64,000 bases of DNA, taken from NCBI GenBank assembly GCA_963169045.1, contig CAUJDF010000039.1, positions 186,001 to 250,000 of the forward strand. The letters run 5' to 3'. The DNA comes from Myxococcota bacterium (GTDB lineage Bacteria; Myxococcota_A; Bradymonadia; UBA7976; UBA1532). Below are positions 1 through 64,000 of this stretch, one piece after another. Position 1 is the first letter of the stretch. Each line of letters opens with the position of its first letter. Made by a program: the position numbers and the translations under genes. The notes under the pieces are model-generated. The model saw nothing but the letters and a program-made list of their open reading frames with translations. It made no database searches and was not told the DNA's origin.

Positions 1-473
1 ATGGGGATGGCGCCCACGGCCATGCCCACGTTGCCCGCCAGCGCGCCGCCGGCGAGGCCCTCGGCCTGCGCCGGGTCGATGCCGAGCGCGCCCGTGTCGA
101 GCCCGGTCATCATGCTCATGAACCGCTCGCCAATGGCGTCGGTGGCGCCCTCGGGCACCTCGAGCTTGTAGGCGCAGGCCTTCCACTTGAACTTGTCGAA
201 GCCCTCTTCGTCGAACGAGCCCTCGTCGCAGCTGTCGAGGTCGTCCATCGTGCTCTCGTCCTCGAGCAGCTTGTGCTCGAGGTCGAGCAGCTTCCCCTCG
301 GCGAGCAGCGTGGCCTGGCTGAGGCGGTTCGAGTAATCGCTCATCTGGATGGCGATGCCCTCGTGCCCCACCAGCGCGGCAAGGCCGAGGACCAGGATCG
401 CCATCGCGACGACGACCTCGAGGAGGGTGAAGCCGGCGACTCGGCGACGACGAAGCGGAGAGGAGCGCCTCAA
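1..473 (-). CDS. gspI: T2SS minor pseudopilin GspI, 3' end outside window
   Basis: This is a minor pseudopilin of the type II secretion pseudopilus. The visible N-terminus has a short Arg-rich leader, then G|FTLLEVVVAMAILVLG: a prepilin-peptidase site followed by a hydrophobic helix with Glu at +5. After it comes a soluble domain with an acidic stretch (LEDESTMDDLDSCDE). About 157 residues are visible and the C-terminus lies beyond the left edge. No ATG exists; the likely start is TTG at 473, which overlaps the gspH stop (TTTTGA) and has a GAGGAGGAG Shine-Dalgarno inside the end of gspH, implying translational coupling. The GspI assignment rests on position after gspH plus the leader; the family is very divergent. 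Confidence 0.8.
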   Translation of the reverse strand, partial: MRRSSPLRRRRVAGFTLLEVVVAMAILVLGLAALVGHEGIAIQMSDYSNRLSQATLLAEGKLLDLEHKLLEDESTMDDLDSCDEGSFDEEGFDKFKWKACAYKLEVPEGATDAIGERFMSMMTGLDTGALGIDPAQAEGLAGGALAGNVGMAVGAIP

Positions 474-1132
474 AACGACTCCTCCTCTTCGTGGTCCGGC
501 TCGCCGAAGTCGCGCGGCGGGTCGATCTTGCCCGGCGAGCGCTGCACGCGGCCCGTGAAGGGCTGGACCTGCAGCGTGTACCAGGTCTCGTCCTGGTCGT
601 GGGTGTAGATGATCGCCGGTTCGACGCGACCGTCGGGGAAGAAGTAGAGGTACGCCTTGCCCGTGCGGAACATGTCGGTCTGGCCGGTGGTGAGCACGCC
701 CGCGATGTCCATGCCGCCGGCCAGCTGCTTGCGCGGAATGACGCCGTCCTCCTGGAACCGCTGGCGCCGCTCGACGAGCACGCCGTCGGTGTCCTCGCCG
801 CTCGCCTCATCCACGTTGCCGGCCTCCGCGCCCTCGGCGACCTTCTTCTTCGAGAGGAAGACGGGCTGGTCGGACGCCTCGACCCAGTACGCCTCGGCGT
901 CGAGGTCGAAGACCATGCGCATGTAGAGGCCGTGGGCCGCCGCACGGTTGAACGTGTGGCGGATGGCCGCCGCGATCTTGTTCGTCTCGGTCCGCAGCTT
1001 GATGGCGTCGACCCGGGAGAAGCCGCCGATGGCGACGCCGATGGCGAGCACGAGGATGGCGAGGACGACGATGACCTCGAGCAGGGTCAGGCCGCGGGCG
1101 GACCGCCGTCGTCGTGGGGAGAGGCTCGCCAT
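470..1132 (-). CDS. gspH: T2SS minor pseudopilin GspH
   Basis: A minor pseudopilin of about 220 residues, within the usual range. The leader is basic (SLSPRRRRSARG) and is followed by LTLLEVIVVLAILVLAIGVA. The usual Phe at +1 is Leu, but Glu+5 is kept. The soluble domain ends in an unusual acidic tail (EPDHEEEESF). I chose ATG at 1132 rather than GTG at 1138 because AGGTG lies 8 nt upstream of the ATG. It lies 14 nt after gspG and overlaps gspI. In the pseudopilus tip complex GspH connects the major pseudopilin to GspI/J/K. Confidence 0.9.
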   Translation of the reverse strand: MASLSPRRRRSARGLTLLEVIVVLAILVLAIGVAIGGFSRVDAIKLRTETNKIAAAIRHTFNRAAAHGLYMRMVFDLDAEAYWVEASDQPVFLSKKKVAEGAEAGNVDEASGEDTDGVLVERRQRFQEDGVIPRKQLAGGMDIAGVLTTGQTDMFRTGKAYLYFFPDGRVEPAIIYTHDQDETWYTLQVQPFTGRVQRSPGKIDPPRDFGEPDHEEEESF

Positions 1133-1146
1133 CCGCACCGCACCTG

Positions 1147-1602
1147 TCAGCTCTTGCCGCCTTCGCCGCCGGCCTTGACGTCGTCCTCGGTGCCCTCCTG
1201 CTTGTCGGGCCCCTTCGAGATCACCTCGACGCCGCTGCCGCCGTTGCGCGACGGGTTGTAGTAGACGAACGGCTGGTTCCAGGGGTCCTTGGGCTCCGTC
1301 TTCTCCTTCATGTAGGCGGGGCCGCCGCCGGGGGGAGAGATGAGCGCGCGCAGGCCCTCGGACTGCGAGGGGTAGTCGCCGGCGTCGACCTTGTAGAGGT
1401 CGAGCGCCTTCTGGATCTCGTTGATCTTCAGGCGAGCGGTGTTGACCTTCGCCTTGTCGAGCTGCCCCATGACGGCGACGACCACGACCGACGCGATCAG
1501 CGCCAGGATCGCAATGACGATCATGATCTCGAGCAGGGTCATGCCGCGCTGCGCCTTGCGCGCGGCCAGCCGGGCCTTCCTACGGGCGGCGGATGCGTTC
1601 AT
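1147..1602 (-). CDS. gspG: T2SS major pseudopilin GspG
   Basis: The major pseudopilin, which polymerises into the periplasmic pseudopilus. The leader ends RG|MTLLEIMIVIAILALIAS, a classic type IV pilin-like cleavage site with Glu+5. The C-terminal half carries GspG signatures: LYKVDAGDYPSQSEGL, DPWNQPFVYYNPSR and an acidic end matching the calcium-binding region. An in-frame GTG at 1620 would overlap the gspF stop, but a perfect AGGAGG lies 6 nt before the ATG at 1602, so I use that start (151 aa). Prepilin peptidase (GspO/PilD) is not in this window. Confidence 0.95.
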   Translation of the reverse strand: MNASAARRKARLAARKAQRGMTLLEIMIVIAILALIASVVVVAVMGQLDKAKVNTARLKINEIQKALDLYKVDAGDYPSQSEGLRALISPPGGGPAYMKEKTEPKDPWNQPFVYYNPSRNGGSGVEVISKGPDKQEGTEDDVKAGGEGGKS

Positions 1603-1616
1603 GCGCGTCCTCCTGG

Positions 1617-2843
1617 TCACTGGATGAATTCGTTGAGCTGAAGGATGGGCAACAGCACGGCGAACACGATGATGCCGATCGCCACGCCCATGCCGACGAT
1701 CATGAGCGGCTCGAGCAGGCTCGTGAGCGTGGCCACGCGTGTCTCGACCTGCGTCTCGTAGGCCTCGGACACGACGGTCAGCATCTCTTCGAGCTCGCCC
1801 GATCGCTCACCGATGGCGATCATGTGCGTCACGATGGGCGGGAACTTGCCCGAGCGCTTCAACGGGTCGGCCAGGGTCGCGCCTTCCTTGACGGCGAGGC
1901 GCGCCTCTTCGACCACCTCGGCCAGCACCCGGTTGTTGAGCACGTTCTTGGTGATGTCGAGCGCCGTGAGCAGGGGCACGCCCGAGCGCAGCAGCGTCGC
2001 CAGCGTCTTCGTGAACCGCGACACCGCGATCATCAGCGTCAGCGGCCCGAAGACGGGGAAGCCGAGCCGGCGCTTGTCCCAGGTGAAGGCGCCCTTCTCG
2101 GTCCTCTTCCACTTGCGAAAGCCCCAGACCATCGCGATGAAGCCCAGGATGCCGGCCCACCAGTAGTCGCGCATCATGTGACTGATGAACAGGATGACAC
2201 GGGTGATGACCGGCAGCTCCTGCCCCGTGTCTTCGAAGATCTGGGTGATCTGTGGGATCACATAGGTGAAAAGACCGATCAGGATGAGACCGCCGAAGCA
2301 CACCATGAGCACCGGGTACATCATGGCGCTCTGGATCTTCTGCTTCAGGCGGACCTGGGCCTCGTTGAACTCGGCGAGGCGGAGCAGCACCTGGTCCAGC
2401 GTGCCCGACGCCTCGCCGGCGCGGACCATGTTGCCGTACACCTGGTTGAACACCTGCGGGTGCTGGTTCACTGCCGAGGCGAGGCTCGAGCCCTCCTGCA
2501 CGTCGCGGCGGAGCTGGGAGACGATCTTGCGGAACTTGGGCTTCTCGATCTGGTCGGCGCAGGCGCCGAGCGACTCGACGAGGGGGATGCCGGCCTTCTG
2601 AAGCGTCGCGAGCTGACGCGTGAACAGCGCCACATCGATGGCGCTGATGCGCTCGAAGGCGCCGGCGACGTCGACCTCGGTCGACAGGACGCCGCCGCCT
2701 CCCTTCTGGCCCTTGCCGACGCGCGTGAGGAAGATGCCGTCGCGCTTGAGCAGCTGGCGGAGCGTCTTCTCGTTGTCCGCGTCGCGGACCCCCGAGACCT
2801 CCTTGCCGGCCTTGTTCAGGCCCTTGTACTCATAGACCGGCAC
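1617..2843 (-). CDS. gspF: T2SS inner-membrane platform protein GspF
   Basis: The polytopic inner-membrane platform protein of the secretion system (408 aa, normal length). The N-terminus MPVYEYKGLNKAGKEVSG is diagnostic for the family. Two T2SSF domains follow (about residues 70-190 and 275-395), containing motifs such as FTRQLATLQKAGIPL and VSRFTKTLATLLRSGVPLL. Hydrophobic segments lie after each domain. The start is GTG at 2843, 6 nt after the gspE TAA, with the GGAG of the gspE end as a possible ribosome-binding site. It links the ATPase GspE to the pseudopilus. Confidence 0.95.
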   Translation of the reverse strand: MPVYEYKGLNKAGKEVSGVRDADNEKTLRQLLKRDGIFLTRVGKGQKGGGGVLSTEVDVAGAFERISAIDVALFTRQLATLQKAGIPLVESLGACADQIEKPKFRKIVSQLRRDVQEGSSLASAVNQHPQVFNQVYGNMVRAGEASGTLDQVLLRLAEFNEAQVRLKQKIQSAMMYPVLMVCFGGLILIGLFTYVIPQITQIFEDTGQELPVITRVILFISHMMRDYWWAGILGFIAMVWGFRKWKRTEKGAFTWDKRRLGFPVFGPLTLMIAVSRFTKTLATLLRSGVPLLTALDITKNVLNNRVLAEVVEEARLAVKEGATLADPLKRSGKFPPIVTHMIAIGERSGELEEMLTVVSEAYETQVETRVATLTSLLEPLMIVGMGVAIGIIVFAVLLPILQLNEFIQ

Positions 2844-2849
2844 CCGCGC

Positions 2850-4577
2850 TTACTCCAGATCCAGCATGTCGTCCTGCGTGACGCGCAGGACCTCGGCGAT
2901 CGACGTGTCGCCGGCGATCACCTTGCGGGCGCCGTCGTCACGCAGCGTGAGCATGCCTTTCTTGATCGCGCGCTTCTTGATGCTGTTGGAGTCGACGTTG
3001 TCCATGATCAGCTGCCGGATCTCGTCGTCGACGACCAGCATCTCGTAGATGCCCGTACGCCCCAGGTACCCGTTGTCGAGGCACTCGGAGCAGCCCGTGG
3101 GCTGATAGACGTGGCCGGGGCCGCGCGCCAGGAAGCTCTCCATCGTCAGGCCGAGCTGCCGGAGCTCGGACTCGGTCGGGACGGCGGCCACCTTGCAGTG
3201 CGGGCAGAGCACGCGGAGGAGGCGCTGGGCCATCATGCCGATGGTGGACGAGGCCACGAGGAACGGCTCGATGCCCATGTCGACCAGGCGGGTGACCGCG
3301 CTGGCCGCGTCGTTGGTGTGGAGAGTGCTCAACACCAGGTGGCCGGTCAGAGATGCCTGGACGGCGATCTCCGCGGTCTCCTTGTCACGGATTTCGCCGA
3401 CCATCACCACGTCCGGGTCCTGGCGGAGGATGGCGCGGAGGCCGGCGGCGAAGGTCAGGCCGACCTTCGTGTTCACCTGGATCTGGCCGATGCCGTTGAT
3501 CTGGTACTCGACCGGGTCCTCGACGGTGATGATGTTGCGCGACGGGCTGTTGATCTTGGCCAGCGACGCGTAGAGCGTCGTCGTCTTGCCGCTACCGGTC
3601 GGGCCGGTGACCAGGATGATCCCGTAGCTCTTCTGGATCATGTCGGACATGGCATAGAGCGCCTGGTCGCCCATGCCGATGTGCGTCAGGTCGCGAAGGA
3701 CGTTGGCCTTCTCGAGCAGACGCATGACGATGCGCTCGCCGTGGGAGGTGGGCACCGTCGACAGACGGATGTCGATCTCGCGGCCGGCGACCTTGATCTT
3801 GATGCGGCCGTCCTGCGGGATGCGCTTCTCGGCGATGTCGAGGCCGGCCATGACCTTGATGCGGCTCGAGATCGAGGCGTGGAAGCGCTTGGGCGGCTGG
3901 ATGATCTCCTGCAGCACGCCGTCGACGCGGAAGCGCACGCTGATGTGGCGCTCGAAGGGCTCGATGTGGATGTCGCTCGAGCGCTCCTTGACCGCCTGGG
4001 CCAGCAGCGCGTTGACGAGGCGGATGATCGGGGCCTCGTCGTCGGCGTCGTTGATGTCGGTGTCGAGGTTCTCGAGGCCCTCGTCGCCCGACAGGCCGAT
4101 CTCCTCGTTCTCGATGCCCTCCATCACCTGGCTGGCGGCGGCGCGGCGGTCGAAGATCTTGTTGATGGCGTCCATCAACACGTTCTCGGGGACCACCACC
4201 GGCTCGACGTGCGCGCTGAGCATCACGCGCAGCGCGTCGAGGGGCGCGAGGTTCAGCGGGTCGGCGATCGCGACCTGAACGCGCGACCCGCGCCGCCACA
4301 GCGGCAGCAGCAGGTGCGACTTGGCGAAGCTCACCTGCAGGTTGCTGTTGAGCTCGGCGTCGAGGGCCTCGACGTCGAGCGCGTCGAGGAAGGGCAGCCC
4401 CAGCTGCTCGGCGCGGGTGCGCAGCAGCAGAGACGGCTCGATCAGGCGCAGCTGCTCGAGCGCCTCCTCGAGGCGGACGCCCTTCTCCTGGGCGGTCTCC
4501 GCGGCACGCTCGAGCTGCTGGCGCGAGACGTGGCCCCGCTCGAGCAGCATTCGGCCGAGCTCGCTGGTGAAGTTCAA
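2850..4577 (-). CDS. gspE: T2SS assembly ATPase GspE
   Basis: The cytoplasmic secretion ATPase that powers pseudopilus assembly (575 aa). Residues 1-140 form the N1E/MshEN domain. The catalytic core contains the Walker A GPTGSGKTTT (about residue 323), the Asp box/Walker B region (DPDVVMVGEIRD) and the His box (TGHLVLSTLHTND). A zinc-binding element is present as LCPHC...CSEC, characteristic of GspE/PilB-type ATPases. Its first codon overlaps the gspD stop by 4 nt (ATGA), so the two are probably translationally coupled. Confidence 0.96.
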   Translation of the reverse strand: MNFTSELGRMLLERGHVSRQQLERAAETAQEKGVRLEEALEQLRLIEPSLLLRTRAEQLGLPFLDALDVEALDAELNSNLQVSFAKSHLLLPLWRRGSRVQVAIADPLNLAPLDALRVMLSAHVEPVVVPENVLMDAINKIFDRRAAASQVMEGIENEEIGLSGDEGLENLDTDINDADDEAPIIRLVNALLAQAVKERSSDIHIEPFERHISVRFRVDGVLQEIIQPPKRFHASISSRIKVMAGLDIAEKRIPQDGRIKIKVAGREIDIRLSTVPTSHGERIVMRLLEKANVLRDLTHIGMGDQALYAMSDMIQKSYGIILVTGPTGSGKTTTLYASLAKINSPSRNIITVEDPVEYQINGIGQIQVNTKVGLTFAAGLRAILRQDPDVVMVGEIRDKETAEIAVQASLTGHLVLSTLHTNDAASAVTRLVDMGIEPFLVASSTIGMMAQRLLRVLCPHCKVAAVPTESELRQLGLTMESFLARGPGHVYQPTGCSECLDNGYLGRTGIYEMLVVDDEIRQLIMDNVDSNSIKKRAIKKGMLTLRDDGARKVIAGDTSIAEVLRVTQDDMLDLE

Positions 4578-7363
4578 GGTTGGCCTCCGGTGCCGCCCTC
4601 GAGGGGCGGCGGCGCGGGCGCGTCGATCGGGGGCGGGGGGGGCACCGGCGCGGTCGGGACGGTGTCGCCACCGCCCGCCGGCGCGTCGCCGCCGCTGCTG
4701 CCGGGGCCGGCGGGGATGCCCCCACCCGCGCCGGGCGTGGCGGGCAGCGGGCCGTCCACCGGGACGCCGTCGACGTCCTGGGGGAGCGGCGGGCCCTGCT
4801 GCGAGTCGCGGAGCTGCTGCAGCAGGTCCTCTTCTTCTTGCGCGGAGCGGACCGCCTTGTGGATGGCCTCGACGACGCCGTGCTTCTTGCCGTAGTCGAC
4901 GCCGACCACGAAACCCTCGCCCTCCTTGTGGAAGCGGGCGAGGAACTCGCGGTGCTCCTCGAGCTTGCGCTTGAAGATGTTGCTGAAGTCTTCGGGCCCT
5001 TCGATGACGTGCGGGGTGATCAGGAGCAGCAGGTTGCGCCGCTCGCGGGTCTTGCCAGTGTCACGGAACAGGTAACCGAGGATGGGAATTTCCCCCAGGA
5101 TCGGCACCTTGGACTCGGTGTTGAGTTGCTGGTCGCGCTGCAGGCCGCCGATGACGATCGTGTTCTGGTCGCGGACCGACACGGTGGTCTTCACGCTGCG
5201 CTTCGACGTGGTCGGGCCGAGCTGCTGGTCGATGGAGTCGACCTCCTCGATGACCTGCTCGACCTCGAGCGTGACGTAGTTCTCGGCGTTGATGCGCGGG
5301 GTGATCTTCAGGGTAAGCGCCACGTCCTGGCGCTGGACGCTGACCGTCGGGAAGAAGCCGCCGAGGTTGCCGAGGTTGCCGCCGACTGGCTGCGCGCCGC
5401 CGAGGCCGCCGGCGAACCCGGCGACGAAGGGCACGTTCTGGCCGACGATGATCTCCGCCTCCTCGTTGTCGGTGGTCAACAGGTGCGGCGTGCTGAGGAT
5501 GTTCGAGTCGTTGCTCGTCGCCAGCGCGCGCAGGATGGCGCCGAACCGCGGGATGGGCACGCCGCCGATCGTCTCGTTGCCACCGAAGCTGGCGACCGCG
5601 AGGCCCTGGAGGTTGGCGGCGCTCGCGAGGCCCAGCGTGGTGTTGAGCTCGCCGGGCGCGTGCTTGAAGACGAGCGGGATCGCCTCGTCGCCGACGCTGC
5701 CCACCTCGGGCACGGCGCCGTGGAAGCCGATGCCGAAACGGCGGTCGGCGCGGATCGAGACCTCCATGACCACCGCTTCGAGGAAGACCTGGCGGCGCGG
5801 CCGGTCGAGCAGCTCGATCACGTTCTTCAGGGACATGTAGTCCTTCAGCGACGACGTGACGACCAGGGTGTTGGTGTCCTCGTCGGCGGTGATCTGCACC
5901 TCGCCCTCGAAGAGGGTGGCCGAGCCGTCGCCGCCGCCGCCCGCCGCCGCCGCGCCCTCCTTCGGCGCCGCCGCGCGCGCCGGGCGCGCCTGGTTGCCGC
6001 CGCGGCGCGCCTGCTGGCGCTGCTGCGCGTTCTGGCTGAGGTTCGACAGCACGTTGGCCAGGTCGGCGGCCTTCGCGTGGTTGAGCTGATGGATGTGGAT
6101 CTGGCCGTCGCCCGGGATCTCGGTGTCGAGGCGGGCGATCAGGCGCTTGATGCGCTGGTAGCTGCGCGCCGTGGCCACGATGATCAGGCGGTTGGTGCGC
6201 TCGTCGGCGACGACCTTGCTGACCGAGACCTCGTTGTCGGACTCGCCGACCGCCGAGGCGCCCGCCGCGCCGGCGGCGTCCGCCGCGCCCGCCCGGGGCT
6301 TCGCGGCGGCCCGCGCCGCCGGCCGCGCCGCCGCCCCCGCCGCCCCGCGGCCGCCCTGCTTCTGCTCGAAGATCTCGAGCAACTTCTGCGAGATGTCGCC
6401 GGCCTCGGCGTGCAGCACCTGGTAGATCCAGACCTGCTCCTCGCTGCCGGCGACGTCGATGTGCTGGATGAGCTCCAGCAGCTTGCGCATGTTGCTGCCG
6501 GTCTCGGTGATGATCAGCGAGTTGTTGGGCGCGTACGCGATGAACTCCGCGTTCGGCGTCGCCAGCTTCGAGAGGACCTCGCTGACCTCCTGCGCGTCGA
6601 TGAACTTGAGGGGCACGATCTGGGTGACCATGCGGTCCTCGTTCGGCGGCAGGTCGGTGCCCATGCGGATGGGACCGGGGTTCCCGTCGTACTCCTTGAT
6701 CGGGATGATCTTCAGGAACTTGCCGCGCTCCGACAGCGTGTAGCCGTTGGCCTCGAGCGCGGTCAGGAAGGCGCGGTACGCCTCGTCGGCGGTGACCTGG
6801 GTGGGGGAGTAGATCGTGATCTTCTTCCCCTTCAGGCTCTCGGAAAGAATGATGTTCTTCCCGGTCATACAGGCGATCAGCTTGACGACGGCCTCGAGGT
6901 CCTCGTCGTAGATGTCGAGCTGGACGCGCACGCCGGGCCGCAGCCGCTGGCAGTTCTTGATGAAGTCGCTGCCGAGCGTCGGCTTGTCGTCCTTCTTCTC
7001 TTCCTGCTGGCGCCAGCGTGGCGTGTCCTCGCCGCCCGCCGGCTCCGCGCCGCCCGCCGGCGCCGGGGCCGCGCCGGGCCGTCGGGGTGCCGCCGGCGCG
7101 CCGGGCCTGGCGCCACCGCGTGGAGGAGCCGCCGGCTGGTCGGGCTGGTTCTGCGCGAGCAGCGGCTGGCCCGGCATCGGCGCCTTGGCGACCGTCGGCG
7201 GCCCCAACGGCTTCTTCGAAGCGGGGCCGGCCGGCAACGGCGCCTTCGGGACCGGCGCGTCGGCGGCGCCGTCTTCGGGCTGGGCCGCCGCGAAGAGAGG
7301 GACGAGCACGGCGGCGGTCAGCAGCAGGGCGGCGCAAACGTGCAATCGGCGCGGAGTCTTCAT
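4574..7363 (-). CDS. gspD: T2SS outer-membrane secretin GspD
   Basis: The outer-membrane secretin channel. At 929 aa it is longer than the usual 650-700. The N-terminus is a signal peptide (HVCAALLLTAAVLVPLFAAA). A Pro/Ala-rich spacer of about 120 residues follows. Then come N0 (VQLDIYDEDLEAVVKLIACMTGKNIILSESLK begins it), N1, and N2-N3 domains interrupted by two low-complexity Ala/Gly/Arg inserts. The secretin domain has VPFV and the C-terminal core (TVSVRDQNTIVIGGLQRD, VPILGEIPILGYLF). A Pro/Gly-rich tail ends the protein. The extra length lies in disordered inserts. No pilotin gene is visible nearby. Confidence 0.95.
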   Translation of the reverse strand: MKTPRRLHVCAALLLTAAVLVPLFAAAQPEDGAADAPVPKAPLPAGPASKKPLGPPTVAKAPMPGQPLLAQNQPDQPAAPPRGGARPGAPAAPRRPGAAPAPAGGAEPAGGEDTPRWRQQEEKKDDKPTLGSDFIKNCQRLRPGVRVQLDIYDEDLEAVVKLIACMTGKNIILSESLKGKKITIYSPTQVTADEAYRAFLTALEANGYTLSERGKFLKIIPIKEYDGNPGPIRMGTDLPPNEDRMVTQIVPLKFIDAQEVSEVLSKLATPNAEFIAYAPNNSLIITETGSNMRKLLELIQHIDVAGSEEQVWIYQVLHAEAGDISQKLLEIFEQKQGGRGAAGAAARPAARAAAKPRAGAADAAGAAGASAVGESDNEVSVSKVVADERTNRLIIVATARSYQRIKRLIARLDTEIPGDGQIHIHQLNHAKAADLANVLSNLSQNAQQRQQARRGGNQARPARAAAPKEGAAAAGGGGDGSATLFEGEVQITADEDTNTLVVTSSLKDYMSLKNVIELLDRPRRQVFLEAVVMEVSIRADRRFGIGFHGAVPEVGSVGDEAIPLVFKHAPGELNTTLGLASAANLQGLAVASFGGNETIGGVPIPRFGAILRALATSNDSNILSTPHLLTTDNEEAEIIVGQNVPFVAGFAGGLGGAQPVGGNLGNLGGFFPTVSVQRQDVALTLKITPRINAENYVTLEVEQVIEEVDSIDQQLGPTTSKRSVKTTVSVRDQNTIVIGGLQRDQQLNTESKVPILGEIPILGYLFRDTGKTRERRNLLLLITPHVIEGPEDFSNIFKRKLEEHREFLARFHKEGEGFVVGVDYGKKHGVVEAIHKAVRSAQEEEDLLQQLRDSQQGPPLPQDVDGVPVDGPLPATPGAGGGIPAGPGSSGGDAPAGGGDTVPTAPVPPPPPIDAPAPPPLEGGTGGQP

Positions 7364-7387
7364 CCGGATTCGCGTCCCGTCAGGGGT

Positions 7388-8350
7388 TCACTTGATGTCG
7401 TATTCGAGGGTCACCGGCTGGCCGCGGCGGTCGATCTCGATGGGGACGTTGCCCGTCGTCTTCAGCTTCTCGAGGAGCTCGAGCGCCTTGTTGGGGCTGT
7501 CGATCTCCTCGCCGCTCACCGACTTGAGCACGTCGCCGGAGCGCACCCCGAGCTGGGAGAGCAGGGAGCCGGGCCGCACGCCGACGATCTTGAAGCCCTG
7601 GGGCTTGCCGTCGCGGTAGTGCGGGATCACGCGGGCCTGCCGCGTGAGCGTCTCCATGTTCTCGAGCTGCTCGTTGAGCATCTCGCGGTCGATCTCGTAG
7701 CGGTCCTTGCCGACCTTCTTGATGCCCTCTTCGATCTTCTTGGAGCTGTCGTTGGACGCGACGGGGGGCGGGCTGTACGAGCTCGAGGGCGTGTAGGAGG
7801 CGCCCTTGCCCTTCGGCTTGCCGAGCTCGACGCACTCGAACGAAGAGCCGCGGCTGAGAACGAGGCGGCTCCGGTAGATGCGGGCGATCGTGGCGTCGCC
7901 CACGGACTGGCCTTCGCGCACGACGCGCGACTGAGGGGTCTGGCCGTCGTCGACGACGGCCATCGACAGCGGCGACGGCGTGGCGGCCATCGTCGCGAGC
8001 AGCGACACGGGTGCGTCGCTCTCCTTGCACTCGTCGTCGGGGCCCGGCGGCTCGCCGGTGGCCACCGGCGTCTCCTCGATCTCGACGTCTTCCGTCGGCT
8101 CGTCGACCGGGGGCTCGGAGTTGAAGAGGTTACGCCGCTTGACGGACTCGGCGTTCGCCATCGCCGACGAGTCGTCGCGACCGCCGGCCTTGCGGGCCGC
8201 AGGCTCGGTGGAGGGCGCCGCCGGCGTCGTGCCGATCGAGGCGATCTCGCCGGCGACGACGTTGTTGACGACCCGCGCCGCGAGGTAGGCGAGGGCCGCC
8301 AGCGCGACGAGGTTCACCACCCAGAAGTACCGTTTGACCAGGTTCTCCAT
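7388..8350 (-). CDS. gspC: T2SS inner-membrane protein GspC with C-terminal PDZ domain
   Basis: An inner-membrane component that contacts the secretin (320 aa). There is one N-terminal transmembrane helix (YFWVVNLVALAALAYLAARVV), then a low-complexity linker. The homology region follows (KRRNLFNSEP; VGDATIARIYRSRLVLSRG). The C-terminus is a PDZ domain (IVGVRPGSLLSQLGVRSGDVLKSV), which many GspC proteins use for substrate specificity. It is the first gene of the gsp operon, 24 nt before gspD. GGGAG lies 5 nt before the ATG. A sigma-54-type promoter and two palindromic sites sit just upstream. Confidence 0.92.
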   Translation of the reverse strand: MENLVKRYFWVVNLVALAALAYLAARVVNNVVAGEIASIGTTPAAPSTEPAARKAGGRDDSSAMANAESVKRRNLFNSEPPVDEPTEDVEIEETPVATGEPPGPDDECKESDAPVSLLATMAATPSPLSMAVVDDGQTPQSRVVREGQSVGDATIARIYRSRLVLSRGSSFECVELGKPKGKGASYTPSSSYSPPPVASNDSSKKIEEGIKKVGKDRYEIDREMLNEQLENMETLTRQARVIPHYRDGKPQGFKIVGVRPGSLLSQLGVRSGDVLKSVSGEEIDSPNKALELLEKLKTTGNVPIEIDRRGQPVTLEYDIK

Positions 8351-8375
8351 GGACGCTCCCGGGGCCAGGCCATCA

Positions 8376-8390
8376 TCAAGAATCGTGCCG
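8376..8390 (-). promoter_or_regulatory. Candidate sigma-54 (-24/-12) promoter of the gsp operon
   Basis: Reading the minus strand, CGGCACGATTCTTGA matches the sigma-54 consensus TGGCACG-N4-TTGC: GGCACG at -24 and TTG at -12. Mismatches are the first base (C for T) and the last base of the -12 GC (A). The predicted transcript start is near 8365, leaving about 15 nt to the gspC ATG. The adjacent upstream gene encodes a sigma-54 activator, which strengthens the call. Confidence 0.6.
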
Positions 8391-8468
8391 TCTCTCGGCG
8401 CGGGCCGACGGGACGTGGTCGTCCATCGGGAACGCGGCGGAAGCGGCTCCGATTCCCGGGCCCCTCAT

Positions 8469-8481
8469 TGCCAAATTGTCA
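8469..8481. promoter_or_regulatory. Palindromic site 1 (TGNCAANTTGNCA), candidate activator binding site
   Basis: TGCCAAATTGTCA fits the 13-bp odd palindrome TGNCAANTTGNCA. Its centre is about 110 bp upstream of the predicted gsp transcript start, a typical distance for a sigma-54 enhancer site. A second copy is centred 41 bp (about four helical turns) further upstream. Confidence 0.6.
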
Positions 8482-8509
8482 TCGGCCCCGCCAGAACCGC
8501 GGGGACCAC

Positions 8510-8519
8510 TGTCAAATTG

Positions 8520-8522
<3 letters not shown>
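8510..8522. promoter_or_regulatory. Palindromic site 2 (TGNCAANTTGNCA), candidate activator binding site
   Basis: TGTCAAATTGTCA is a perfect match to the same 13-bp palindrome as the site at 8469. It overlaps the stop codon of the NtrC-type activator gene. Its centre is about 151 bp upstream of the predicted gsp transcript start and lies on the same helical face as site 1. Confidence 0.6.
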
Positions 8523-9893
<1,371 letters not shown>

Positions 9894-9952
9894 GCGGAGA
9901 CTCCTGTGGCCGGTGGGGAGTGACTACCGGGCCGCCCGGGTTCCCGCAAGCC

Positions 9953-9971
9953 GGCCTGCAAGCGGCAGGCC
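9953..9971. other. Hairpin in the divergent spacer 9894-10039
   Basis: GGCCTGC and GCAGGCC form a perfect 7-bp stem with a 5-nt loop. It lies between the start of the sigma-54 activator (minus) and the AAA/TPR gene (plus). Its role is unknown. It could be an operator or a leader structure, or simply a product of the high GC. Confidence 0.4.
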
Positions 9972-10039
9972 TCCGGCCCGGCGGCGGGGCGGCGACGGCA
10001 AGACGCGCCGCAGGCCGTTTTCGCGAATCCTGGTGTAGA

Positions 10040-13000
10040 GTGCGCGAAGTGGATCACCTGCTCGCGTACATCGACGGTCATCTCGAAGACCTCGTCGGCG
10101 ACCTGCTGCTCGGCCTGCAGGCCTCGGACATCGCGTTTCGCGAGTGCGATCCGGGGCGACTGCGCGCCGCGTCGCTGCGCTCGCTGCGGCACGTGCTGAC
10201 GTTCGCGCGGACGCACGATCGCTCGCACCTCGACGCGGCGGCGACCGACCTCGCGGCACCCTGGTCGCCGGGGCGCTTCTACCTGTCGGCGGCGGCGCGC
10301 CTGCTGATCGGCTTCGAGGACCTCGTCACGATCCGTTCGCAGGCGGTCTTCCCGGTCGACGAGGACTTCCTCGATACGCTACGCATGCTGCGCGCGGTGA
10401 TGCGCGAGGCGCTGTGCGCGACCGCGGACCGCGTCCAGGGCCGCCGGACGGGCGACGAGTCGGCGGCGGCTCGCGCGCCGACGGGGACGCTGCCGCTCGG
10501 CCGGCCCGACACCGCCACGATCGTGCCGCGCTACGACACGGTGATGGACGGCCTCGATCCGGTCGTCGCCTCGCCCGAGACGGTCTCGTCGCCGGGGCCC
10601 GCCGAGCGCCTCGGGGCCGGCCGCTTCGTCGGCCGCGGCCCGGAGCTGCAGCGCATGTGGGAGCGCTTGCGGCTGGCGGTGGGCGGCGCGCCGGATCGCG
10701 CGCACGAGGTCATCGGCGTCAAGGCGCCCGACGGCTACGGCAAGACGACGCTGCTGAGGGCGTTCGTCGAGCGCCTGCGCGAGCACCTCGGACGGCCGCC
10801 GGTGGTGCTGGCCACGCGGGCGCCGCGGCTCTTCGGCGTGCCCCTCTGGCCGTTCGCGGCCCTGCTGCGGACCTGGTTCGACCTGCCGCTCGGAGTGATG
10901 GGGCAGGGGCCTCGCCTGCGCGAGCGGCTCGAGGCGCTCGCCGCACAGACCGACGGCGAGGGACGAGGAGCGCTGCTCGAGGGCGCGCCGCACCTGCTCG
11001 CCCTGCTCGGCGACGCCGAGGCCCTCGCCGAGGTCTCCCGGCTCGATGGCCGCACCGCCGGGCTCCGGCTGCGCCGCGGCCTCGTGGCCTTCTTCGAGAC
11101 GGTGGCGCTGCAGGCCTTCCGCGAGACGCGCGCGCCGCTGATCCTCGAGATCGAGGACGCCGGCGAGATGGACGACCCGTCATGGCTTCTGCTGACGGAG
11201 CTCCTGCACGCCGTCGCCCCCCACGCGCGCCTGCTCGTCCTGTTGACCTACGGCGGCCGCTTCTTCGTGCCCGCCCCGCTGGCGCGCCACCCCGGCTTCA
11301 CCGAGCTGACGCTCGAGCAGTTCGACATGAACGAGGGCGACGCGCTGGTCGACGGGCTGCTCGACCCGAATCGGCTCGACGAGGCCACGCGCTTCCGGCT
11401 CAACGCCGGCGCCCGCGGATCGCCGCTGCTGCTGCACGAGGCCGCGCGCCAGCTCGTCGAGGACGGCATCGTCGCCTTCGTCGGCGGCGCCTGGGTCGAG
11501 GTGGCGCCGCTGCCCGAGGAGGGCATGATCCAGGATCTCGCCGCGGTGGTGGCGCGGCGGACGGAGGCCCTGCCGGAGGCGGCCCGCGAGGCGCTCGAGC
11601 TCGTGACGGTGCTGGAGGACGCGCTGGGCGGGCCGATCCTCGAGGAGGTGGCGAGCCGTCGCGCGCTCGATCCGCGCGAGCTCGTGGCCTCGCTCGAGCG
11701 GCTGGCCGGCGCGGGCTTGCTGACGTTCACCGCCGACGAGCGGGGCATCGTCGCGCGGGTGCGGCACCCGCTGGTGCGCGACGAGATCTACCGGGGCATG
11801 GGCCAGGAGCGGCGGCGCGCCGTCCACGAGGACGCCGGCGAGGTCTACGAGCGGCTCGCGGGGGCGGCGGCGTTCCCATCGCTGGCGGCCGATCACCTGG
11901 CGCTGGCGGGCCTGACGGCGCGCGCGCTCAACGGGTTGCTGGCCGCTGTCGACCGCTGCCTGGCGATGCACGAGCTGGTCGGCGCCCTCGAGCTCTGCCA
12001 GCAGGCGATGGGCCTGCTCGAGGGCTTGGGGCGCGACGACCGCGAGCGCTTCCTGCACCAGTTGCTCGTGCGGCGCGAGCGCGTCCACGGGCTGCGCGGG
12101 GACGTCGAGTCCCAGGCCGTCGACCTCAAGCGGCTCGAGTCGCTGCCCCCGCAGGTCAGCGAGGAGGGCCGCACCGACCTCGCGCTGCGGCTCGCGCGGC
12201 ATCACCTCGCGATCGGCGAGTCCGCGCTGGCCGAGAGAGGCGCGGAGGCGGTGATGACGCGGGCGCCCGGGGGGACGCCGACAGGGGCGCGGGCGCGCCT
12301 CGTGGCGGGGCTCGCGGCTTGGCAGCAGCGCCAGCGGGACGCCGCGCGAACGCTGCTCGAGGACGCCGCCGAGGGCGCCGCCGACGGGCCACCGCGGCTG
12401 CAGGCGCGGGCGCTGCACGCGCGCGGGATGCTGGCGGCGCGCGAGGGCCGCATGGCCGAGGCGCTGCACGACCTCTTCGAGGCATGGCGCCGGCACGCCC
12501 GCCAGGGCGACCTGTACGGCGAGGCCATGACCCTCGAGCACCTCGGCGGCTGGTTCTGGTCGGTGGGGCGCCTTGCCGACGGGCTGAAGATCCTGCGGCG
12601 CAGCGTCGACCAGCTCGACGCGCTCGGCGAGGCGCGCTCCGCCGGACGCACGCGCCTCGCGCTGGCCGAACTGCACGCCGCCATCGGCGACTTCGACGAA
12701 GCGCTGCGGCACTACGACGTCGTGCTGCGGACGGCGGATCGCGAGCGCGACCGGCTGGTGCACGCCTCGGCCACCATCGGGCGAGGCCGGGTGCTCGTGC
12801 ACCGCGGCCGGTTCGACGAGGCGATGGGCATCCTCGCGCAGTGCCTCAAGGAGCTCGGCCGCCGGCCGCTGCGGCACCCGATCTACGTCGACGCCCTGAA
12901 CGCATTGGCCTTGAACTTCGCGACGTTCGCGCGCGGCGAGAAGCTGGTCGTCGGGGGGTTGCGCTACGCCGGCGAGGCGGCGGACCGCGCCACCGACATC

Positions 13001-13366
13001 GGGCACCTGCGCGGGCTGGTGCAGGCGCTGGGCATCCAGGTGCGCGGCCTGTTGGCGTTGGGGCGGTCGCCCGAGGCGCAGGCCCGCATGGCGGAGCTCG
13101 ACGCGGCGATCGGCAGCGCCGTCGACGCCGATCGCCGGCTCGAGCGCATGCGCGCCGAGGTGGAGCTGCTGCGCTGGCGCGTCTGCACCGCGATGGGCGA
13201 CGCCGACGGCGCCGACCGCGCGCGCCGCGCCGCCTGGGACGAGCTGCGCACGCAGCACCGCTGCCTCGAGGGCACGGGCTACGAGCGTGGCTTCCTCGCC
13301 AACATCCTCGCGCACCGCGAGATCGTCGCGGCCATGGGCCCCGAGGCGCAGGCCCTCCTCAACTGA
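10040..13366 (+). CDS. AAA-family ATPase with C-terminal helical (TPR-like) repeats
   Basis: A large cytoplasmic protein of about 1108 aa. Residues 1-120 are a helical domain I do not recognise. After a linker comes an AAA_16/STAND-like ATPase domain: FVGRGPEL motif, Walker A APDGYGKTT (about residue 229) and Walker B LILEIEDAGEMDD (about 367). The C-terminal half (about 620-1090) is Ala/Leu/Glu-rich and reads as tandem TPR-like helices (EALRHYDVVLRTADRERDR, FDEAMGILAQCLKEL). This layout is typical of signal-responsive NTPases coupled to kinases, cyclases or LuxR domains, but here no output domain is fused. The start is uncertain: GTG at 10040 or 10049; upstream codons to 9920 are open but lack protein-like sequence. 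Partner and trigger are unknown. Confidence 0.85.
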   Translation: MREVDHLLAYIDGHLEDLVGDLLLGLQASDIAFRECDPGRLRAASLRSLRHVLTFARTHDRSHLDAAATDLAAPWSPGRFYLSAAARLLIGFEDLVTIRSQAVFPVDEDFLDTLRMLRAVMREALCATADRVQGRRTGDESAAARAPTGTLPLGRPDTATIVPRYDTVMDGLDPVVASPETVSSPGPAERLGAGRFVGRGPELQRMWERLRLAVGGAPDRAHEVIGVKAPDGYGKTTLLRAFVERLREHLGRPPVVLATRAPRLFGVPLWPFAALLRTWFDLPLGVMGQGPRLRERLEALAAQTDGEGRGALLEGAPHLLALLGDAEALAEVSRLDGRTAGLRLRRGLVAFFETVALQAFRETRAPLILEIEDAGEMDDPSWLLLTELLHAVAPHARLLVLLTYGGRFFVPAPLARHPGFTELTLEQFDMNEGDALVDGLLDPNRLDEATRFRLNAGARGSPLLLHEAARQLVEDGIVAFVGGAWVEVAPLPEEGMIQDLAAVVARRTEALPEAAREALELVTVLEDALGGPILEEVASRRALDPRELVASLERLAGAGLLTFTADERGIVARVRHPLVRDEIYRGMGQERRRAVHEDAGEVYERLAGAAAFPSLAADHLALAGLTARALNGLLAAVDRCLAMHELVGALELCQQAMGLLEGLGRDDRERFLHQLLVRRERVHGLRGDVESQAVDLKRLESLPPQVSEEGRTDLALRLARHHLAIGESALAERGAEAVMTRAPGGTPTGARARLVAGLAAWQQRQRDAARTLLEDAAEGAADGPPRLQARALHARGMLAAREGRMAEALHDLFEAWRRHARQGDLYGEAMTLEHLGGWFWSVGRLADGLKILRRSVDQLDALGEARSAGRTRLALAELHAAIGDFDEALRHYDVVLRTADRERDRLVHASATIGRGRVLVHRGRFDEAMGILAQCLKELGRRPLRHPIYVDALNALALNFATFARGEKLVVGGLRYAGEAADRATDIGHLRGLVQALGIQVRGLLALGRSPEAQARMAELDAAIGSAVDADRRLERMRAEVELLRWRVCTAMGDADGADRARRAAWDELRTQHRCLEGTGYERGFLANILAHREIVAAMGPEAQALLN

Positions 13367-13502
13367 TCCCGCGGCGCGTCGCCGAGCCCGCGGCCGCTCT
13401 GTCGCTGGCGTTCTCACGGGAACGACCTCTCACCGGGTCGACGGGAACAAGACGACGTCGCGAGCGGCTTGGTACGCCCGTCGATCAAGGAGTGGGGGTG
13501 CA

Positions 13503-13544
13503 CAACCCCTGGTGGCTGTACCGAGCGTACCAACCCAGGGGTTG
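13503..13544. terminator. Perfect 10-bp inverted repeat in a convergent spacer
   Basis: CAACCCCTGG and CCAGGGGTTG flank a 22-nt loop. The repeat lies between the end of the AAA/TPR gene (plus) and the end of the small gene at 13614 (minus). A bidirectional terminator is the simplest reading; there is no T-run. The rest of 13367-13613 holds no recognisable gene. Confidence 0.45.
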
Positions 13545-13613
13545 GGGGCCCGCGACGCCGCCCGGCGGAGTGCAGCGAGCCGCGCCGCAGGCGGCTTGCT
13601 TCCGTCGACCCTG

Positions 13614-13814
13614 TCAGCGCTCGTGGTCGGGATCGACCTCGCGGGCGCCGCGCCGCTCCACCTCGAGCCGGTTCGAGACACGACCGCCGCGGCCGGCCAG
13701 GAGCTCGGCGGCGTTGCGCCAGGGCCGCTTCGGTGGCGGGGGCGCCTCGTCCCCGGCGTCGCGCGCCTCCGTCGCCGCGATCACGCGGTCGAGCAGTGTC
13801 GGGTCGTTCGACAT
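13614..13814 (-). CDS. Small hypothetical protein (66 aa)
   Basis: A short open frame starting MSNDPTLLDRVIAATEARDAG, then PPPPKRPWRNAAELLAGRGG and a charged C-terminus. There is no signal peptide, membrane helix or cysteine. Its amphipathic start and varied composition look more protein-like than the GC-driven frames around it. No convincing Shine-Dalgarno is visible. It occupies otherwise empty sequence between two plus-strand genes. Function is unknown; it may not be expressed. Confidence 0.45.
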   Translation of the reverse strand: MSNDPTLLDRVIAATEARDAGDEAPPPPKRPWRNAAELLAGRGGRVSNRLEVERRGAREVDPDHER

Positions 13815-13901
13815 GCTTCGAAGAATACGGCCCGGCGACGCGCGCTGTCGACGGCGGGACGAAACGCGGGCTACCTTCGGGCCAGGAGGGACGATTCCAC
13901 C

Positions 13902-14972
13902 ATGCAGACCCGCATCGCTTTGTCCCCGGGCGCGCCGGACCGCATCGAGCTCGAGGTGCGCTCGGCGCGGTGGATCGGCGTCGCGATCTCCGGCGTGGTC
14001 GGCGCGGGTGGACTCGTCGCCGCCTCGGTCCTCTCGTCGTGGTTCGCCGGCGGCGTCGGTCTCGCGTTCCTCGCGCTGGCGCTCGTCGCGCTCGTGGCCC
14101 CCGGTCCGCCCGCCGGGCTCACCTTCGACAACGCCGCGGGCTGGCTCCTCGTTCGGGAGCGGCCCGGCCAGCGCGACGAGGACTGCGCCGGGGTGGCCTA
14201 CGAGGCCCTGCGCGACTTCGTCGTGGCGCGGCACGCCCGGACGACGGGTGGCCGGCCGCGCCCCCACTGGACGGTCGAGCTCCGCCAGCGCGACCTCGGG
14301 CTCTGGCGGCTGTCGCAACACGGCGACGAGGCGGCGGCGCTCGCCGCGCGCGACCGGCTGCGTCAGGCGGTGCGCCTGTCCGCCCGCAGCGTCGAGCGCC
14401 CGCTCCGGACGGGCCGCCTCGTCCGGGCCGAAGAGACGCCCGAGGCGACCGTCCTGCGCTGGCCGAAGCGCTGGCTGTGGCTGCCGCCGGCCGTGGGGTT
14501 GCTCGGCGTCGCGGTCTTCGGTGGCCTGCTCGCGGCCGGGTGGCGGCAACTCGGCGCGGTCGGCGGCTCGTTCGTGCTGGTGCTCCTCGCCGTGATCGGC
14601 GTGCTCGCGGCGCTCACGCTGGTCGCCTCCGTCGGCAAGACGGGCGTGGTCCGGATCGACGCTCGGACGCTACGTGCGGAGGAGGCCGGCGGGCTCTGGC
14701 GCAAGTCGGTCGAGGTGCCGGTGGCGCGGGTGGCGGCGGTCGTGGCACCGAGGCGCGGCGGCCCCACGTCGGCCCTCCGCCTCGTCGACGCGGAGACGCT
14801 GCGGCGGCTCGAAGCCGAGGCGCCGGGCGCGACGACGGGGCTCGATCTTGCCGGCATCCTCGCCGCCGGCGAGGCCTTCACCGTCGGCTATCTCACGACC
14901 TCCGAGGGGCTCGAGCTCGAGACGCGGATCCGGGAGGCCCTCCGTCGGCGCGCCGGCGACGTCGCCGCCTGA
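13902..14972 (+). CDS. Predicted inner-membrane protein with four transmembrane helices
   Basis: A 356-aa protein I do not recognise as a named family. There are two closely spaced hydrophobic segments near residues 25-65 (IGVAISGVVGAGGLVAASVL; GVGLAFLALALVALVAPG). A soluble region of about 110 residues follows, then a second pair near residues 185-245 (WLWLPPAVGLLGVAVFGGLL; FVLVLLAVIGVLAALTLVAS). The C-terminal domain of about 110 residues is soluble. Each half (helix pair plus a beta-rich domain containing a Trp-x-x-x-Arg-type motif) looks similar, so an internal duplication is possible. AGGAGGG lies upstream of the ATG. It converges on the FHA-cyclase gene with a 6-nt gap. Confidence 0.8.
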   Translation: MQTRIALSPGAPDRIELEVRSARWIGVAISGVVGAGGLVAASVLSSWFAGGVGLAFLALALVALVAPGPPAGLTFDNAAGWLLVRERPGQRDEDCAGVAYEALRDFVVARHARTTGGRPRPHWTVELRQRDLGLWRLSQHGDEAAALAARDRLRQAVRLSARSVERPLRTGRLVRAEETPEATVLRWPKRWLWLPPAVGLLGVAVFGGLLAAGWRQLGAVGGSFVLVLLAVIGVLAALTLVASVGKTGVVRIDARTLRAEEAGGLWRKSVEVPVARVAAVVAPRRGGPTSALRLVDAETLRRLEAEAPGATTGLDLAGILAAGEAFTVGYLTTSEGLELETRIREALRRRAGDVAA

Positions 14973-14978
14973 GCGGCG

Positions 14979-16571
14979 TCACGTCAGGCCGGTGACGCGG
15001 TAGATGGGCACGGGCCGCGCCTTGCCCTTCATCTGGGCGTCGGGGCGGGCGTCGAACTGGATGCGGCCGCGCAGCTGGTGCACCACGGGATCGGTCACGA
15101 GGATCTCGCCGGGCGCCGCGTGGCCGCACAGGCGCGAGGCGGTGTTCACCGTGTCGCCGATGACGGTGTACGAGAGCGTGCGCGTCGAGCCCATGTAGCC
15201 GGCGACGACCTCGCCGCAGTTGATGCCGACGCCGACGCGGATGGCCTCCTCGCCGTTGGCGACGCGGAAGCGGTTGAAGTCCTCGAGGGCCTTCATCATG
15301 TCGAGGGCGGCGCGGACGGCGCGCTCGGCGTGGTCGTCTTGATGAACCGGCGCGCCCCAGACGGCCATGATCTCGTCGCCGACGAACTTATCGAGCGTGC
15401 CGTCGTGCTGGAAGATGATGTCGACCATGATCTCGAAGTACTCGTTGAGCATCGAGACGACGGCCTGCGGATCGAAGCGCTCGCTGCTGGCGGTGAAGCC
15501 GCGGATGTCGCTGAACAGCACCGTCGCCTGACGCAGCTGCCCGCCCTTCTCCATGGCGATGTGGCCGCTGACCACCTGGTCGACCAGGTTCGGCGACAGG
15601 AGACGCGACAGGTTGTTGCGCGCGACCGCCTCGGCCTCGGCGCGCTTGGCGAGGCGCACGTTGGCGATCTGGACGGCGGCCTGGTGGGCGAAGGCGTTGA
15701 GGATCTGCAGGTCCTTCTCGGAGAAGACGCCGGTGGCCACCTGCGAGTCGAGGTGGATCACGCCGAGCAGCTCGCCCGAGAATATCAGCGGAACCGCCAT
15801 CGTGCTGCGGATGCCCTGCAGGATGATGCTGTGGCTGCCGCCGAACCGGCTGTCGATGGTGGCGTCGCTCGACAGCACGGCGTGGCGCTCGTTGATGACC
15901 TCGTTGAGGATCGTCTGCGAGACCTCGAACGGCTCGTCGGCCTTGCCGTGGCGCTGCTTGACGGCGCGCGGATCGGGCGTCTTGCCGTCCTCGAGCAGCA
16001 GGATGCAGCCGCGGTCGGCGGTCGTGATCTCGAAGGCCTTGTCGAGGATCTTGTTGAGCAGTGCGTCGATGTTGAGCTCGCTGGCGGTGACCTGGCTGAG
16101 CTCGAAGGCGACGCGCAGCTTCTCGTAGTCGGCGCGCAGCGCGGCCTCGTCGCGCAGGTGCCGCTCGGGCAGGAACTGCTTCTTGGCCTGCTCCTCGGCC
16201 TGCAGGCGCGAGCGGATCGCCGTCTCGACGTTGGACGACGGGTTGATCGTCACCTGCGTTCGCGGCTCGGGGCGCGTGGGCTCGTCGCTCTCGACGAAGA
16301 TGCAGCGCGTGCTGCCGAGGGTGATCGTGTCGCCGTCCTTCAAAGAGGTGCGGCCGTTGATCTTGGTGCCGTTGACGTAGGTGCCGTTGCGGCTGCCCAT
16401 GTCCTGCAGCCAGTGCGTGCCGTCGACGAACGTGATGAGCGAGTGCTCCTTGCTCACCACGCGGTCGAGGATCTGCACGCTCTGGCCCGGGTGGCGGCCC
16501 ATCGTGTTGATCGCGCGAAGCTTGTACTCGCGCCGGGCCCCGTCCGGGGTGAAGACGACCAGCTTCGACAT
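14979..16571 (-). CDS. FHA-GAF-class III adenylate cyclase
   Basis: A cytoplasmic signalling protein (530 aa). The N-terminal FHA domain is at about 1-95 (phosphothreonine recognition: MGRHPGQSVQILDRVVSKEH, then GSRNGTYVNG). A GAF domain is at about 150-310. The class III nucleotide cyclase is at about 345-510. Catalytic residues are intact: metal-binding Asp in LFSDIRGFT and GDEIMAVWG; the purine-reading Lys in LDKFVGDE with Asp in VIGDTVN, the pair expected for ATP; and the Asn and Arg in NTASRL. It should make cAMP. It follows the TPR gene by 1 nt and is the last gene of the kinase-TPR-cyclase operon. The FHA domain suggests input from a Ser/Thr kinase elsewhere in the genome. Confidence 0.95.
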   Translation of the reverse strand: MSKLVVFTPDGARREYKLRAINTMGRHPGQSVQILDRVVSKEHSLITFVDGTHWLQDMGSRNGTYVNGTKINGRTSLKDGDTITLGSTRCIFVESDEPTRPEPRTQVTINPSSNVETAIRSRLQAEEQAKKQFLPERHLRDEAALRADYEKLRVAFELSQVTASELNIDALLNKILDKAFEITTADRGCILLLEDGKTPDPRAVKQRHGKADEPFEVSQTILNEVINERHAVLSSDATIDSRFGGSHSIILQGIRSTMAVPLIFSGELLGVIHLDSQVATGVFSEKDLQILNAFAHQAAVQIANVRLAKRAEAEAVARNNLSRLLSPNLVDQVVSGHIAMEKGGQLRQATVLFSDIRGFTASSERFDPQAVVSMLNEYFEIMVDIIFQHDGTLDKFVGDEIMAVWGAPVHQDDHAERAVRAALDMMKALEDFNRFRVANGEEAIRVGVGINCGEVVAGYMGSTRTLSYTVIGDTVNTASRLCGHAAPGEILVTDPVVHQLRGRIQFDARPDAQMKGKARPVPIYRVTGLT

Positions 16572-16572
16572 G

Positions 16573-17634
16573 TCACCGTTCCGTGGCGGCGCTGGCGGGC
16601 GCGGCCTGCGAGGCGGGCGCGCCGGCGAGACCCTTCGTGCGGAGCGCCTCGACGCGCCCCGCGAGCTGGCCGTCGGCGTCGGCGCCGGGGACGCTGGCGA
16701 TCAGCCCTTCATAGGCGCGGGCGGCGCCCTCGGCGTCGCCGAGCTGCTCGCGCGTGGCGGCGAGGTTGCGCCAGGCCAGGGCGTCGCCGGGCGCGATGGC
16801 GGTGCTGCGCGAGAGAGAGCCCTCGGCCTCTCTCAGGCGGCCGGCCTGCGCGAGCACCGTGCCCAGCTGGAAGTGCAGCCGCGCGTCCTCGGGCCGGCGC
16901 TTCGCCGCCTCGGTCAGCGGTGCGACGGCGTCGGCGAAGCGTCCGGCGGCGGCGAGCGTGCTGCCGAGCTCGGCGTGGGCCGAAGCGTCGCCGGGCGGCG
17001 CCACGCGCGCGGCCTCGACGAGCGCCGCCAGGGCCCCGTCGACGTCGCCCCCGGCACGGCGGGCGTCGGCGAGCGCCTTGCGCACGCGGATGTCTTCGGG
17101 CCGGCGCGTCGCGAGCGCCTCGAGCGCGTCGATGGCCTCCTCGCGCCGCCCCGCCTTGAGCAGCACGCCGGCCAGGCCCCACGCAGCCTCGTCGGACTCG
17201 GGCCGCAGCCTCAGCACGCGGCGGTAGGCGTCGGCGGCCTCGGCGGGCCGATCGGCGCGGTGGAACAGGCGCGCGAGGCGCAGCGGCAGCTGCCAGTCGC
17301 CGGGCGCGCGCGCCTCGGCCTTCGTGAGCTCGGCGATCTTCTCGAAGAGCGCCGGCCCGGAGAGCGCCTCGTCGTCGCCCAGGGCAGGCGCCTCGCCGAA
17401 CGCGAAGACGTCGACGGGCGCCTGCTTCGGCGCGGTGCGGATGATGGCCGGGACGCGCTCCGGCTGCGCCTGCACCTGGGGCAACGGCGCCTCGGTGCGC
17501 GCGGCCGCGGTCGGCGGCGCGACGACCTCGGCGGACGCGTCGGGCTCGATCGTCGTGACGGTCTCGCGACCGCACGCGCCCGTCGCGCACGCGAGCGCCG
17601 AGGCCACGGCCCAGGTCGGCAGGCGGTTCCGCAT
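16573..17634 (-). CDS. TPR-repeat exported protein, possible lipoprotein
   Basis: A 353-aa protein. The N-terminus RNRLPTWAVASALACATGACG is a signal sequence with two cysteines. Neither is a textbook lipobox, so lipidation is uncertain. From about residue 110 onward there are at least five tetratricopeptide-like repeats (SDEAAWGLAGVLLKAGRREE; EDARLHFQLGTVLAQAGRLR; DALAWRNLAATREQLGDAEG). I prefer ATG at 17634; another ATG lies 18 nt upstream. It sits between the sensor kinase (54 nt upstream) and the FHA-cyclase (1 nt downstream), so it may be the periplasmic scaffold or input of that module. Confidence 0.85.
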   Translation of the reverse strand: MRNRLPTWAVASALACATGACGRETVTTIEPDASAEVVAPPTAAARTEAPLPQVQAQPERVPAIIRTAPKQAPVDVFAFGEAPALGDDEALSGPALFEKIAELTKAEARAPGDWQLPLRLARLFHRADRPAEAADAYRRVLRLRPESDEAAWGLAGVLLKAGRREEAIDALEALATRRPEDIRVRKALADARRAGGDVDGALAALVEAARVAPPGDASAHAELGSTLAAAGRFADAVAPLTEAAKRRPEDARLHFQLGTVLAQAGRLREAEGSLSRSTAIAPGDALAWRNLAATREQLGDAEGAARAYEGLIASVPGADADGQLAGRVEALRTKGLAGAPASQAAPASAATER

Positions 17635-17688
17635 GAATCCGCTACATAACACGGGTTCCCCGGCGCTTCCACGACGTCGGCGCGGGCG

Positions 17689-19221
17689 TCAATCCACGGG
17701 GGCGAGGGGGAGGCCGAGGCGCACGGTGGTGCCGCCGCCGGGCGGGCAGACGACGGCGACCGTCCCGTGCTGTGACTGCAGGATGCTGCGCACCATCGAC
17801 AGGCCGAGGCCGGTGCCCTGGGCCTTCGTGCTGAAGAACGGCTCGAAGAGGTGCTCGAGGGCGTCGGCGGTCATGCCGGGCCCGTCGTCGATCACCTCGA
17901 GGGTCGCGTCGTTGCCCAGGGTGCGCACACGCACCACGATGTGCCCGCCGCCGCCGGGCTCGAGTGCCTCGCGCCCGTTGCGCAGCAGGTTGAGGAGGGC
18001 GGCGCGCAGCTGGTTCGGATCGGCGACCGCCGGGCGCGCGGCGCGGTCGGCGTCGAGCCGGATCTTCACGCCGCTCTTCTCCATCTCGGAGCGCACGAAC
18101 TCGATCAGCTCGCCGGCCACCTGGTTGAGGTCGAGCGGGACCGGCTCCGGCCGGGGCGGGCGGGCGAAGTGCAGGTACTCCTCGGTGATCTCGCGCAGCC
18201 GCTCCACCTCGCGGGTGATGCTCTGCAAGAGCTCGCGCGCCTCGGGCGTGCCGCCGCCGCCGTGGTCGAGCTCCTCCATCAGGAGCTCGGAGTTCAGGCC
18301 GATGCTCGAGAGGGGATTGCGCAGCTCGTGCGTGATCTGCGCCGACATGCGCCCGACGGTGGCGAGGCGCTCCTGGTGGAGCAGCTCCTTGCGCTGCTCG
18401 TCGAGGCGCTCGTCGCGCCGCCGGATCGCCTCGGCCATGCGGTTGAAGTCGGCGGCAAGCGCCCCCAGCTCGTCCCGCGTCGTCACGACAACCGGCTCGT
18501 CGAACTGCCCGCGCGCGACGCGCTCCACGCCCTCGCGCAGCTGGTGCAGCGGGCGCAGCAGGCGACCGGCGCTCACCGTGATGAAGATGCCGAGCAACAT
18601 GCCGAGCGACGCCAGCAGGATCGTGCCCCAGAGCGCGCGCTGTTCCTCGGCCTCGAAGGCGGCGGAGGCGGCGGCGATGCGGTCGGCGACTTCGATCTCG
18701 AAGCGGGCCAGCTCGCGGCCCAGGTCGCGCACGCGGCCGAGCACGCGGCGCTGCAGCTCGGGATCGGCGCCGCCCGCCTCGACCTGGTCGAAGAAGGCGG
18801 CGGTCTCGCGGGCGAGGTCGGCGCGGGCGACGTCGAGCGCGGCGAGGCGGCCCGCGAGGGCGTAGCCCGGCGCCGCGGCGTGCGCCCCGCCGCCTGCGTC
18901 GGCAGGCGCATCGACGAGCAGCGCCTGCGCGCGCTCGAAGTGCTCGCGCAGGCGCTCGAGGTAGGGGTTGACGCGCCGCGCGAGGTGGACGCTCCGCCGG
19001 AGCAGAGCCGGGTCGCGCTGGTCGGCGGCGAGCCCCAGTCCCTGGAGATCGCTGCGAATGTCGCCGAGCACGGTCGGCAGCGGCATCAGCGTCCGCTGGA
19101 CGCCGCTCACGTGCCGGCCGAGGGCGCGGATCTGCCACGCGGTGTAGCCGCTGACGGCCCCGAACGTGAGGAGGAGGGCGACGAAGCCCGCGAAGATCCG
19201 GCCCGGAATGGAGACCCGCAC
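17689..19221 (-). CDS. Membrane sensor histidine kinase with HAMP domain
   Basis: A 510-aa two-component sensor kinase. The first transmembrane helix is at about 7-27 (FAGFVALLLTFGAVSGYTAW). A periplasmic helical domain of about 165 residues resembles four-helix sensors. The second helix (LLASLGMLLGIFITVSAG) leads into HAMP (LRPLHQLREGVERVARGQFD). The HisKA motif HELRNPL carries His298. The HATPase boxes N (NLLRNGREAL), G1 (DDGPGM), F (FEPFFSTK) and G2 (GTGLGLSMV) are all present. The layout resembles NtrB/ZraS-type kinases that serve sigma-54 regulators. The start is GTG at 19221, with an in-frame GTG 24 nt upstream as an alternative. No regulator is adjacent. Confidence 0.93.
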   Translation of the reverse strand: MRVSIPGRIFAGFVALLLTFGAVSGYTAWQIRALGRHVSGVQRTLMPLPTVLGDIRSDLQGLGLAADQRDPALLRRSVHLARRVNPYLERLREHFERAQALLVDAPADAGGGAHAAAPGYALAGRLAALDVARADLARETAAFFDQVEAGGADPELQRRVLGRVRDLGRELARFEIEVADRIAAASAAFEAEEQRALWGTILLASLGMLLGIFITVSAGRLLRPLHQLREGVERVARGQFDEPVVVTTRDELGALAADFNRMAEAIRRRDERLDEQRKELLHQERLATVGRMSAQITHELRNPLSSIGLNSELLMEELDHGGGGTPEARELLQSITREVERLREITEEYLHFARPPRPEPVPLDLNQVAGELIEFVRSEMEKSGVKIRLDADRAARPAVADPNQLRAALLNLLRNGREALEPGGGGHIVVRVRTLGNDATLEVIDDGPGMTADALEHLFEPFFSTKAQGTGLGLSMVRSILQSQHGTVAVVCPPGGGTTVRLGLPLAPVD

Positions 19222-19350
19222 GGCCGGAGGCGATAGCACGACGTTGACGCGAAATCGAGCGACGTGATACGTCCGACCGTCCCACGTTCCGGCCCGGGAC
19301 GTCGCGTCCGTCGGGGACGACGACCGACCCGAAGGCCATCCGAGGAGCCC

Positions 19351-20784
19351 ATGAGCGACGGCATCGGATGGGGCAGGTGCGGCATGCGCGCCGTACTGCT
19401 CCTGACCGCCACCCTGGCGCTGGCCTCGCCAGCCGGCGCCCAGACGCCCGCCCCGCGCGTGTGGGTGGCCCCGCTGCGCACCGACGGCGCGCCGGGGGCC
19501 GGCCTGCTCTCCGAGAAGTTCGACGAGGCGTCGCGCAAGCAGCTCGGCGACAGCCGCAAGGTGGAGCTCGTCGGCAGCGGGCGCGCCGTGAAGGTGGCCG
19601 CAGGCGACGCCGATCCGCGGGTGGCCCAGGCCGAGACGCTGCGCTCCGCCGGCAAGGACGCCTTCGCCGCCGGCAAGACGCAGCAGGCCCTCGAGCAGCT
19701 CCGCGCCGCGTTGCAGCTCTACGAAGAGGGCATCGCCTCGGTGAACCGCGTCGACGCGATCGCCGACACGCTGGTCTGGCTCGCGGCGGCCTCCCAGGCG
19801 CTCGAGTACGACGCCGACGCTCGCGACTTCGCGCGGCGCGCCGTCGCCATCGAGCCCGAGGTGGCCGCGCCGGAGCGCTATCCCGAGGCGGCGGCGGCCC
19901 TGCTCGAGGACGCCCGCGAGAAGCAGAAGAAGAAGAAGGGCGGCGACCTCAAGGTCACCACCGTCCCGCCGGGCGCGACGGTGCGCGTCGACGGCGTCGA
20001 GAAGGGCACCTCGCCGGTCACCATCAAGGATCTCCCCCGTGGCGAGCACTACGTCCAGGCCAGCCACGGCGAGGCCGGCATCGCCGGCGAGCGCGTGCGC
20101 GTCAAGGGTGGCAAGGCCGAGACGGTCGAGCTGAAGCTGAGCACCGAGGTGGGACCGCCGGCCGCCGAGCCGCCCGATCCGGCCCACGTCGCCAACCTCG
20201 TCGCGCTGTCGAAGGCCGGCGACGTCGGCCCGAAGTTTCGCGAGAGCGCCGAGGCCGTCGCCGAAAAGACGCGCGCCCGCTACGTCGTCGCGGGCCACAT
20301 CGCGACGCGCGGCAACAGCTTCGTCCTTCGGCCGCTGGTCTACGGCGTCGAGGAAAAGCAGGTGGCCGCCCTCGACGAGCTGGCGTTCTCGCCCGACCTC
20401 GCCAGCGTGTTCGTGCAGGCGGCGAACTTCGCGCGCGCCGTCGAGGCGGCCTGCACGCGGTTCCCGACCGACAAGGCGGTCTTCGGCATGATCGTCGCGG
20501 CCGCGCCGGTGCCGCCGCCGGCCGACGAGCCGCCCCCCCGCGCGGCGCCGGAGCACCGCCCGCCGCCCGCTGCGGAGCCGGCGCCGGTCGCGCGCCGCGA
20601 GCTGCCCCCGATGCCGCCGCGCGAGCCCGATCGCGCCGACGAAGATGACGCCTTCTACAAGAAGTGGTGGTTCTGGACGATCGCCGGGGCGGCGGTGATC
20701 GGTGGCACGGCCTACGGTGGTTACGTGCTCCTCCAGGACGACGGCAGCAGCCGCAGCACGTACGACGCGACGGTGAGGTGGTGA
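19351..20784 (+). CDS. Secreted PEGA-domain protein with C-terminal membrane anchor
   Basis: A 477-aa exported protein. The signal peptide is MRAVLLLTATLALASPAGAQ. A helical, TPR-like segment follows (about 90-190: AETLRSAGKDAFAAGKTQQA). A PEGA domain is at about 208-265 (LKVTTVPPGATVRVDGVEKG), a fold linked to surface or peptidoglycan-associated proteins. A further mixed domain, then a Pro-rich linker, leads to a C-terminal transmembrane helix (WWFWTIAGAAVIGGTAYGGY). The start at 19351 has AGGAG just upstream; ATG at 19384 is the alternative. A TTGACG hexamer at 19244 may belong to its promoter but no clear -10 follows. It is divergent from the sensor kinase and 8 nt before the kelch-like lipoprotein gene. 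Confidence 0.85.
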   Translation: MSDGIGWGRCGMRAVLLLTATLALASPAGAQTPAPRVWVAPLRTDGAPGAGLLSEKFDEASRKQLGDSRKVELVGSGRAVKVAAGDADPRVAQAETLRSAGKDAFAAGKTQQALEQLRAALQLYEEGIASVNRVDAIADTLVWLAAASQALEYDADARDFARRAVAIEPEVAAPERYPEAAAALLEDAREKQKKKKGGDLKVTTVPPGATVRVDGVEKGTSPVTIKDLPRGEHYVQASHGEAGIAGERVRVKGGKAETVELKLSTEVGPPAAEPPDPAHVANLVALSKAGDVGPKFRESAEAVAEKTRARYVVAGHIATRGNSFVLRPLVYGVEEKQVAALDELAFSPDLASVFVQAANFARAVEAACTRFPTDKAVFGMIVAAAPVPPPADEPPPRAAPEHRPPPAAEPAPVARRELPPMPPREPDRADEDDAFYKKWWFWTIAGAAVIGGTAYGGYVLLQDDGSSRSTYDATVRW

Positions 20785-20792
20785 CGGTGGCG

Positions 20793-22649
20793 ATGCGAAG
20801 GGCAGCGGTCCGCCGGGCGGCGCTGTGGGTGCCGCTGGTCCTGACGGCGTGCGGCGAGGGCGAAGGCGGGGACGACGGGGCCTCGGTCTCGATCGAGCTG
20901 TTCTCCGCCCACTTCCGCTCGGAGAACGCGGGGCCGACGCCGCTCGACCTCCGCTCCGACCCCTCCGGGACCGCTGGCGCCGAGGAGCTCGAGGTGGTGG
21001 TGGCGTCGCCCGATCCCGACGTCCAGCTCCGCACCGAGCTCTTCCCGCTCTTCGACGACGGGGGGGCCACCGGCAGTGGACGCCTCCCCGACCTCTCGCT
21101 CGACCAGCCCCAGCAGATCTTCGTCCGCGGCTTCCCCAAGGGCGGCAACGAGCCACGCCTCTTCGGGGCGAGCGACGTCTTCACCATCGGCGACGGCGAC
21201 CGCAGGCTCGTCGGCATCCAGATCGGGCGCGCCGACTGTGTCGGCCTCAACGCCGCGCCGGCCACGGTGACGGGTCCGCGGGGCTCGATCGACATGATCG
21301 CCGGACGCGTCGGCTCGTCGATGACCATGCTCCCCGACGGCCGCGTCCTCGTCATCGGTGGCGCGCGCATCGACGGCCAGGGTCAGGTCACCGAGCTCCT
21401 CGACACGATGGAGATCTACGACCCCAACCAGGGCGAGTTCTTCGAGGCCGAGGTGCGGCTGCTCGAGCCGCGCGCCCACCATACGGCGACGCACCTCGGC
21501 GACGGGCGCGTGCTCGTCTTCGGCGGCCAGACGACCGACACGACGAGCGGCATGCGGCGCGTGGCGCGCGAGGCGCTGGTCGTCGACCTCGGCGACGTCG
21601 ACGAGCCCGTGCGACGGGTGGCGGGCGTGCTGGGGGAGGGTCTCGAGCGCTACCAGCACGAGGCGACGATCATTCGCGCCAACACCGGCGAGACGAGCGT
21701 GCTCTTCACCGGCGGCCTCGGCCCCGACGATAAGCCGCAGGCGACGACCGTGCGCTTCTTCCCCGGCGAGACCGACGACCCCGCGCGAGGCGAGTTCGTG
21801 CCGCAGGGCCCGCTCTGCGACGCGCGCGCGCACCACTCGGCGACGGCGCTCGTCGGTCGTGCCGGCGAGCTGGCGGTCGTGGCCGGCGGCCTGCGCGCCC
21901 TGGAAGACGGCACGCTCGAGCCGCTGCGGAGCATCGAGGTCTTCAGCGTCAACCCGTCGCAGGAGTGCGTCTGCGCCGACCGGGCAAAGCCCCAGGGGCG
22001 CTTCGGCTGCTTCGTGAAGCCGGCGCGCATCCAGCTCGAGGAGGCGCGGTGGGGTCACCGCTCGCTGCGGGTCGATGACGACCGCCAGGTCCTCTTCGTC
22101 GGTGGCTACGCCAAGGCCGACCGGAGCGAGTTCGCGCGCGGGCTCGAGGCGCTCGACGCCCAGCTCCAGATGCACGGCCCCGACGAGATGGGATCGCTGC
22201 CCCGCGGCATCGGCGACTTCTCGGCGACCGCGATGCCGGTCGACTTCTTCTCCGACGGGCCCGCCGAGGCCTGCAACGCTCCGACGGCGGGCGGCGTGTG
22301 CCGGCCCGAGCACCAGGTGGTGATCACGGGCGGCCGGCGCGGCGACGCGCCCGTGGCCGAGGTGCTGCGCCTGGTGCCGCGCCGCGAGCGCGACGCGGAG
22401 ACCGGCGCGCTCGCGCTGCGCGGCTTCCGCGTCAAGGAGATCGAAGACGCGTGCGGCCTGAGCGAGCCCCGCTTCGGCCACCAGGCCGTGCGCCTTCGCA
22501 CCGGCACGCTGCTCCTCGGCGGCGGCATCATCGGCCCGAACAACAACCGCGCCGCCAGCCGCCGCGCCGAGATCTTCTTCCCGCTCGCCTCGAACGTCCG
22601 CGCGCTCTTCCCGAGTGAAGCCTCGCTGACCGCCCGACCCGTCCCCTGA
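20793..22649 (+). CDS. Kelch-like repeat lipoprotein
   Basis: A 618-aa protein with a short signal sequence ending in the lipobox LTAC (VPLVLTACGEG). About five repeats of the kelch/galactose-oxidase type follow, each with a GRVLV-x-GG-like core: DGRVLVIGGARIDG, DGRVLVFGGQTTD, ELAVVAGGLRA, DRQVLFVGGYAKA and TGTLLLGGGIIG. These should form a beta-propeller outside the cytoplasm, probably on the outer membrane. No enzymatic residues are evident. It is 8 nt downstream of the PEGA gene, so the two are likely co-transcribed. The start could also be one of the GTG codons at 20781 or 20787. Confidence 0.85.
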   Translation: MRRAAVRRAALWVPLVLTACGEGEGGDDGASVSIELFSAHFRSENAGPTPLDLRSDPSGTAGAEELEVVVASPDPDVQLRTELFPLFDDGGATGSGRLPDLSLDQPQQIFVRGFPKGGNEPRLFGASDVFTIGDGDRRLVGIQIGRADCVGLNAAPATVTGPRGSIDMIAGRVGSSMTMLPDGRVLVIGGARIDGQGQVTELLDTMEIYDPNQGEFFEAEVRLLEPRAHHTATHLGDGRVLVFGGQTTDTTSGMRRVAREALVVDLGDVDEPVRRVAGVLGEGLERYQHEATIIRANTGETSVLFTGGLGPDDKPQATTVRFFPGETDDPARGEFVPQGPLCDARAHHSATALVGRAGELAVVAGGLRALEDGTLEPLRSIEVFSVNPSQECVCADRAKPQGRFGCFVKPARIQLEEARWGHRSLRVDDDRQVLFVGGYAKADRSEFARGLEALDAQLQMHGPDEMGSLPRGIGDFSATAMPVDFFSDGPAEACNAPTAGGVCRPEHQVVITGGRRGDAPVAEVLRLVPRRERDAETGALALRGFRVKEIEDACGLSEPRFGHQAVRLRTGTLLLGGGIIGPNNNRAASRRAEIFFPLASNVRALFPSEASLTARPVP

Positions 22650-22726
22650 GACATTTCATTGTCTAGCGACCGGGTGTTCGTCTCGCCTAGACTGGCGGGG
22701 CCCCCCGACCAGCCACGGGCCCGCGT

Positions 22727-25700
22727 TTGAATCGTCCCTTCCTCCGGGCCGTCATCGGCCTGTCGATCCTGTTGATCGTGCCGGGCGCCGCCCGGGCGCT
22801 CGTCGACGGCGAACGCCACGCCCTCTATCGACAGCACCAGGTGTTCGGCGGCGCCATCGTCACCGGGAACACCCTGATGACAGCGTCGATCGCGGCGCCC
22901 GAGGTGAACAGCGGGCTCCTGCCACGCTCGGACGGCGACGTGCGCGACCTCCCGTTCGACGCCCAGCTCGAGGCGGCCTACCTGTTCTGGTCCGGCAGCA
23001 TGGTCAATGGGCCCGACCGCACCGCCGACCTCACCGCTGCCGACGGCACGACGTTCGACGACGTGCGCGCCGACCGCTGCGTGTCAGTGCCGAGCCTCGG
23101 CGGCTTCTTCTACTGCCGCGCCGACGTCACCGCGCGTCTGCGCGACCACCCCGGCGCGCAGCGTTTCAACGGCACCTATCGCGTCGGCGACGTGCAGGCG
23201 GAGCCAGGCTTCATCCGCCCCGATGGGGAGTGCGTGGAGCCCGGCGAGTGCCAGGCCAAGTACGCGGCCTGGAGCCTGGTGATCGTGTACTCGGCGCCTT
23301 CGGCGCGCACCCTGCGCGACGTCTTCGTGTACGACGGCTTTCGCCAGCTGGACGAGACGCCCGACAGCCCCGGCATCGACCAGTTCGACATCGCGGGTTT
23401 CGACTTCCCCGCGGACGGGCGCGCGACGCTGACCTACTTCGCGCTCGAAGGCGACGCGTTCCTCGGCGTGCCTCCGCAGGACACCGATCCGATCGAGACC
23501 TGCGACACCTGTTACGACTTCCTCGAGTTCTCGGGCACGAAGCTCGGGGACGCCACGAACCCGCCGAACAACCTGTTCAACAGCACATCGCCGCGCGGCT
23601 TCACGCTCGGCCTGGACCTCGACACGTTCGACGTCTCGCGTCTGCTCCGCGTCGGACAGCAACGCGCGCGGCTCCGCGCCGGCTCCGGCGACGGCGTGGT
23701 CGACATCCGTCGCCCGGATCCCGGCGGGGGCGGGGAGTCGTTCTTCCTCGGCTACGTGATGCTGGCCGTCGACCGGAACGCGCCGAACTTCCTGCGCGAC
23801 GGCACGCGCCTCACGGTCGTGCCCGACCAGGCGGCGCCGCGGGAGCGCGTCGTCATCACGCTGACCGTCGAGAACGAGGGCACGCTCGACGCGCGCAACG
23901 TCGTCGCCCGCCTGCCGCTGCCCGCAGGGCTCACCTACGTGGCCGACAGCCTGCGAGTGGACGGCGCCGACCCGGTTCAGGGTGCCGAGCAGCAGAATCC
24001 GCTCGCGGCCGGCCTGAACCTGGGCCTCATCCCGCACCAGGGGGACAACGACCGCGTCATCACGCTGCGGGCGACGCTGGTGCCTGACCTGCGCGCGGGG
24101 ACGCGCCTCGTCCTTCGAGGTGGCCTTCGCTACGACGGGCTGGCGATGGAGGTGCCCACCAACGAGGCCGTCCTCGTGGTGCTGGGCGCGCTCAACCTGG
24201 GACGGGTCACGAAAGAGGTCCTCGAGACCGACGGCGACGGTCGCTTCGCGCCGGGCGAGCTGATCCAGTACCTGATCACGATCCCCAATCCGAACGACCG
24301 CGACGTCCAGGACGTCCTGCTCACGGATCCGTTGCCGCCGTACGTGGATCTGGTGCGCGTCCTCACGACGACCGGCGTCGATCGCAGCGACGCCGCGCGC
24401 CGGCTGGTGCGCGTCGAGGACATGAGCGTGCCGGGCGGCGCCGGCGGCGCGGCGCGCGTGACCATCCTCGCGCGCATCCACGACGCTGCGCAGCTGGCGG
24501 CCGACGGCGTCGCGCCGGGCGCCATCAACGGCTTCGTCATCGCGAATCAGGCCACCGTCGAGGTCGCCGGCACGCGGATCGCCTCCGACGACCCGTCGAC
24601 CGCCGGGGCCGTCGACCCGACGCGCTTCCGGCTCGCGGCGCCGGTCGACATTGGCGGCCCCGGCACCCGAAAGACCGCCGTGGACGAGGACGGCGGGCTG
24701 CTCGAGCCCGGGGACCGCATCCGTTACACCATCCGCGTCGAGAACCGCGGGACGCAGGCCGCCGACGTCTCGATCAGCGACCCGCTGCCGGCCCGCACGG
24801 GCGACTGTCGCCTCGAGGGCGTCCACCCCGAGCTGGTCTGCGCCGGCGGGCGCCTGCGGGGCGTCGTCCGCGTCGGCGCCGGCGCGGCGGCGAGCGTCGT
24901 CTTCACCGTCGCCGTCGATGCCGACGCGCCCCACGGGACGGTCATCGAGAACGTGGCGACGCTCCGCGCGCTGCAGGACGCCGCCCAGCAGCCGCAGGTG
25001 CACAGCGAGCGCCTGCGCGTCACCTTCGCGCCCGCGCTCGGTGACGCCACGAAGACCGTCGAGGGCGCGCCGGGGGGGCTCGCGCAGCCCGGAGATCGCC
25101 TGCGCTATGTCATCCGCGTGCCCAACACGGGCAACCGCGCGGCGACGGGGGTGGTCGTCAGCGACCGCGTCCATCCGATCTTCGCGGACGTCGAGCCGGA
25201 GGACGGCGGCACGTTCGACGCCGACACGCGGCTCGTGACGTGGGTCGTGCCCGACGTGCCGCCGGGCGCCGAGGCGGTCGTCGCCTTCACGGCGCGCCTG
25301 CCCGCCGCCGTGCCGAACGGCACGGTCGTCGCCAACCAGGGCACGATCGTGGCCGTCGAGCTGCCGGAGGCGGTGCCCACCGACGATCCCGGCACCGGCG
25401 CGCGCGACGACGCGACGCGGGTCACGGTGCGGTCGGCGCCCCGCCTGCAGCTCACGAAGGCCGTCGAGCCCCGGCCGACGGCGCGCCCGGGCGATCCCGT
25501 CACCTATACGTTGGTGATCCGCAACACCGGCACCGACGTCGCGCGGGACGTCGTCGTCACCGACCCGTTGCCCGCCGACGTGTTCGCCGAGGTGGACGCG
25601 GGGCCGGGGCGCCGCGTCGACGAGGCCGTCGTGTTCGACCGCGCGGTCGTCCCGGCGCTCGCGGCGCTCGACGTCGGCGCGTCGGTGCGGCTCGTCGTGA

Positions 25701-28700
25701 ACGCCCGCCTCGTCCCGGTGCTCGAGAGCGGCCTCGTGGTCCGCAACCAGGCGCGCGCCGCCGCAGGCGTCGGGACCGAGGTCGTCAGCGACGACCCGGC
25801 CACGGCGGCCGCTGGCGATCCCACCGACCTCACGATCGAGTCGACGCCCGTCCTGACCCTCGCGAAGGAGGTCGTCGACCTGAACGGCGGCGAGGTGCAG
25901 CCCGGCGATCGACTGCGGTACCGCCTGACGATCGGCAACATCGGCGACGCGCCGGCGAACGGCGTCGTGATCGCCGATCCGGTCCCGCCCGGGCTCGTGG
26001 ACGTGTCCCCGTCGGACGGCGGCGTGCTGCAGGACGACGTCGTGCGCTGGGCGGTGGGCGTCGTGCGGCCGGGCGCGCCGCTCGCCGTCACGTTCGAGGC
26101 CACCGTCGACGCGCTCCCCGGCGCCGCCATCGCCAATCAGGCCACCGCGCGAGGCGAGGGGGCCGACGAGGTGCGCAGCGACGACCCGGGCACCCCGGTG
26201 GCCGGCGATCCGACCGTCGTGCGCGTCGTCCGCCGGCCTGATCTGTCCACCTCGACGAAGGCGGTCGCTCCGGCGGGCGAGGTGCGGCCCGGCGAGGTCG
26301 TCACCTGGACGATCGAGGTCGTCAACTCCGGCGCCGAGGCGGCGGCCGGGGTGGTCGTCACCGATGCGCTGCCCGCCGAGGTCGTCGGGGTCGCCGCCGA
26401 GGGCGCGGTGGCCGAGGGCGCCAATCTGCGCTGGAATCTCGGGGATCTGCCGGCCGGCGGCCGACGCGTGCTCGTCGTGACGGGGCGGGTCGCCCGGCCG
26501 CTGGCCGACGGCACCGTGATCCGCAACCAGGCGTTCGTCGTGGCGGAGGGCCTCGCCGCGGCGCCCACCGACGATCCGGCCACACCCGCCGCCGACGACG
26601 CGACAGTGCTCGTCGTGCGCTCGTCGCCGGACCTCTCGGCGAGCACGAAGTCGGTCGTCGACGCGAACGGCGCGCCGGTCCGGCCCGGTGACCTCCTGAC
26701 CTACGCGCTCGGCATCACCAACCGTGGCGGCGACGTCGCGCGCGAGGTCGTGGTGACCGACGTGGTCCCCCCCGCGCTCGTCGTCGAGGACGCCGGCGGC
26801 GCTGCGGTCCAGGGCGACACGCTCGTCTGGCGGGTCGGCGACCTGGCGCCGGACGCGGTGCGCGAGCTCGTGTTCACGGCGCGCGTGCGCATGCCGCTGG
26901 CGAACGGCACGATCGTCGACAACCAGGGCCGGCTCGCCGCCGCCAACCTCGGCGTTCCGGCCGTCACCGACGACCCGCGGACGCCGTTGCTGGGCGATCC
27001 CACCCGCGTCCAGGTGGTCAGCGCCGCCGATCTCTCCGGTGGCACCAAGACGGTCGAGGACCTGAACGGCGGGGACGTCCGGCCCGGCGACCGGTTGCGC
27101 TACACGATCACCGTGCGCAACGCCGGCGACGACGCGGCTCGGGGGCTCGTCGTCCGCGACCCGCTGCCCGAGGCGCTGCGCGATCCGCAGGCGCCGGGCG
27201 CCCGCGTCGAGGGCGGCGCGCTCGTCTGGGGCGCCGACGTCCTCGCGCCGGGCGCCTTGGCGACGTTCACCTTCGAGGCCACGGTTGGCGGGCCGCTGGC
27301 CGACGGGACGGTCGTCGCGAACCAGGCGCTGCTCACGGCGCGCGGCGTCGCGGCGCCGTTCCCGACCGACGATCCGGCCACCGCGGCGCCCTCGGATCCG
27401 ACGGCGGTGGTGGTGCGCGCCACGGCGCGGCCCACGCTCGCCAAGCGGGTCGAGGACGCGGACGGCCCGCCCTTCCGGCCCGGCGACGCCCTCGTCTACA
27501 CCCTCGAGGTCGGCAACGAGGGCGACGGCCTTGCCGAGGGGCTCGTCGTCGAAGATCCGCTGCCGGCGGGGCTCGTCGACGTCGTCGTGCCCGCCCCCGC
27601 CGTCGTCGAGGGCGGCGTCGTGCGCTGGCCCGTCCCGCCGGTCGCCCCCGGCGAGCCGCCGCGCACGCTGGCGATCCGCGCGCGCGTGGCCCCCGGCACC
27701 CCCGACGGCGCGGAGATCGCCAACCAGGCGCGGGCAGGCGACCAGCCCTCGGATGATCCATCGACGCCAGAACCCCTCGATCCGACGAGGATTTTCGTCG
27801 AGGACCGCCCCGATCTGCGCACGGCGACGAAGGCGGTCTCGGGCACGTTCGCGCCGGGCGGCGAGGTCGAGTACCTCATCGCCATCGAGAACGCCGGCAC
27901 GCGGCCCGCCGAGGACGTCTCCGTCGTCGACCCGATCCCCGCCGGCCTGATCGTGCTCGAGACGGTGCCCGCTGCCGTCGCCGCAGGGCGAGAGCTCTCG
28001 TGGGCCCTCGGGGCGCTCCCGCCGGGCGAGCGGCGCGAGCTCCGCGTGCGGGCGCGGGTGGCCGAGGACGTGGCCGACGGCACCCGCGTCGCCAATCAGG
28101 CGGTGGTGCTCGCTGCGGGTCTTCTGCCGGCGCCGACCGATGATCCCGCGACGCCGGCCGAGGACGACGCCACGGCCTTCGAGGTCGTCGCGCGACCGAT
28201 CCTCGTCGCCACGAAGACGGTGCAGGGGGACGGCGGCGACTTCCGGCCCGGCGAGGCGGTGACGTATACCTTGCGCATCGCCAACGAGGGGAACCGCCCG
28301 GCCGAGGCCGTCGAGGTCCTCGACCCGCTCGACGCGGCACTCGCGGGCGCCCAGGCCGACGGCGGGGTGGTGGCCGACGGCCAGGCCCGCTGGGTGGACC
28401 TCACGATCCCGCCGGGCGGCGCGATCGAGCTGTTCCTCCGGGCGCGCATCCGCGGGGACGTCGCCGACGGCGCCGAGGTCAGCAACCAGTTCGGCGCCCG
28501 CGCCGGCGCCGCCGGGCTGTTCGTGCGCAGCGACGACCCGACGACGCCGGAGCCCGAGGATCCGGTCGTCTTCACCGTGAGGACGCGCGCGCCGCTCGTG
28601 GCCGCGAAGACCGTCGAGGCGCTCGATCCCGCCGGCTTCCTGCCCGGCAGCGAGATCCTCTACACGATCACCCTCGTCAACGGCACCGACGCGCCCGTGG

Positions 28701-31700
28701 CGAACGTGACGGTCGCCGATCCGATCGACCGCGGGCGCCTCGACGACGTGCGCCCGGGCCAGGGCGGCCTCTTCGATCCGGGCCGCGCCGTCGTCGAGTG
28801 GACGCCCGAGCGCGCGCCGGCCCTCCGCGCCATCGCGCCGGGCGCGCGCGTCGACCTCCGCGTCCGCGCCCGCATCGCGCCGGCGCTGGCGCCGGGCGAC
28901 GTCGTCGCCAATCAGGCGCAGGTGGCGGTCCGCGGCGATCCGATGGTGGCGCGCACCGATGATCCGGCGACGCCGGAGGCGGCGGATCCCACGCGCTTCA
29001 CGGTGGTCGGCGGTCCGGCGCTCGACGTGCAGAAGGAGGTCGCCGCGCCCCTGAACGCGCCGATCGAGCCGGGCACCGCGGTCCGCTACCGGATTCGCGT
29101 GACGAATCGCGGCAGTGGTGTCGCTCGCGCGCCGGTCTTCGCCGATCCGCTGCCTGCCGAGGTGCGCTACCGCCCGGGCAGCACACGCCTCAACGGTGCC
29201 CCGGTGCCCGACGTGGGTGGCGGCCCACCCTTCGGACCGGGCATGGCGCTCGGCGGTGACCTCGCGCCGAACGGCGCCGCCGTCGTCGAGTTCGAGGTCG
29301 AAGTTCGGCCGGACGCCCCGCGCGGCCGCGCCGTGGCCAACCAGGGCTTCGTCACCGACGCCCTCGGCGCGACCGAGCCCACGGACGATCCGCTGACACC
29401 GATCGATGACGACCCGACGGTCTTCGTCGTCGGCGGGCAGCCGGACCTCACCGCCTTCGTCAAGCGCGCGGTGATCGTCGACGGCGACGGCAGCGGACGC
29501 GCCCGGATCGGCGACGTCGTCGAGTGGCGCCTCGACGTCACCAACGTCGGCGCCGGGGCGGCGCGGCGCGTCCGCATCGATGACGCCGTGCCTGCGCGCA
29601 CCTCCTTCGTGGCCGGCTCGCTGACGGTGGACGGCGCGCCGGTCACCGACGCCGACGACGGCGATGGCGGCGCGTTCCTCGGCGACGGCCTCCGCTTCGA
29701 GCTCGACGAGGTCGCGCCGCGCAGCACACGGCAGATCACGTTCCGCACCCGGGTGCGCGCCGGCCCGCGCGTCGAGAACCAGGCGCGGCTGACGGCGCTG
29801 GCGCTCCCCGTGGAGGCCAGCGACGACGACGGTGACGAGCGCAACGGCGACCAGCCGACGGTGGTGCTCGTCGGTGACGCGCTCGTCCGCGACCTGCGCC
29901 TCGACAAGACGGTCAACGACCCGACGGGCGCGCCGGCGCTCGCCGGCGAGACGCTGCGCTGGACGCTGAGCGCCCGCAACGAGGGCACCGTGGCGCTCAA
30001 CGACGTCGCCGTCGTCGACGACCTGGCGCCGGGTCTCGAGCTCGTCGAGGCGCGTAACGTGCCGCCGGGCGCCGCGCTGCGCTTCGAGCCGGCGCCGGCG
30101 GGCCGCTTCCAGAACGGCCGCGTCGTGGTGTCCGACCTGGCGATCGCCGCGCAGGCGCGCGTGGATCTCGAGCTGCTGCTGCGCGTCGACCCGCGACTGC
30201 CGGGACCGCGTCGTCTGTGCAACGTGGCCGACGCGACGGCCACAGGCGTGCCGGCCACGCGCTCGCCCGAGGTCTGCGTCGACGCCGAGGTGCGCTTCGG
30301 CGACCTGGCCGGCACGGCCTTCCAGGACCTCGATCGCGACGGCGTCTTCGGTGGCGCCTCGGACGAGGCCTTCGCGGGGATGCGCGTGGCGGTCTTCGCC
30401 GTCACCGACCCGGACGGCGCGCCCGTCGCCGAGGCGGAGACGGACGAGGCCGGTGTCTACCGCCTGCGCCGCCTCCTGCCCGGGCGCTACCGCGTGCGGG
30501 TCTTCAGCGCCACGGACGTGCTGCTGCTCACGATGGACGACGTCCCCGTCACGGCCGATCGCGAGTCGGTCCGCGACCTGGTCATCGACCCCTCGGGCCG
30601 CGTCTACGACAGCGCCGAAGGCACGCTGATCGACGGCGCCGAGGTGTTCATCTACCGCGATCTCGACTTGGACGAGGACCCGTTCGACGCGGAGACGCTC
30701 CGCCGCCGCGTGCTGGTGCCCGTGGACGAGCTGGAGGCACCGAGCCAGCAGGGCCAGCGCACGGCGCACGGCGGCCTCTACCACTTCGCGGTGCGCCGCC
30801 CGGGCCGCTACCTCGTCGAGGTCGTGCCGCCGGGGCCGAGCTTCGTCAGCCCGTCGCTCCTCGTGCCGCCGCGGCCGGGCGTGGCCTTCACCGACGACCC
30901 GGCCGGCCGCATCGTCGAGGACGACCTGCCGCGCACCGACCGCGACGCGGACCGCACGTACTTCCTCGCGTTCCAGCTCGACGGCCCCGAGGACGAGGTC
31001 AGCAACAACCACATCCCCATCGATCCGCTCTCGTCGCTGATCGACCTGCAGAAGAGCGCGTCCAGGCCCGAGGCGAGCGTCGGCGACGTCGTCACCTACA
31101 CGATCGACGTCGTCAACCGGAGCCCCGAGGACCTCGTCTTCGATCCGCGGACACAGAGCGGCGGCGTGTTCCTGCAGGACGTCATCCCCGCGGGTACGCG
31201 CTACGTGGCCGGCTCGTCGGTGCTCTTGCGGGTCGAGGCCGGCCGCGAGATCCCGCTCGAGTCGGCGGACCCGACGGGCGCGCGCATCCTGAAGTTCGGC
31301 GGCATCCGCCGCGAGGGCGGCCGCGACGTCTTCCGCCCGCTGGACCTGCACGCCGGCGAGGTCCTGCGCCTCAAGTACCAGCTCGTCGTCGGCGCCGACG
31401 CGCAGCCGAACCGGATCGTGAGCAATCGCGCGGTCTTGCTGGCCGACGGCAACGTGCCGGTGACCCGCGTCGCCGCCGCCGACCTGAAGATCGTGGCCGA
31501 CCCCGTCTTCGACCAGGGCCTGGTGCTCGGGAAGGTCTGGTGCGACGACGACGCCGACGGCGAACAGACCGAAGGCGAGCGCGGCCTGCCGGGCGTGCGC
31601 GTCTACATGGACCACGGCTACTTCGCGGTCACCGACGCCGCCGGCAAGTTCCACTTCAAGGACATCGATCCGGGGACGCACGCGCTCAAGATCGACGCGG

Positions 31701-34700
31701 ACACGCTGCTGCCCGGGGGCAAGCCGACGACCGACGAGACGCGCGTCGTCTACTTCACCCGCGGCCTGCCGGCAAAGGTCGGCTTCGGCGTGACCTGTCC
31801 GGCCGACGTGGTCTCGGGCGCCGTGCTCGAGCTCGGCGACGAGGGCTTGGCCGCCGCCCTCGAGGCGCTGCGGCGGCGATTCGTCCTCGTGACCGGCAAC
31901 ACGCAGGCGCTGCGACTGCGCGTGGGCGACACGGTGGCCGAGGCGCGCCCACCCGCCGTGACGCTCCTCGTGGACGGCGCAGCGAAAGCGTCGCCGGACC
32001 TTCCGCCCGGCGCCGGCGGTGTCGCCCGCGAGCTCTCGTTTGCGCCGACGCTGGCGCCGGACGCGCCGCGCGCCGGCTGGCGCCTCCGGGTCGGGCCGTT
32101 GGGCGGCGACGAGGCGGTGGTCGCCGAAGGCCGCGGGCCGCCGCCGGAGCGCATCGCCTGGAACCAGCGCGGTCCCGATGGCCGCACGATGCTCGAGCCG
32201 GGCCGCATCTATGCATATCGACTCGAGATCTTCGGCGAGCAGGGCGAGCTTGCCGGCAGCCCCGCCGGCGTCTTCGGCGTCGGGGCGAGCGGCGCCGCCG
32301 AGGGCGAGCTCGTCGCGTCGCTGCGCGGCGACCTGTTCGACGGGCGCGGGCGGCCCACCCGCACGCTGGTCCGCGAGGTGGAGCGGCTCGCGCCGAAGCT
32401 GCGCCAGCGCGAGGGGACGCTGGTCGTCGAGGCGCACGCCGCCGATGAGCCGGACGCCCTCGCCGTGACGCGACAGCGCGCCGAGGCCGCGCGCGCGGTG
32501 GTCGCCGAGCGGCTCGGCCGCCCCGTCGAGCAGATCGAGGCCGTGGGCGCCGGCAACCTGCGCCCGCTGGTGCCCAACCTCTCTGAGCGCAACCGCGACC
32601 GGAACCGCCGGGTCGAGCTGCGCCTGCGCCCGCCCGGCGCGCCGGCGGGCGAGCGGCACGTCGAGACGCCGGTGGAGCTGGCGCCGGTGGCCCGCGCGGG
32701 CCGCGAGGGCGCGGTCCCCGACGAGCGCGGCGACTTCGCGTTCGTCACCGAGATCCCCGAGGACGGCGTGGTCGAGGTGGCGGTGCGCGCGGCCGACGGC
32801 CGCCGGGCCGTCTTCCCGATCGGGGTGCGGCCGGGCTCGGTGCCGTCGCGGGGCGAGCCGCGCGACGTGGCGATCGGCGGGCGGCTGCCCGGCGAGCTCA
32901 CGCTCGGCGGCGCCCGGATCGCCGTGCCCGCGCTCGCCGCCCGGATCGAGGGCCCCACCGCCGTCCCCGCCGGAAAGCCCGCCGCGTTCACGCTCGGCGC
33001 CGAGGGGGAGGTGGCGGCCTGGCGGTTCGCCGTCGCCGCCGCGGACGGCGCGATCGCATTCTCGGAGGACGGCGCCGGCGCGCCGCCGACGGCGATCGCC
33101 TGGAACGACCCCCCCGCGGGCGCGTTCCGCACTGTGCTCACCGTGCGCGCGCCTTCGGGCGTCGTCGCCCAGAGCGCGCCGGGCACGCTACGCGTCGGCG
33201 AGGCCGACGCTTCGCCGGCCGCTGCCGCGCAGGGCGGCTGGTCGCTGCGCGTCGACGGCCAGCCGGTCACGGTCGGCGCCGAGGGCGACGTGTATGCGCG
33301 GCTCCGCGTGCGCGGCGACGAGGCGGTGGTCGTCGACGTCGGCCGCCCCGATGGCTCGCGGGTCGTCTTCTTCGCGCGTCCGCCCGAGCGGCCCGCCGCG
33401 CCGGGCGACGCGCCCGCGGGCGCGGTGTCCGACGATGAGCCCGCCCGCGACGGCGCCGCCCGCTCCGGGCCGCTCGTCGCCCAGGCGCCGCCGATCGACG
33501 AGGCATCGCCATACCGCCGCATCGATGACGCGCTCGCGCCTGCGCCGCCCTCCGGCGCGGCCCCGGCGTCGGCGCCCTACTTCCGGGTCGACGAGGCCCC
33601 GGCGCCCGGCGCCACGGCGCCGCCCGCGGACCTCCTCGCCGACCAGACCCGGTCGGACGCCGCGCCGGCCGGCGGGGCCGACGATCGCGCGGCGGCGCCG
33701 GACCGCCGCGTGGGCGAGCCCGCCAGCCGCGCGCCGCTCCCCGCTGCCCAGCGCGACGAGATGGCCCGCTTCGGCCGCGCGGAGCTCCTCCGCCTGCTGG
33801 CGCCCACAGCCGATCCGTCCGCCGACGCCGATGTCCCCGCGCGCAACCTCACCGTCGACCTGCCGCCCGCCGGCGCGCGGCTGTCCTCGCCGACGCTGCC
33901 CGTGCGCGGCCGCACCGCCCCCGGCAACAAGGTCTTCCTCAACGGCGCCGAGGTCGGCGTCGACGAGGAGGGCGCCTTCGCCGGCACCGCCTCGCTCCCG
34001 GAGGGCACCGGCGAGCTCGAGGTGGCCGCCGTCGATCCGCAGGGCAATCGCGGCGTGATCCGCCGCACATACGCCGTCGAGCCCTCGCAGTGGTTCCTGC
34101 TGGCCGTCGGCGAGGGCCTGGCGGGCGGCATCGGCAGCGAGCTCGACGGCGTGCGCCCCGACACCAGCGTCACCGTCGGCGACACCGTCTACCTGCATGG
34201 CCGCGCCGCCGCCTACCTGAAGGGCCGCGTCAGGGGAGCGGACCTGCTCGGCGGCCTCTTCGAGCGCTACGAGGTCACCGCCCACCTCGACACCGCCCGC
34301 CAGCGCGAGTTCGAGGCCCGCTTCCGCCAGCTGATCGACCCGGAGACCTTCTACCCGGTCTATGGCGACGCGTCCCAAGAGGTGAAGGACGCGAACACGA
34401 GCGGTCCGCTCTACGTCCTCGTCCGCGCCGACGCCAGCACCCTCACCGTCGGCAACTTCCGGACCGGCATGCGCGGCATCGAGCTCTTCCGCTACGACCG
34501 CACGCTCTACGGCGCCCAGGCGCACCTCGACGTGCGCACCGGCGAATTCCGCCATGATCTCGAGGCTTTCGCCGCGGACCTCGACGCGCCGGAGCGCCAC
34601 GCCTACGTCGAGCTGCGCGGCACCGGCGGATCGCTGTACTACCTGCGCCACGACTACGTCGTCGAAGGCTCGGAGCGCGTCTTCATCGTCGAGCGCGACC

Positions 34701-36799
34701 GGATCTCGGGCATCGAGCGCCGTCGCGTCCCGCTCGCCCGCGACGCCGACTACACGTTCCGCTACGACGAGGGCCGCCTGCTCCTCAAGACGCCGTTGTC
34801 GAGCGTCTCCCAGGACGGCTTCGGCATCGTCCCGGACCCCGTCCGGCGCGACGTCCTCGACGGGCACCCGCTCTTCCTCGCCGTCGAGTACGACCACCAG
34901 GACCCGCTGGCTTTCGGCGACGGCGCCTTCGGCGTCCACGCGCGCGAGACCTGGAACGACACCATCAGCGTCGGCGGCGGCTACATCCAGGAGACGCGCG
35001 CCGACGCCTCCGTCCCCACCTACAAGCTGTGGGGCGCCGAGCTCGGCCTGCGGCGCGGCCGCCGCAGCTACTTCGACGCGGAGCTCGCCCGCAGTCAGTC
35101 CACCAACGGCGACGCCTTCCTCAGCCACGACGGCGGCCTCAGCTTCGAACCGTTCAACGGCCGCCGCGACCTGGCGGCCCGCGGCTCGAGCTTCCTGCTC
35201 CGCGGCGGCGCCGAGCTCGACGACTTCACCGGAGACGGCACCCGGGATCGCTGGTTCACCGAAGGGTATTGGCAGTACCTCGCACCCGGCTTCTACTCGG
35301 GCGGCACCATCCAGGAGCAGGGCCTCGAGAAGTTCGGCCTCCTCTCGCGCTACCACGTCGACGAGCGCCACGCCCTGCACGTCCGCCACGACTCGGTGGT
35401 GTCCGACGAGCCGGCCACGCAGTCGCCGTCCGTCTTCCGCGCTTTCCGCCGCGACGTCACGCAGGCCGGCTACACCTACACGAACGGCGCGCTGAAGCTC
35501 GGCGCCGACTTCGCCCACACCGACCAGGACGAGGGCCTGGACGATCCCGCCTTCGTGACCGACACGGTGGCGGGCTCGGTCGAGTACCAGCTCGATCCCC
35601 GGTGGACGCTGCTCGCCGAGCAGGAGGCGATCGTGCGCGGCGACTCGCGCCTCCACGACTCGACGTCGGACCTGTTCACCAGCACCGCCGGCGTCCGCTT
35701 CGCGCCGACCCCCGACGTCCAGGTGGAGCTCACCGAGAGCCTCCGCTGGAACGGCGACAACGCCACCCAGCTCGGCATGCGCACCGAGATCGACGACCGC
35801 CACACGATCTACGTGCAGCAGCGGGTGGGGGCGCAGGACGACCGCACCGCGAGCACGACCGTCGTCGGCGGCGAGGAGCGCTTCGGCGAGGCGAAGTCCG
35901 GCCGCCTCTTCGGCGAGTACCAGCTCGAGGCCGCCGAGGAGGGACAGCGCAACCGCGCCGTCGTCGGCGTCGGCAAGCGCACGAAGCTGGTCGAGTCGCT
36001 CACCCTCGACGTGGCCTACGAGCGGAGCCAGGTGGTGGGCGACGCCCCCGGCGGCGAGTTCAGCCACGACACCGTTTCGCTCGGCTCGGAGTGGCTGGAC
36101 GGCGACCGCATCAAGATCGGCACCCGCTACGAGCTGCGCTACGAGGACAATGACGAAGAGGCCGCGCGCCGCGATCGCCTGCAGTTCCTGACCCTCAACG
36201 GCGCAAGCTGGAAGCTCACGCAGGACCTCACGCTGCTCCTGCGCTTCAACTACAGCCACACCCTCGACCTGGGCCTCGACGCCACCGAAGCCGAGCTCGT
36301 CGAGGGCAGCCTCGGCTTCGCCCTGCGGCCCGTCGCTTACGACTGGGTGGCGGTGATCGCGAAGTACACCAAGCGCTTCGAGCAGCGGCCGATCGACGTC
36401 GCCCTCGAGCTGCCGGTCCGCGAGGAGTCGGACGTCGTCACGCTCATCCCCATCCTCGAGCTGCCGCTGCGCCTGCAGCTGGTCGAGAAGCTCGCCTGGA
36501 AGCGCACCGCCGCGCGCGCCGACCAGCTGCCCACCGTCATCAGCCACACCACCCTGTGGATCAACCGCCTGAACTACCACCTCACCGACACGTGGGACGC
36601 CGGCGTCGAGTACCGCTTCCTCCGGGTCTCCCTCGCCGAGAACGTGAAGCACGGCGCGCTGCTCGAGCTGAACTACATCCTCCAGAAGAAGGTCCGGCTG
36701 GGCCTCGGCTACAACTTCACGCGCTTCAGCGACGACGAGTTCGCGCGGCTCGACGAGGACCACGGCGGGCCCTTCTTCCGCGTCGTCGCGCACTATTGA
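22727..36799 (+). CDS. Giant 4690-aa surface protein: DUF11-like repeats, CNA-B-like and OmpA-like domains, C-terminal outer-membrane barrel
   Basis: Starts at TTG; no earlier ATG or GTG fits. Residues 1-25 form a signal peptide (LSILLIVPGAARA). Residues 26-350 are a beta-rich domain (AYLFWSG motif). About 16 DUF11-like beta-sandwich repeats of roughly 115-150 residues fill 351-2520. Then come an SdrD-B/CNA-B-like fold (2523-2608), a related fold (2623-2768), one more DUF11-like repeat (2773-2925), a second SdrD-B-like fold (2925-3025) and an OmpA-like peptidoglycan-binding domain (3199-3305, ending NRDRNRRVEL). A Pro/Ala-rich linker (3545-3685) and an Ig-like fold (3707-3787) follow. From 3788 to the end, alternating polar/hydrophobic strands and a final ...RVVAHY suggest a beta-barrel read by the BAM machinery. 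No sortase motif is present. It probably forms a barrel-anchored surface fibre; ligand unknown. Confidence 0.85.
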   Translation: MNRPFLRAVIGLSILLIVPGAARALVDGERHALYRQHQVFGGAIVTGNTLMTASIAAPEVNSGLLPRSDGDVRDLPFDAQLEAAYLFWSGSMVNGPDRTADLTAADGTTFDDVRADRCVSVPSLGGFFYCRADVTARLRDHPGAQRFNGTYRVGDVQAEPGFIRPDGECVEPGECQAKYAAWSLVIVYSAPSARTLRDVFVYDGFRQLDETPDSPGIDQFDIAGFDFPADGRATLTYFALEGDAFLGVPPQDTDPIETCDTCYDFLEFSGTKLGDATNPPNNLFNSTSPRGFTLGLDLDTFDVSRLLRVGQQRARLRAGSGDGVVDIRRPDPGGGGESFFLGYVMLAVDRNAPNFLRDGTRLTVVPDQAAPRERVVITLTVENEGTLDARNVVARLPLPAGLTYVADSLRVDGADPVQGAEQQNPLAAGLNLGLIPHQGDNDRVITLRATLVPDLRAGTRLVLRGGLRYDGLAMEVPTNEAVLVVLGALNLGRVTKEVLETDGDGRFAPGELIQYLITIPNPNDRDVQDVLLTDPLPPYVDLVRVLTTTGVDRSDAARRLVRVEDMSVPGGAGGAARVTILARIHDAAQLAADGVAPGAINGFVIANQATVEVAGTRIASDDPSTAGAVDPTRFRLAAPVDIGGPGTRKTAVDEDGGLLEPGDRIRYTIRVENRGTQAADVSISDPLPARTGDCRLEGVHPELVCAGGRLRGVVRVGAGAAASVVFTVAVDADAPHGTVIENVATLRALQDAAQQPQVHSERLRVTFAPALGDATKTVEGAPGGLAQPGDRLRYVIRVPNTGNRAATGVVVSDRVHPIFADVEPEDGGTFDADTRLVTWVVPDVPPGAEAVVAFTARLPAAVPNGTVVANQGTIVAVELPEAVPTDDPGTGARDDATRVTVRSAPRLQLTKAVEPRPTARPGDPVTYTLVIRNTGTDVARDVVVTDPLPADVFAEVDAGPGRRVDEAVVFDRAVVPALAALDVGASVRLVVNARLVPVLESGLVVRNQARAAAGVGTEVVSDDPATAAAGDPTDLTIESTPVLTLAKEVVDLNGGEVQPGDRLRYRLTIGNIGDAPANGVVIADPVPPGLVDVSPSDGGVLQDDVVRWAVGVVRPGAPLAVTFEATVDALPGAAIANQATARGEGADEVRSDDPGTPVAGDPTVVRVVRRPDLSTSTKAVAPAGEVRPGEVVTWTIEVVNSGAEAAAGVVVTDALPAEVVGVAAEGAVAEGANLRWNLGDLPAGGRRVLVVTGRVARPLADGTVIRNQAFVVAEGLAAAPTDDPATPAADDATVLVVRSSPDLSASTKSVVDANGAPVRPGDLLTYALGITNRGGDVAREVVVTDVVPPALVVEDAGGAAVQGDTLVWRVGDLAPDAVRELVFTARVRMPLANGTIVDNQGRLAAANLGVPAVTDDPRTPLLGDPTRVQVVSAADLSGGTKTVEDLNGGDVRPGDRLRYTITVRNAGDDAARGLVVRDPLPEALRDPQAPGARVEGGALVWGADVLAPGALATFTFEATVGGPLADGTVVANQALLTARGVAAPFPTDDPATAAPSDPTAVVVRATARPTLAKRVEDADGPPFRPGDALVYTLEVGNEGDGLAEGLVVEDPLPAGLVDVVVPAPAVVEGGVVRWPVPPVAPGEPPRTLAIRARVAPGTPDGAEIANQARAGDQPSDDPSTPEPLDPTRIFVEDRPDLRTATKAVSGTFAPGGEVEYLIAIENAGTRPAEDVSVVDPIPAGLIVLETVPAAVAAGRELSWALGALPPGERRELRVRARVAEDVADGTRVANQAVVLAAGLLPAPTDDPATPAEDDATAFEVVARPILVATKTVQGDGGDFRPGEAVTYTLRIANEGNRPAEAVEVLDPLDAALAGAQADGGVVADGQARWVDLTIPPGGAIELFLRARIRGDVADGAEVSNQFGARAGAAGLFVRSDDPTTPEPEDPVVFTVRTRAPLVAAKTVEALDPAGFLPGSEILYTITLVNGTDAPVANVTVADPIDRGRLDDVRPGQGGLFDPGRAVVEWTPERAPALRAIAPGARVDLRVRARIAPALAPGDVVANQAQVAVRGDPMVARTDDPATPEAADPTRFTVVGGPALDVQKEVAAPLNAPIEPGTAVRYRIRVTNRGSGVARAPVFADPLPAEVRYRPGSTRLNGAPVPDVGGGPPFGPGMALGGDLAPNGAAVVEFEVEVRPDAPRGRAVANQGFVTDALGATEPTDDPLTPIDDDPTVFVVGGQPDLTAFVKRAVIVDGDGSGRARIGDVVEWRLDVTNVGAGAARRVRIDDAVPARTSFVAGSLTVDGAPVTDADDGDGGAFLGDGLRFELDEVAPRSTRQITFRTRVRAGPRVENQARLTALALPVEASDDDGDERNGDQPTVVLVGDALVRDLRLDKTVNDPTGAPALAGETLRWTLSARNEGTVALNDVAVVDDLAPGLELVEARNVPPGAALRFEPAPAGRFQNGRVVVSDLAIAAQARVDLELLLRVDPRLPGPRRLCNVADATATGVPATRSPEVCVDAEVRFGDLAGTAFQDLDRDGVFGGASDEAFAGMRVAVFAVTDPDGAPVAEAETDEAGVYRLRRLLPGRYRVRVFSATDVLLLTMDDVPVTADRESVRDLVIDPSGRVYDSAEGTLIDGAEVFIYRDLDLDEDPFDAETLRRRVLVPVDELEAPSQQGQRTAHGGLYHFAVRRPGRYLVEVVPPGPSFVSPSLLVPPRPGVAFTDDPAGRIVEDDLPRTDRDADRTYFLAFQLDGPEDEVSNNHIPIDPLSSLIDLQKSASRPEASVGDVVTYTIDVVNRSPEDLVFDPRTQSGGVFLQDVIPAGTRYVAGSSVLLRVEAGREIPLESADPTGARILKFGGIRREGGRDVFRPLDLHAGEVLRLKYQLVVGADAQPNRIVSNRAVLLADGNVPVTRVAAADLKIVADPVFDQGLVLGKVWCDDDADGEQTEGERGLPGVRVYMDHGYFAVTDAAGKFHFKDIDPGTHALKIDADTLLPGGKPTTDETRVVYFTRGLPAKVGFGVTCPADVVSGAVLELGDEGLAAALEALRRRFVLVTGNTQALRLRVGDTVAEARPPAVTLLVDGAAKASPDLPPGAGGVARELSFAPTLAPDAPRAGWRLRVGPLGGDEAVVAEGRGPPPERIAWNQRGPDGRTMLEPGRIYAYRLEIFGEQGELAGSPAGVFGVGASGAAEGELVASLRGDLFDGRGRPTRTLVREVERLAPKLRQREGTLVVEAHAADEPDALAVTRQRAEAARAVVAERLGRPVEQIEAVGAGNLRPLVPNLSERNRDRNRRVELRLRPPGAPAGERHVETPVELAPVARAGREGAVPDERGDFAFVTEIPEDGVVEVAVRAADGRRAVFPIGVRPGSVPSRGEPRDVAIGGRLPGELTLGGARIAVPALAARIEGPTAVPAGKPAAFTLGAEGEVAAWRFAVAAADGAIAFSEDGAGAPPTAIAWNDPPAGAFRTVLTVRAPSGVVAQSAPGTLRVGEADASPAAAAQGGWSLRVDGQPVTVGAEGDVYARLRVRGDEAVVVDVGRPDGSRVVFFARPPERPAAPGDAPAGAVSDDEPARDGAARSGPLVAQAPPIDEASPYRRIDDALAPAPPSGAAPASAPYFRVDEAPAPGATAPPADLLADQTRSDAAPAGGADDRAAAPDRRVGEPASRAPLPAAQRDEMARFGRAELLRLLAPTADPSADADVPARNLTVDLPPAGARLSSPTLPVRGRTAPGNKVFLNGAEVGVDEEGAFAGTASLPEGTGELEVAAVDPQGNRGVIRRTYAVEPSQWFLLAVGEGLAGGIGSELDGVRPDTSVTVGDTVYLHGRAAAYLKGRVRGADLLGGLFERYEVTAHLDTARQREFEARFRQLIDPETFYPVYGDASQEVKDANTSGPLYVLVRADASTLTVGNFRTGMRGIELFRYDRTLYGAQAHLDVRTGEFRHDLEAFAADLDAPERHAYVELRGTGGSLYYLRHDYVVEGSERVFIVERDRISGIERRRVPLARDADYTFRYDEGRLLLKTPLSSVSQDGFGIVPDPVRRDVLDGHPLFLAVEYDHQDPLAFGDGAFGVHARETWNDTISVGGGYIQETRADASVPTYKLWGAELGLRRGRRSYFDAELARSQSTNGDAFLSHDGGLSFEPFNGRRDLAARGSSFLLRGGAELDDFTGDGTRDRWFTEGYWQYLAPGFYSGGTIQEQGLEKFGLLSRYHVDERHALHVRHDSVVSDEPATQSPSVFRAFRRDVTQAGYTYTNGALKLGADFAHTDQDEGLDDPAFVTDTVAGSVEYQLDPRWTLLAEQEAIVRGDSRLHDSTSDLFTSTAGVRFAPTPDVQVELTESLRWNGDNATQLGMRTEIDDRHTIYVQQRVGAQDDRTASTTVVGGEERFGEAKSGRLFGEYQLEAAEEGQRNRAVVGVGKRTKLVESLTLDVAYERSQVVGDAPGGEFSHDTVSLGSEWLDGDRIKIGTRYELRYEDNDEEAARRDRLQFLTLNGASWKLTQDLTLLLRFNYSHTLDLGLDATEAELVEGSLGFALRPVAYDWVAVIAKYTKRFEQRPIDVALELPVREESDVVTLIPILELPLRLQLVEKLAWKRTAARADQLPTVISHTTLWINRLNYHLTDTWDAGVEYRFLRVSLAENVKHGALLELNYILQKKVRLGLGYNFTRFSDDEFARLDEDHGGPFFRVVAHY
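23776..30290 (+). repeat. Array of about 16 tandem DUF11-like coding repeats
   Basis: Units of about 390-455 bp encode K-x-V-x...PGD-x-V-x-Y-x-I-x-V-x-N-x-G at the start and a closing NQA...DDP-x-T-x4-D(P/A)-T linker. The closing linker is nearly invariant in at least twelve units (first near 24583, last near 29380) while unit interiors vary. A seventeenth unit is at 31045-31500. The array is in frame throughout. Copy number could vary between strains by unequal recombination. Confidence 0.8.
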
Positions 36800-36907
36800 T
36801 CCTTCGACTTTCTGAATAATTTTCGCGGCTTCTATTTTCCCGCCACCGTCCGTCCAGCTAGACTTTCCGGCAATGCGTTCAGTCCACGTCTTCGGGGAGC
36901 GGAACCC

Positions 36908-37960
36908 GTGACGCCGCACGCGCACGTGCATGCCTGGCGGCTCAAGCTGGCCCTGGCGCTCATGACGGGCGTGGTCGCCGGGCAGTCGGCGCTGTGGTCG
37001 GCCTTCGGCGGCGGTCAGGCGACGGCGGCGCCGCCGTCGCCCCCGCAGTGCGGTCCGGGCTCGGGTGGGCCGACCTGCGGGCCGACGCCCGCCGACGCCG
37101 CCGTGGCCGCCGAGCTGGCCGCCTCGGCTGTCCCCACCGCCGGCACGCCGCCGACGCTCGCGCGAGCCGACGCCGACGGGGCGCCGGGCGACCGCGAGGT
37201 CGGCGAGCGCGACACGCCGCCGCGGCCCTTGCCGAAGGTGGCGCGCCGGCCGGCGCCGCCGGTCGATCCCGAGGACGAGCCGCCGCCGGGCCCGTCGCTC
37301 TCCCGCCAGGAGGTCGCGCGGCGCGCCCTCCAGTGGAGCGCCGCCATCCGCGGCGACGGCTATTACGGCGCGGGCCTCGTCGTCGACAAGCGCGGCTACG
37401 TCCTGACCTGCCACCACGTCGTCAAGGACATGAAGTCGATCTCCGTGTCGTTCCAGGACACGGGTGACCTGCCGGCGCGCCTCGTCGACTTCGACGAGGA
37501 CCTCGACCTCGCGCTGCTCGACGTCGGCGTCGAGCGTCCCGTGGTCGCGCCCTTCGCCAGCTTCCTCGGCGCGCGCATCGGCGACGAGGTGCTCTCGGTC
37601 GGCTCGCCGCGGCGCATGGACTTCACCGTCGCCTGGGGCATCGTGTCCTACGTCGGCCGCCGGATGGTGGGGCACTACTACCTGCAGACCGACCTGCCGA
37701 CGAACGGCGGCAACTCTGGCGGACCCGTGGTCAACGGCCGCGGCGAGGTCGTCGGCGTCATGAGCTTCAATCTGCGGCAGAGCCAGGGCCTCTCGTTCGC
37801 CACCCCGATCGACGTCGCGTACGAGCGCTTCGCGCGCCACCTCGGGCGCGACCGCTTCGACCTCGGCACTTTCCACCACTGGCTGCAGGCCCGCGCCGAC
37901 GGGCCGCGCCTCGAGGTCGACCGCCGCGGCGAGGTCGCCGACGCCGCCAAGGGCGACTGA
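36908..37960 (+). CDS. Membrane-anchored trypsin-like serine protease (S1C/DegP type, no PDZ)
   Basis: A 350-aa protein starting at GTG with GGGGAG 8 nt upstream. An N-terminal hydrophobic segment (LKLALALMTGVVAGQSALWS) targets it to the envelope. A Pro/Ala-rich linker of about 90 residues follows, then the protease domain. The full triad is visible: His170 (TCHHVV), Asp200 (DLDLALL) and Ser270 (GGNSGGPVV). Unlike DegP/HtrA it has no PDZ domain; it stops about 70 residues after the Ser. It begins 108 nt after the giant surface protein gene, in an AT-rich spacer. It may process or quality-control envelope proteins; the partner is not shown by sequence. Confidence 0.9.
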   Translation: MTPHAHVHAWRLKLALALMTGVVAGQSALWSAFGGGQATAAPPSPPQCGPGSGGPTCGPTPADAAVAAELAASAVPTAGTPPTLARADADGAPGDREVGERDTPPRPLPKVARRPAPPVDPEDEPPPGPSLSRQEVARRALQWSAAIRGDGYYGAGLVVDKRGYVLTCHHVVKDMKSISVSFQDTGDLPARLVDFDEDLDLALLDVGVERPVVAPFASFLGARIGDEVLSVGSPRRMDFTVAWGIVSYVGRRMVGHYYLQTDLPTNGGNSGGPVVNGRGEVVGVMSFNLRQSQGLSFATPIDVAYERFARHLGRDRFDLGTFHHWLQARADGPRLEVDRRGEVADAAKGD

Positions 37961-37978
37961 ACGGCGAAGCCGCCGCGG

Positions 37979-38016
37979 CTGACACCGCGACGGCCCCGCA
38001 CCCGCCCTCGTGTCAG
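37979..38016. terminator. Inverted repeat between convergent genes
   Basis: CTGACAC and GTGTCAG form a perfect 7-bp stem around a 24-nt GC-rich loop. It sits in the 69-bp gap between the protease stop (plus) and the peptidoglycan-binding protein stop (minus). A bidirectional terminator is plausible; there is no T-run. Confidence 0.4.
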
Positions 38017-38029
38017 GGCGCGTGTCGCC

Positions 38030-38914
38030 TCAGTAGCCGCCGCCGCCCGGAGAGCCGCCGCCCTCCTGGCCGCTGCCCTGCTGGCCGCCGCCGCTCGGCG
38101 ATCCCTGGTCGCCGCTGCCGCCGGCCGGCGGGATGGCGCCCTCCTGACCCTGGCCGCGGACCGGCTGGATCTCGTTGGCGTCCATGCCGAGCGCCTCGAT
38201 CGTCTTGCGGTCGAGCGTGCCCTGCACCGGCAGGTTCTTCGACTTCTGGAAGTCGCGGATCGCGACCGTCAGATCGGGGCTGACCTTCCCGTTGACCTCA
38301 CCCTTGTAGAAACCCTGGTCCTTCAGGGACTGCTGCAGCTTGCGGGTCTGGTCGGTGTTCAGGTCGGTGAGCTGGATGGCCTGCTCCTGGCCGAGCATCT
38401 GGGTGCGGTCGCCCTGGGCGCCCTGCTTCTTCGCCTTGTCCTCGGGCTTCTTGACCTTGTTCTCGTCGCCGCCGCGGACCGGCTGGATCTCGCCGAGCTC
38501 GAGGCCCAGCGCCTGCGCCGTCTGCTGATTCAGGCGCCCCGAGACCTCGAAGCCCTGCTTGTGCTGGAAGGCGCCGAACGCCGCGATCGTGTCGGGGCCG
38601 ATCACGCCGTCGATGGCGCCGTGGTACAGACCCTGCTCCTGGAGCGTGCGCTGCAGGTTCTCGACCTCGCTGCGGTCGAGCTTCGACAGCTTGACGCCCT
38701 TGTCCTGGCCGACCTGGGCCTGCTTCTGCGACCAGTCCTGGTCCTGGGCGCCCATGTCGTCCTTCTTGACGTCGGTGCTGCCCTGGTCCTGCTGGATCTG
38801 ACCCTGGTTCGGGTCCTGTTCGAGCTGTTGGTCTTCCGACTGCGCCTGGGCGGCGCCGCTCGCGCCGAGCGAAAGAACGGCCGCCCACAGCCAGTGCGAC
38901 TTCTTGTTGGACAT
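38030..38914 (-). CDS. Secreted protein with two peptidoglycan-binding (PG_binding_1) domains
   Basis: A 294-aa exported protein. The signal peptide ends ...GASGAAQAQ. A Gln/Asp-rich low-complexity segment follows (about 22-65). Two PG_binding_1-type domains come next, near 75-125 (LQRTLQEQGLYHGAIDGVIG) and 185-240 (LQQSLKDQGFYKGEVNGKVS). Each ends with a copy of the sequence EIQPVRG, so the unit is duplicated. The C-terminus is Gly/Ser/Gln-rich and disordered. The start ATG at 38914 has GAGGAGG 5 nt upstream. No enzymatic domain is attached, so it may be a cell-wall-bound structural or regulatory protein. Confidence 0.88.
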   Translation of the reverse strand: MSNKKSHWLWAAVLSLGASGAAQAQSEDQQLEQDPNQGQIQQDQGSTDVKKDDMGAQDQDWSQKQAQVGQDKGVKLSKLDRSEVENLQRTLQEQGLYHGAIDGVIGPDTIAAFGAFQHKQGFEVSGRLNQQTAQALGLELGEIQPVRGGDENKVKKPEDKAKKQGAQGDRTQMLGQEQAIQLTDLNTDQTRKLQQSLKDQGFYKGEVNGKVSPDLTVAIRDFQKSKNLPVQGTLDRKTIEALGMDANEIQPVRGQGQEGAIPPAGGSGDQGSPSGGGQQGSGQEGGGSPGGGGY

Positions 38915-39129
38915 CGTATCCTCCTCGAACGCCGAGATGGGATGAGTCGGCTTCTTCGAGTCACCCGTCCGTCGAGCCCCCGACGTAGCATCGGCCGTAC
39001 CACCGCGCGCCGTCCGGGCGGCGGGGCGGGCCGCGGGCGGCCAATCCCCGACGATCCGTTGTCCGCATGGGGCATTCCGCCGGACGGGCGAGGCACATCG
39101 CCCCGGGGCTGGTGAGACGGGCGGCGCGC

Positions 39130-39145
39130 TGGCACGATGACTGCA
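39130..39145 (+). promoter_or_regulatory. Strong candidate sigma-54 promoter of the universal stress protein gene
   Basis: TGGCACGATGACTGCA differs from the consensus TGGCACG-N4-TTGCA at one position, and the GG-N10-GC core is exact. The predicted transcript start is near 39156, about 49 nt before the ATG at 39205. I saw no paired palindrome like those before gspC in the 38915-39130 stretch, which otherwise holds no recognisable gene. Confidence 0.65.
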
Positions 39146-39204
39146 ATTTGAACGCTTCACCCGGCGCCGGCGACTCGCCGGCCCCCACGCAGGAGACCGC
39201 GCCC

Positions 39205-39669
39205 ATGCTCACGATCCGCCGCATCCTCGCTCCCAGCGACTTCTCGGACGCCTCGCGGCGCGCCGTCGAATATGCCGCCGACCTCGCCGAGCGCTTCGGC
39301 GCGGAGCTGGCGCTCCTGCACGTCGTCGAGATCCCCCCGGGCCTGTCGGCGTCGACCCTGATGCGCTCCGGCGCCGACGGCCGCATGGAGCCCATGGGCG
39401 ACTACCTGCGGAACATCGCGATGGAGACGCTGCGGGGCCTCGGCGCCGAGGCGCAGAAGCGGGGCCTCGTCGTCACGTATGCGATCGAGCTCGGCGACGC
39501 CGAGAAGGAGATCCGCCGCGCCGCCCAGAAAATGCCGGCGGACCTGGTGGTGGTGGGCACCCACGGGCGCACCGGCCTGCGGCACCTGCTGCTCGGCAGC
39601 GTGGCCGAGCGCGTGGTGCGGCAGTCGGACGTCCCCGTGCTGACGGTGCGCAGCCCCGTCACCGAGTGA
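39205..39669 (+). CDS. Universal stress protein (UspA family), ATP-binding type
   Basis: A single-domain Usp protein of 154 aa, a normal length. The N-terminus ILAPSDFSDASRRAVEYAADLAERFGAELALLHVVE is the family fold start. The ATP-binding signature G-x2-G-x9-G-S is intact (GTHGRTGLRHLLLGS). It is probably a cytoplasmic dimer responding to starvation or energy stress. AGGAGA lies 8 nt before the ATG. It is divergent from the peptidoglycan-binding gene and has a sigma-54 promoter in its leader, so it probably depends on an enhancer-binding protein. A 7-bp hairpin follows the stop. Confidence 0.95.
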   Translation: MLTIRRILAPSDFSDASRRAVEYAADLAERFGAELALLHVVEIPPGLSASTLMRSGADGRMEPMGDYLRNIAMETLRGLGAEAQKRGLVVTYAIELGDAEKEIRRAAQKMPADLVVVGTHGRTGLRHLLLGSVAERVVRQSDVPVLTVRSPVTE

Positions 39670-39676
39670 CGCACCG

Positions 39677-39694
39677 CGTCACCGTTCGGTGACG
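39677..39694 (+). terminator. Hairpin just after the universal stress protein gene
   Basis: CGTCACC and GGTGACG pair perfectly around GTTC, 8 nt after the stop codon. No T-run follows. The rest of the 39670-39843 convergent spacer shows nothing I recognise. Confidence 0.5.
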
Positions 39695-39843
39695 TGGCGA
39701 CGGCGAGTCCCTCAGAGGCGGTTCCCTCGAGACTGTCGCCGCGAGCGGACGGATGGCCGAGCGAGCCCGCGGCGCCGACCGAGGCGACGCGGGCGCAGCC
39801 GGTCAGCGGTTCGCGCAGCAGGCACTTTCATGGGAACACCCTC

Positions 39844-42147
39844 TCAGAAGGGCCCGGAGAAGTGCCGGACGAGCCGCCCGATGCGGTCCTCCTCGAAGTC
39901 GGTCTCCGTCCGCAGCAACTCGGTCACGCGCCGGAGCACCTGCTCGACGCGGGCCTCCTTCTCGGCGGTGTCCTTGCGGGGGCCGGCGGTCTCCTCGAGC
40001 TGGCGGCCGCCGCGGGCGCGGAAGCCGCTCTTCACGTCGGTGGCGGCGGCGGCCTCCGGCTTCGTCGGATCGGCGGGGGTGTCGGGGCGCTCCTTGGCCA
40101 GCGGCGCGCCGCCCGGCTGGAGCCAGTCGAGGTAGGCGGCCTCGGTCGCCAGCGCCTCGGCCTCGAGCGTGCGCGCGTCGGCGCCGGCATCCTGGCGGGT
40201 GTGCGCGAGCTCGTGCGCCATCAGCGCCTCGCCGCGCGCCGTGTCGGGCCGGAAGTGCTGCGGGTCGAAGAAGACCAGCTTGCCGTGGGTGAAGGCTTCG
40301 GCCTGCAGGCTGCGCGCGAGCGCGCCCGACATGGGGCCGGCGAACACCGTCACGTCCGCGAAGTCCTGCCCGAAGAAGGCCGCGAGGCGCGACTGCGCCG
40401 TGGCGTCGAGCGTGCGGCGCTCTTCGGCCAGGAGGCGCGCGATGCCGTCGGCGTCGCCGGCGTGCAGCAGGCCGAGGATGGCGTCGCGCGGGTTCGCCGT
40501 CTGCGCTTCGGGGCGCACCTTCACCCGCAGCGTGCCCACGTGCGGGCTCTCGCGACGGACGAGGACGTCGGCCATCTGCTCGGCGAGCACGCGTCCGAGA
40601 AGGCGCGGATCGCCGGCGCGCCCGGTCGGGAGCGTCAGCTCGAGCTCGAGCTCCGGCGCCGAGCCCGCGGCCTTGGAGAGCCGCTCTCGCAGGCCGGGAT
40701 CGGCGGCGAGCCGCCCGCCGAGCACGTCGGGGAGCTGCCCCAGCGCCGCCGTCATGAGCCCCGAAGCGCCCTCGACGCCATCCGGCAGCTCGACCACCGT
40801 GTCGTCGATGCGCAGCGGACCCCGCGCCTGCGCCAGCGCGCCCACGGGGCCGGCGCCCGGTTCGAGCCGTGGCCGCGACGGGACGGGCGCCGTGCCGATC
40901 GCGTCCGGCGCCTCGAGGCGGCCGGGCCAGGCCGTCGGCGCCGAGCGGAGCATCGACGAGAAAACCCAGCCTTTCCGCGCGCTTCCGGGGACCACCACCG
41001 GCACCGCCCCGCGCGAGGCCTCGCCGGCGGGGGTGACCGTCTCGCCCGCCGCGAGGTACCCGAGCACCTTCGCCCGCGGGCCGCGCCCCGAGAGGACGGG
41101 CACCTCGGGCGCGGCGGGCGTCAAGCCGCCGCCCGCCGCTGCCGGGCGGGGCGACGTCCCCGGGCGGCCGGCGATCTGACGCCGCAGCGCCAGCGTGTCG
41201 ACGTCGCCCCCGGGCGTCGCCAGGCGGCCGTCCGTCAGCCCCGCCTCCTGCGCGAACAGTCGGCGTGCCCGCTCGACGAGCCGCTTCGACGTGCGCGAGT
41301 CGGGGGGCGCCTCGAGCGCCGCCGTCACCGCGCGCCGCGCCTCCGTCCGCACCTCGGCCAGGGCCCGGGCGTCCACCTCGGGCGCCGGCGGCAGCGCCAG
41401 CGCCTGCTGCAGCGCCGCGTCGTACGGGTTCTCGGCGCTCCCGCCCCGGAGCGGCCGCGCCACGGCGCCGTTCGTGTCCGGCTGCTCCTGCGCGACCGCC
41501 GCGGACGCCTGCGCGCGAAGGCGCGCGGCCAGATCGGGCGCGTCGAGCCGCGCCGCGCCGAGGGCCCCGTCGAGGCCGGCGTCGTGGGCCCGCTCGCGGC
41601 GCAGGCGCCCGCCGAGCTCGCGGCGCAGCCTCGCCAGGCGCTCCCTCAGCGCCGCCGGCGCCTCGGGCGGGAGCGCCGCCTCGGCCTGCCCGAGCCGCTG
41701 GAGCGCCTCGACCAGGTCGGCGCCGCGCCCGAGCGCCGCGGGATCGAGGCGTGGCGCCGCCGGCGCCTCGACCGGCTCCTCGTTCATCAGGCGCTCGAGC
41801 ATCGTGCCGCGCACCATCCGCCGCGCGCGCCGCTCCGGGTCGATGCCGCCCGGCGCCACGTCGGCGAAGCCGCGGTCCCACGGATTGACGCCCATGCCCG
41901 CGACGTTGGGCTGGTCGAGCAGCACGCTGCGCTCGAGCAGCGGCTCGATCTCGAGCAGGTCGCGGCCCAGGCGCCCGCGGTCCTCGGAGGGGTCCTCGCG
42001 GAGCCACGCCGCGCCCTCCGTTCGCAGCGCCGCGTACTCGTGCAGCGCCTCGAAGCGTTCGAGGCCGAGCTCGAGCCGCTCCGGCACCCGCTCGAGGGGC
42101 AGCGTGGACGGCGTCCAGAGCAGGATGTCAGGGGTCCCGGCGTCCAT
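39844..42147 (-). CDS. DUF4157-domain putative zinc metallopeptidase
   Basis: A 767-aa protein. The first two thirds are Ala/Arg/Pro-rich with predicted helices; near residues 365-405 there is a possible SH3-like segment. The DUF4157 domain is at about 580-655: LAAFFGQDFADVTVFAGP..., then HGKLVFFDPQHF and the zincin motif AHELAHTRQ, with HELAH at 645. A charged helical tail of about 115 residues follows. DUF4157 is common in effectors and accessory proteins of extracellular contractile injection systems and in polymorphic toxins, but no such genes are present here. There is no signal peptide. The start ATG at 42147 has GGGAG 6 nt upstream. Cytoplasmic or self-processing roles are possible. 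Confidence 0.85.
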   Translation of the reverse strand: MDAGTPDILLWTPSTLPLERVPERLELGLERFEALHEYAALRTEGAAWLREDPSEDRGRLGRDLLEIEPLLERSVLLDQPNVAGMGVNPWDRGFADVAPGGIDPERRARRMVRGTMLERLMNEEPVEAPAAPRLDPAALGRGADLVEALQRLGQAEAALPPEAPAALRERLARLRRELGGRLRRERAHDAGLDGALGAARLDAPDLAARLRAQASAAVAQEQPDTNGAVARPLRGGSAENPYDAALQQALALPPAPEVDARALAEVRTEARRAVTAALEAPPDSRTSKRLVERARRLFAQEAGLTDGRLATPGGDVDTLALRRQIAGRPGTSPRPAAAGGGLTPAAPEVPVLSGRGPRAKVLGYLAAGETVTPAGEASRGAVPVVVPGSARKGWVFSSMLRSAPTAWPGRLEAPDAIGTAPVPSRPRLEPGAGPVGALAQARGPLRIDDTVVELPDGVEGASGLMTAALGQLPDVLGGRLAADPGLRERLSKAAGSAPELELELTLPTGRAGDPRLLGRVLAEQMADVLVRRESPHVGTLRVKVRPEAQTANPRDAILGLLHAGDADGIARLLAEERRTLDATAQSRLAAFFGQDFADVTVFAGPMSGALARSLQAEAFTHGKLVFFDPQHFRPDTARGEALMAHELAHTRQDAGADARTLEAEALATEAAYLDWLQPGGAPLAKERPDTPADPTKPEAAAATDVKSGFRARGGRQLEETAGPRKDTAEKEARVEQVLRRVTELLRTETDFEEDRIGRLVRHFSGPF

Positions 42148-42253
42148 GGCGAGCTCCCGCGCGTGGGCCTTCGCGAATCGCGGGCATTGTAAGGCACCGC
42201 GCGCCCGCGCGGCACGGTGTTTCACGCGCTCGGGGATGTGCTACGTTCGCGGC

Positions 42254-42991
42254 ATGGCCGAGGGCCGCAAACGCATCCTGACCGTCGAGGACGCCCCCAA
42301 CATCCGGCGTCTGATCTCCTACAACCTGCGTCGGGCCGGCTACGATGTTTTCGAGGCCGCCGACGGCCGGGCCGCCGTCGAGATCCTGCAGAAAGTCGTC
42401 CCCGACCTGATCCTGCTCGACGTCCGCATGCCCGAGCTCGACGGCTTCCAGCTGCTCGAGCTGATGCGCCGCTATCCACGGGCGGCGGCCATCCCGGTCG
42501 TGATGCTGACGGCGCTCAGTCAGCCCGCCGATCTCGACCGCGCGCTCCTGTTGGGCGTCGTCGACTACCTGGTCAAACCGCTGGACCCCGCCGTCTTGCT
42601 GAGCACCGTCGCCCGCGTGCTCCGCGGCGGCGCGCCCAACGAGGTCTACTGGACGGGGCCGAACCGCCGCGAGTACGTGCGCGCCAGCATCTTCGGGGTG
42701 AGCCTCGACCCGCTGCCGGGCGGGAAGGGCATCGACATCGGCGAGGGCGGCATCGCCTGGCGCACGAAGCGCGCCCCCGGGGAGGGCGCGGTCGTCGTCA
42801 TCGAGTCTCCCGAGCTGTTCACGCACATCCGGCTCGCCGAGCCCAGCCTGCGCGCCCGGGTCTGCCTCGTCCGCCCGATGCACGAGGGCGACGCCCGCGT
42901 CGGGGCGTCCTTCCTCGGCCTGACCGAGAGCGCGCGCGACGCGATCCGCCGCTACGTCCTGCTGCAGGAGACGCGCTCCGCCCTGGGGTAG
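42254..42991 (+). CDS. Response regulator with C-terminal PilZ-like domain
   Basis: A 245-aa protein. The receiver spans residues 5-125, with the acidic pair ED, phospho-acceptor Asp56 (LILLDVRMPE), Thr in MLTAL and Lys in LVKPLD. The second domain (about 135-240) is PilZ-like: the c-di-GMP motif RxxxR is kept (RREYVRAS), but the second motif (D/N)xSxxG reads DIGEGG, with Gly in place of Ser. Nucleotide binding may therefore be weaker or altered. It lies divergent from the DUF4157 gene and converges on enolase with 1 nt between the stops. An alternative ATG lies 18 nt upstream. Confidence 0.9.
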   Translation: MAEGRKRILTVEDAPNIRRLISYNLRRAGYDVFEAADGRAAVEILQKVVPDLILLDVRMPELDGFQLLELMRRYPRAAAIPVVMLTALSQPADLDRALLLGVVDYLVKPLDPAVLLSTVARVLRGGAPNEVYWTGPNRREYVRASIFGVSLDPLPGGKGIDIGEGGIAWRTKRAPGEGAVVVIESPELFTHIRLAEPSLRARVCLVRPMHEGDARVGASFLGLTESARDAIRRYVLLQETRSALG

Positions 42992-42992
42992 G

Positions 42993-47723
<4,731 letters not shown>

Positions 47724-47727
<4 letters not shown>

Positions 47728-49556
47728 GGTGGACGGCGGCCCTGGCTCTCGGTGTGCTGCTCGGCTGCAGCGATGCGGGCGGGACGGACGAGGTGCCGCC
47801 GCCGTTGCCGCCGCTGTCGGTGGCGGTGCAGAGCCTCGACGTCGAGAGCGTGCTCCCGGGGACGCGCGCGCGGCTGGCCGGCGCCGGCTTCCTCGACGGT
47901 GCGCAGTTTGAGGTGACGCTGAAGGGGACTGCCGGCGGCAACGCCGTCGATCTCGACCTGCCGGCGGAGCGCGTCGACGACGCGGTGCTGGCGGTGACCT
48001 TCCCGCCGGCCATGGTCGGCCCCCTGGGCGAAGGTACGCTCGAGGGCACGCTGCGCGTCGTGATGACGCTCGGCGACGCCCGCGGTACGGCGGAGTCGCC
48101 CGTCGCGATCGACGTACGCCAGACGCTGACGCCGGTGGTGACCGACGGTGCCGACGCCGCGTTCCCGGCCACGCCCTTCGAGCTGCGCGGGAGCGGCTTC
48201 CTCGACGTGTCCGAGGGGCAGTCGACGGTCGAGATCCGGGGCCGCTTCACGCGCGACGGCGACGGCGAAGCGCGGACGCTGAACGTTGGCGACGTGCCGG
48301 CGGCACGGCCTCCGGCCGACGGCCTCTGGGCGCGCGACTCGCTCGGCTTCGTCTTCGATCCCGCCTGGGTGGGGATCTCCCCGGGCGCGCTCGACCTCGA
48401 GGTCCGCGTCGTGAACCGGGGCCACGGCTGGCTCCGCGAGGGCGAGTGGCGCCCCGTGCGCGTCGACCTGCTGGCGCCGGTCATCGAGGACGTCGATCCG
48501 CCCGCCGCGAGTCGCGGGCAGCGCATCACGATCAGCGGTCAGGGCTTCCTCGGTGGCGACCAGGATGGCGGCTACACGGCGTTGCGGCTCGAGGGCACCT
48601 TCCGCGCCATCGACGGCGACACGGTGGTGCTCAGCGGCCCGACGGCGCTCGAGGTCGACCCGCTGCGCCTGGATGGCCGCACGCTCGTCTTCGCCATGCA
48701 GCCGCGCTACGACGCCGACTGCCGCAGCGCCGACCTGGGCGCGCGCGCCGGCACGTTCGAAGGTCGCGTCACGCCCATCGTCGGTTGGCGCACCGAGACC
48801 GTCGAGGGCGATCCGTCGCCGATGACGTTCGAGATCCTGCCGCCGAAGCAGGTCGTCTGGCTGCGGTTCCTGCCGGCCTTCACCGACTCGCTCCGCTTGT
48901 TCGGCCTGCGCGACGTCAGCCGCGAGGTGGAGGCGCGCATTCTCGAGGTCATCCGCCGCGACTACGCCGGCATCAACGTCGAGGTGCGCCTCGACGATCC
49001 CCTCGACTTCGTCGACTACTCGATCGTCGAGATCGGCGGCCCGGACCCCAACGCGCAACAGCTGTTCGGCCTGGACAACACCCCCGGCCTCGACCACTGC
49101 AACCAGCGGCTGAACGACAACCTGGCCGGTCGCAACGCCGACAGCGAGGGCTTCGGCGGCATCTTCGTCGAGTCCTTCCTTCAGCTCTCGCTGTCGCGGC
49201 ACGCGGAGAACCCGTTGGCGAACGCGGCCTTCGACGAGATCTTCGACGGCGTGATCGACGAGCCCGTCGAGCCGGGGGAGTACCCCGACGGCCCGCGGGC
49301 CGCGGAGATCGCCCGCGCCATCCGCACGTTGGGCAGCCTGGTCGGCAACACGGCGACGCACGAGATCGGGCACTCGCTCGGCCTGCCGGCGGTGGTGGGC
49401 TGCGGCGAGTACCACAACCCGCCGGGCGACGGGCAGATCATGGACTGCGGGCAGGATCGGCCATTCGAAGAGCGGGCGGAGCTGGATGGTCGTTCGCCGG
49501 CGACGTGGATGCCCGAGGACCGGACCTATCTGGAGCGCATCCTGCCCGTGCGCTGA
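47724..49556 (+). CDS. IPT/TIG-repeat lipoprotein with a metzincin-like C-terminal domain
   Basis: A 610-aa lipoprotein (lipobox LLGC). Three IPT/TIG-like beta-sandwiches carry repeated phrases (LPGTRARLAGAGFLDGAQFE; ATPFELRGSGFLDVSEG; RGQRITISGQGFLGGDQDGG), followed by a peptidase-like domain from about residue 365. The zinc motif is HEIGHSLGLP, followed by a distant His (GCGEYHN) and a Met-turn-like QIMDCG. In classical metzincins the third ligand is two residues after the conserved GL; here that position is Ala, so the His in EYHN would have to supply it. ATGA overlap couples it to the preceding lipoprotein gene. It is probably a surface-anchored peptidase; activity is unproven. Confidence 0.85.
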
Positions 49557-49566
49557 CGAGCGGAGC

Positions 49567-50379
49567 TCAGGGCTCGATGCCGGCGCGGTTGATGCGCAGC
49601 GTGTCGTCGAACCACACCGCCGAGCCCGTCTCGACCACGCCCCAGCTGTTCTCGTCGGGCGGGGCGATGCCCCCGAGGAAGACGAAGCCGCCGGCCTCGT
49701 GGGCGTCGGCCCGCAGGAGGTCGCCGCGCACGCGCTTCACGCCGGCGAAGTACAGCGGCGCGCCCGAGGACAGCGCGTAGAAGGTCTGGCCGTTGCTGAG
49801 CAGCGCGACGAGCGTCGTGGGCTTCGGCTCGCCGGCCTCGCGCGCCAGGGTGCGCCAGTGGGTGAGCGCGGAGCGGACGGCGCCGAGCACCTTGCTCGGC
49901 GGCGCCGTCCAGGCGTTCGGCGGCACACCTGCGTCGCGCAGGTGCGAGAGCACGAGGTGGAAGAAGAGCTCCGACTCCGTCCGGCCACGCACGTTGTGGG
50001 CCAGCGAGTCGGGCAGCGCGCGCCGGGCCGCCTCCAGCGCACCTGCCGGCATCGTCGCCCCGCCTTCGCTGCCCGCATACACCCACGGTCCGTAACGGAA
50101 CGGCGGGGTGTCGTCGAGCGCCCACGTGGGCCCCACCGGCCCGCGCGCGTGCACGACCAGCGCGTTCGTGCGCACGTCCTTGGCCATGCCCGCCAGGTCG
50201 ACGTCGCCGTCGGCGACGCCCGGCCGGCGCTTCAGCAGAATCTGCGTCCCGTGCGAGAACCCGAGACCGATGGCGAGGGGGCGCGCGACGGTGTCGAGGG
50301 CGGTCGCGAGCCCGGCGAGGCGGAGGGCGTCGGCGACCGGACCGGCGTGATCGCTGAAGTAACCGAACAGTCGGGACAT
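49567..50379 (-). CDS. Class-II glutamine amidotransferase homologue lacking catalytic residues
   Basis: A 270-aa protein aligned with the YafJ/EgtC-type Ntn amidotransferases. The start SRLFGYFSDHAGPVADALR fits the family start MCRLFGY, but residue 2, the catalytic N-terminal Cys, is Ser (codon TCC). Other pocket residues also differ: the family (N)THPF reads DDTPPF, the oxyanion HNG reads GSEGG, and the TDSE motif reads TESE. The Arg of VHARG is kept. Glutaminase activity is therefore unlikely; Ser could in principle act as an N-terminal nucleophile. It converges on the metzincin lipoprotein gene (10-nt gap) and precedes nothing on its strand in that direction. Confidence 0.85.
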   Translation of the reverse strand: MSRLFGYFSDHAGPVADALRLAGLATALDTVARPLAIGLGFSHGTQILLKRRPGVADGDVDLAGMAKDVRTNALVVHARGPVGPTWALDDTPPFRYGPWVYAGSEGGATMPAGALEAARRALPDSLAHNVRGRTESELFFHLVLSHLRDAGVPPNAWTAPPSKVLGAVRSALTHWRTLAREAGEPKPTTLVALLSNGQTFYALSSGAPLYFAGVKRVRGDLLRADAHEAGGFVFLGGIAPPDENSWGVVETGSAVWFDDTLRINRAGIEP

Positions 50380-50442
50380 GGTCTTGGCCGCACCTGTGTG
50401 GTTGCTCGAACAGATGATAGCGGAGACGTGTCCGTCGCGTCC

Positions 50443-51888
50443 TCAGCCGCCCGGGGAACGCCTGGGATGGCGCAGGCAGGCCGCAGCCGCGGCCAGGCGG
50501 ACGGAGGGCACGGGGTCGGTCGTCGCCTCGTCCAGGGGCGCGCCGGGATCCGGGGCGTCGCCCGCGGTGATGGCGCGCGCGGCCAGATAGCGTAGCTCGG
50601 GCACGGCGTCGGCGAGTGCTGCCGCCGCCGCGTCACGCCGGGCCTCGGGCGCGCCGGCTTCGAGCAGCGCCTGTAGCGCCAGGGCCCGCAGGGCGACGTC
50701 CTCGGACCGCGTCGCGGCCTGCGGCTCGCCGACGACGGCGGGATCCCACGCGGCGCGCAGCGCCTTGGCCAGTCCGGGCCCGGGACGACGCCGATAAGTG
50801 GCCGCCAGCGCCTCGACCAGCTGCCGCCGCAGGAAGGGATCGCCGCGCCCGAATGCCTCGCGGATGGCATCGCGGGCGGCTTCGTGCCCGTCCCGGACGA
50901 GCGCCGTGGCCGCCGCGGCCCGTGGGCCCGGCTCGGCGTCCCGCAGGAGGGGCTCGGCGAGCGCCCGGGTGGCGGCGTCGTCGCTCGTGAGCAGCGCCTG
51001 CGCGACGGCGGCCCGCACGCCCGCATCCGGGTCGGTGACCGCCTCGGCGAGCGCGGCCCGCGCCGCGCCATCACCGAGGGCGACCAGGGCCGCGAGCGCC
51101 GGTCGCAGCAGCGAGGCGTCGCGGCTGCGGGCCATCTTGACGATGCGCCCACAGGCGGGATCGTGCCCGAGCCGGCACAGCGAGATCGCGGCCATCGCCG
51201 CCACGATGCCCTCGGGGTCCTCGGCGGCGCGCAGGAGCGCGGGGACGGCGGTGCGCTCGCCCACTTCGCCGAGCAGGGACGCCGCCGCGGCGCGGCGCTC
51301 CGCCGCGACGTCGGTCAGCTCGGCGAAGAGCCACGGGAGGGCGTCGGCGAATCCCGCGGCGAACAGCATGCGGGCAGCCTCGAGGCGGGTCTCCGTGTCG
51401 GCCTCGGCGAGCAGCGGCTGCAGGAGGCGGCGCGCCGCGGCCGGCTCGAGACCGGCGGCGAGCCGGGCGAGGGCGCGGCGGTCGCCGGGCTCGGGGTCGC
51501 GCGTCGCCGCGTCGCGGATGGCTTCGGCCACCGGGCCCGTCCGCAGCTGGGCCGCCAGACCGAGCAGGTGCCGGCGCTCGCTGCGATCGGCCCCGGCGAA
51601 GCGCCGTGCGGCGTCGTCCGCGGCGGGGGCCGGCGCCAGCCGCGCGCGGGCGCCGAGCGCCGCCAGCCGCACGAGCGCGTCGGGATCGCTGGCGGCGGCC
51701 TCGACGGCGGGGAGCCGATCGGCGGCGCCGCTGAGCCCCAACAGATTCAGCGTCGCGGCGCGAACCTCGGCGGACGGGGACGTCAGGCCCTCCTCGAGGA
51801 TGGCCTGCACGCGGGCCGGGCTGCCCGGCGGCGGCGCGCCGTCGCCGCACCCCCAGAGGAGGAGCGCCGCGGCGACGAGTCGCCTCAC
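50443..51888 (-). CDS. HEAT-repeat lipoprotein
   Basis: A 481-aa protein starting at GTG, with GGGAGGGG just before it, overlapping the alpha/beta hydrolase stop (GTGA). The signal sequence RRLVAAALLLWGCGDG ends in a Cys suited to lipidation. About ten HEAT-like repeats follow almost without spacer (SAEVRAATLNLLGLSGAADR; DPEGIVAAMAAISLCRLGHD; DPDAGVRAAVAQALLTSDDA; VPELRYLAARAITAGDAPDP). They should form a solenoid facing the periplasm or cell surface. Binding partner unknown. Confidence 0.88.
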   Translation of the reverse strand: MRRLVAAALLLWGCGDGAPPPGSPARVQAILEEGLTSPSAEVRAATLNLLGLSGAADRLPAVEAAASDPDALVRLAALGARARLAPAPAADDAARRFAGADRSERRHLLGLAAQLRTGPVAEAIRDAATRDPEPGDRRALARLAAGLEPAAARRLLQPLLAEADTETRLEAARMLFAAGFADALPWLFAELTDVAAERRAAAASLLGEVGERTAVPALLRAAEDPEGIVAAMAAISLCRLGHDPACGRIVKMARSRDASLLRPALAALVALGDGAARAALAEAVTDPDAGVRAAVAQALLTSDDAATRALAEPLLRDAEPGPRAAAATALVRDGHEAARDAIREAFGRGDPFLRRQLVEALAATYRRRPGPGLAKALRAAWDPAVVGEPQAATRSEDVALRALALQALLEAGAPEARRDAAAAALADAVPELRYLAARAITAGDAPDPGAPLDEATTDPVPSVRLAAAAACLRHPRRSPGG

Positions 51889-52736
51889 GCCCCTCCCAGG
51901 TGGCCTTCGAGCCAGGTCGTGAGGTCGCCCACGGTCCGCTCGCGCTCCGTCTCGAACCAGATCTCGTGATAGAGCCCGGAATACTCGTGCCACGTCTTGT
52001 CGGCGCTGCCGACGCGCTCGAACGCCGCGCGGCTCGCCTTCGGCGACGCGATGCGGTCGTCACCGCCGTGCTGCATCAGCACCGGCAGTCGCAACGTCGC
52101 AGCCAGCTCGGGGATGCGCGCCTGCGCCGCGACGGTCTCGGTGTACCAACGCGAGCTCGCCTTGCGCAGGACGAGCGGATCCTGCCGGTAGCGCTCGACG
52201 ACCGCCCGATCGTGGCTGAGGTCCTTCTCGTCCAGCCCGGTGGGCAGCGCCAGGGCGGGGAGGTAGCGGCTCAACATGCGCGCCGCGCCCGCCTTGAGCG
52301 AAGGCACCTCGAAGCCGAACCCGAGGAACGGCGAGCTCAGGCACAGCCCCGTGAGCCCTTCCGGCCGCGTCGCGGCGGACGTCAGCGCGACGAGGCCGCC
52401 GTTGCTGTGCCCGAGGAGAAAGCGCGGCAGCCCCGGCGTCTCGGCTTCGAGGCGCGCACGGGCGGTCGCCGCGTCGTCGAGGTATTCGCCGAAGGCGTAG
52501 ACGTGGCCGCGCCGGCCGCCGGAGCGGCCGTGCCCGCGGAAGTCGATGCGGTCGACGCGCAGCCCGAGGTCGACGAGCCGCAGGGCCAGGTCGTCGTAGC
52601 GGCCGCAATGCTCGGCGAAGCCGTGCAGCAGGAGGACGGCGCCTCGCGGTGCGCCGGGTGCGGCGGTCTCGTGGTACAGCCGCGTCCCGTCGCCGGTCGT
52701 GAGGAAGCCGCGTTCGGCAGGTCGTTTGGTCGTCAC
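51885..52736 (-). CDS. Alpha/beta hydrolase, monoacylglycerol lipase-like
   Basis: A 283-aa hydrolase with the Hydrolase_4 (lysophospholipase/monoacylglycerol lipase) pattern. The oxyanion strand is LLLHGFAEHCGRYDDLA and RIDFRGHGRSGG follows. The nucleophile elbow is GHSNGG. Asp lies in MQHGGDDRIAS and His in YHEIWFE, completing the triad. There is no signal peptide, so it is cytoplasmic. Substrate is probably an ester lipid, but this is not fixed by sequence. The GTG of the HEAT lipoprotein overlaps its stop. Confidence 0.93.
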   Translation of the reverse strand: MTTKRPAERGFLTTGDGTRLYHETAAPGAPRGAVLLLHGFAEHCGRYDDLALRLVDLGLRVDRIDFRGHGRSGGRRGHVYAFGEYLDDAATARARLEAETPGLPRFLLGHSNGGLVALTSAATRPEGLTGLCLSSPFLGFGFEVPSLKAGAARMLSRYLPALALPTGLDEKDLSHDRAVVERYRQDPLVLRKASSRWYTETVAAQARIPELAATLRLPVLMQHGGDDRIASPKASRAAFERVGSADKTWHEYSGLYHEIWFETERERTVGDLTTWLEGHLGGA

Positions 52737-52754
52737 GGTGCTACGGGCTATAAC
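52726..52754 (+). promoter_or_regulatory. Candidate housekeeping promoter for the gene at 52787
   Basis: TTGGTC, a 17-bp spacer, then TATAAC. The predicted transcript start is about 52761, only about 2 nt before an in-frame ATG at 52763. That supports the GTG at 52787 as the real start. Confidence 0.5.
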
Positions 52755-52786
52755 ACGCTGGCATGTACTGGGAAAGGAGTCGCGGC

Positions 52787-53392
52787 GTGGTCAAGGCAGC
52801 GTTCGGGCGCGTAGGGGGCCTCGCGCTGGCCCTGGTGGGGCTGACGGCCAGCGCCGCCGGCGCGATCGAGGTCTACGTCAACGGCGTCAAGCTGACGGGT
52901 ACGCTCAAGAACCAGACGTTCAAGGGCACCGAGGTCCAGTTCGACGCCAATGGCGACATCCGCATCACCGCCCCCGGCTACAAGATCGAGCTCGAGGCGC
53001 CGGGCGCTCAGCAGACGCAGGCGCCGAAGTCGGGCAAGCAGGTCTGGCTCGTGGTGAACGTCGCCGCCCCCGGCCACTACAAGACCGCGGTCCAGGTGAA
53101 CGGCAAGGCGGTCGCCGAGATCCCGGCGGCGAGCAGCCAGTTCATCAAGGAGATCACCGACGGCACGCAGACCGGCGCCAACGGCATGCTCTTCACGTTC
53201 TATCCGCAACCGGACGCGCCGTCGGGCGCGCCGGTCGACGCCGTCGAGATCCTGGTGGGCGAAGGCGAGAAGGCGGCGGACGGCACGCTGACGATCAGCC
53301 GCGTCCTCGGGACCGTGAAGCGCAAGAGCGGTTCACCCTCCGCCGAGGCAGTGCCGGTGCATTTCCAGCTCACCCCGCCGACGACGCCCTGA
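52787..53392 (+). CDS. Secreted hypothetical protein (201 aa)
   Basis: Signal peptide VKAAFGRVGGLALALVGLTASAAGA, then a mature domain of about 175 residues that I do not recognise. It is beta-rich: IEVYVNGVKLTGTLKNQTFK, GDIRITAPGYKIELEAPG, QVWLVVNVAAPGHYKTAVQV. The later part (VDAVEILVGEGEKAADGTLT) is also strand-like. There are no cysteines or catalytic motifs. I chose GTG at 52787 because AAAGGAG lies 7 nt upstream; an in-frame ATG at 52763 has no such site. Its 3' end overlaps the convergent DUF1285 gene by 23 bp. Confidence 0.85.
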   Translation: MVKAAFGRVGGLALALVGLTASAAGAIEVYVNGVKLTGTLKNQTFKGTEVQFDANGDIRITAPGYKIELEAPGAQQTQAPKSGKQVWLVVNVAAPGHYKTAVQVNGKAVAEIPAASSQFIKEITDGTQTGANGMLFTFYPQPDAPSGAPVDAVEILVGEGEKAADGTLTISRVLGTVKRKSGSPSAEAVPVHFQLTPPTTP

Positions 53393-53843
53393 TCGGCCAC
53401 CGGCGGCCGGCGACCGGCTCGAGCCAGAGCGCGCCGTCCGCCCCCTCGCGCAGCCAGTCGGCCAGCCCGCCCTGCGCGCTGCGGCCGAGGCGGGCGCGGC
53501 GGCGCGGCGCGACGTCCGCGTAGACGACCCCGCCCTCGCCGAGCGCCAGCGCGTCCTGCGGGACGATGTGCCGTTCGCCGTTGTTGAGCTCCGCCCAGAG
53601 CGACCCGCCGTCGAGCCGCAGGTGCCGCACCACGAACGGCGTGCCGTCGGACCGGACGTAGCACCAGCGATCGTCGAGGCGGACGATGGCCTCGCCGGTC
53701 TCCGGGTGGACGTCGAGCCCGGCGTCGAAGAGCGCGATCAGGCGGGGGTGGGTGAACGGACGTCCCTCGTGGTACCAGCGGCCCTCGGCGTCGATCCGGA
53801 GGTCGACCGAGCGGCGCAGGCGCTCGAGCTCCTCGGCGTCCAT
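53370..53843 (-). CDS. DUF1285 family protein
   Basis: A 157-aa cytoplasmic protein. The start RIDAEGRWYHEGRPFTHPRL followed by LFDAGLDVHPETGEAIVRL matches the DUF1285 pattern (ID-x-GRWYHEG, then a short two-domain beta fold). The family function is not established. GAGGTGA lies 5 nt before the ATG at 53843. It is 14 nt downstream of the DUF6178-like gene on the same strand and probably in its operon. Its last 23 bp overlap the opposite-strand secreted protein gene. Confidence 0.85.
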   Translation of the reverse strand: MDAEELERLRRSVDLRIDAEGRWYHEGRPFTHPRLIALFDAGLDVHPETGEAIVRLDDRWCYVRSDGTPFVVRHLRLDGGSLWAELNNGERHIVPQDALALGEGGVVYADVAPRRRARLGRSAQGGLADWLREGADGALWLEPVAGRRWPIRASSAG

Positions 53844-53857
53844 GGCGTCACCTCGCT

Positions 53858-55434
53858 TCAGGCCGCGGGCGGGCCCACCCGCCACATCGGCAGGAAGCGC
53901 GGCTCGTCCGCGGCGGTCTCCGGCGCGACGTGCCCCATCTGCTCGATGGCCTCCGCCAGGATGGCGTCGAGCGCGGCGTCGGTGCGCCCGCCGAGACGCC
54001 GCCAGGCCACTCCCGCCGCGGCGCGCGCGTCCGCGCGCAGCTGGCCGTCGCGAAAGATCGCCCGGTGGGCCTCCGCGACGCGCACAAGCGGCAGCGTCGA
54101 CCGGCCTTCGAGCCCGAGGAGGTCCAGCGTCAGCTGCGTGAACAACCAGGCGGCAAGCCCCGCCTCGGGAGGCCGCGCGTCGCCGGCCACGTCGGCGAGC
54201 TCCGCGATCAGCGTCGCCCGTTGCCTCGCCGTCTCGAGATCGGCGGGGGTCGCGAAGGGGGTGCCGTCCGGCCGCTGCGGGTGCCGCGCCGACAGCGACT
54301 CGGCCCAGGGTCGCAGCGCGGCGAGGTCGACCCCGTCGACGCGGCCGCCGGGTCCCGCGAGCCGCTTCGCCTGAACCGCCTTCGTCAGCGGCCGCGCCGC
54401 TTCGAGGACCCGGGCGTGGCCCGTGCGGAACACGAGCACCAGGGAAGTGTCGACCAGCAGCGCCGCGTCACGGGCGGGATCGGCGTCGGCGCCGGCGAGG
54501 GCGTCGAGGCCCAGCAGGAGGCCCGCGCGGACCCGGTCGAGCACCGGCCGCTGACCCTCGAGGTCCCACGGCTCGACGCGGTCGGCGGCCAGCGCCATGT
54601 TCGCCAGGTACGCCAGGGCCTCCTGGACGGCGCGGCGCGGCTCTGGCGGCAGGTGGTCGACGGCGGCCTGCAGCCGGTCCGCCGGCGCGACGAGGGGCGC
54701 CAGCCAGTGGCTCGCGGGGGCGACGTCGCCCGGCAACGAGGCCCTGGCGGCGCGGATCTGGTCCGGCCGCGGCGGTGTGTAGACCACTGGGGCCTCGTAC
54801 GGGTCGACATAGCCCAGATCGGCCATGCGACCCGAGCGCCACCGCCACGCCTGCTCCTCGAGGACCGAGTCCAGCGCCGAGGACGCGTGGACGAAGAGGT
54901 TGTAGCAGTGGGCCGGGTCGCTGCGCATGAGCCAGTCGAGGAACACCTTCACCGGCAGGTCGCGCGGCGAAGGCTCGGGGAACACGATGCACATGCGCCC
55001 GTCGGGCGTGAGCACGTACTCGCCGTCGGGCGGCTCGAACTCCTCGGGCTCGTCGATGGCGTAGATGCGGACCGAGCGACGCACGATCCAGTTGAGCACC
55101 TCGTCGTCGAGCGCCAGCAGGCCGCGCATGAGCGCCTCCGGGCCGGCGTTCGTGAGCGCCTCGAGCCACGGATCGACGCGTTTGATCGAGAGGCGGTCCT
55201 TCTTCCAGGCGTCGAAGTCGAAGAAGGTGCGCACCTGCTCGGGGCTGGCGAGCGCCAGAAGCTCGGTGGCGTCGGCGAGGCCGATGCGGACGACGAAGTG
55301 GTAGAGGTCCTGGGCGGGCATCGCGCGGATGCGCCGCTTCGCGTCGGCGGGCGAGAGCAGCAGATCGAGCAGCTCGCGGCCGGTGCGCGCCCGGTCGAGC
55401 TGCGCGTGCCACGCCGCGAGCTCTCGAACGTCGG

Positions 55435-55438
<4 letters not shown>
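53858..55438 (-). CDS. DUF6178-like protein of unknown function
   Basis: A 526-aa soluble protein, mostly helical. The N-terminal part (AQDLYHFVVRIGLADATELLALASPEQVRTFFDFDAWKKDRL) and the segment DPAHCYNLFVHASSALDSVLEEQAWRWRSGRMAD agree with the DUF6178 family as I recall it, seen mainly in deltaproteobacterial lineages. There are no membrane helices, signal peptide or recognisable catalytic motif. Its ATG overlaps the SEC-C gene stop by 4 nt (ATGA), so the two are likely co-translated. The family name should be confirmed by profile search. Confidence 0.75.
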
Positions 55439-56190
<752 letters not shown>

Positions 56191-56291
56191 GACCACCTCG
56201 CTGGAATCCGGTCCGAATCGGGCGCGCACGCTAGCAGGGGGCGGGACGCGGTGCAAGGCAGGGACGGACGCCGCCGGCGGCGGGGCGCGCG

Positions 56292-56323
56292 CGCATGACG
56301 CCCGCGGGCGCGGGCGTCATGCG
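56292..56323 (-). terminator. Perfect 14-bp stem hairpin with 4-nt loop
   Basis: CGCATGACGCCCGC pairs with GCGGGCGTCATGCG around a GGGC loop. On the minus strand it starts about 6 nt after the stop of the 66-aa gene at 56330. The perfect stem suggests a strong terminator, but no T-run follows. It is the longest perfect small-loop hairpin I saw in the window. Confidence 0.6.
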
Positions 56324-56329
56324 GCGATC

Positions 56330-56530
56330 TCAGGCGGCTGATGCCCGCGCGGATCTCGGGTCGGGATGGAAGGTGATGCAGGTGCTGCCGCTGCCCGAGG
56401 CCACCCGGCAGCAAGCGAAGAAGTCGGAGAGGCTCAGGCCGAGCTCCCCGCGGTGGACGTACCAGTAGTTCAGGGCGCGGCGCTTGGCCTCGCGCGCGGT
56501 GCGGCCGCTGAATCGCAGTGCGTTGTTCAT
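56330..56530 (-). CDS. Small conserved-looking protein (66 aa)
   Basis: The sequence opens NNALRFSGRTAREAKRRALN, then YWYVHRGELGLSLSDFFACC. The first 45 residues look like a compact helical domain with Arg/Lys on one face and aromatic residues in the middle. The C-terminus has three cysteines (ACC, STC) and a disordered tail. GAAGGAAG lies 6 nt before the ATG, a good Shine-Dalgarno. It ends just before the perfect hairpin at 56292, which supports expression. Function unknown; metal binding through the Cys residues or nucleic-acid binding is possible. Confidence 0.72.
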   Translation of the reverse strand: MNNALRFSGRTAREAKRRALNYWYVHRGELGLSLSDFFACCRVASGSGSTCITFHPDPRSARASAA

Positions 56531-56923
56531 CGCCAGCTTCCTTCGTCACTCGCCGGCGGCGGCGACGACCCTCGCTGGACGTCTCGTGGTGCGGAAGCGG
56601 GGCGGGGAGGCGGGAGGCCTTCGAGCCCGGTCGTCGCCGACCGGACCCGCTCAGGGTTCAGCCGGCGACGAAGCTGCGCAACGAGACGCCACCGAGGGTG
56701 CGTCGACTGCCGCTGCCTGAGTCGCCAGATCCCATGAAAGACGAAACCGTGGGCGCATCGGCCCGGTGGTTGTACCTGCTCGTAAGTTACGGAAGCGCCG
56801 CGGGAAAAGTCAAGCCCCCGCGTCACCAGGAGACCACGCTCGCCGGCGGCCGAATTGCCTTTCCCCGAGGGGGGGGCGCGCGGTAGAGAACACCTCTCGA
56901 CCGATCGGTAGGGAGGTCAGAAA
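56531..56923. other. Divergent intergenic region before the small protein and fadN
   Basis: About 390 bp with no protein-like frame that I trust. It holds the promoters of two diverging genes. CGTAAGTTACG at 56781-56791 is a perfect 11-bp palindrome in a locally less GC-rich stretch, and a longer palindrome lies at 56894-56915. No clear -35/-10 pair or sigma-54 site is visible. Confidence 0.6.
56894..56915. promoter_or_regulatory. TetR-type palindromic operator overlapping the fadN ribosome-binding site
   Basis: The core ACCGATCGGT (56900-56909) is a perfect palindrome. Extending to 22 bp, 9 of 11 base pairs are symmetric, ending CTC/GAG. The right arm overlaps the GGGAGG Shine-Dalgarno of the gene at 56924. 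This form is typical of TetR-family fatty-acid regulators; no regulator gene is in the window. Confidence 0.55.
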
Positions 56924-59284
56924 GTGACGAGGAGCTTGCGCATCCGCCGTGCCGCCGTCCTCGGCGCCGGCGTCATGGGGCGGGGCATCGCCGCCCACCT
57001 GGCGGGAGCCGGCATTCCCGTGCTCCTGCTCGACATCGTGCCGCCCGGCGCCACCGGCGCCGAGCGCAACAAGTTCGCCGCGGGCGGCCTTCAGGAGGCG
57101 CTGAACAACCGGCCGGCGCTGTTCTACGACCCCGAGGACGCGCGCCTCGTCACGGTCGGCAACTTCGAGGACGATCTCGACAAGGTCGCCGACTGCGATT
57201 GGATCGTCGAGGTCGTCAAGGAGGACCTGCAGATCAAGCGGGACCTCTTCGCGAAGCTCGACGCGATCCGCAAGCCCGGCACGCTCGTCAGCTCGAACAC
57301 CAGCGGCCTGCCGCTGGCCGACCTCGTGAAGGGGCGCTCCGAAGACTTCCAGCGCCACTTCCTGATCACTCACTTCTTCAACCCCGTCCGCTACATGAAG
57401 CTGCTCGAGGTGGTGCAGGGCCACGACACCGACGACGATCTCGTCGAGGCCTTCCGCACCTTCGCGCGCCAGCGGCTCGGCAAGGGCGTGGTGCTGGCGA
57501 AGGACTCGCCGGCGTTCATCGCCAACCGCATCGGCACGTTCTCGATGATGTACACCGTGCACCGCATGCTCGAGCAGCAGCGGTCGCCGGAGTTCGTCGA
57601 CGCCATCTTCGGGGCGCCGGCGGGCCGGCCGAAGTCGGCGGTGTTCCGCACGGCCGACGTCGTGGGCCTCGACACGCTGGCGTTCGTCTCGCAGCACCTG
57701 CACGACGACCTGCCCGACGACGAGATGCGGCGCTACTTCCAGGTCCCGGCGTTCCTGCGGACGCTGATCGAGCGCCGCTGGCTCGGGTCGAAGACGCGGC
57801 AGGGCTGCTACAAGAAGGAGGGCGAGAACCTCCTCACGTTCGACCCCTACGCGCTCGAGTACCGTCCGCAGAAGAAGGAGCGGTACGACTCCCTCGGCAA
57901 GACGCGGTCGATCGACGACGTGGGCCTCCGCATCAAGGCGCTCGTCAATGGCACCGACGACGCGGCGAAGTTCGCGTGGGACGTGATCGCGCAGACGCTG
58001 GCCTACGCGGCGCGCCACCTCGAGGACATCGCGGAGGATCTCGTCCAGGTCGACAACGGCCTGAAGTGGGGCTTCAACCACGAGATCGGGCCGTTCGAGA
58101 CGTGGGACGCCCTCGGCGTGCAGACGACCGTCGACCGCATGAAGGCGGACGGCATCGCGGTGCCCGAGTGGGTCGAGAACATGCTCGCCTCGGGCCGCAA
58201 GTCGTTCTACGAGGGCGCGCCGGGCCGGCGCACCTACTGGCACACCGGCGCCCAGCAGGTGGCGCGCGAGGTGGTGAGCCCCCGCTTCCGCCGGCTGCCG
58301 CCGAGCATTCACGACCCCTCGCTCGTCGAGAAGAACCCGAGCGCGCGCCTCTGGGACATCGGCGACGGCGCGTATTGCCTCGAGTTCTCCACGAAGATGA
58401 ACGCCATCGACGGCGACATCATCGACCTGATGGAGAGGGCGGTCGACCGGGCCGAGACCGAGGGGCGCGCGCTGGTCATCGGCAACCATGGGGCCGACGC
58501 GTTCAGCGCCGGCGCCAACCTGATGCTGATCTTCCTGGCGATCCAGCAGAAGGACTGGAAGTCGATCGACGCCATCGCCGCGCGCCTGCAGGCCGCGGGG
58601 CGGCGGCTCCACCACAGCCAGATCCCGGTGGTCGCCGCCCCCTTCGGGCTGACCCTCGGCGGCGGCGCGGAGGTGGCGATGGCCGCCGACGCGATCCAGG
58701 CCTACGCCGAGCTGTACATGGGCCTCGTCGAGGTGGGCGTCGGCCTGGTGCCGGCAGGCGGCGGCTGCTTCTCGCTGCTGCACAATCTCAGCCAGGGCCA
58801 GCTCCCCGACGCCGACCCGATCGCCGCGCTGCGCGAGACGTTCCTCGCCATCGGCATGGCCAAGGTGGGCACGGGCGCGGAGCACAGCCGCCGGCTCGGC
58901 TTCCTGCGCCCGAACGACCGCGTGACGATGGACCGCGACGAGCTGATCGAGGCGGCGAAGCAGCGGGCGCTGGGCATGGCCAACAGCGACTACGTGCCGT
59001 CGAAGCCGCGGCGGGTGAAGGTCGCGGGAACGACCGGCTACGCCACGTTGTTCTCCGCGATCTGGGGCATGCAGGAGACCCACCAGATCTCCGAGCACGA
59101 CGCGAAGATCGGGCGCCACGTGGCGCGCATCCTCAGTGGCGGCGACGTGGCGCCCGGCACGTGGGTCGACGAGGAGCGCATGCACGAGCTCGAGCGCGAG
59201 GCCTTCCTGTCGCTGTGCGGCGAGGAGAAGACGCAGGCGCGCATTCAGCACATGCTCATGAACAACAAGCCCCTGAGGAACTGA
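56924..59284 (+). CDS. fadN: 3-hydroxyacyl-CoA dehydrogenase/enoyl-CoA hydratase, FadN type
   Basis: A bifunctional beta-oxidation enzyme of 786 aa. The NAD-binding dehydrogenase comes first ([12 protein letters not shown] at about 13-24, then [19 protein letters not shown] and the catalytic region [25 protein letters not shown]). The enoyl-CoA hydratase (crotonase) half starts near residue 470 ([36 protein letters not shown]). This order is that of Bacillus FadN (about 789 aa) and opposite to E. coli FadB. It starts at GTG with GGGAGG 7 nt upstream and lies 1 nt before the thiolase gene. A TetR-type palindrome precedes it. Confidence 0.93.
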
Positions 59285-59285
59285 C

Positions 59286-60428
59286 ATGCGTGACGTAGCC
59301 ATCGTGAACGGGGCGCGGACGCCGTTCGGTCGCGCCCACAAGGGCAACCTGCGGCAGACCCGCGCCGAGGACCTGGGGGCGGCAGCCGTCCGCGAGGCGC
59401 TGCGGCGCGCGGGCGTCTCTGTCGATGAGATCGAGGACCTGGCGCTCGGCTGCGCCATGCCCGAGGGGTCGCAGGGGCTGAACGTGGCGCGCGTCGTCGG
59501 CGTCTTGTCGGGGCTGCCCGACGAAGTGCCGGCGTACACCGTCAACCGGTTCTGCGCCTCGGGGCTCCAGACCATCGCCGACGTCGCCACGCGCATCGCC
59601 GCCGGCGAGATCGACGTCGGCATCGCCGGCGGCGTCGAGAGCATGACCGCCGTGCCGATGGGCGGCTTCCATCCGCAGCTGCACCCGAAGCTGGCGGTGG
59701 AGCACCCCGAGGTCTACATCGGCATGGGCCACACCGCAGAGAACGTGGCGCGTCGGTACGGCGTCGACCGCGCCTCGCAGGACGCCTTCGCCCTGGCGAG
59801 CCAGCAGAAGGCGGCCGCGGCGCGCGAGAAGGGCCGCCTCTCCGAGGAGATCGTGGCCATCGAGACGACGGCTGACGGCAAGGCGGTGCGGGTCGAGCAC
59901 GACGAGCTCATCCGCCCCGAGACGACGCTCGAGGGCCTGGCGAAGCTGAAGCCGGCGTTTGATCCGAAGGGCACCGTGACGCCCGGCAACGCCTCGCCGC
60001 TGACCGACGGCGCCGCGGCCGTGGTGCTCATGGCCGGCGACCGCGCGAAGGGCAGGGAGGTCCTCGGCTGGTTCCGACGCTTCGCCGTCGTCGGCGTCGC
60101 GCCGGACGTCATGGGCATCGGGCCGGTCCCGGCCATCCGCAAGCTGCTCGCCGCCACGAAGCTCGACGTCGGCGACATCGACCTCTTCGAGATCAACGAG
60201 GCGTTCGCGGCCCAGTCGGTCTACTGCCAACGCGAGCTCGGCATCCCCGACGAGAAGCTGAACGTGAACGGCGGCGCCATCGCGCTCGGGCACCCGCTCG
60301 GCGTGAGCGGCACGCGCCTCGTGCTCACCGCGCTCCACGAGCTGCGCCGGCGCGGCGGCAAGCGCGCCGTCGTCAGCATGTGCATCGGCGGCGGCATGGG
60401 CGCCGCGGGCCTCATCGAGGCCGCGTAA
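59286..60428 (+). CDS. fadA: Acetyl-CoA acyltransferase (3-ketoacyl-CoA thiolase)
   Basis: The last beta-oxidation step: thiolytic cleavage of 3-ketoacyl-CoA. Length 380 aa, normal. The nucleophile is Cys90 in [23 protein letters not shown], then [21 protein letters not shown] (His) and the second active-site Cys in [10 protein letters not shown] are all intact. It follows fadN with 1 nt between stop and ATG and would form the trifunctional set with it. No acyl-CoA dehydrogenase follows, unlike Bacillus fadNAE. It converges on the lipoprotein gene at 60439. Confidence 0.95.
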
Positions 60429-60438
60429 GCTCGAGTCC

Positions 60439-62145
60439 TTACGGCACCGCCGGCGCCGGCCCGGCCGGCACCACGACGGTCGCCCGGCCGTTGATGCCTG
60501 ACAGCCCTTCGCCGACCAGCACCGCGTCGAGCCCGGGCCGCAGCGCCCAGGCCTCGACGCGCACACCGGACAACGGGGCCTCCCGGTCGTCGAGGAGCGT
60601 CAGCGAGAGCACGCCGGCGGACGGCACGGCGATCTGGCCGAGGTCGACCGGCTGGTCGGCGGGGACCGTCCGCAGGACGCGCAGCGACGGCAGGCCGGTC
60701 CCGCCCGCAGGGGTGACGTCGAGCACGTGGTCGCCCGGATCGAGGCGCAGCGTGAACCGGCCGTCGCCGTCCGTCGTGGCGAGGTCGCTGCGCGGCGGTG
60801 GCGCTTCGCCTTCACGTTCGAGCCGCGGATCCGCGTAGCGCGCCCGCACCAGCGTCGTGTTGATCGTGGCGCCCTCGAGCGGCTGGCCCGTCGGCCCGAC
60901 GAGGCGCCCGGTCGCCACCGTTCGCGGGCGCAAGGTCAGCCTCGTCGGCGCCGCGTCCGCCGAGAGCGCGACGCGGGTGCGGAGCAGGCGGAAATCGGTA
61001 GCACCCGGATCGACGTCGATCACATAGTCTCCGGGATACAGGTTCACCGCGAACGTGCCGTCGCGGGCGGTCTCGGCCCCGGCGATGAATTCGCCGCGGC
61101 CGACGACACCACGGAAGCGTACGGTCGCGGCGAAGAGGGGTTCTTCGTCGTCGCCGCGCAGGCCCACCACCGCGCCGCGGGCGGGGAAGACGCGCCCGAT
61201 GTCCCCGAGGTACAGCGGCAGCACGCGCGAGGCGAGCGCCGGGCTCGTCGGGGGCTCCTCCACGGAGATGTCGAGCCGCGGCAGCGGCTGCTCGCTCGGA
61301 CGGACGGACTCGATGTGGAGCGTCACGGTGCGCGGCTGGGCCGAGGGCCACAGGGCGAGTGCGAACAGGCCTTCGGCGTCGCTCTCGGCGCGCGTACTGA
61401 CGGGACGACCCTCGGCGTCGCGGGCGAAGACGCGCACCGGCACCGGCGTCGGGTTCTCGCGGCTCACGAGGAAACGCCCGCAGATCACGTGCAGTCCGCC
61501 CGGATCGCCACCGCAGCGGACCGGCGGATCGGCCATGCTCTGCGGCGGATCGGCGGGCAGCACGATGTCGCCGGTGGCCCCGCAGTCGCCGAACAGGACG
61601 CCCTCCTGGACGAAGGGCGGCAGGCGATTCCGGTCCGGCACGACGCGGAGCGCGAAGGTCGTGCACTGGAAGCTCTCGACCAGCGTCGGCCACGTCGGGG
61701 CCAGCGTCAGCGAGAAGCTGGCGCCGTTCGTTGTCGCCACGGTGGCGCCCGACGCGATCAGCGGGCGCCCCGACAGCGCTTCGCGCGAGATGGCCGTCAC
61801 GGTGCCGGCGACCGGCTCCCGGCGGGGCGTGAGCACGCGCCGCACCACGGTGACTTCGTCGGGAACGAAGACCGGCGCGGTGACCGCGAGCACCGGGCCG
61901 TCGAAGCTCACCCCCTGGATCTCCACCTCGCCGCTCGGGCTGTCCGCCGGGGGCAACAAGCGGAGCGCGACGTCGTACTCGGGCGCGGCCTCGCCGACGC
62001 ACCCCCGCTCGGCGCAGCGCAGACCGGCGGCGCAGTCGGCGTCGACGTCGCATCCGCGGCGCGTCGTCGAGCCGCCGTTCGGCAGGTCCGCCTCGTCGAC
62101 GCAACCGGCGAGCGCGAGCAGCGCCAGCGGAATCAGCCTTCGCAC
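60439..62145 (-). CDS. Lipoprotein with carboxypeptidase-regulatory/CNA-B-like repeats
   Basis: A 568-aa lipoprotein starting at GTG; the signal sequence RRLIPLALLALAGCVDE has a clear lipobox LAGC. A short Cys-rich stretch follows (GCDVDADCAAGLRCAERGC). The body has several transthyretin-like beta-sandwiches with the typical G-x-F-x-L/V-N-LxPGDY/H turn (DGTFAVNLYPGDYVIDVDPG; DGRFTLRLDPGDHVLDVTPA; NTPLEGATIN-type GRLVGPTGQPLEGATI). These act as structural stalks in surface proteins. It overlaps the upstream lipoprotein gene by 13 nt. Confidence 0.88.
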   Translation of the reverse strand: MRRLIPLALLALAGCVDEADLPNGGSTTRRGCDVDADCAAGLRCAERGCVGEAAPEYDVALRLLPPADSPSGEVEIQGVSFDGPVLAVTAPVFVPDEVTVVRRVLTPRREPVAGTVTAISREALSGRPLIASGATVATTNGASFSLTLAPTWPTLVESFQCTTFALRVVPDRNRLPPFVQEGVLFGDCGATGDIVLPADPPQSMADPPVRCGGDPGGLHVICGRFLVSRENPTPVPVRVFARDAEGRPVSTRAESDAEGLFALALWPSAQPRTVTLHIESVRPSEQPLPRLDISVEEPPTSPALASRVLPLYLGDIGRVFPARGAVVGLRGDDEEPLFAATVRFRGVVGRGEFIAGAETARDGTFAVNLYPGDYVIDVDPGATDFRLLRTRVALSADAAPTRLTLRPRTVATGRLVGPTGQPLEGATINTTLVRARYADPRLEREGEAPPPRSDLATTDGDGRFTLRLDPGDHVLDVTPAGGTGLPSLRVLRTVPADQPVDLGQIAVPSAGVLSLTLLDDREAPLSGVRVEAWALRPGLDAVLVGEGLSGINGRATVVVPAGPAPAVP

Positions 62146-62663
62146 AGCGAGCGGTCCATCAGGATGATCCAGGCGAGCCGGAACGAACCGGCGTCGGCGG
62201 GCAGGTGCTGGTTCGGCGTCGTCGGTGGATCGGGCTCCTCGTCGGTCGACAGGAACGGCCGGTCGGCCACGACCACCTCGATCGCCACCGGCCCGTCGTT
62301 GAGGAACTGGTTGCACGGATCCACGATCGACAGCGTGATCTGGGCGTCGGCGCCGGGCTCGATGCCGCGGCCGTTGCCGAAGCGCGGCGCCGCCGAGAGC
62401 AGCGGGTTGTAGTCGACGAAGGCGCGCCAGAAGACCAGGTCGCCCGGGTTCGGATCGAAGATGCCGTCGATGCGCAGCACGAGCGTGCGTCCGTTCGTCG
62501 CGGGATCGTACGGTACGACGTCGAGGTAGCTCGGCGTGACCGTGCTCGCCACGAAGTAGGGCGGCAGGTTCTCGACCTCGGGCTCCTCCTCGAGGGGCTG
62601 GGGGACGAGACAGCCCGTGAGCAGCAGCCCTGCGGCGAGCGCTGAACGGAGAGTCCTGATCAA
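62133..62663 (-). CDS. Hypothetical lipoprotein (176 aa)
   Basis: Signal sequence RTLRSALAAGLLLTGCLVP with lipobox LTGC. The mature part is acidic and Pro-rich at first (EEEPEVENLPPYFVASTVTP), then a beta-rich domain (DPCNQFLNDGPVAIEVVVAD). I do not recognise a family. The start is uncertain: TTG at 62663 sits directly before the signal sequence, and no ATG is nearby. The downstream lipoprotein gene starts inside its last 13 nt, implying coupling. The two may form a complex. Confidence 0.75.
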   Translation of the reverse strand: MIRTLRSALAAGLLLTGCLVPQPLEEEPEVENLPPYFVASTVTPSYLDVVPYDPATNGRTLVLRIDGIFDPNPGDLVFWRAFVDYNPLLSAAPRFGNGRGIEPGADAQITLSIVDPCNQFLNDGPVAIEVVVADRPFLSTDEEPDPPTTPNQHLPADAGSFRLAWIILMDRSLCEG

Positions 62664-62819
62664 GCGCGTTCCGTGGGGGCGTAAGCCGCGACGAACATAG
62701 CACGCGGCCGGCGCGCCGCCCGATGAAACTGGACCCGAACCCGGCGCCTCGCCGCGGCGTCCGGATCGTGGTACCTGCACGTGCAGACGCCGCCGGCCGG
62801 CGGCAGGGAGGGACGCCCG

Positions 62820-64000
62820 GTGTTGGGCAGGTGGTGCGAGCGATTGGCGGCGCTGGCCATGGCGGCGCGGCGCCGTGCGGTCCTCCTGGCCGGCCTGATG
62901 GCCCTGGCGGCGGTCGCGCTCGCGGCCCTGCTGCCACGGCCGTCCGACTTCGAACACGCGCTGCCGCCCGCTCACCCGGCCGTCCAGGCCGCCGATGCGC
63001 GCCGCATGGCGCCGCTCTTCGAGCTCCACATCGTGTCGGCGGCCCCCGAGCGGCGCGCCGCGGCCGAAGCCGCGTTCGAAGCGGCGCTCGCCCGCCACGC
63101 GGCGGTCCTCGTGGCCGCGCGGGCCGCGCCCGGGCCCACGCCGCCGGCGCCCGACGCGACGGCGCTCGCCCGCCGCGTCGACGCCCTGGCGCCCCTGCTG
63201 GGGCTCGGCGAGGGCGCGCCGCCCGACGCCGTCGCCGCCGCCGTCGCGGCCCTCCCAGCCGAGGCGGATCTCGGGCCGGTCCGCGTCGCCCTGTTCGAGC
63301 TGTTCGAGCGCCTCCTGCGCGACGGCAAGCAGGTCTCGCCCGACGAGGTGGCGACCGGCCTGCGCGGCGCGGTGGATTTGCCCGGGATCATTCGGAATCC
63401 CGATGCGAGCTCCGCGCTGCGCCCGACCCCGTCGGCGCGCCTGTGGCTGCGCGCCGCGGGGGACGGACGCGCCGCCGTCCGCGACGTCGCCGCCGCGCTC
63501 GCCGCCGAGGGCGTGCAGGTCGAGGTCGGCGAGCCCCCCGACGAGGCGGTCCGGGCCGGGCGCGCGGCGCCGCCCTGGGGCGCATGGTTGGCGGCGGTCC
63601 TCGCCGGGCTGGCCGTCGCCGCCCTCGGCGGGTGGCGCGCGGGGCTGGGCGCCGCGGTCGTCGCCCTCGCCGCCTCCTCGATCCCGCTGGCGCTGCTGGC
63701 GCTCGCCGGCCTGCCGCTGGACGCCGGCGCCGCGATGGCGCTGACCTTGGTGGTCGCCGGCGCCGGCGCGGTGCACGTCCTGCTGGCGGGCCGCCTGCGC
63801 GCGCGACGGCCGGCGGGCGGGCTGCAGGGCGCGCTGCGCGAGGCGTTACGGACGGCGGTCCTGCCGGCGTGGAGCGCGGCGCTCGTGCTCACCGCCGCGG
63901 CGTTCGGCGAAGGCGCCGGCGCGACCATGGCGGCGGCCCGGGTGCTCGCCGGCGGCGCCGCGTCATGGATGCTCGTCTGGGCCATCCTCGCGCCGGGTGC
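62820..64000 (+). CDS. RND/MMPL-like membrane protein, 3' end outside window
   Basis: An open frame of at least 393 codons running off the right edge. GTG start with GGGAGGG 7 nt upstream. One N-terminal helix (AVLLAGLMALAAVALAALL) is followed by about 200 residues that should be periplasmic. A cluster of at least four helices then begins near residue 255 (WLAAVLAGLAVAALGGW; AVVALAASSIPLALLALAG; MALTLVVAGAGAVHVLLAGR; AWSAALVLTAAAF). The AVHVLLAGRLRARRP segment followed by LREALRTAVLPAW resembles the helix-4/loop region of MMPL/SSD exporters. That would make this the first half of an RND-superfamily transporter. Substrate unknown. Confidence 0.7.
   Translation, partial: MLGRWCERLAALAMAARRRAVLLAGLMALAAVALAALLPRPSDFEHALPPAHPAVQAADARRMAPLFELHIVSAAPERRAAAEAAFEAALARHAAVLVAARAAPGPTPPAPDATALARRVDALAPLLGLGEGAPPDAVAAAVAALPAEADLGPVRVALFELFERLLRDGKQVSPDEVATGLRGAVDLPGIIRNPDASSALRPTPSARLWLRAAGDGRAAVRDVAAALAAEGVQVEVGEPPDEAVRAGRAAPPWGAWLAAVLAGLAVAALGGWRAGLGAAVVALAASSIPLALLALAGLPLDAGAAMALTLVVAGAGAVHVLLAGRLRARRPAGGLQGALREALRTAVLPAWSAALVLTAAAFGEGAGATMAAARVLAGGAASWMLVWAILAPG

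Follow-up and report, generated by a model that had tools for sequence, protein, structure and literature searches.

The giant gene and its neighbourhood

The DNA analysed here, called the window below, is a stretch of 64,000 nucleotides with 73% GC, from a myxococcotal genome assembled into 109 contigs (9.0 Mb). Its central feature is a single open frame on the forward strand (22727-36799), which encodes 4,690 aa without an internal stop, with TTG as the inferred start codon. The GC values at the three codon positions (0.78/0.51/0.95) match those of the other genes in the window, indicating a real gene. Both the coordinates of this 14-kb gene and the domain order that a sequence-only reading had given were borne out by the frame and by Pfam and NCBIfam searches (Table 1). 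Elsewhere in the source genome, DUF11 was found at one site only, in a 720-aa frame, and the named relatives of the giant gene were mostly from Myxococcota MAGs. An antisense frame of 3,191 codons (23084-32659, reverse strand) lies opposite the DUF11 array; it is probably a GC-driven shadow of the repeats.

The gene directly upstream encodes a kelch-repeat lipoprotein. Kelch homologues were found directly 5' of the giant gene in other loci (L031/L045, L033, L035, L036 and L037) and nearby in L074, and the lipoprotein is a possible partner of the giant protein. A trypsin-like protease gene (36908-37960, forward) begins 108 nt 3' of the giant gene. It was rejected as a partner because none was seen beside the homologues in the relatives' loci. 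The window also encodes an eCIS_core (DUF4157-type) protein (39844-42225, reverse), whose homologues adjoin the giant gene in L031/L045, L030/L060, L038/L057, L043 and L047 and lie near it in L054. An 885-aa protein with Ig-like domains (45070-47727, forward) is kept at about 50% identity near the giant gene in L045, L047 and L057. A type II secretion operon (GspG, F, E, D and C-like; 470-8350, reverse) is located 14 kb upstream of the giant gene.

Table 1. Features of the giant gene and of its candidate partner, in window positions
Feature	Residues	Position	Strand	Basis
Kelch-repeat lipoprotein, LTAC lipobox, candidate partner		20793..22649	+	Kelch Pfam matches; start by inspection
Giant fibre-OmpA-barrel gene		22727..36799	+	Open frame, Pfam, TIGR01451, codon-position GC
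Signal peptide, LNRPFLRAVIGLSILLIVPGAARA	1-24	22727..22798	+	Read from translation; hydrophobic N-terminus conserved in homologues
N-terminal head	26-350	22802..23776	+	Conservation among homologues
Stalk, DUF11 repeats 1-16	351-2520	23777..30286	+	Pfam; Lys-Asp-Asn triad complete in repeats 2-16
CnaB/CarboxypepD_reg-like region	2521-2760	30287..31006	+	Pfam
DUF11 repeat 17, triad K2776/D2818/N2900	2761-2925	31007..31501	+	Pfam, triad positions
SdrD_B domain, last fold before OmpA	2926-3030	31502..31816	+	Pfam; separate fibre proteins end in a counterpart
OmpA-like domain	3191-3302	32297..32632	+	Pfam, NCBIfam, motif
Pro/Ala-rich linker	3511-3700	33257..33826	+	Sequence
Ig-like domain, Glucodextran_B-like, directly before barrel	3701-3785	33827..34081	+	Pfam
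Predicted outer-membrane beta-barrel, ~40 strands	3786-4690	34082..36796	+	AF2, strand alternation, Foldseek
84-residue barrel insertion, GTGGSLYYLR...EGSERV	3965-4048	34619..34870	+	DSSP of AF2 model; conserved in A1/A2

Head, stalk and OmpA-like domain

The N-terminal head was more conserved than the stalk, with 46-67% identity to eight homologues and six conserved cysteines (118, 130, 169, 175, 259 and 262); the L031 homologue does not have this domain. The head gave no match in Pfam and, at the thresholds used, none among PDB sequences, so that neither search revealed a known adhesive domain at this free end of the giant protein. The head may still be an adhesive domain of a new kind, and the word adhesin describes a presumed function. 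The natural reading of the conserved head is a tip domain that would bind something.

The stalk agrees with the roughly 17 DUF11-like repeats, followed by CNA-B-like folds, that had been read from the sequence. Pfam matched DUF11 in 17 stretches (E=1.7e-153), TIGR01451 of NCBIfam likewise in 17, and CnaB/SdrD_B folds come next (SdrD_B, E=5.5e-16; CarboxypepD_reg, E=1.2e-10). Tandem DUF11 repeats in a very long secreted protein, by which CLIPPER/DUF11 stalks are recognised, are thus present. Among PDB sequences, no relative of one stretch of the repeats was found at the thresholds used. In the solved DUF11 domain, an isopeptide bond joins Lys715 to Asn806, with Asp748 as presumed catalyst (PMC12617251). 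Judged by the spacing of that domain, the Lys-Asp-Asn triad was complete by position in 16 of the 17 repeats, the triads of three repeats being completed by reading the printed sequence, so the stalk is probably stiffened covalently by isopeptide bonds. Its length would be about 70 nm if it were straight, assuming about 4 nm for each of 17 repeats.

The OmpA-like domain proposed earlier gave a Pfam match at residues 3217-3294 (E=3.5e-4) of 21.3 bits, below the cut-off of 27.2. Homologues at the same place exceed the cut-off (39.4 bits in L083, 28.3 in L074 and 42.1 in Eleftheria), and the domain retains the VExHxxD...RxRA...NRRVEL pattern; on these grounds we upheld the assignment and take the domain to be weak but real. 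The Glucodextran_B match of the Ig-like domain (3707-3781) was slightly under the Pfam cut-off, and a similar Ig-like stretch precedes the barrel in systems where fibre and barrel are encoded separately.

The C-terminal barrel and its relatives

Beyond the linker and the Ig-like domain, the protein ends in about 905 residues that are all beta. The sequence-only reading had proposed a barrel of about 900 residues ending in Tyr. The Tyr end was confirmed in the sequence and the models gave a barrel-like fold; the start was corrected to residue 3786. No known Pfam family matched this region above the cut-off, and a profile of the barrel found no relative among PDB sequences at the thresholds used (hits at E 0.25 or worse). 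Across 38 other loci, the entire length of the barrel was conserved (21-64% identity). Structure prediction, suggested earlier as a check, gave a barrel-like model of about 40 strands and not a non-barrel fold: AF2 with 39 sequences returned an all-beta model (pLDDT 79.5, pTM 0.72), and the barrel of a homologue with 32% identity gave closely similar values (pLDDT 78.6, pTM 0.72). Counted from DSSP, both models show six strands, an inserted stretch of about 80 residues and 34 further strands; the first predicted strand (3-16) is non-alternating and was excluded from this count of 40. The strands are amphipathic and antiparallel, the turns alternate between short and longer, and both ends of the barrel lie on the short-turn, periplasmic side. 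The alternation of hydrophobic and polar residues in the strands was 2.80 vs 1.73 in permuted strands (z=8.0; z=8.0 also in the homologue). The insertion, at a turn placed on the periplasmic side, may be a plug-like domain.

The best Foldseek matches were the outer-membrane barrels SlpA, BtuB, LptD and SprA, with TM-scores of only 0.1-0.26, indicating that no known barrel has the same size and shape; ApoB100, an open lipoprotein sheet, was also among the matches. The models thus suggest an unusually wide, barrel-like outer-membrane domain with about 40 predicted strands and, should this number prove right, one of the largest membrane barrels made of a single chain.

Profile searches detected relatives of the barrel in 72 of the 284 Myxococcota genomes sampled. 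Among named MAGs they occurred in deltaproteobacterial lineages, Gammaproteobacteria, Gemmatimonadota and Planctomycetota, and the family extends to Pseudomonadota and Cyanobacteria and, weakly, to Deinococcus. Because the query was the barrel alone, the gene neighbourhood is an independent test of its link to the fibre. A stretch of 3 kb or more upstream of the barrel was available in 42 loci, many of them close relatives and hence not 42 independent events. In 41 of these, the barrel was either fused to DUF11 repeats (25 loci) or encoded directly behind a DUF11 gene (16 loci). The remaining one (L074) has SdrD_B and OmpA, with no DUF11 detected by HMMs. Fibre and barrel genes overlap by 4 nt in five alphaproteobacterial pairs (Nitratireductor, two Phyllobacterium, S. 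meliloti and Pelagibacterium), as well as in the Deinococcus and Synechococcus pairs. Loktanella, Synechococcus and Kovacikia share the pairing, as does Deinococcus ficus with a weak barrel match. Where the two are separate, the barrel has a signal peptide of its own and the fibre a C-terminal SdrD_B domain, behind which several fibres carry an OmpA-like stretch. The barrel tree calls for four or more switches between the fused and the split form; two of its split loci (L081 and L085) are MAG contigs and possibly reflect assembly breaks. Devosia was dropped as a clean example of a split pair since its fibre frame ends abnormally and the gene is probably broken, and it is still counted among the 16 split loci. 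In Devosia neptuniae (L086, 1-11571), the break seems to lie close to the end of the fibre frame, and a small frame that precedes the barrel gene contains OmpA-like remnants. In Paracoccus alcaliphilus (L105, 2386-10598), two transposases (IS110 and IS5) separate the barrel gene from remnants of DUF11, so that insertion sequences interrupt the fibre side.

The OmpA-like domain changes its place among these loci. In the giant protein it separates fibre and barrel within a single chain. In Eleftheria it opens the barrel protein and in Croceibacterium it closes the fibre; Vibrio has it in a lipoprotein gene after the barrel, Acinetobacter in a separate gene behind the fused fibre-barrel, and Synechococcus in the same chain after the barrel. 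Such shuffling of modules is most simply explained if they are parts of one complex. The gene arrangements therefore support a functional link between fibre, OmpA-like domain and barrel, as the sequence-only reading had held, and the split operons show it much more strongly than one sequence could.

Annotation of the plasmid records points elsewhere: the barrel genes are named 'TonB-dependent receptor', 'OmpA family protein' or 'hypothetical', and the genes before them 'DUF11' or 'SdrD B-like' (up to 6,458 aa). If the first of these names were right, the barrel would be a transporter or receptor and the DUF11 chain an accessory. The genes behind the Phyllobacterium 628 pair would suit that explanation, as they encode a siderophore-interacting protein, ExbB, ExbD and TonB (L094, 11850-15427). 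However, these genes were not seen in the other pairs, and no TonB plug or receptor domain was matched by Pfam in any family member scanned; we regard this explanation as very improbable.

Export and anchoring of the fibre

Our preferred reading is that the giant protein is a surface fibrillar adhesin with a dedicated outer-membrane barrel and a peptidoglycan anchor, which we consider fairly probable. The sequence-only interpretation, a single-protein machine that displays or translocates its own fibre, is supported in part. Sec would export the protein by its signal peptide, and the C-terminal 905 residues or so would insert into the outer membrane as a wide barrel, as modelled. The OmpA-like domain before it may tie the barrel to peptidoglycan, judging from its sequence. 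The DUF11 stalk, with up to 16 isopeptide bonds predicted from the triads, would project from the cell surface and carry the conserved head as its tip. Its role is likely to be adhesion or cell-cell contact.

The barrel is the only constant partner of the fibre, so that passage through it is the most economical route for the stalk to the surface. The stalk may then cross its own barrel in the manner of type V secretion, either led by the N-terminus or as a hairpin, through a pore that would be wide enough for folded Ig-like domains. Since many bacteria encode a fibre gene and then a barrel gene, the barrel appears to be the dedicated outer-membrane partner of the fibre, and export of the fibre through it is plausible. 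Because a type II secretion operon is close to the giant gene, another route has to be considered, in which the barrel only holds the C-terminus and the stalk surfaces by other means, for example type II secretion or BAM-assisted passage. A T2SS/pilus-like cluster adjoins the Eleftheria pair as well, and an OmpA-like domain is found in 22 of the 25 fused forms, in keeping with a mere anchor. However, the other plasmid pairs have no adjacent T2SS cluster in the ~20 kb read, and what stays constant is the adjacency to a dedicated barrel. A barrel serving as anchor only is, in our judgement, rather unlikely.

The DUF11 chain might instead stay inside the periplasm and link the barrel with the cell wall, much as a greatly elongated OmpA or the connector of Deinococcus SlpA would. 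The OmpA-like domain would suit such a tether, and SlpA, an outer-membrane barrel with a long periplasmic connector (PMC9388160), was among the best fold matches. Against it, stalk length varies widely across the family (0 to about 20 DUF11 per fibre stretch, and fibres of up to 6,458 aa) and would far exceed the periplasm, since some relatives should have stalks much longer than 70 nm, which could hardly stand upright there; DUF11/isopeptide stalks elsewhere belong to surface adhesins (PMC12617251); and the conserved part of the giant protein is the head, not the stalk. We consider a periplasmic tether improbable, though less so than a receptor.

Returning to the surface fibre, the data point to fibre and barrel as a widespread surface-fibre system, unnamed so far. 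A more far-reaching proposal, which we put forward only tentatively and think doubtful as yet, is a separate outer-membrane pathway for export and anchoring. Here a single-chain barrel of about 40 strands, wider than the 36-stranded SprA, would pass folded, isopeptide-locked Ig-like domains to the surface and keep the fibre attached while the OmpA-like domain holds it to the wall, in fused form or as a two- or three-gene operon in several phyla. If true, the fibre-barrel link would show how Gram-negative DUF11 fibres, a large class of stalks without a described outer-membrane route, are held in the outer membrane or exported through it. A widespread barrel family, listed in databases as 'TonB-dependent receptor' or 'hypothetical', would also gain a function. 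Thanks to the split operons, single gene deletions could put the idea to the test.

Comparison with known systems

Parts of this architecture are already published: the DUF11 stalk with an OmpA anchor (PMC12617251) and large outer-membrane barrels (PMC10994853, PMC9388160). No description of the fibre-barrel pairing was found in the literature covered, subscription journals and preprints being largely outside the search; the type 11 secretion literature (PMC12282271) was dropped as a link, as almost all its matches were to DUF1194, not DUF11. The nearest described fibre is that of the DUF11/CLIPPER adhesins, represented by B9T28_05395 of Acinetobacter silvestris, a fibrillar adhesin with a DUF11 stalk and an OmpA-like anchor (PMC12617251). 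They share with the giant protein a tandem DUF11 stalk with Lys-Asp-Asn triads and the OmpA-like anchor, but no outer-membrane barrel has been described for them: the words 'barrel', 'autotransporter' and 'outer membrane' are absent from the text of that paper, and the pairing is not mentioned.

Among large barrels, SprA, the T9SS translocon with 36 strands (PMC10994853), is likewise a very large single-chain outer-membrane barrel and was among the Foldseek matches. However, the similarity in fold is weak (TM-scores 0.14-0.24), and the SprA sequence family gave no Pfam match in the giant protein. Deinococcus SlpA, the best or near-best fold match, also joins a large outer-membrane barrel and a cell-wall-binding part in a single chain. 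It is a 30-stranded, cell-wall-linked barrel, and three 38-stranded barrels are predicted in D. radiodurans (PMC9388160). Unlike the giant protein, SlpA has an SLH domain and a coiled coil inside the periplasm and no DUF11 stalk.

Type V secretion, which comprises autotransporters, inverse autotransporters and two-partner secretion, shares with the barrel family a large N-terminal fibre and a C-terminal outer-membrane barrel, in one chain or in two adjacent genes, and both layouts occur in the family. The sequence-only reading had suggested an autotransporter-like architecture. As membership of that class this did not hold, as PF03797, the 12-strand autotransporter barrel, gave no match in the giant protein, and about 40 strands are predicted instead of 12 or 16. 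TpsB/POTRA had no Pfam match in the giant protein or in the split barrels. The fibre is Ig-like and not beta-helical, and an OmpA-like domain lies between fibre and barrel. Although it fails the tests for an autotransporter, two-partner secretion, a TonB-dependent receptor and SprA, the giant protein resembles type V secretion in outline.
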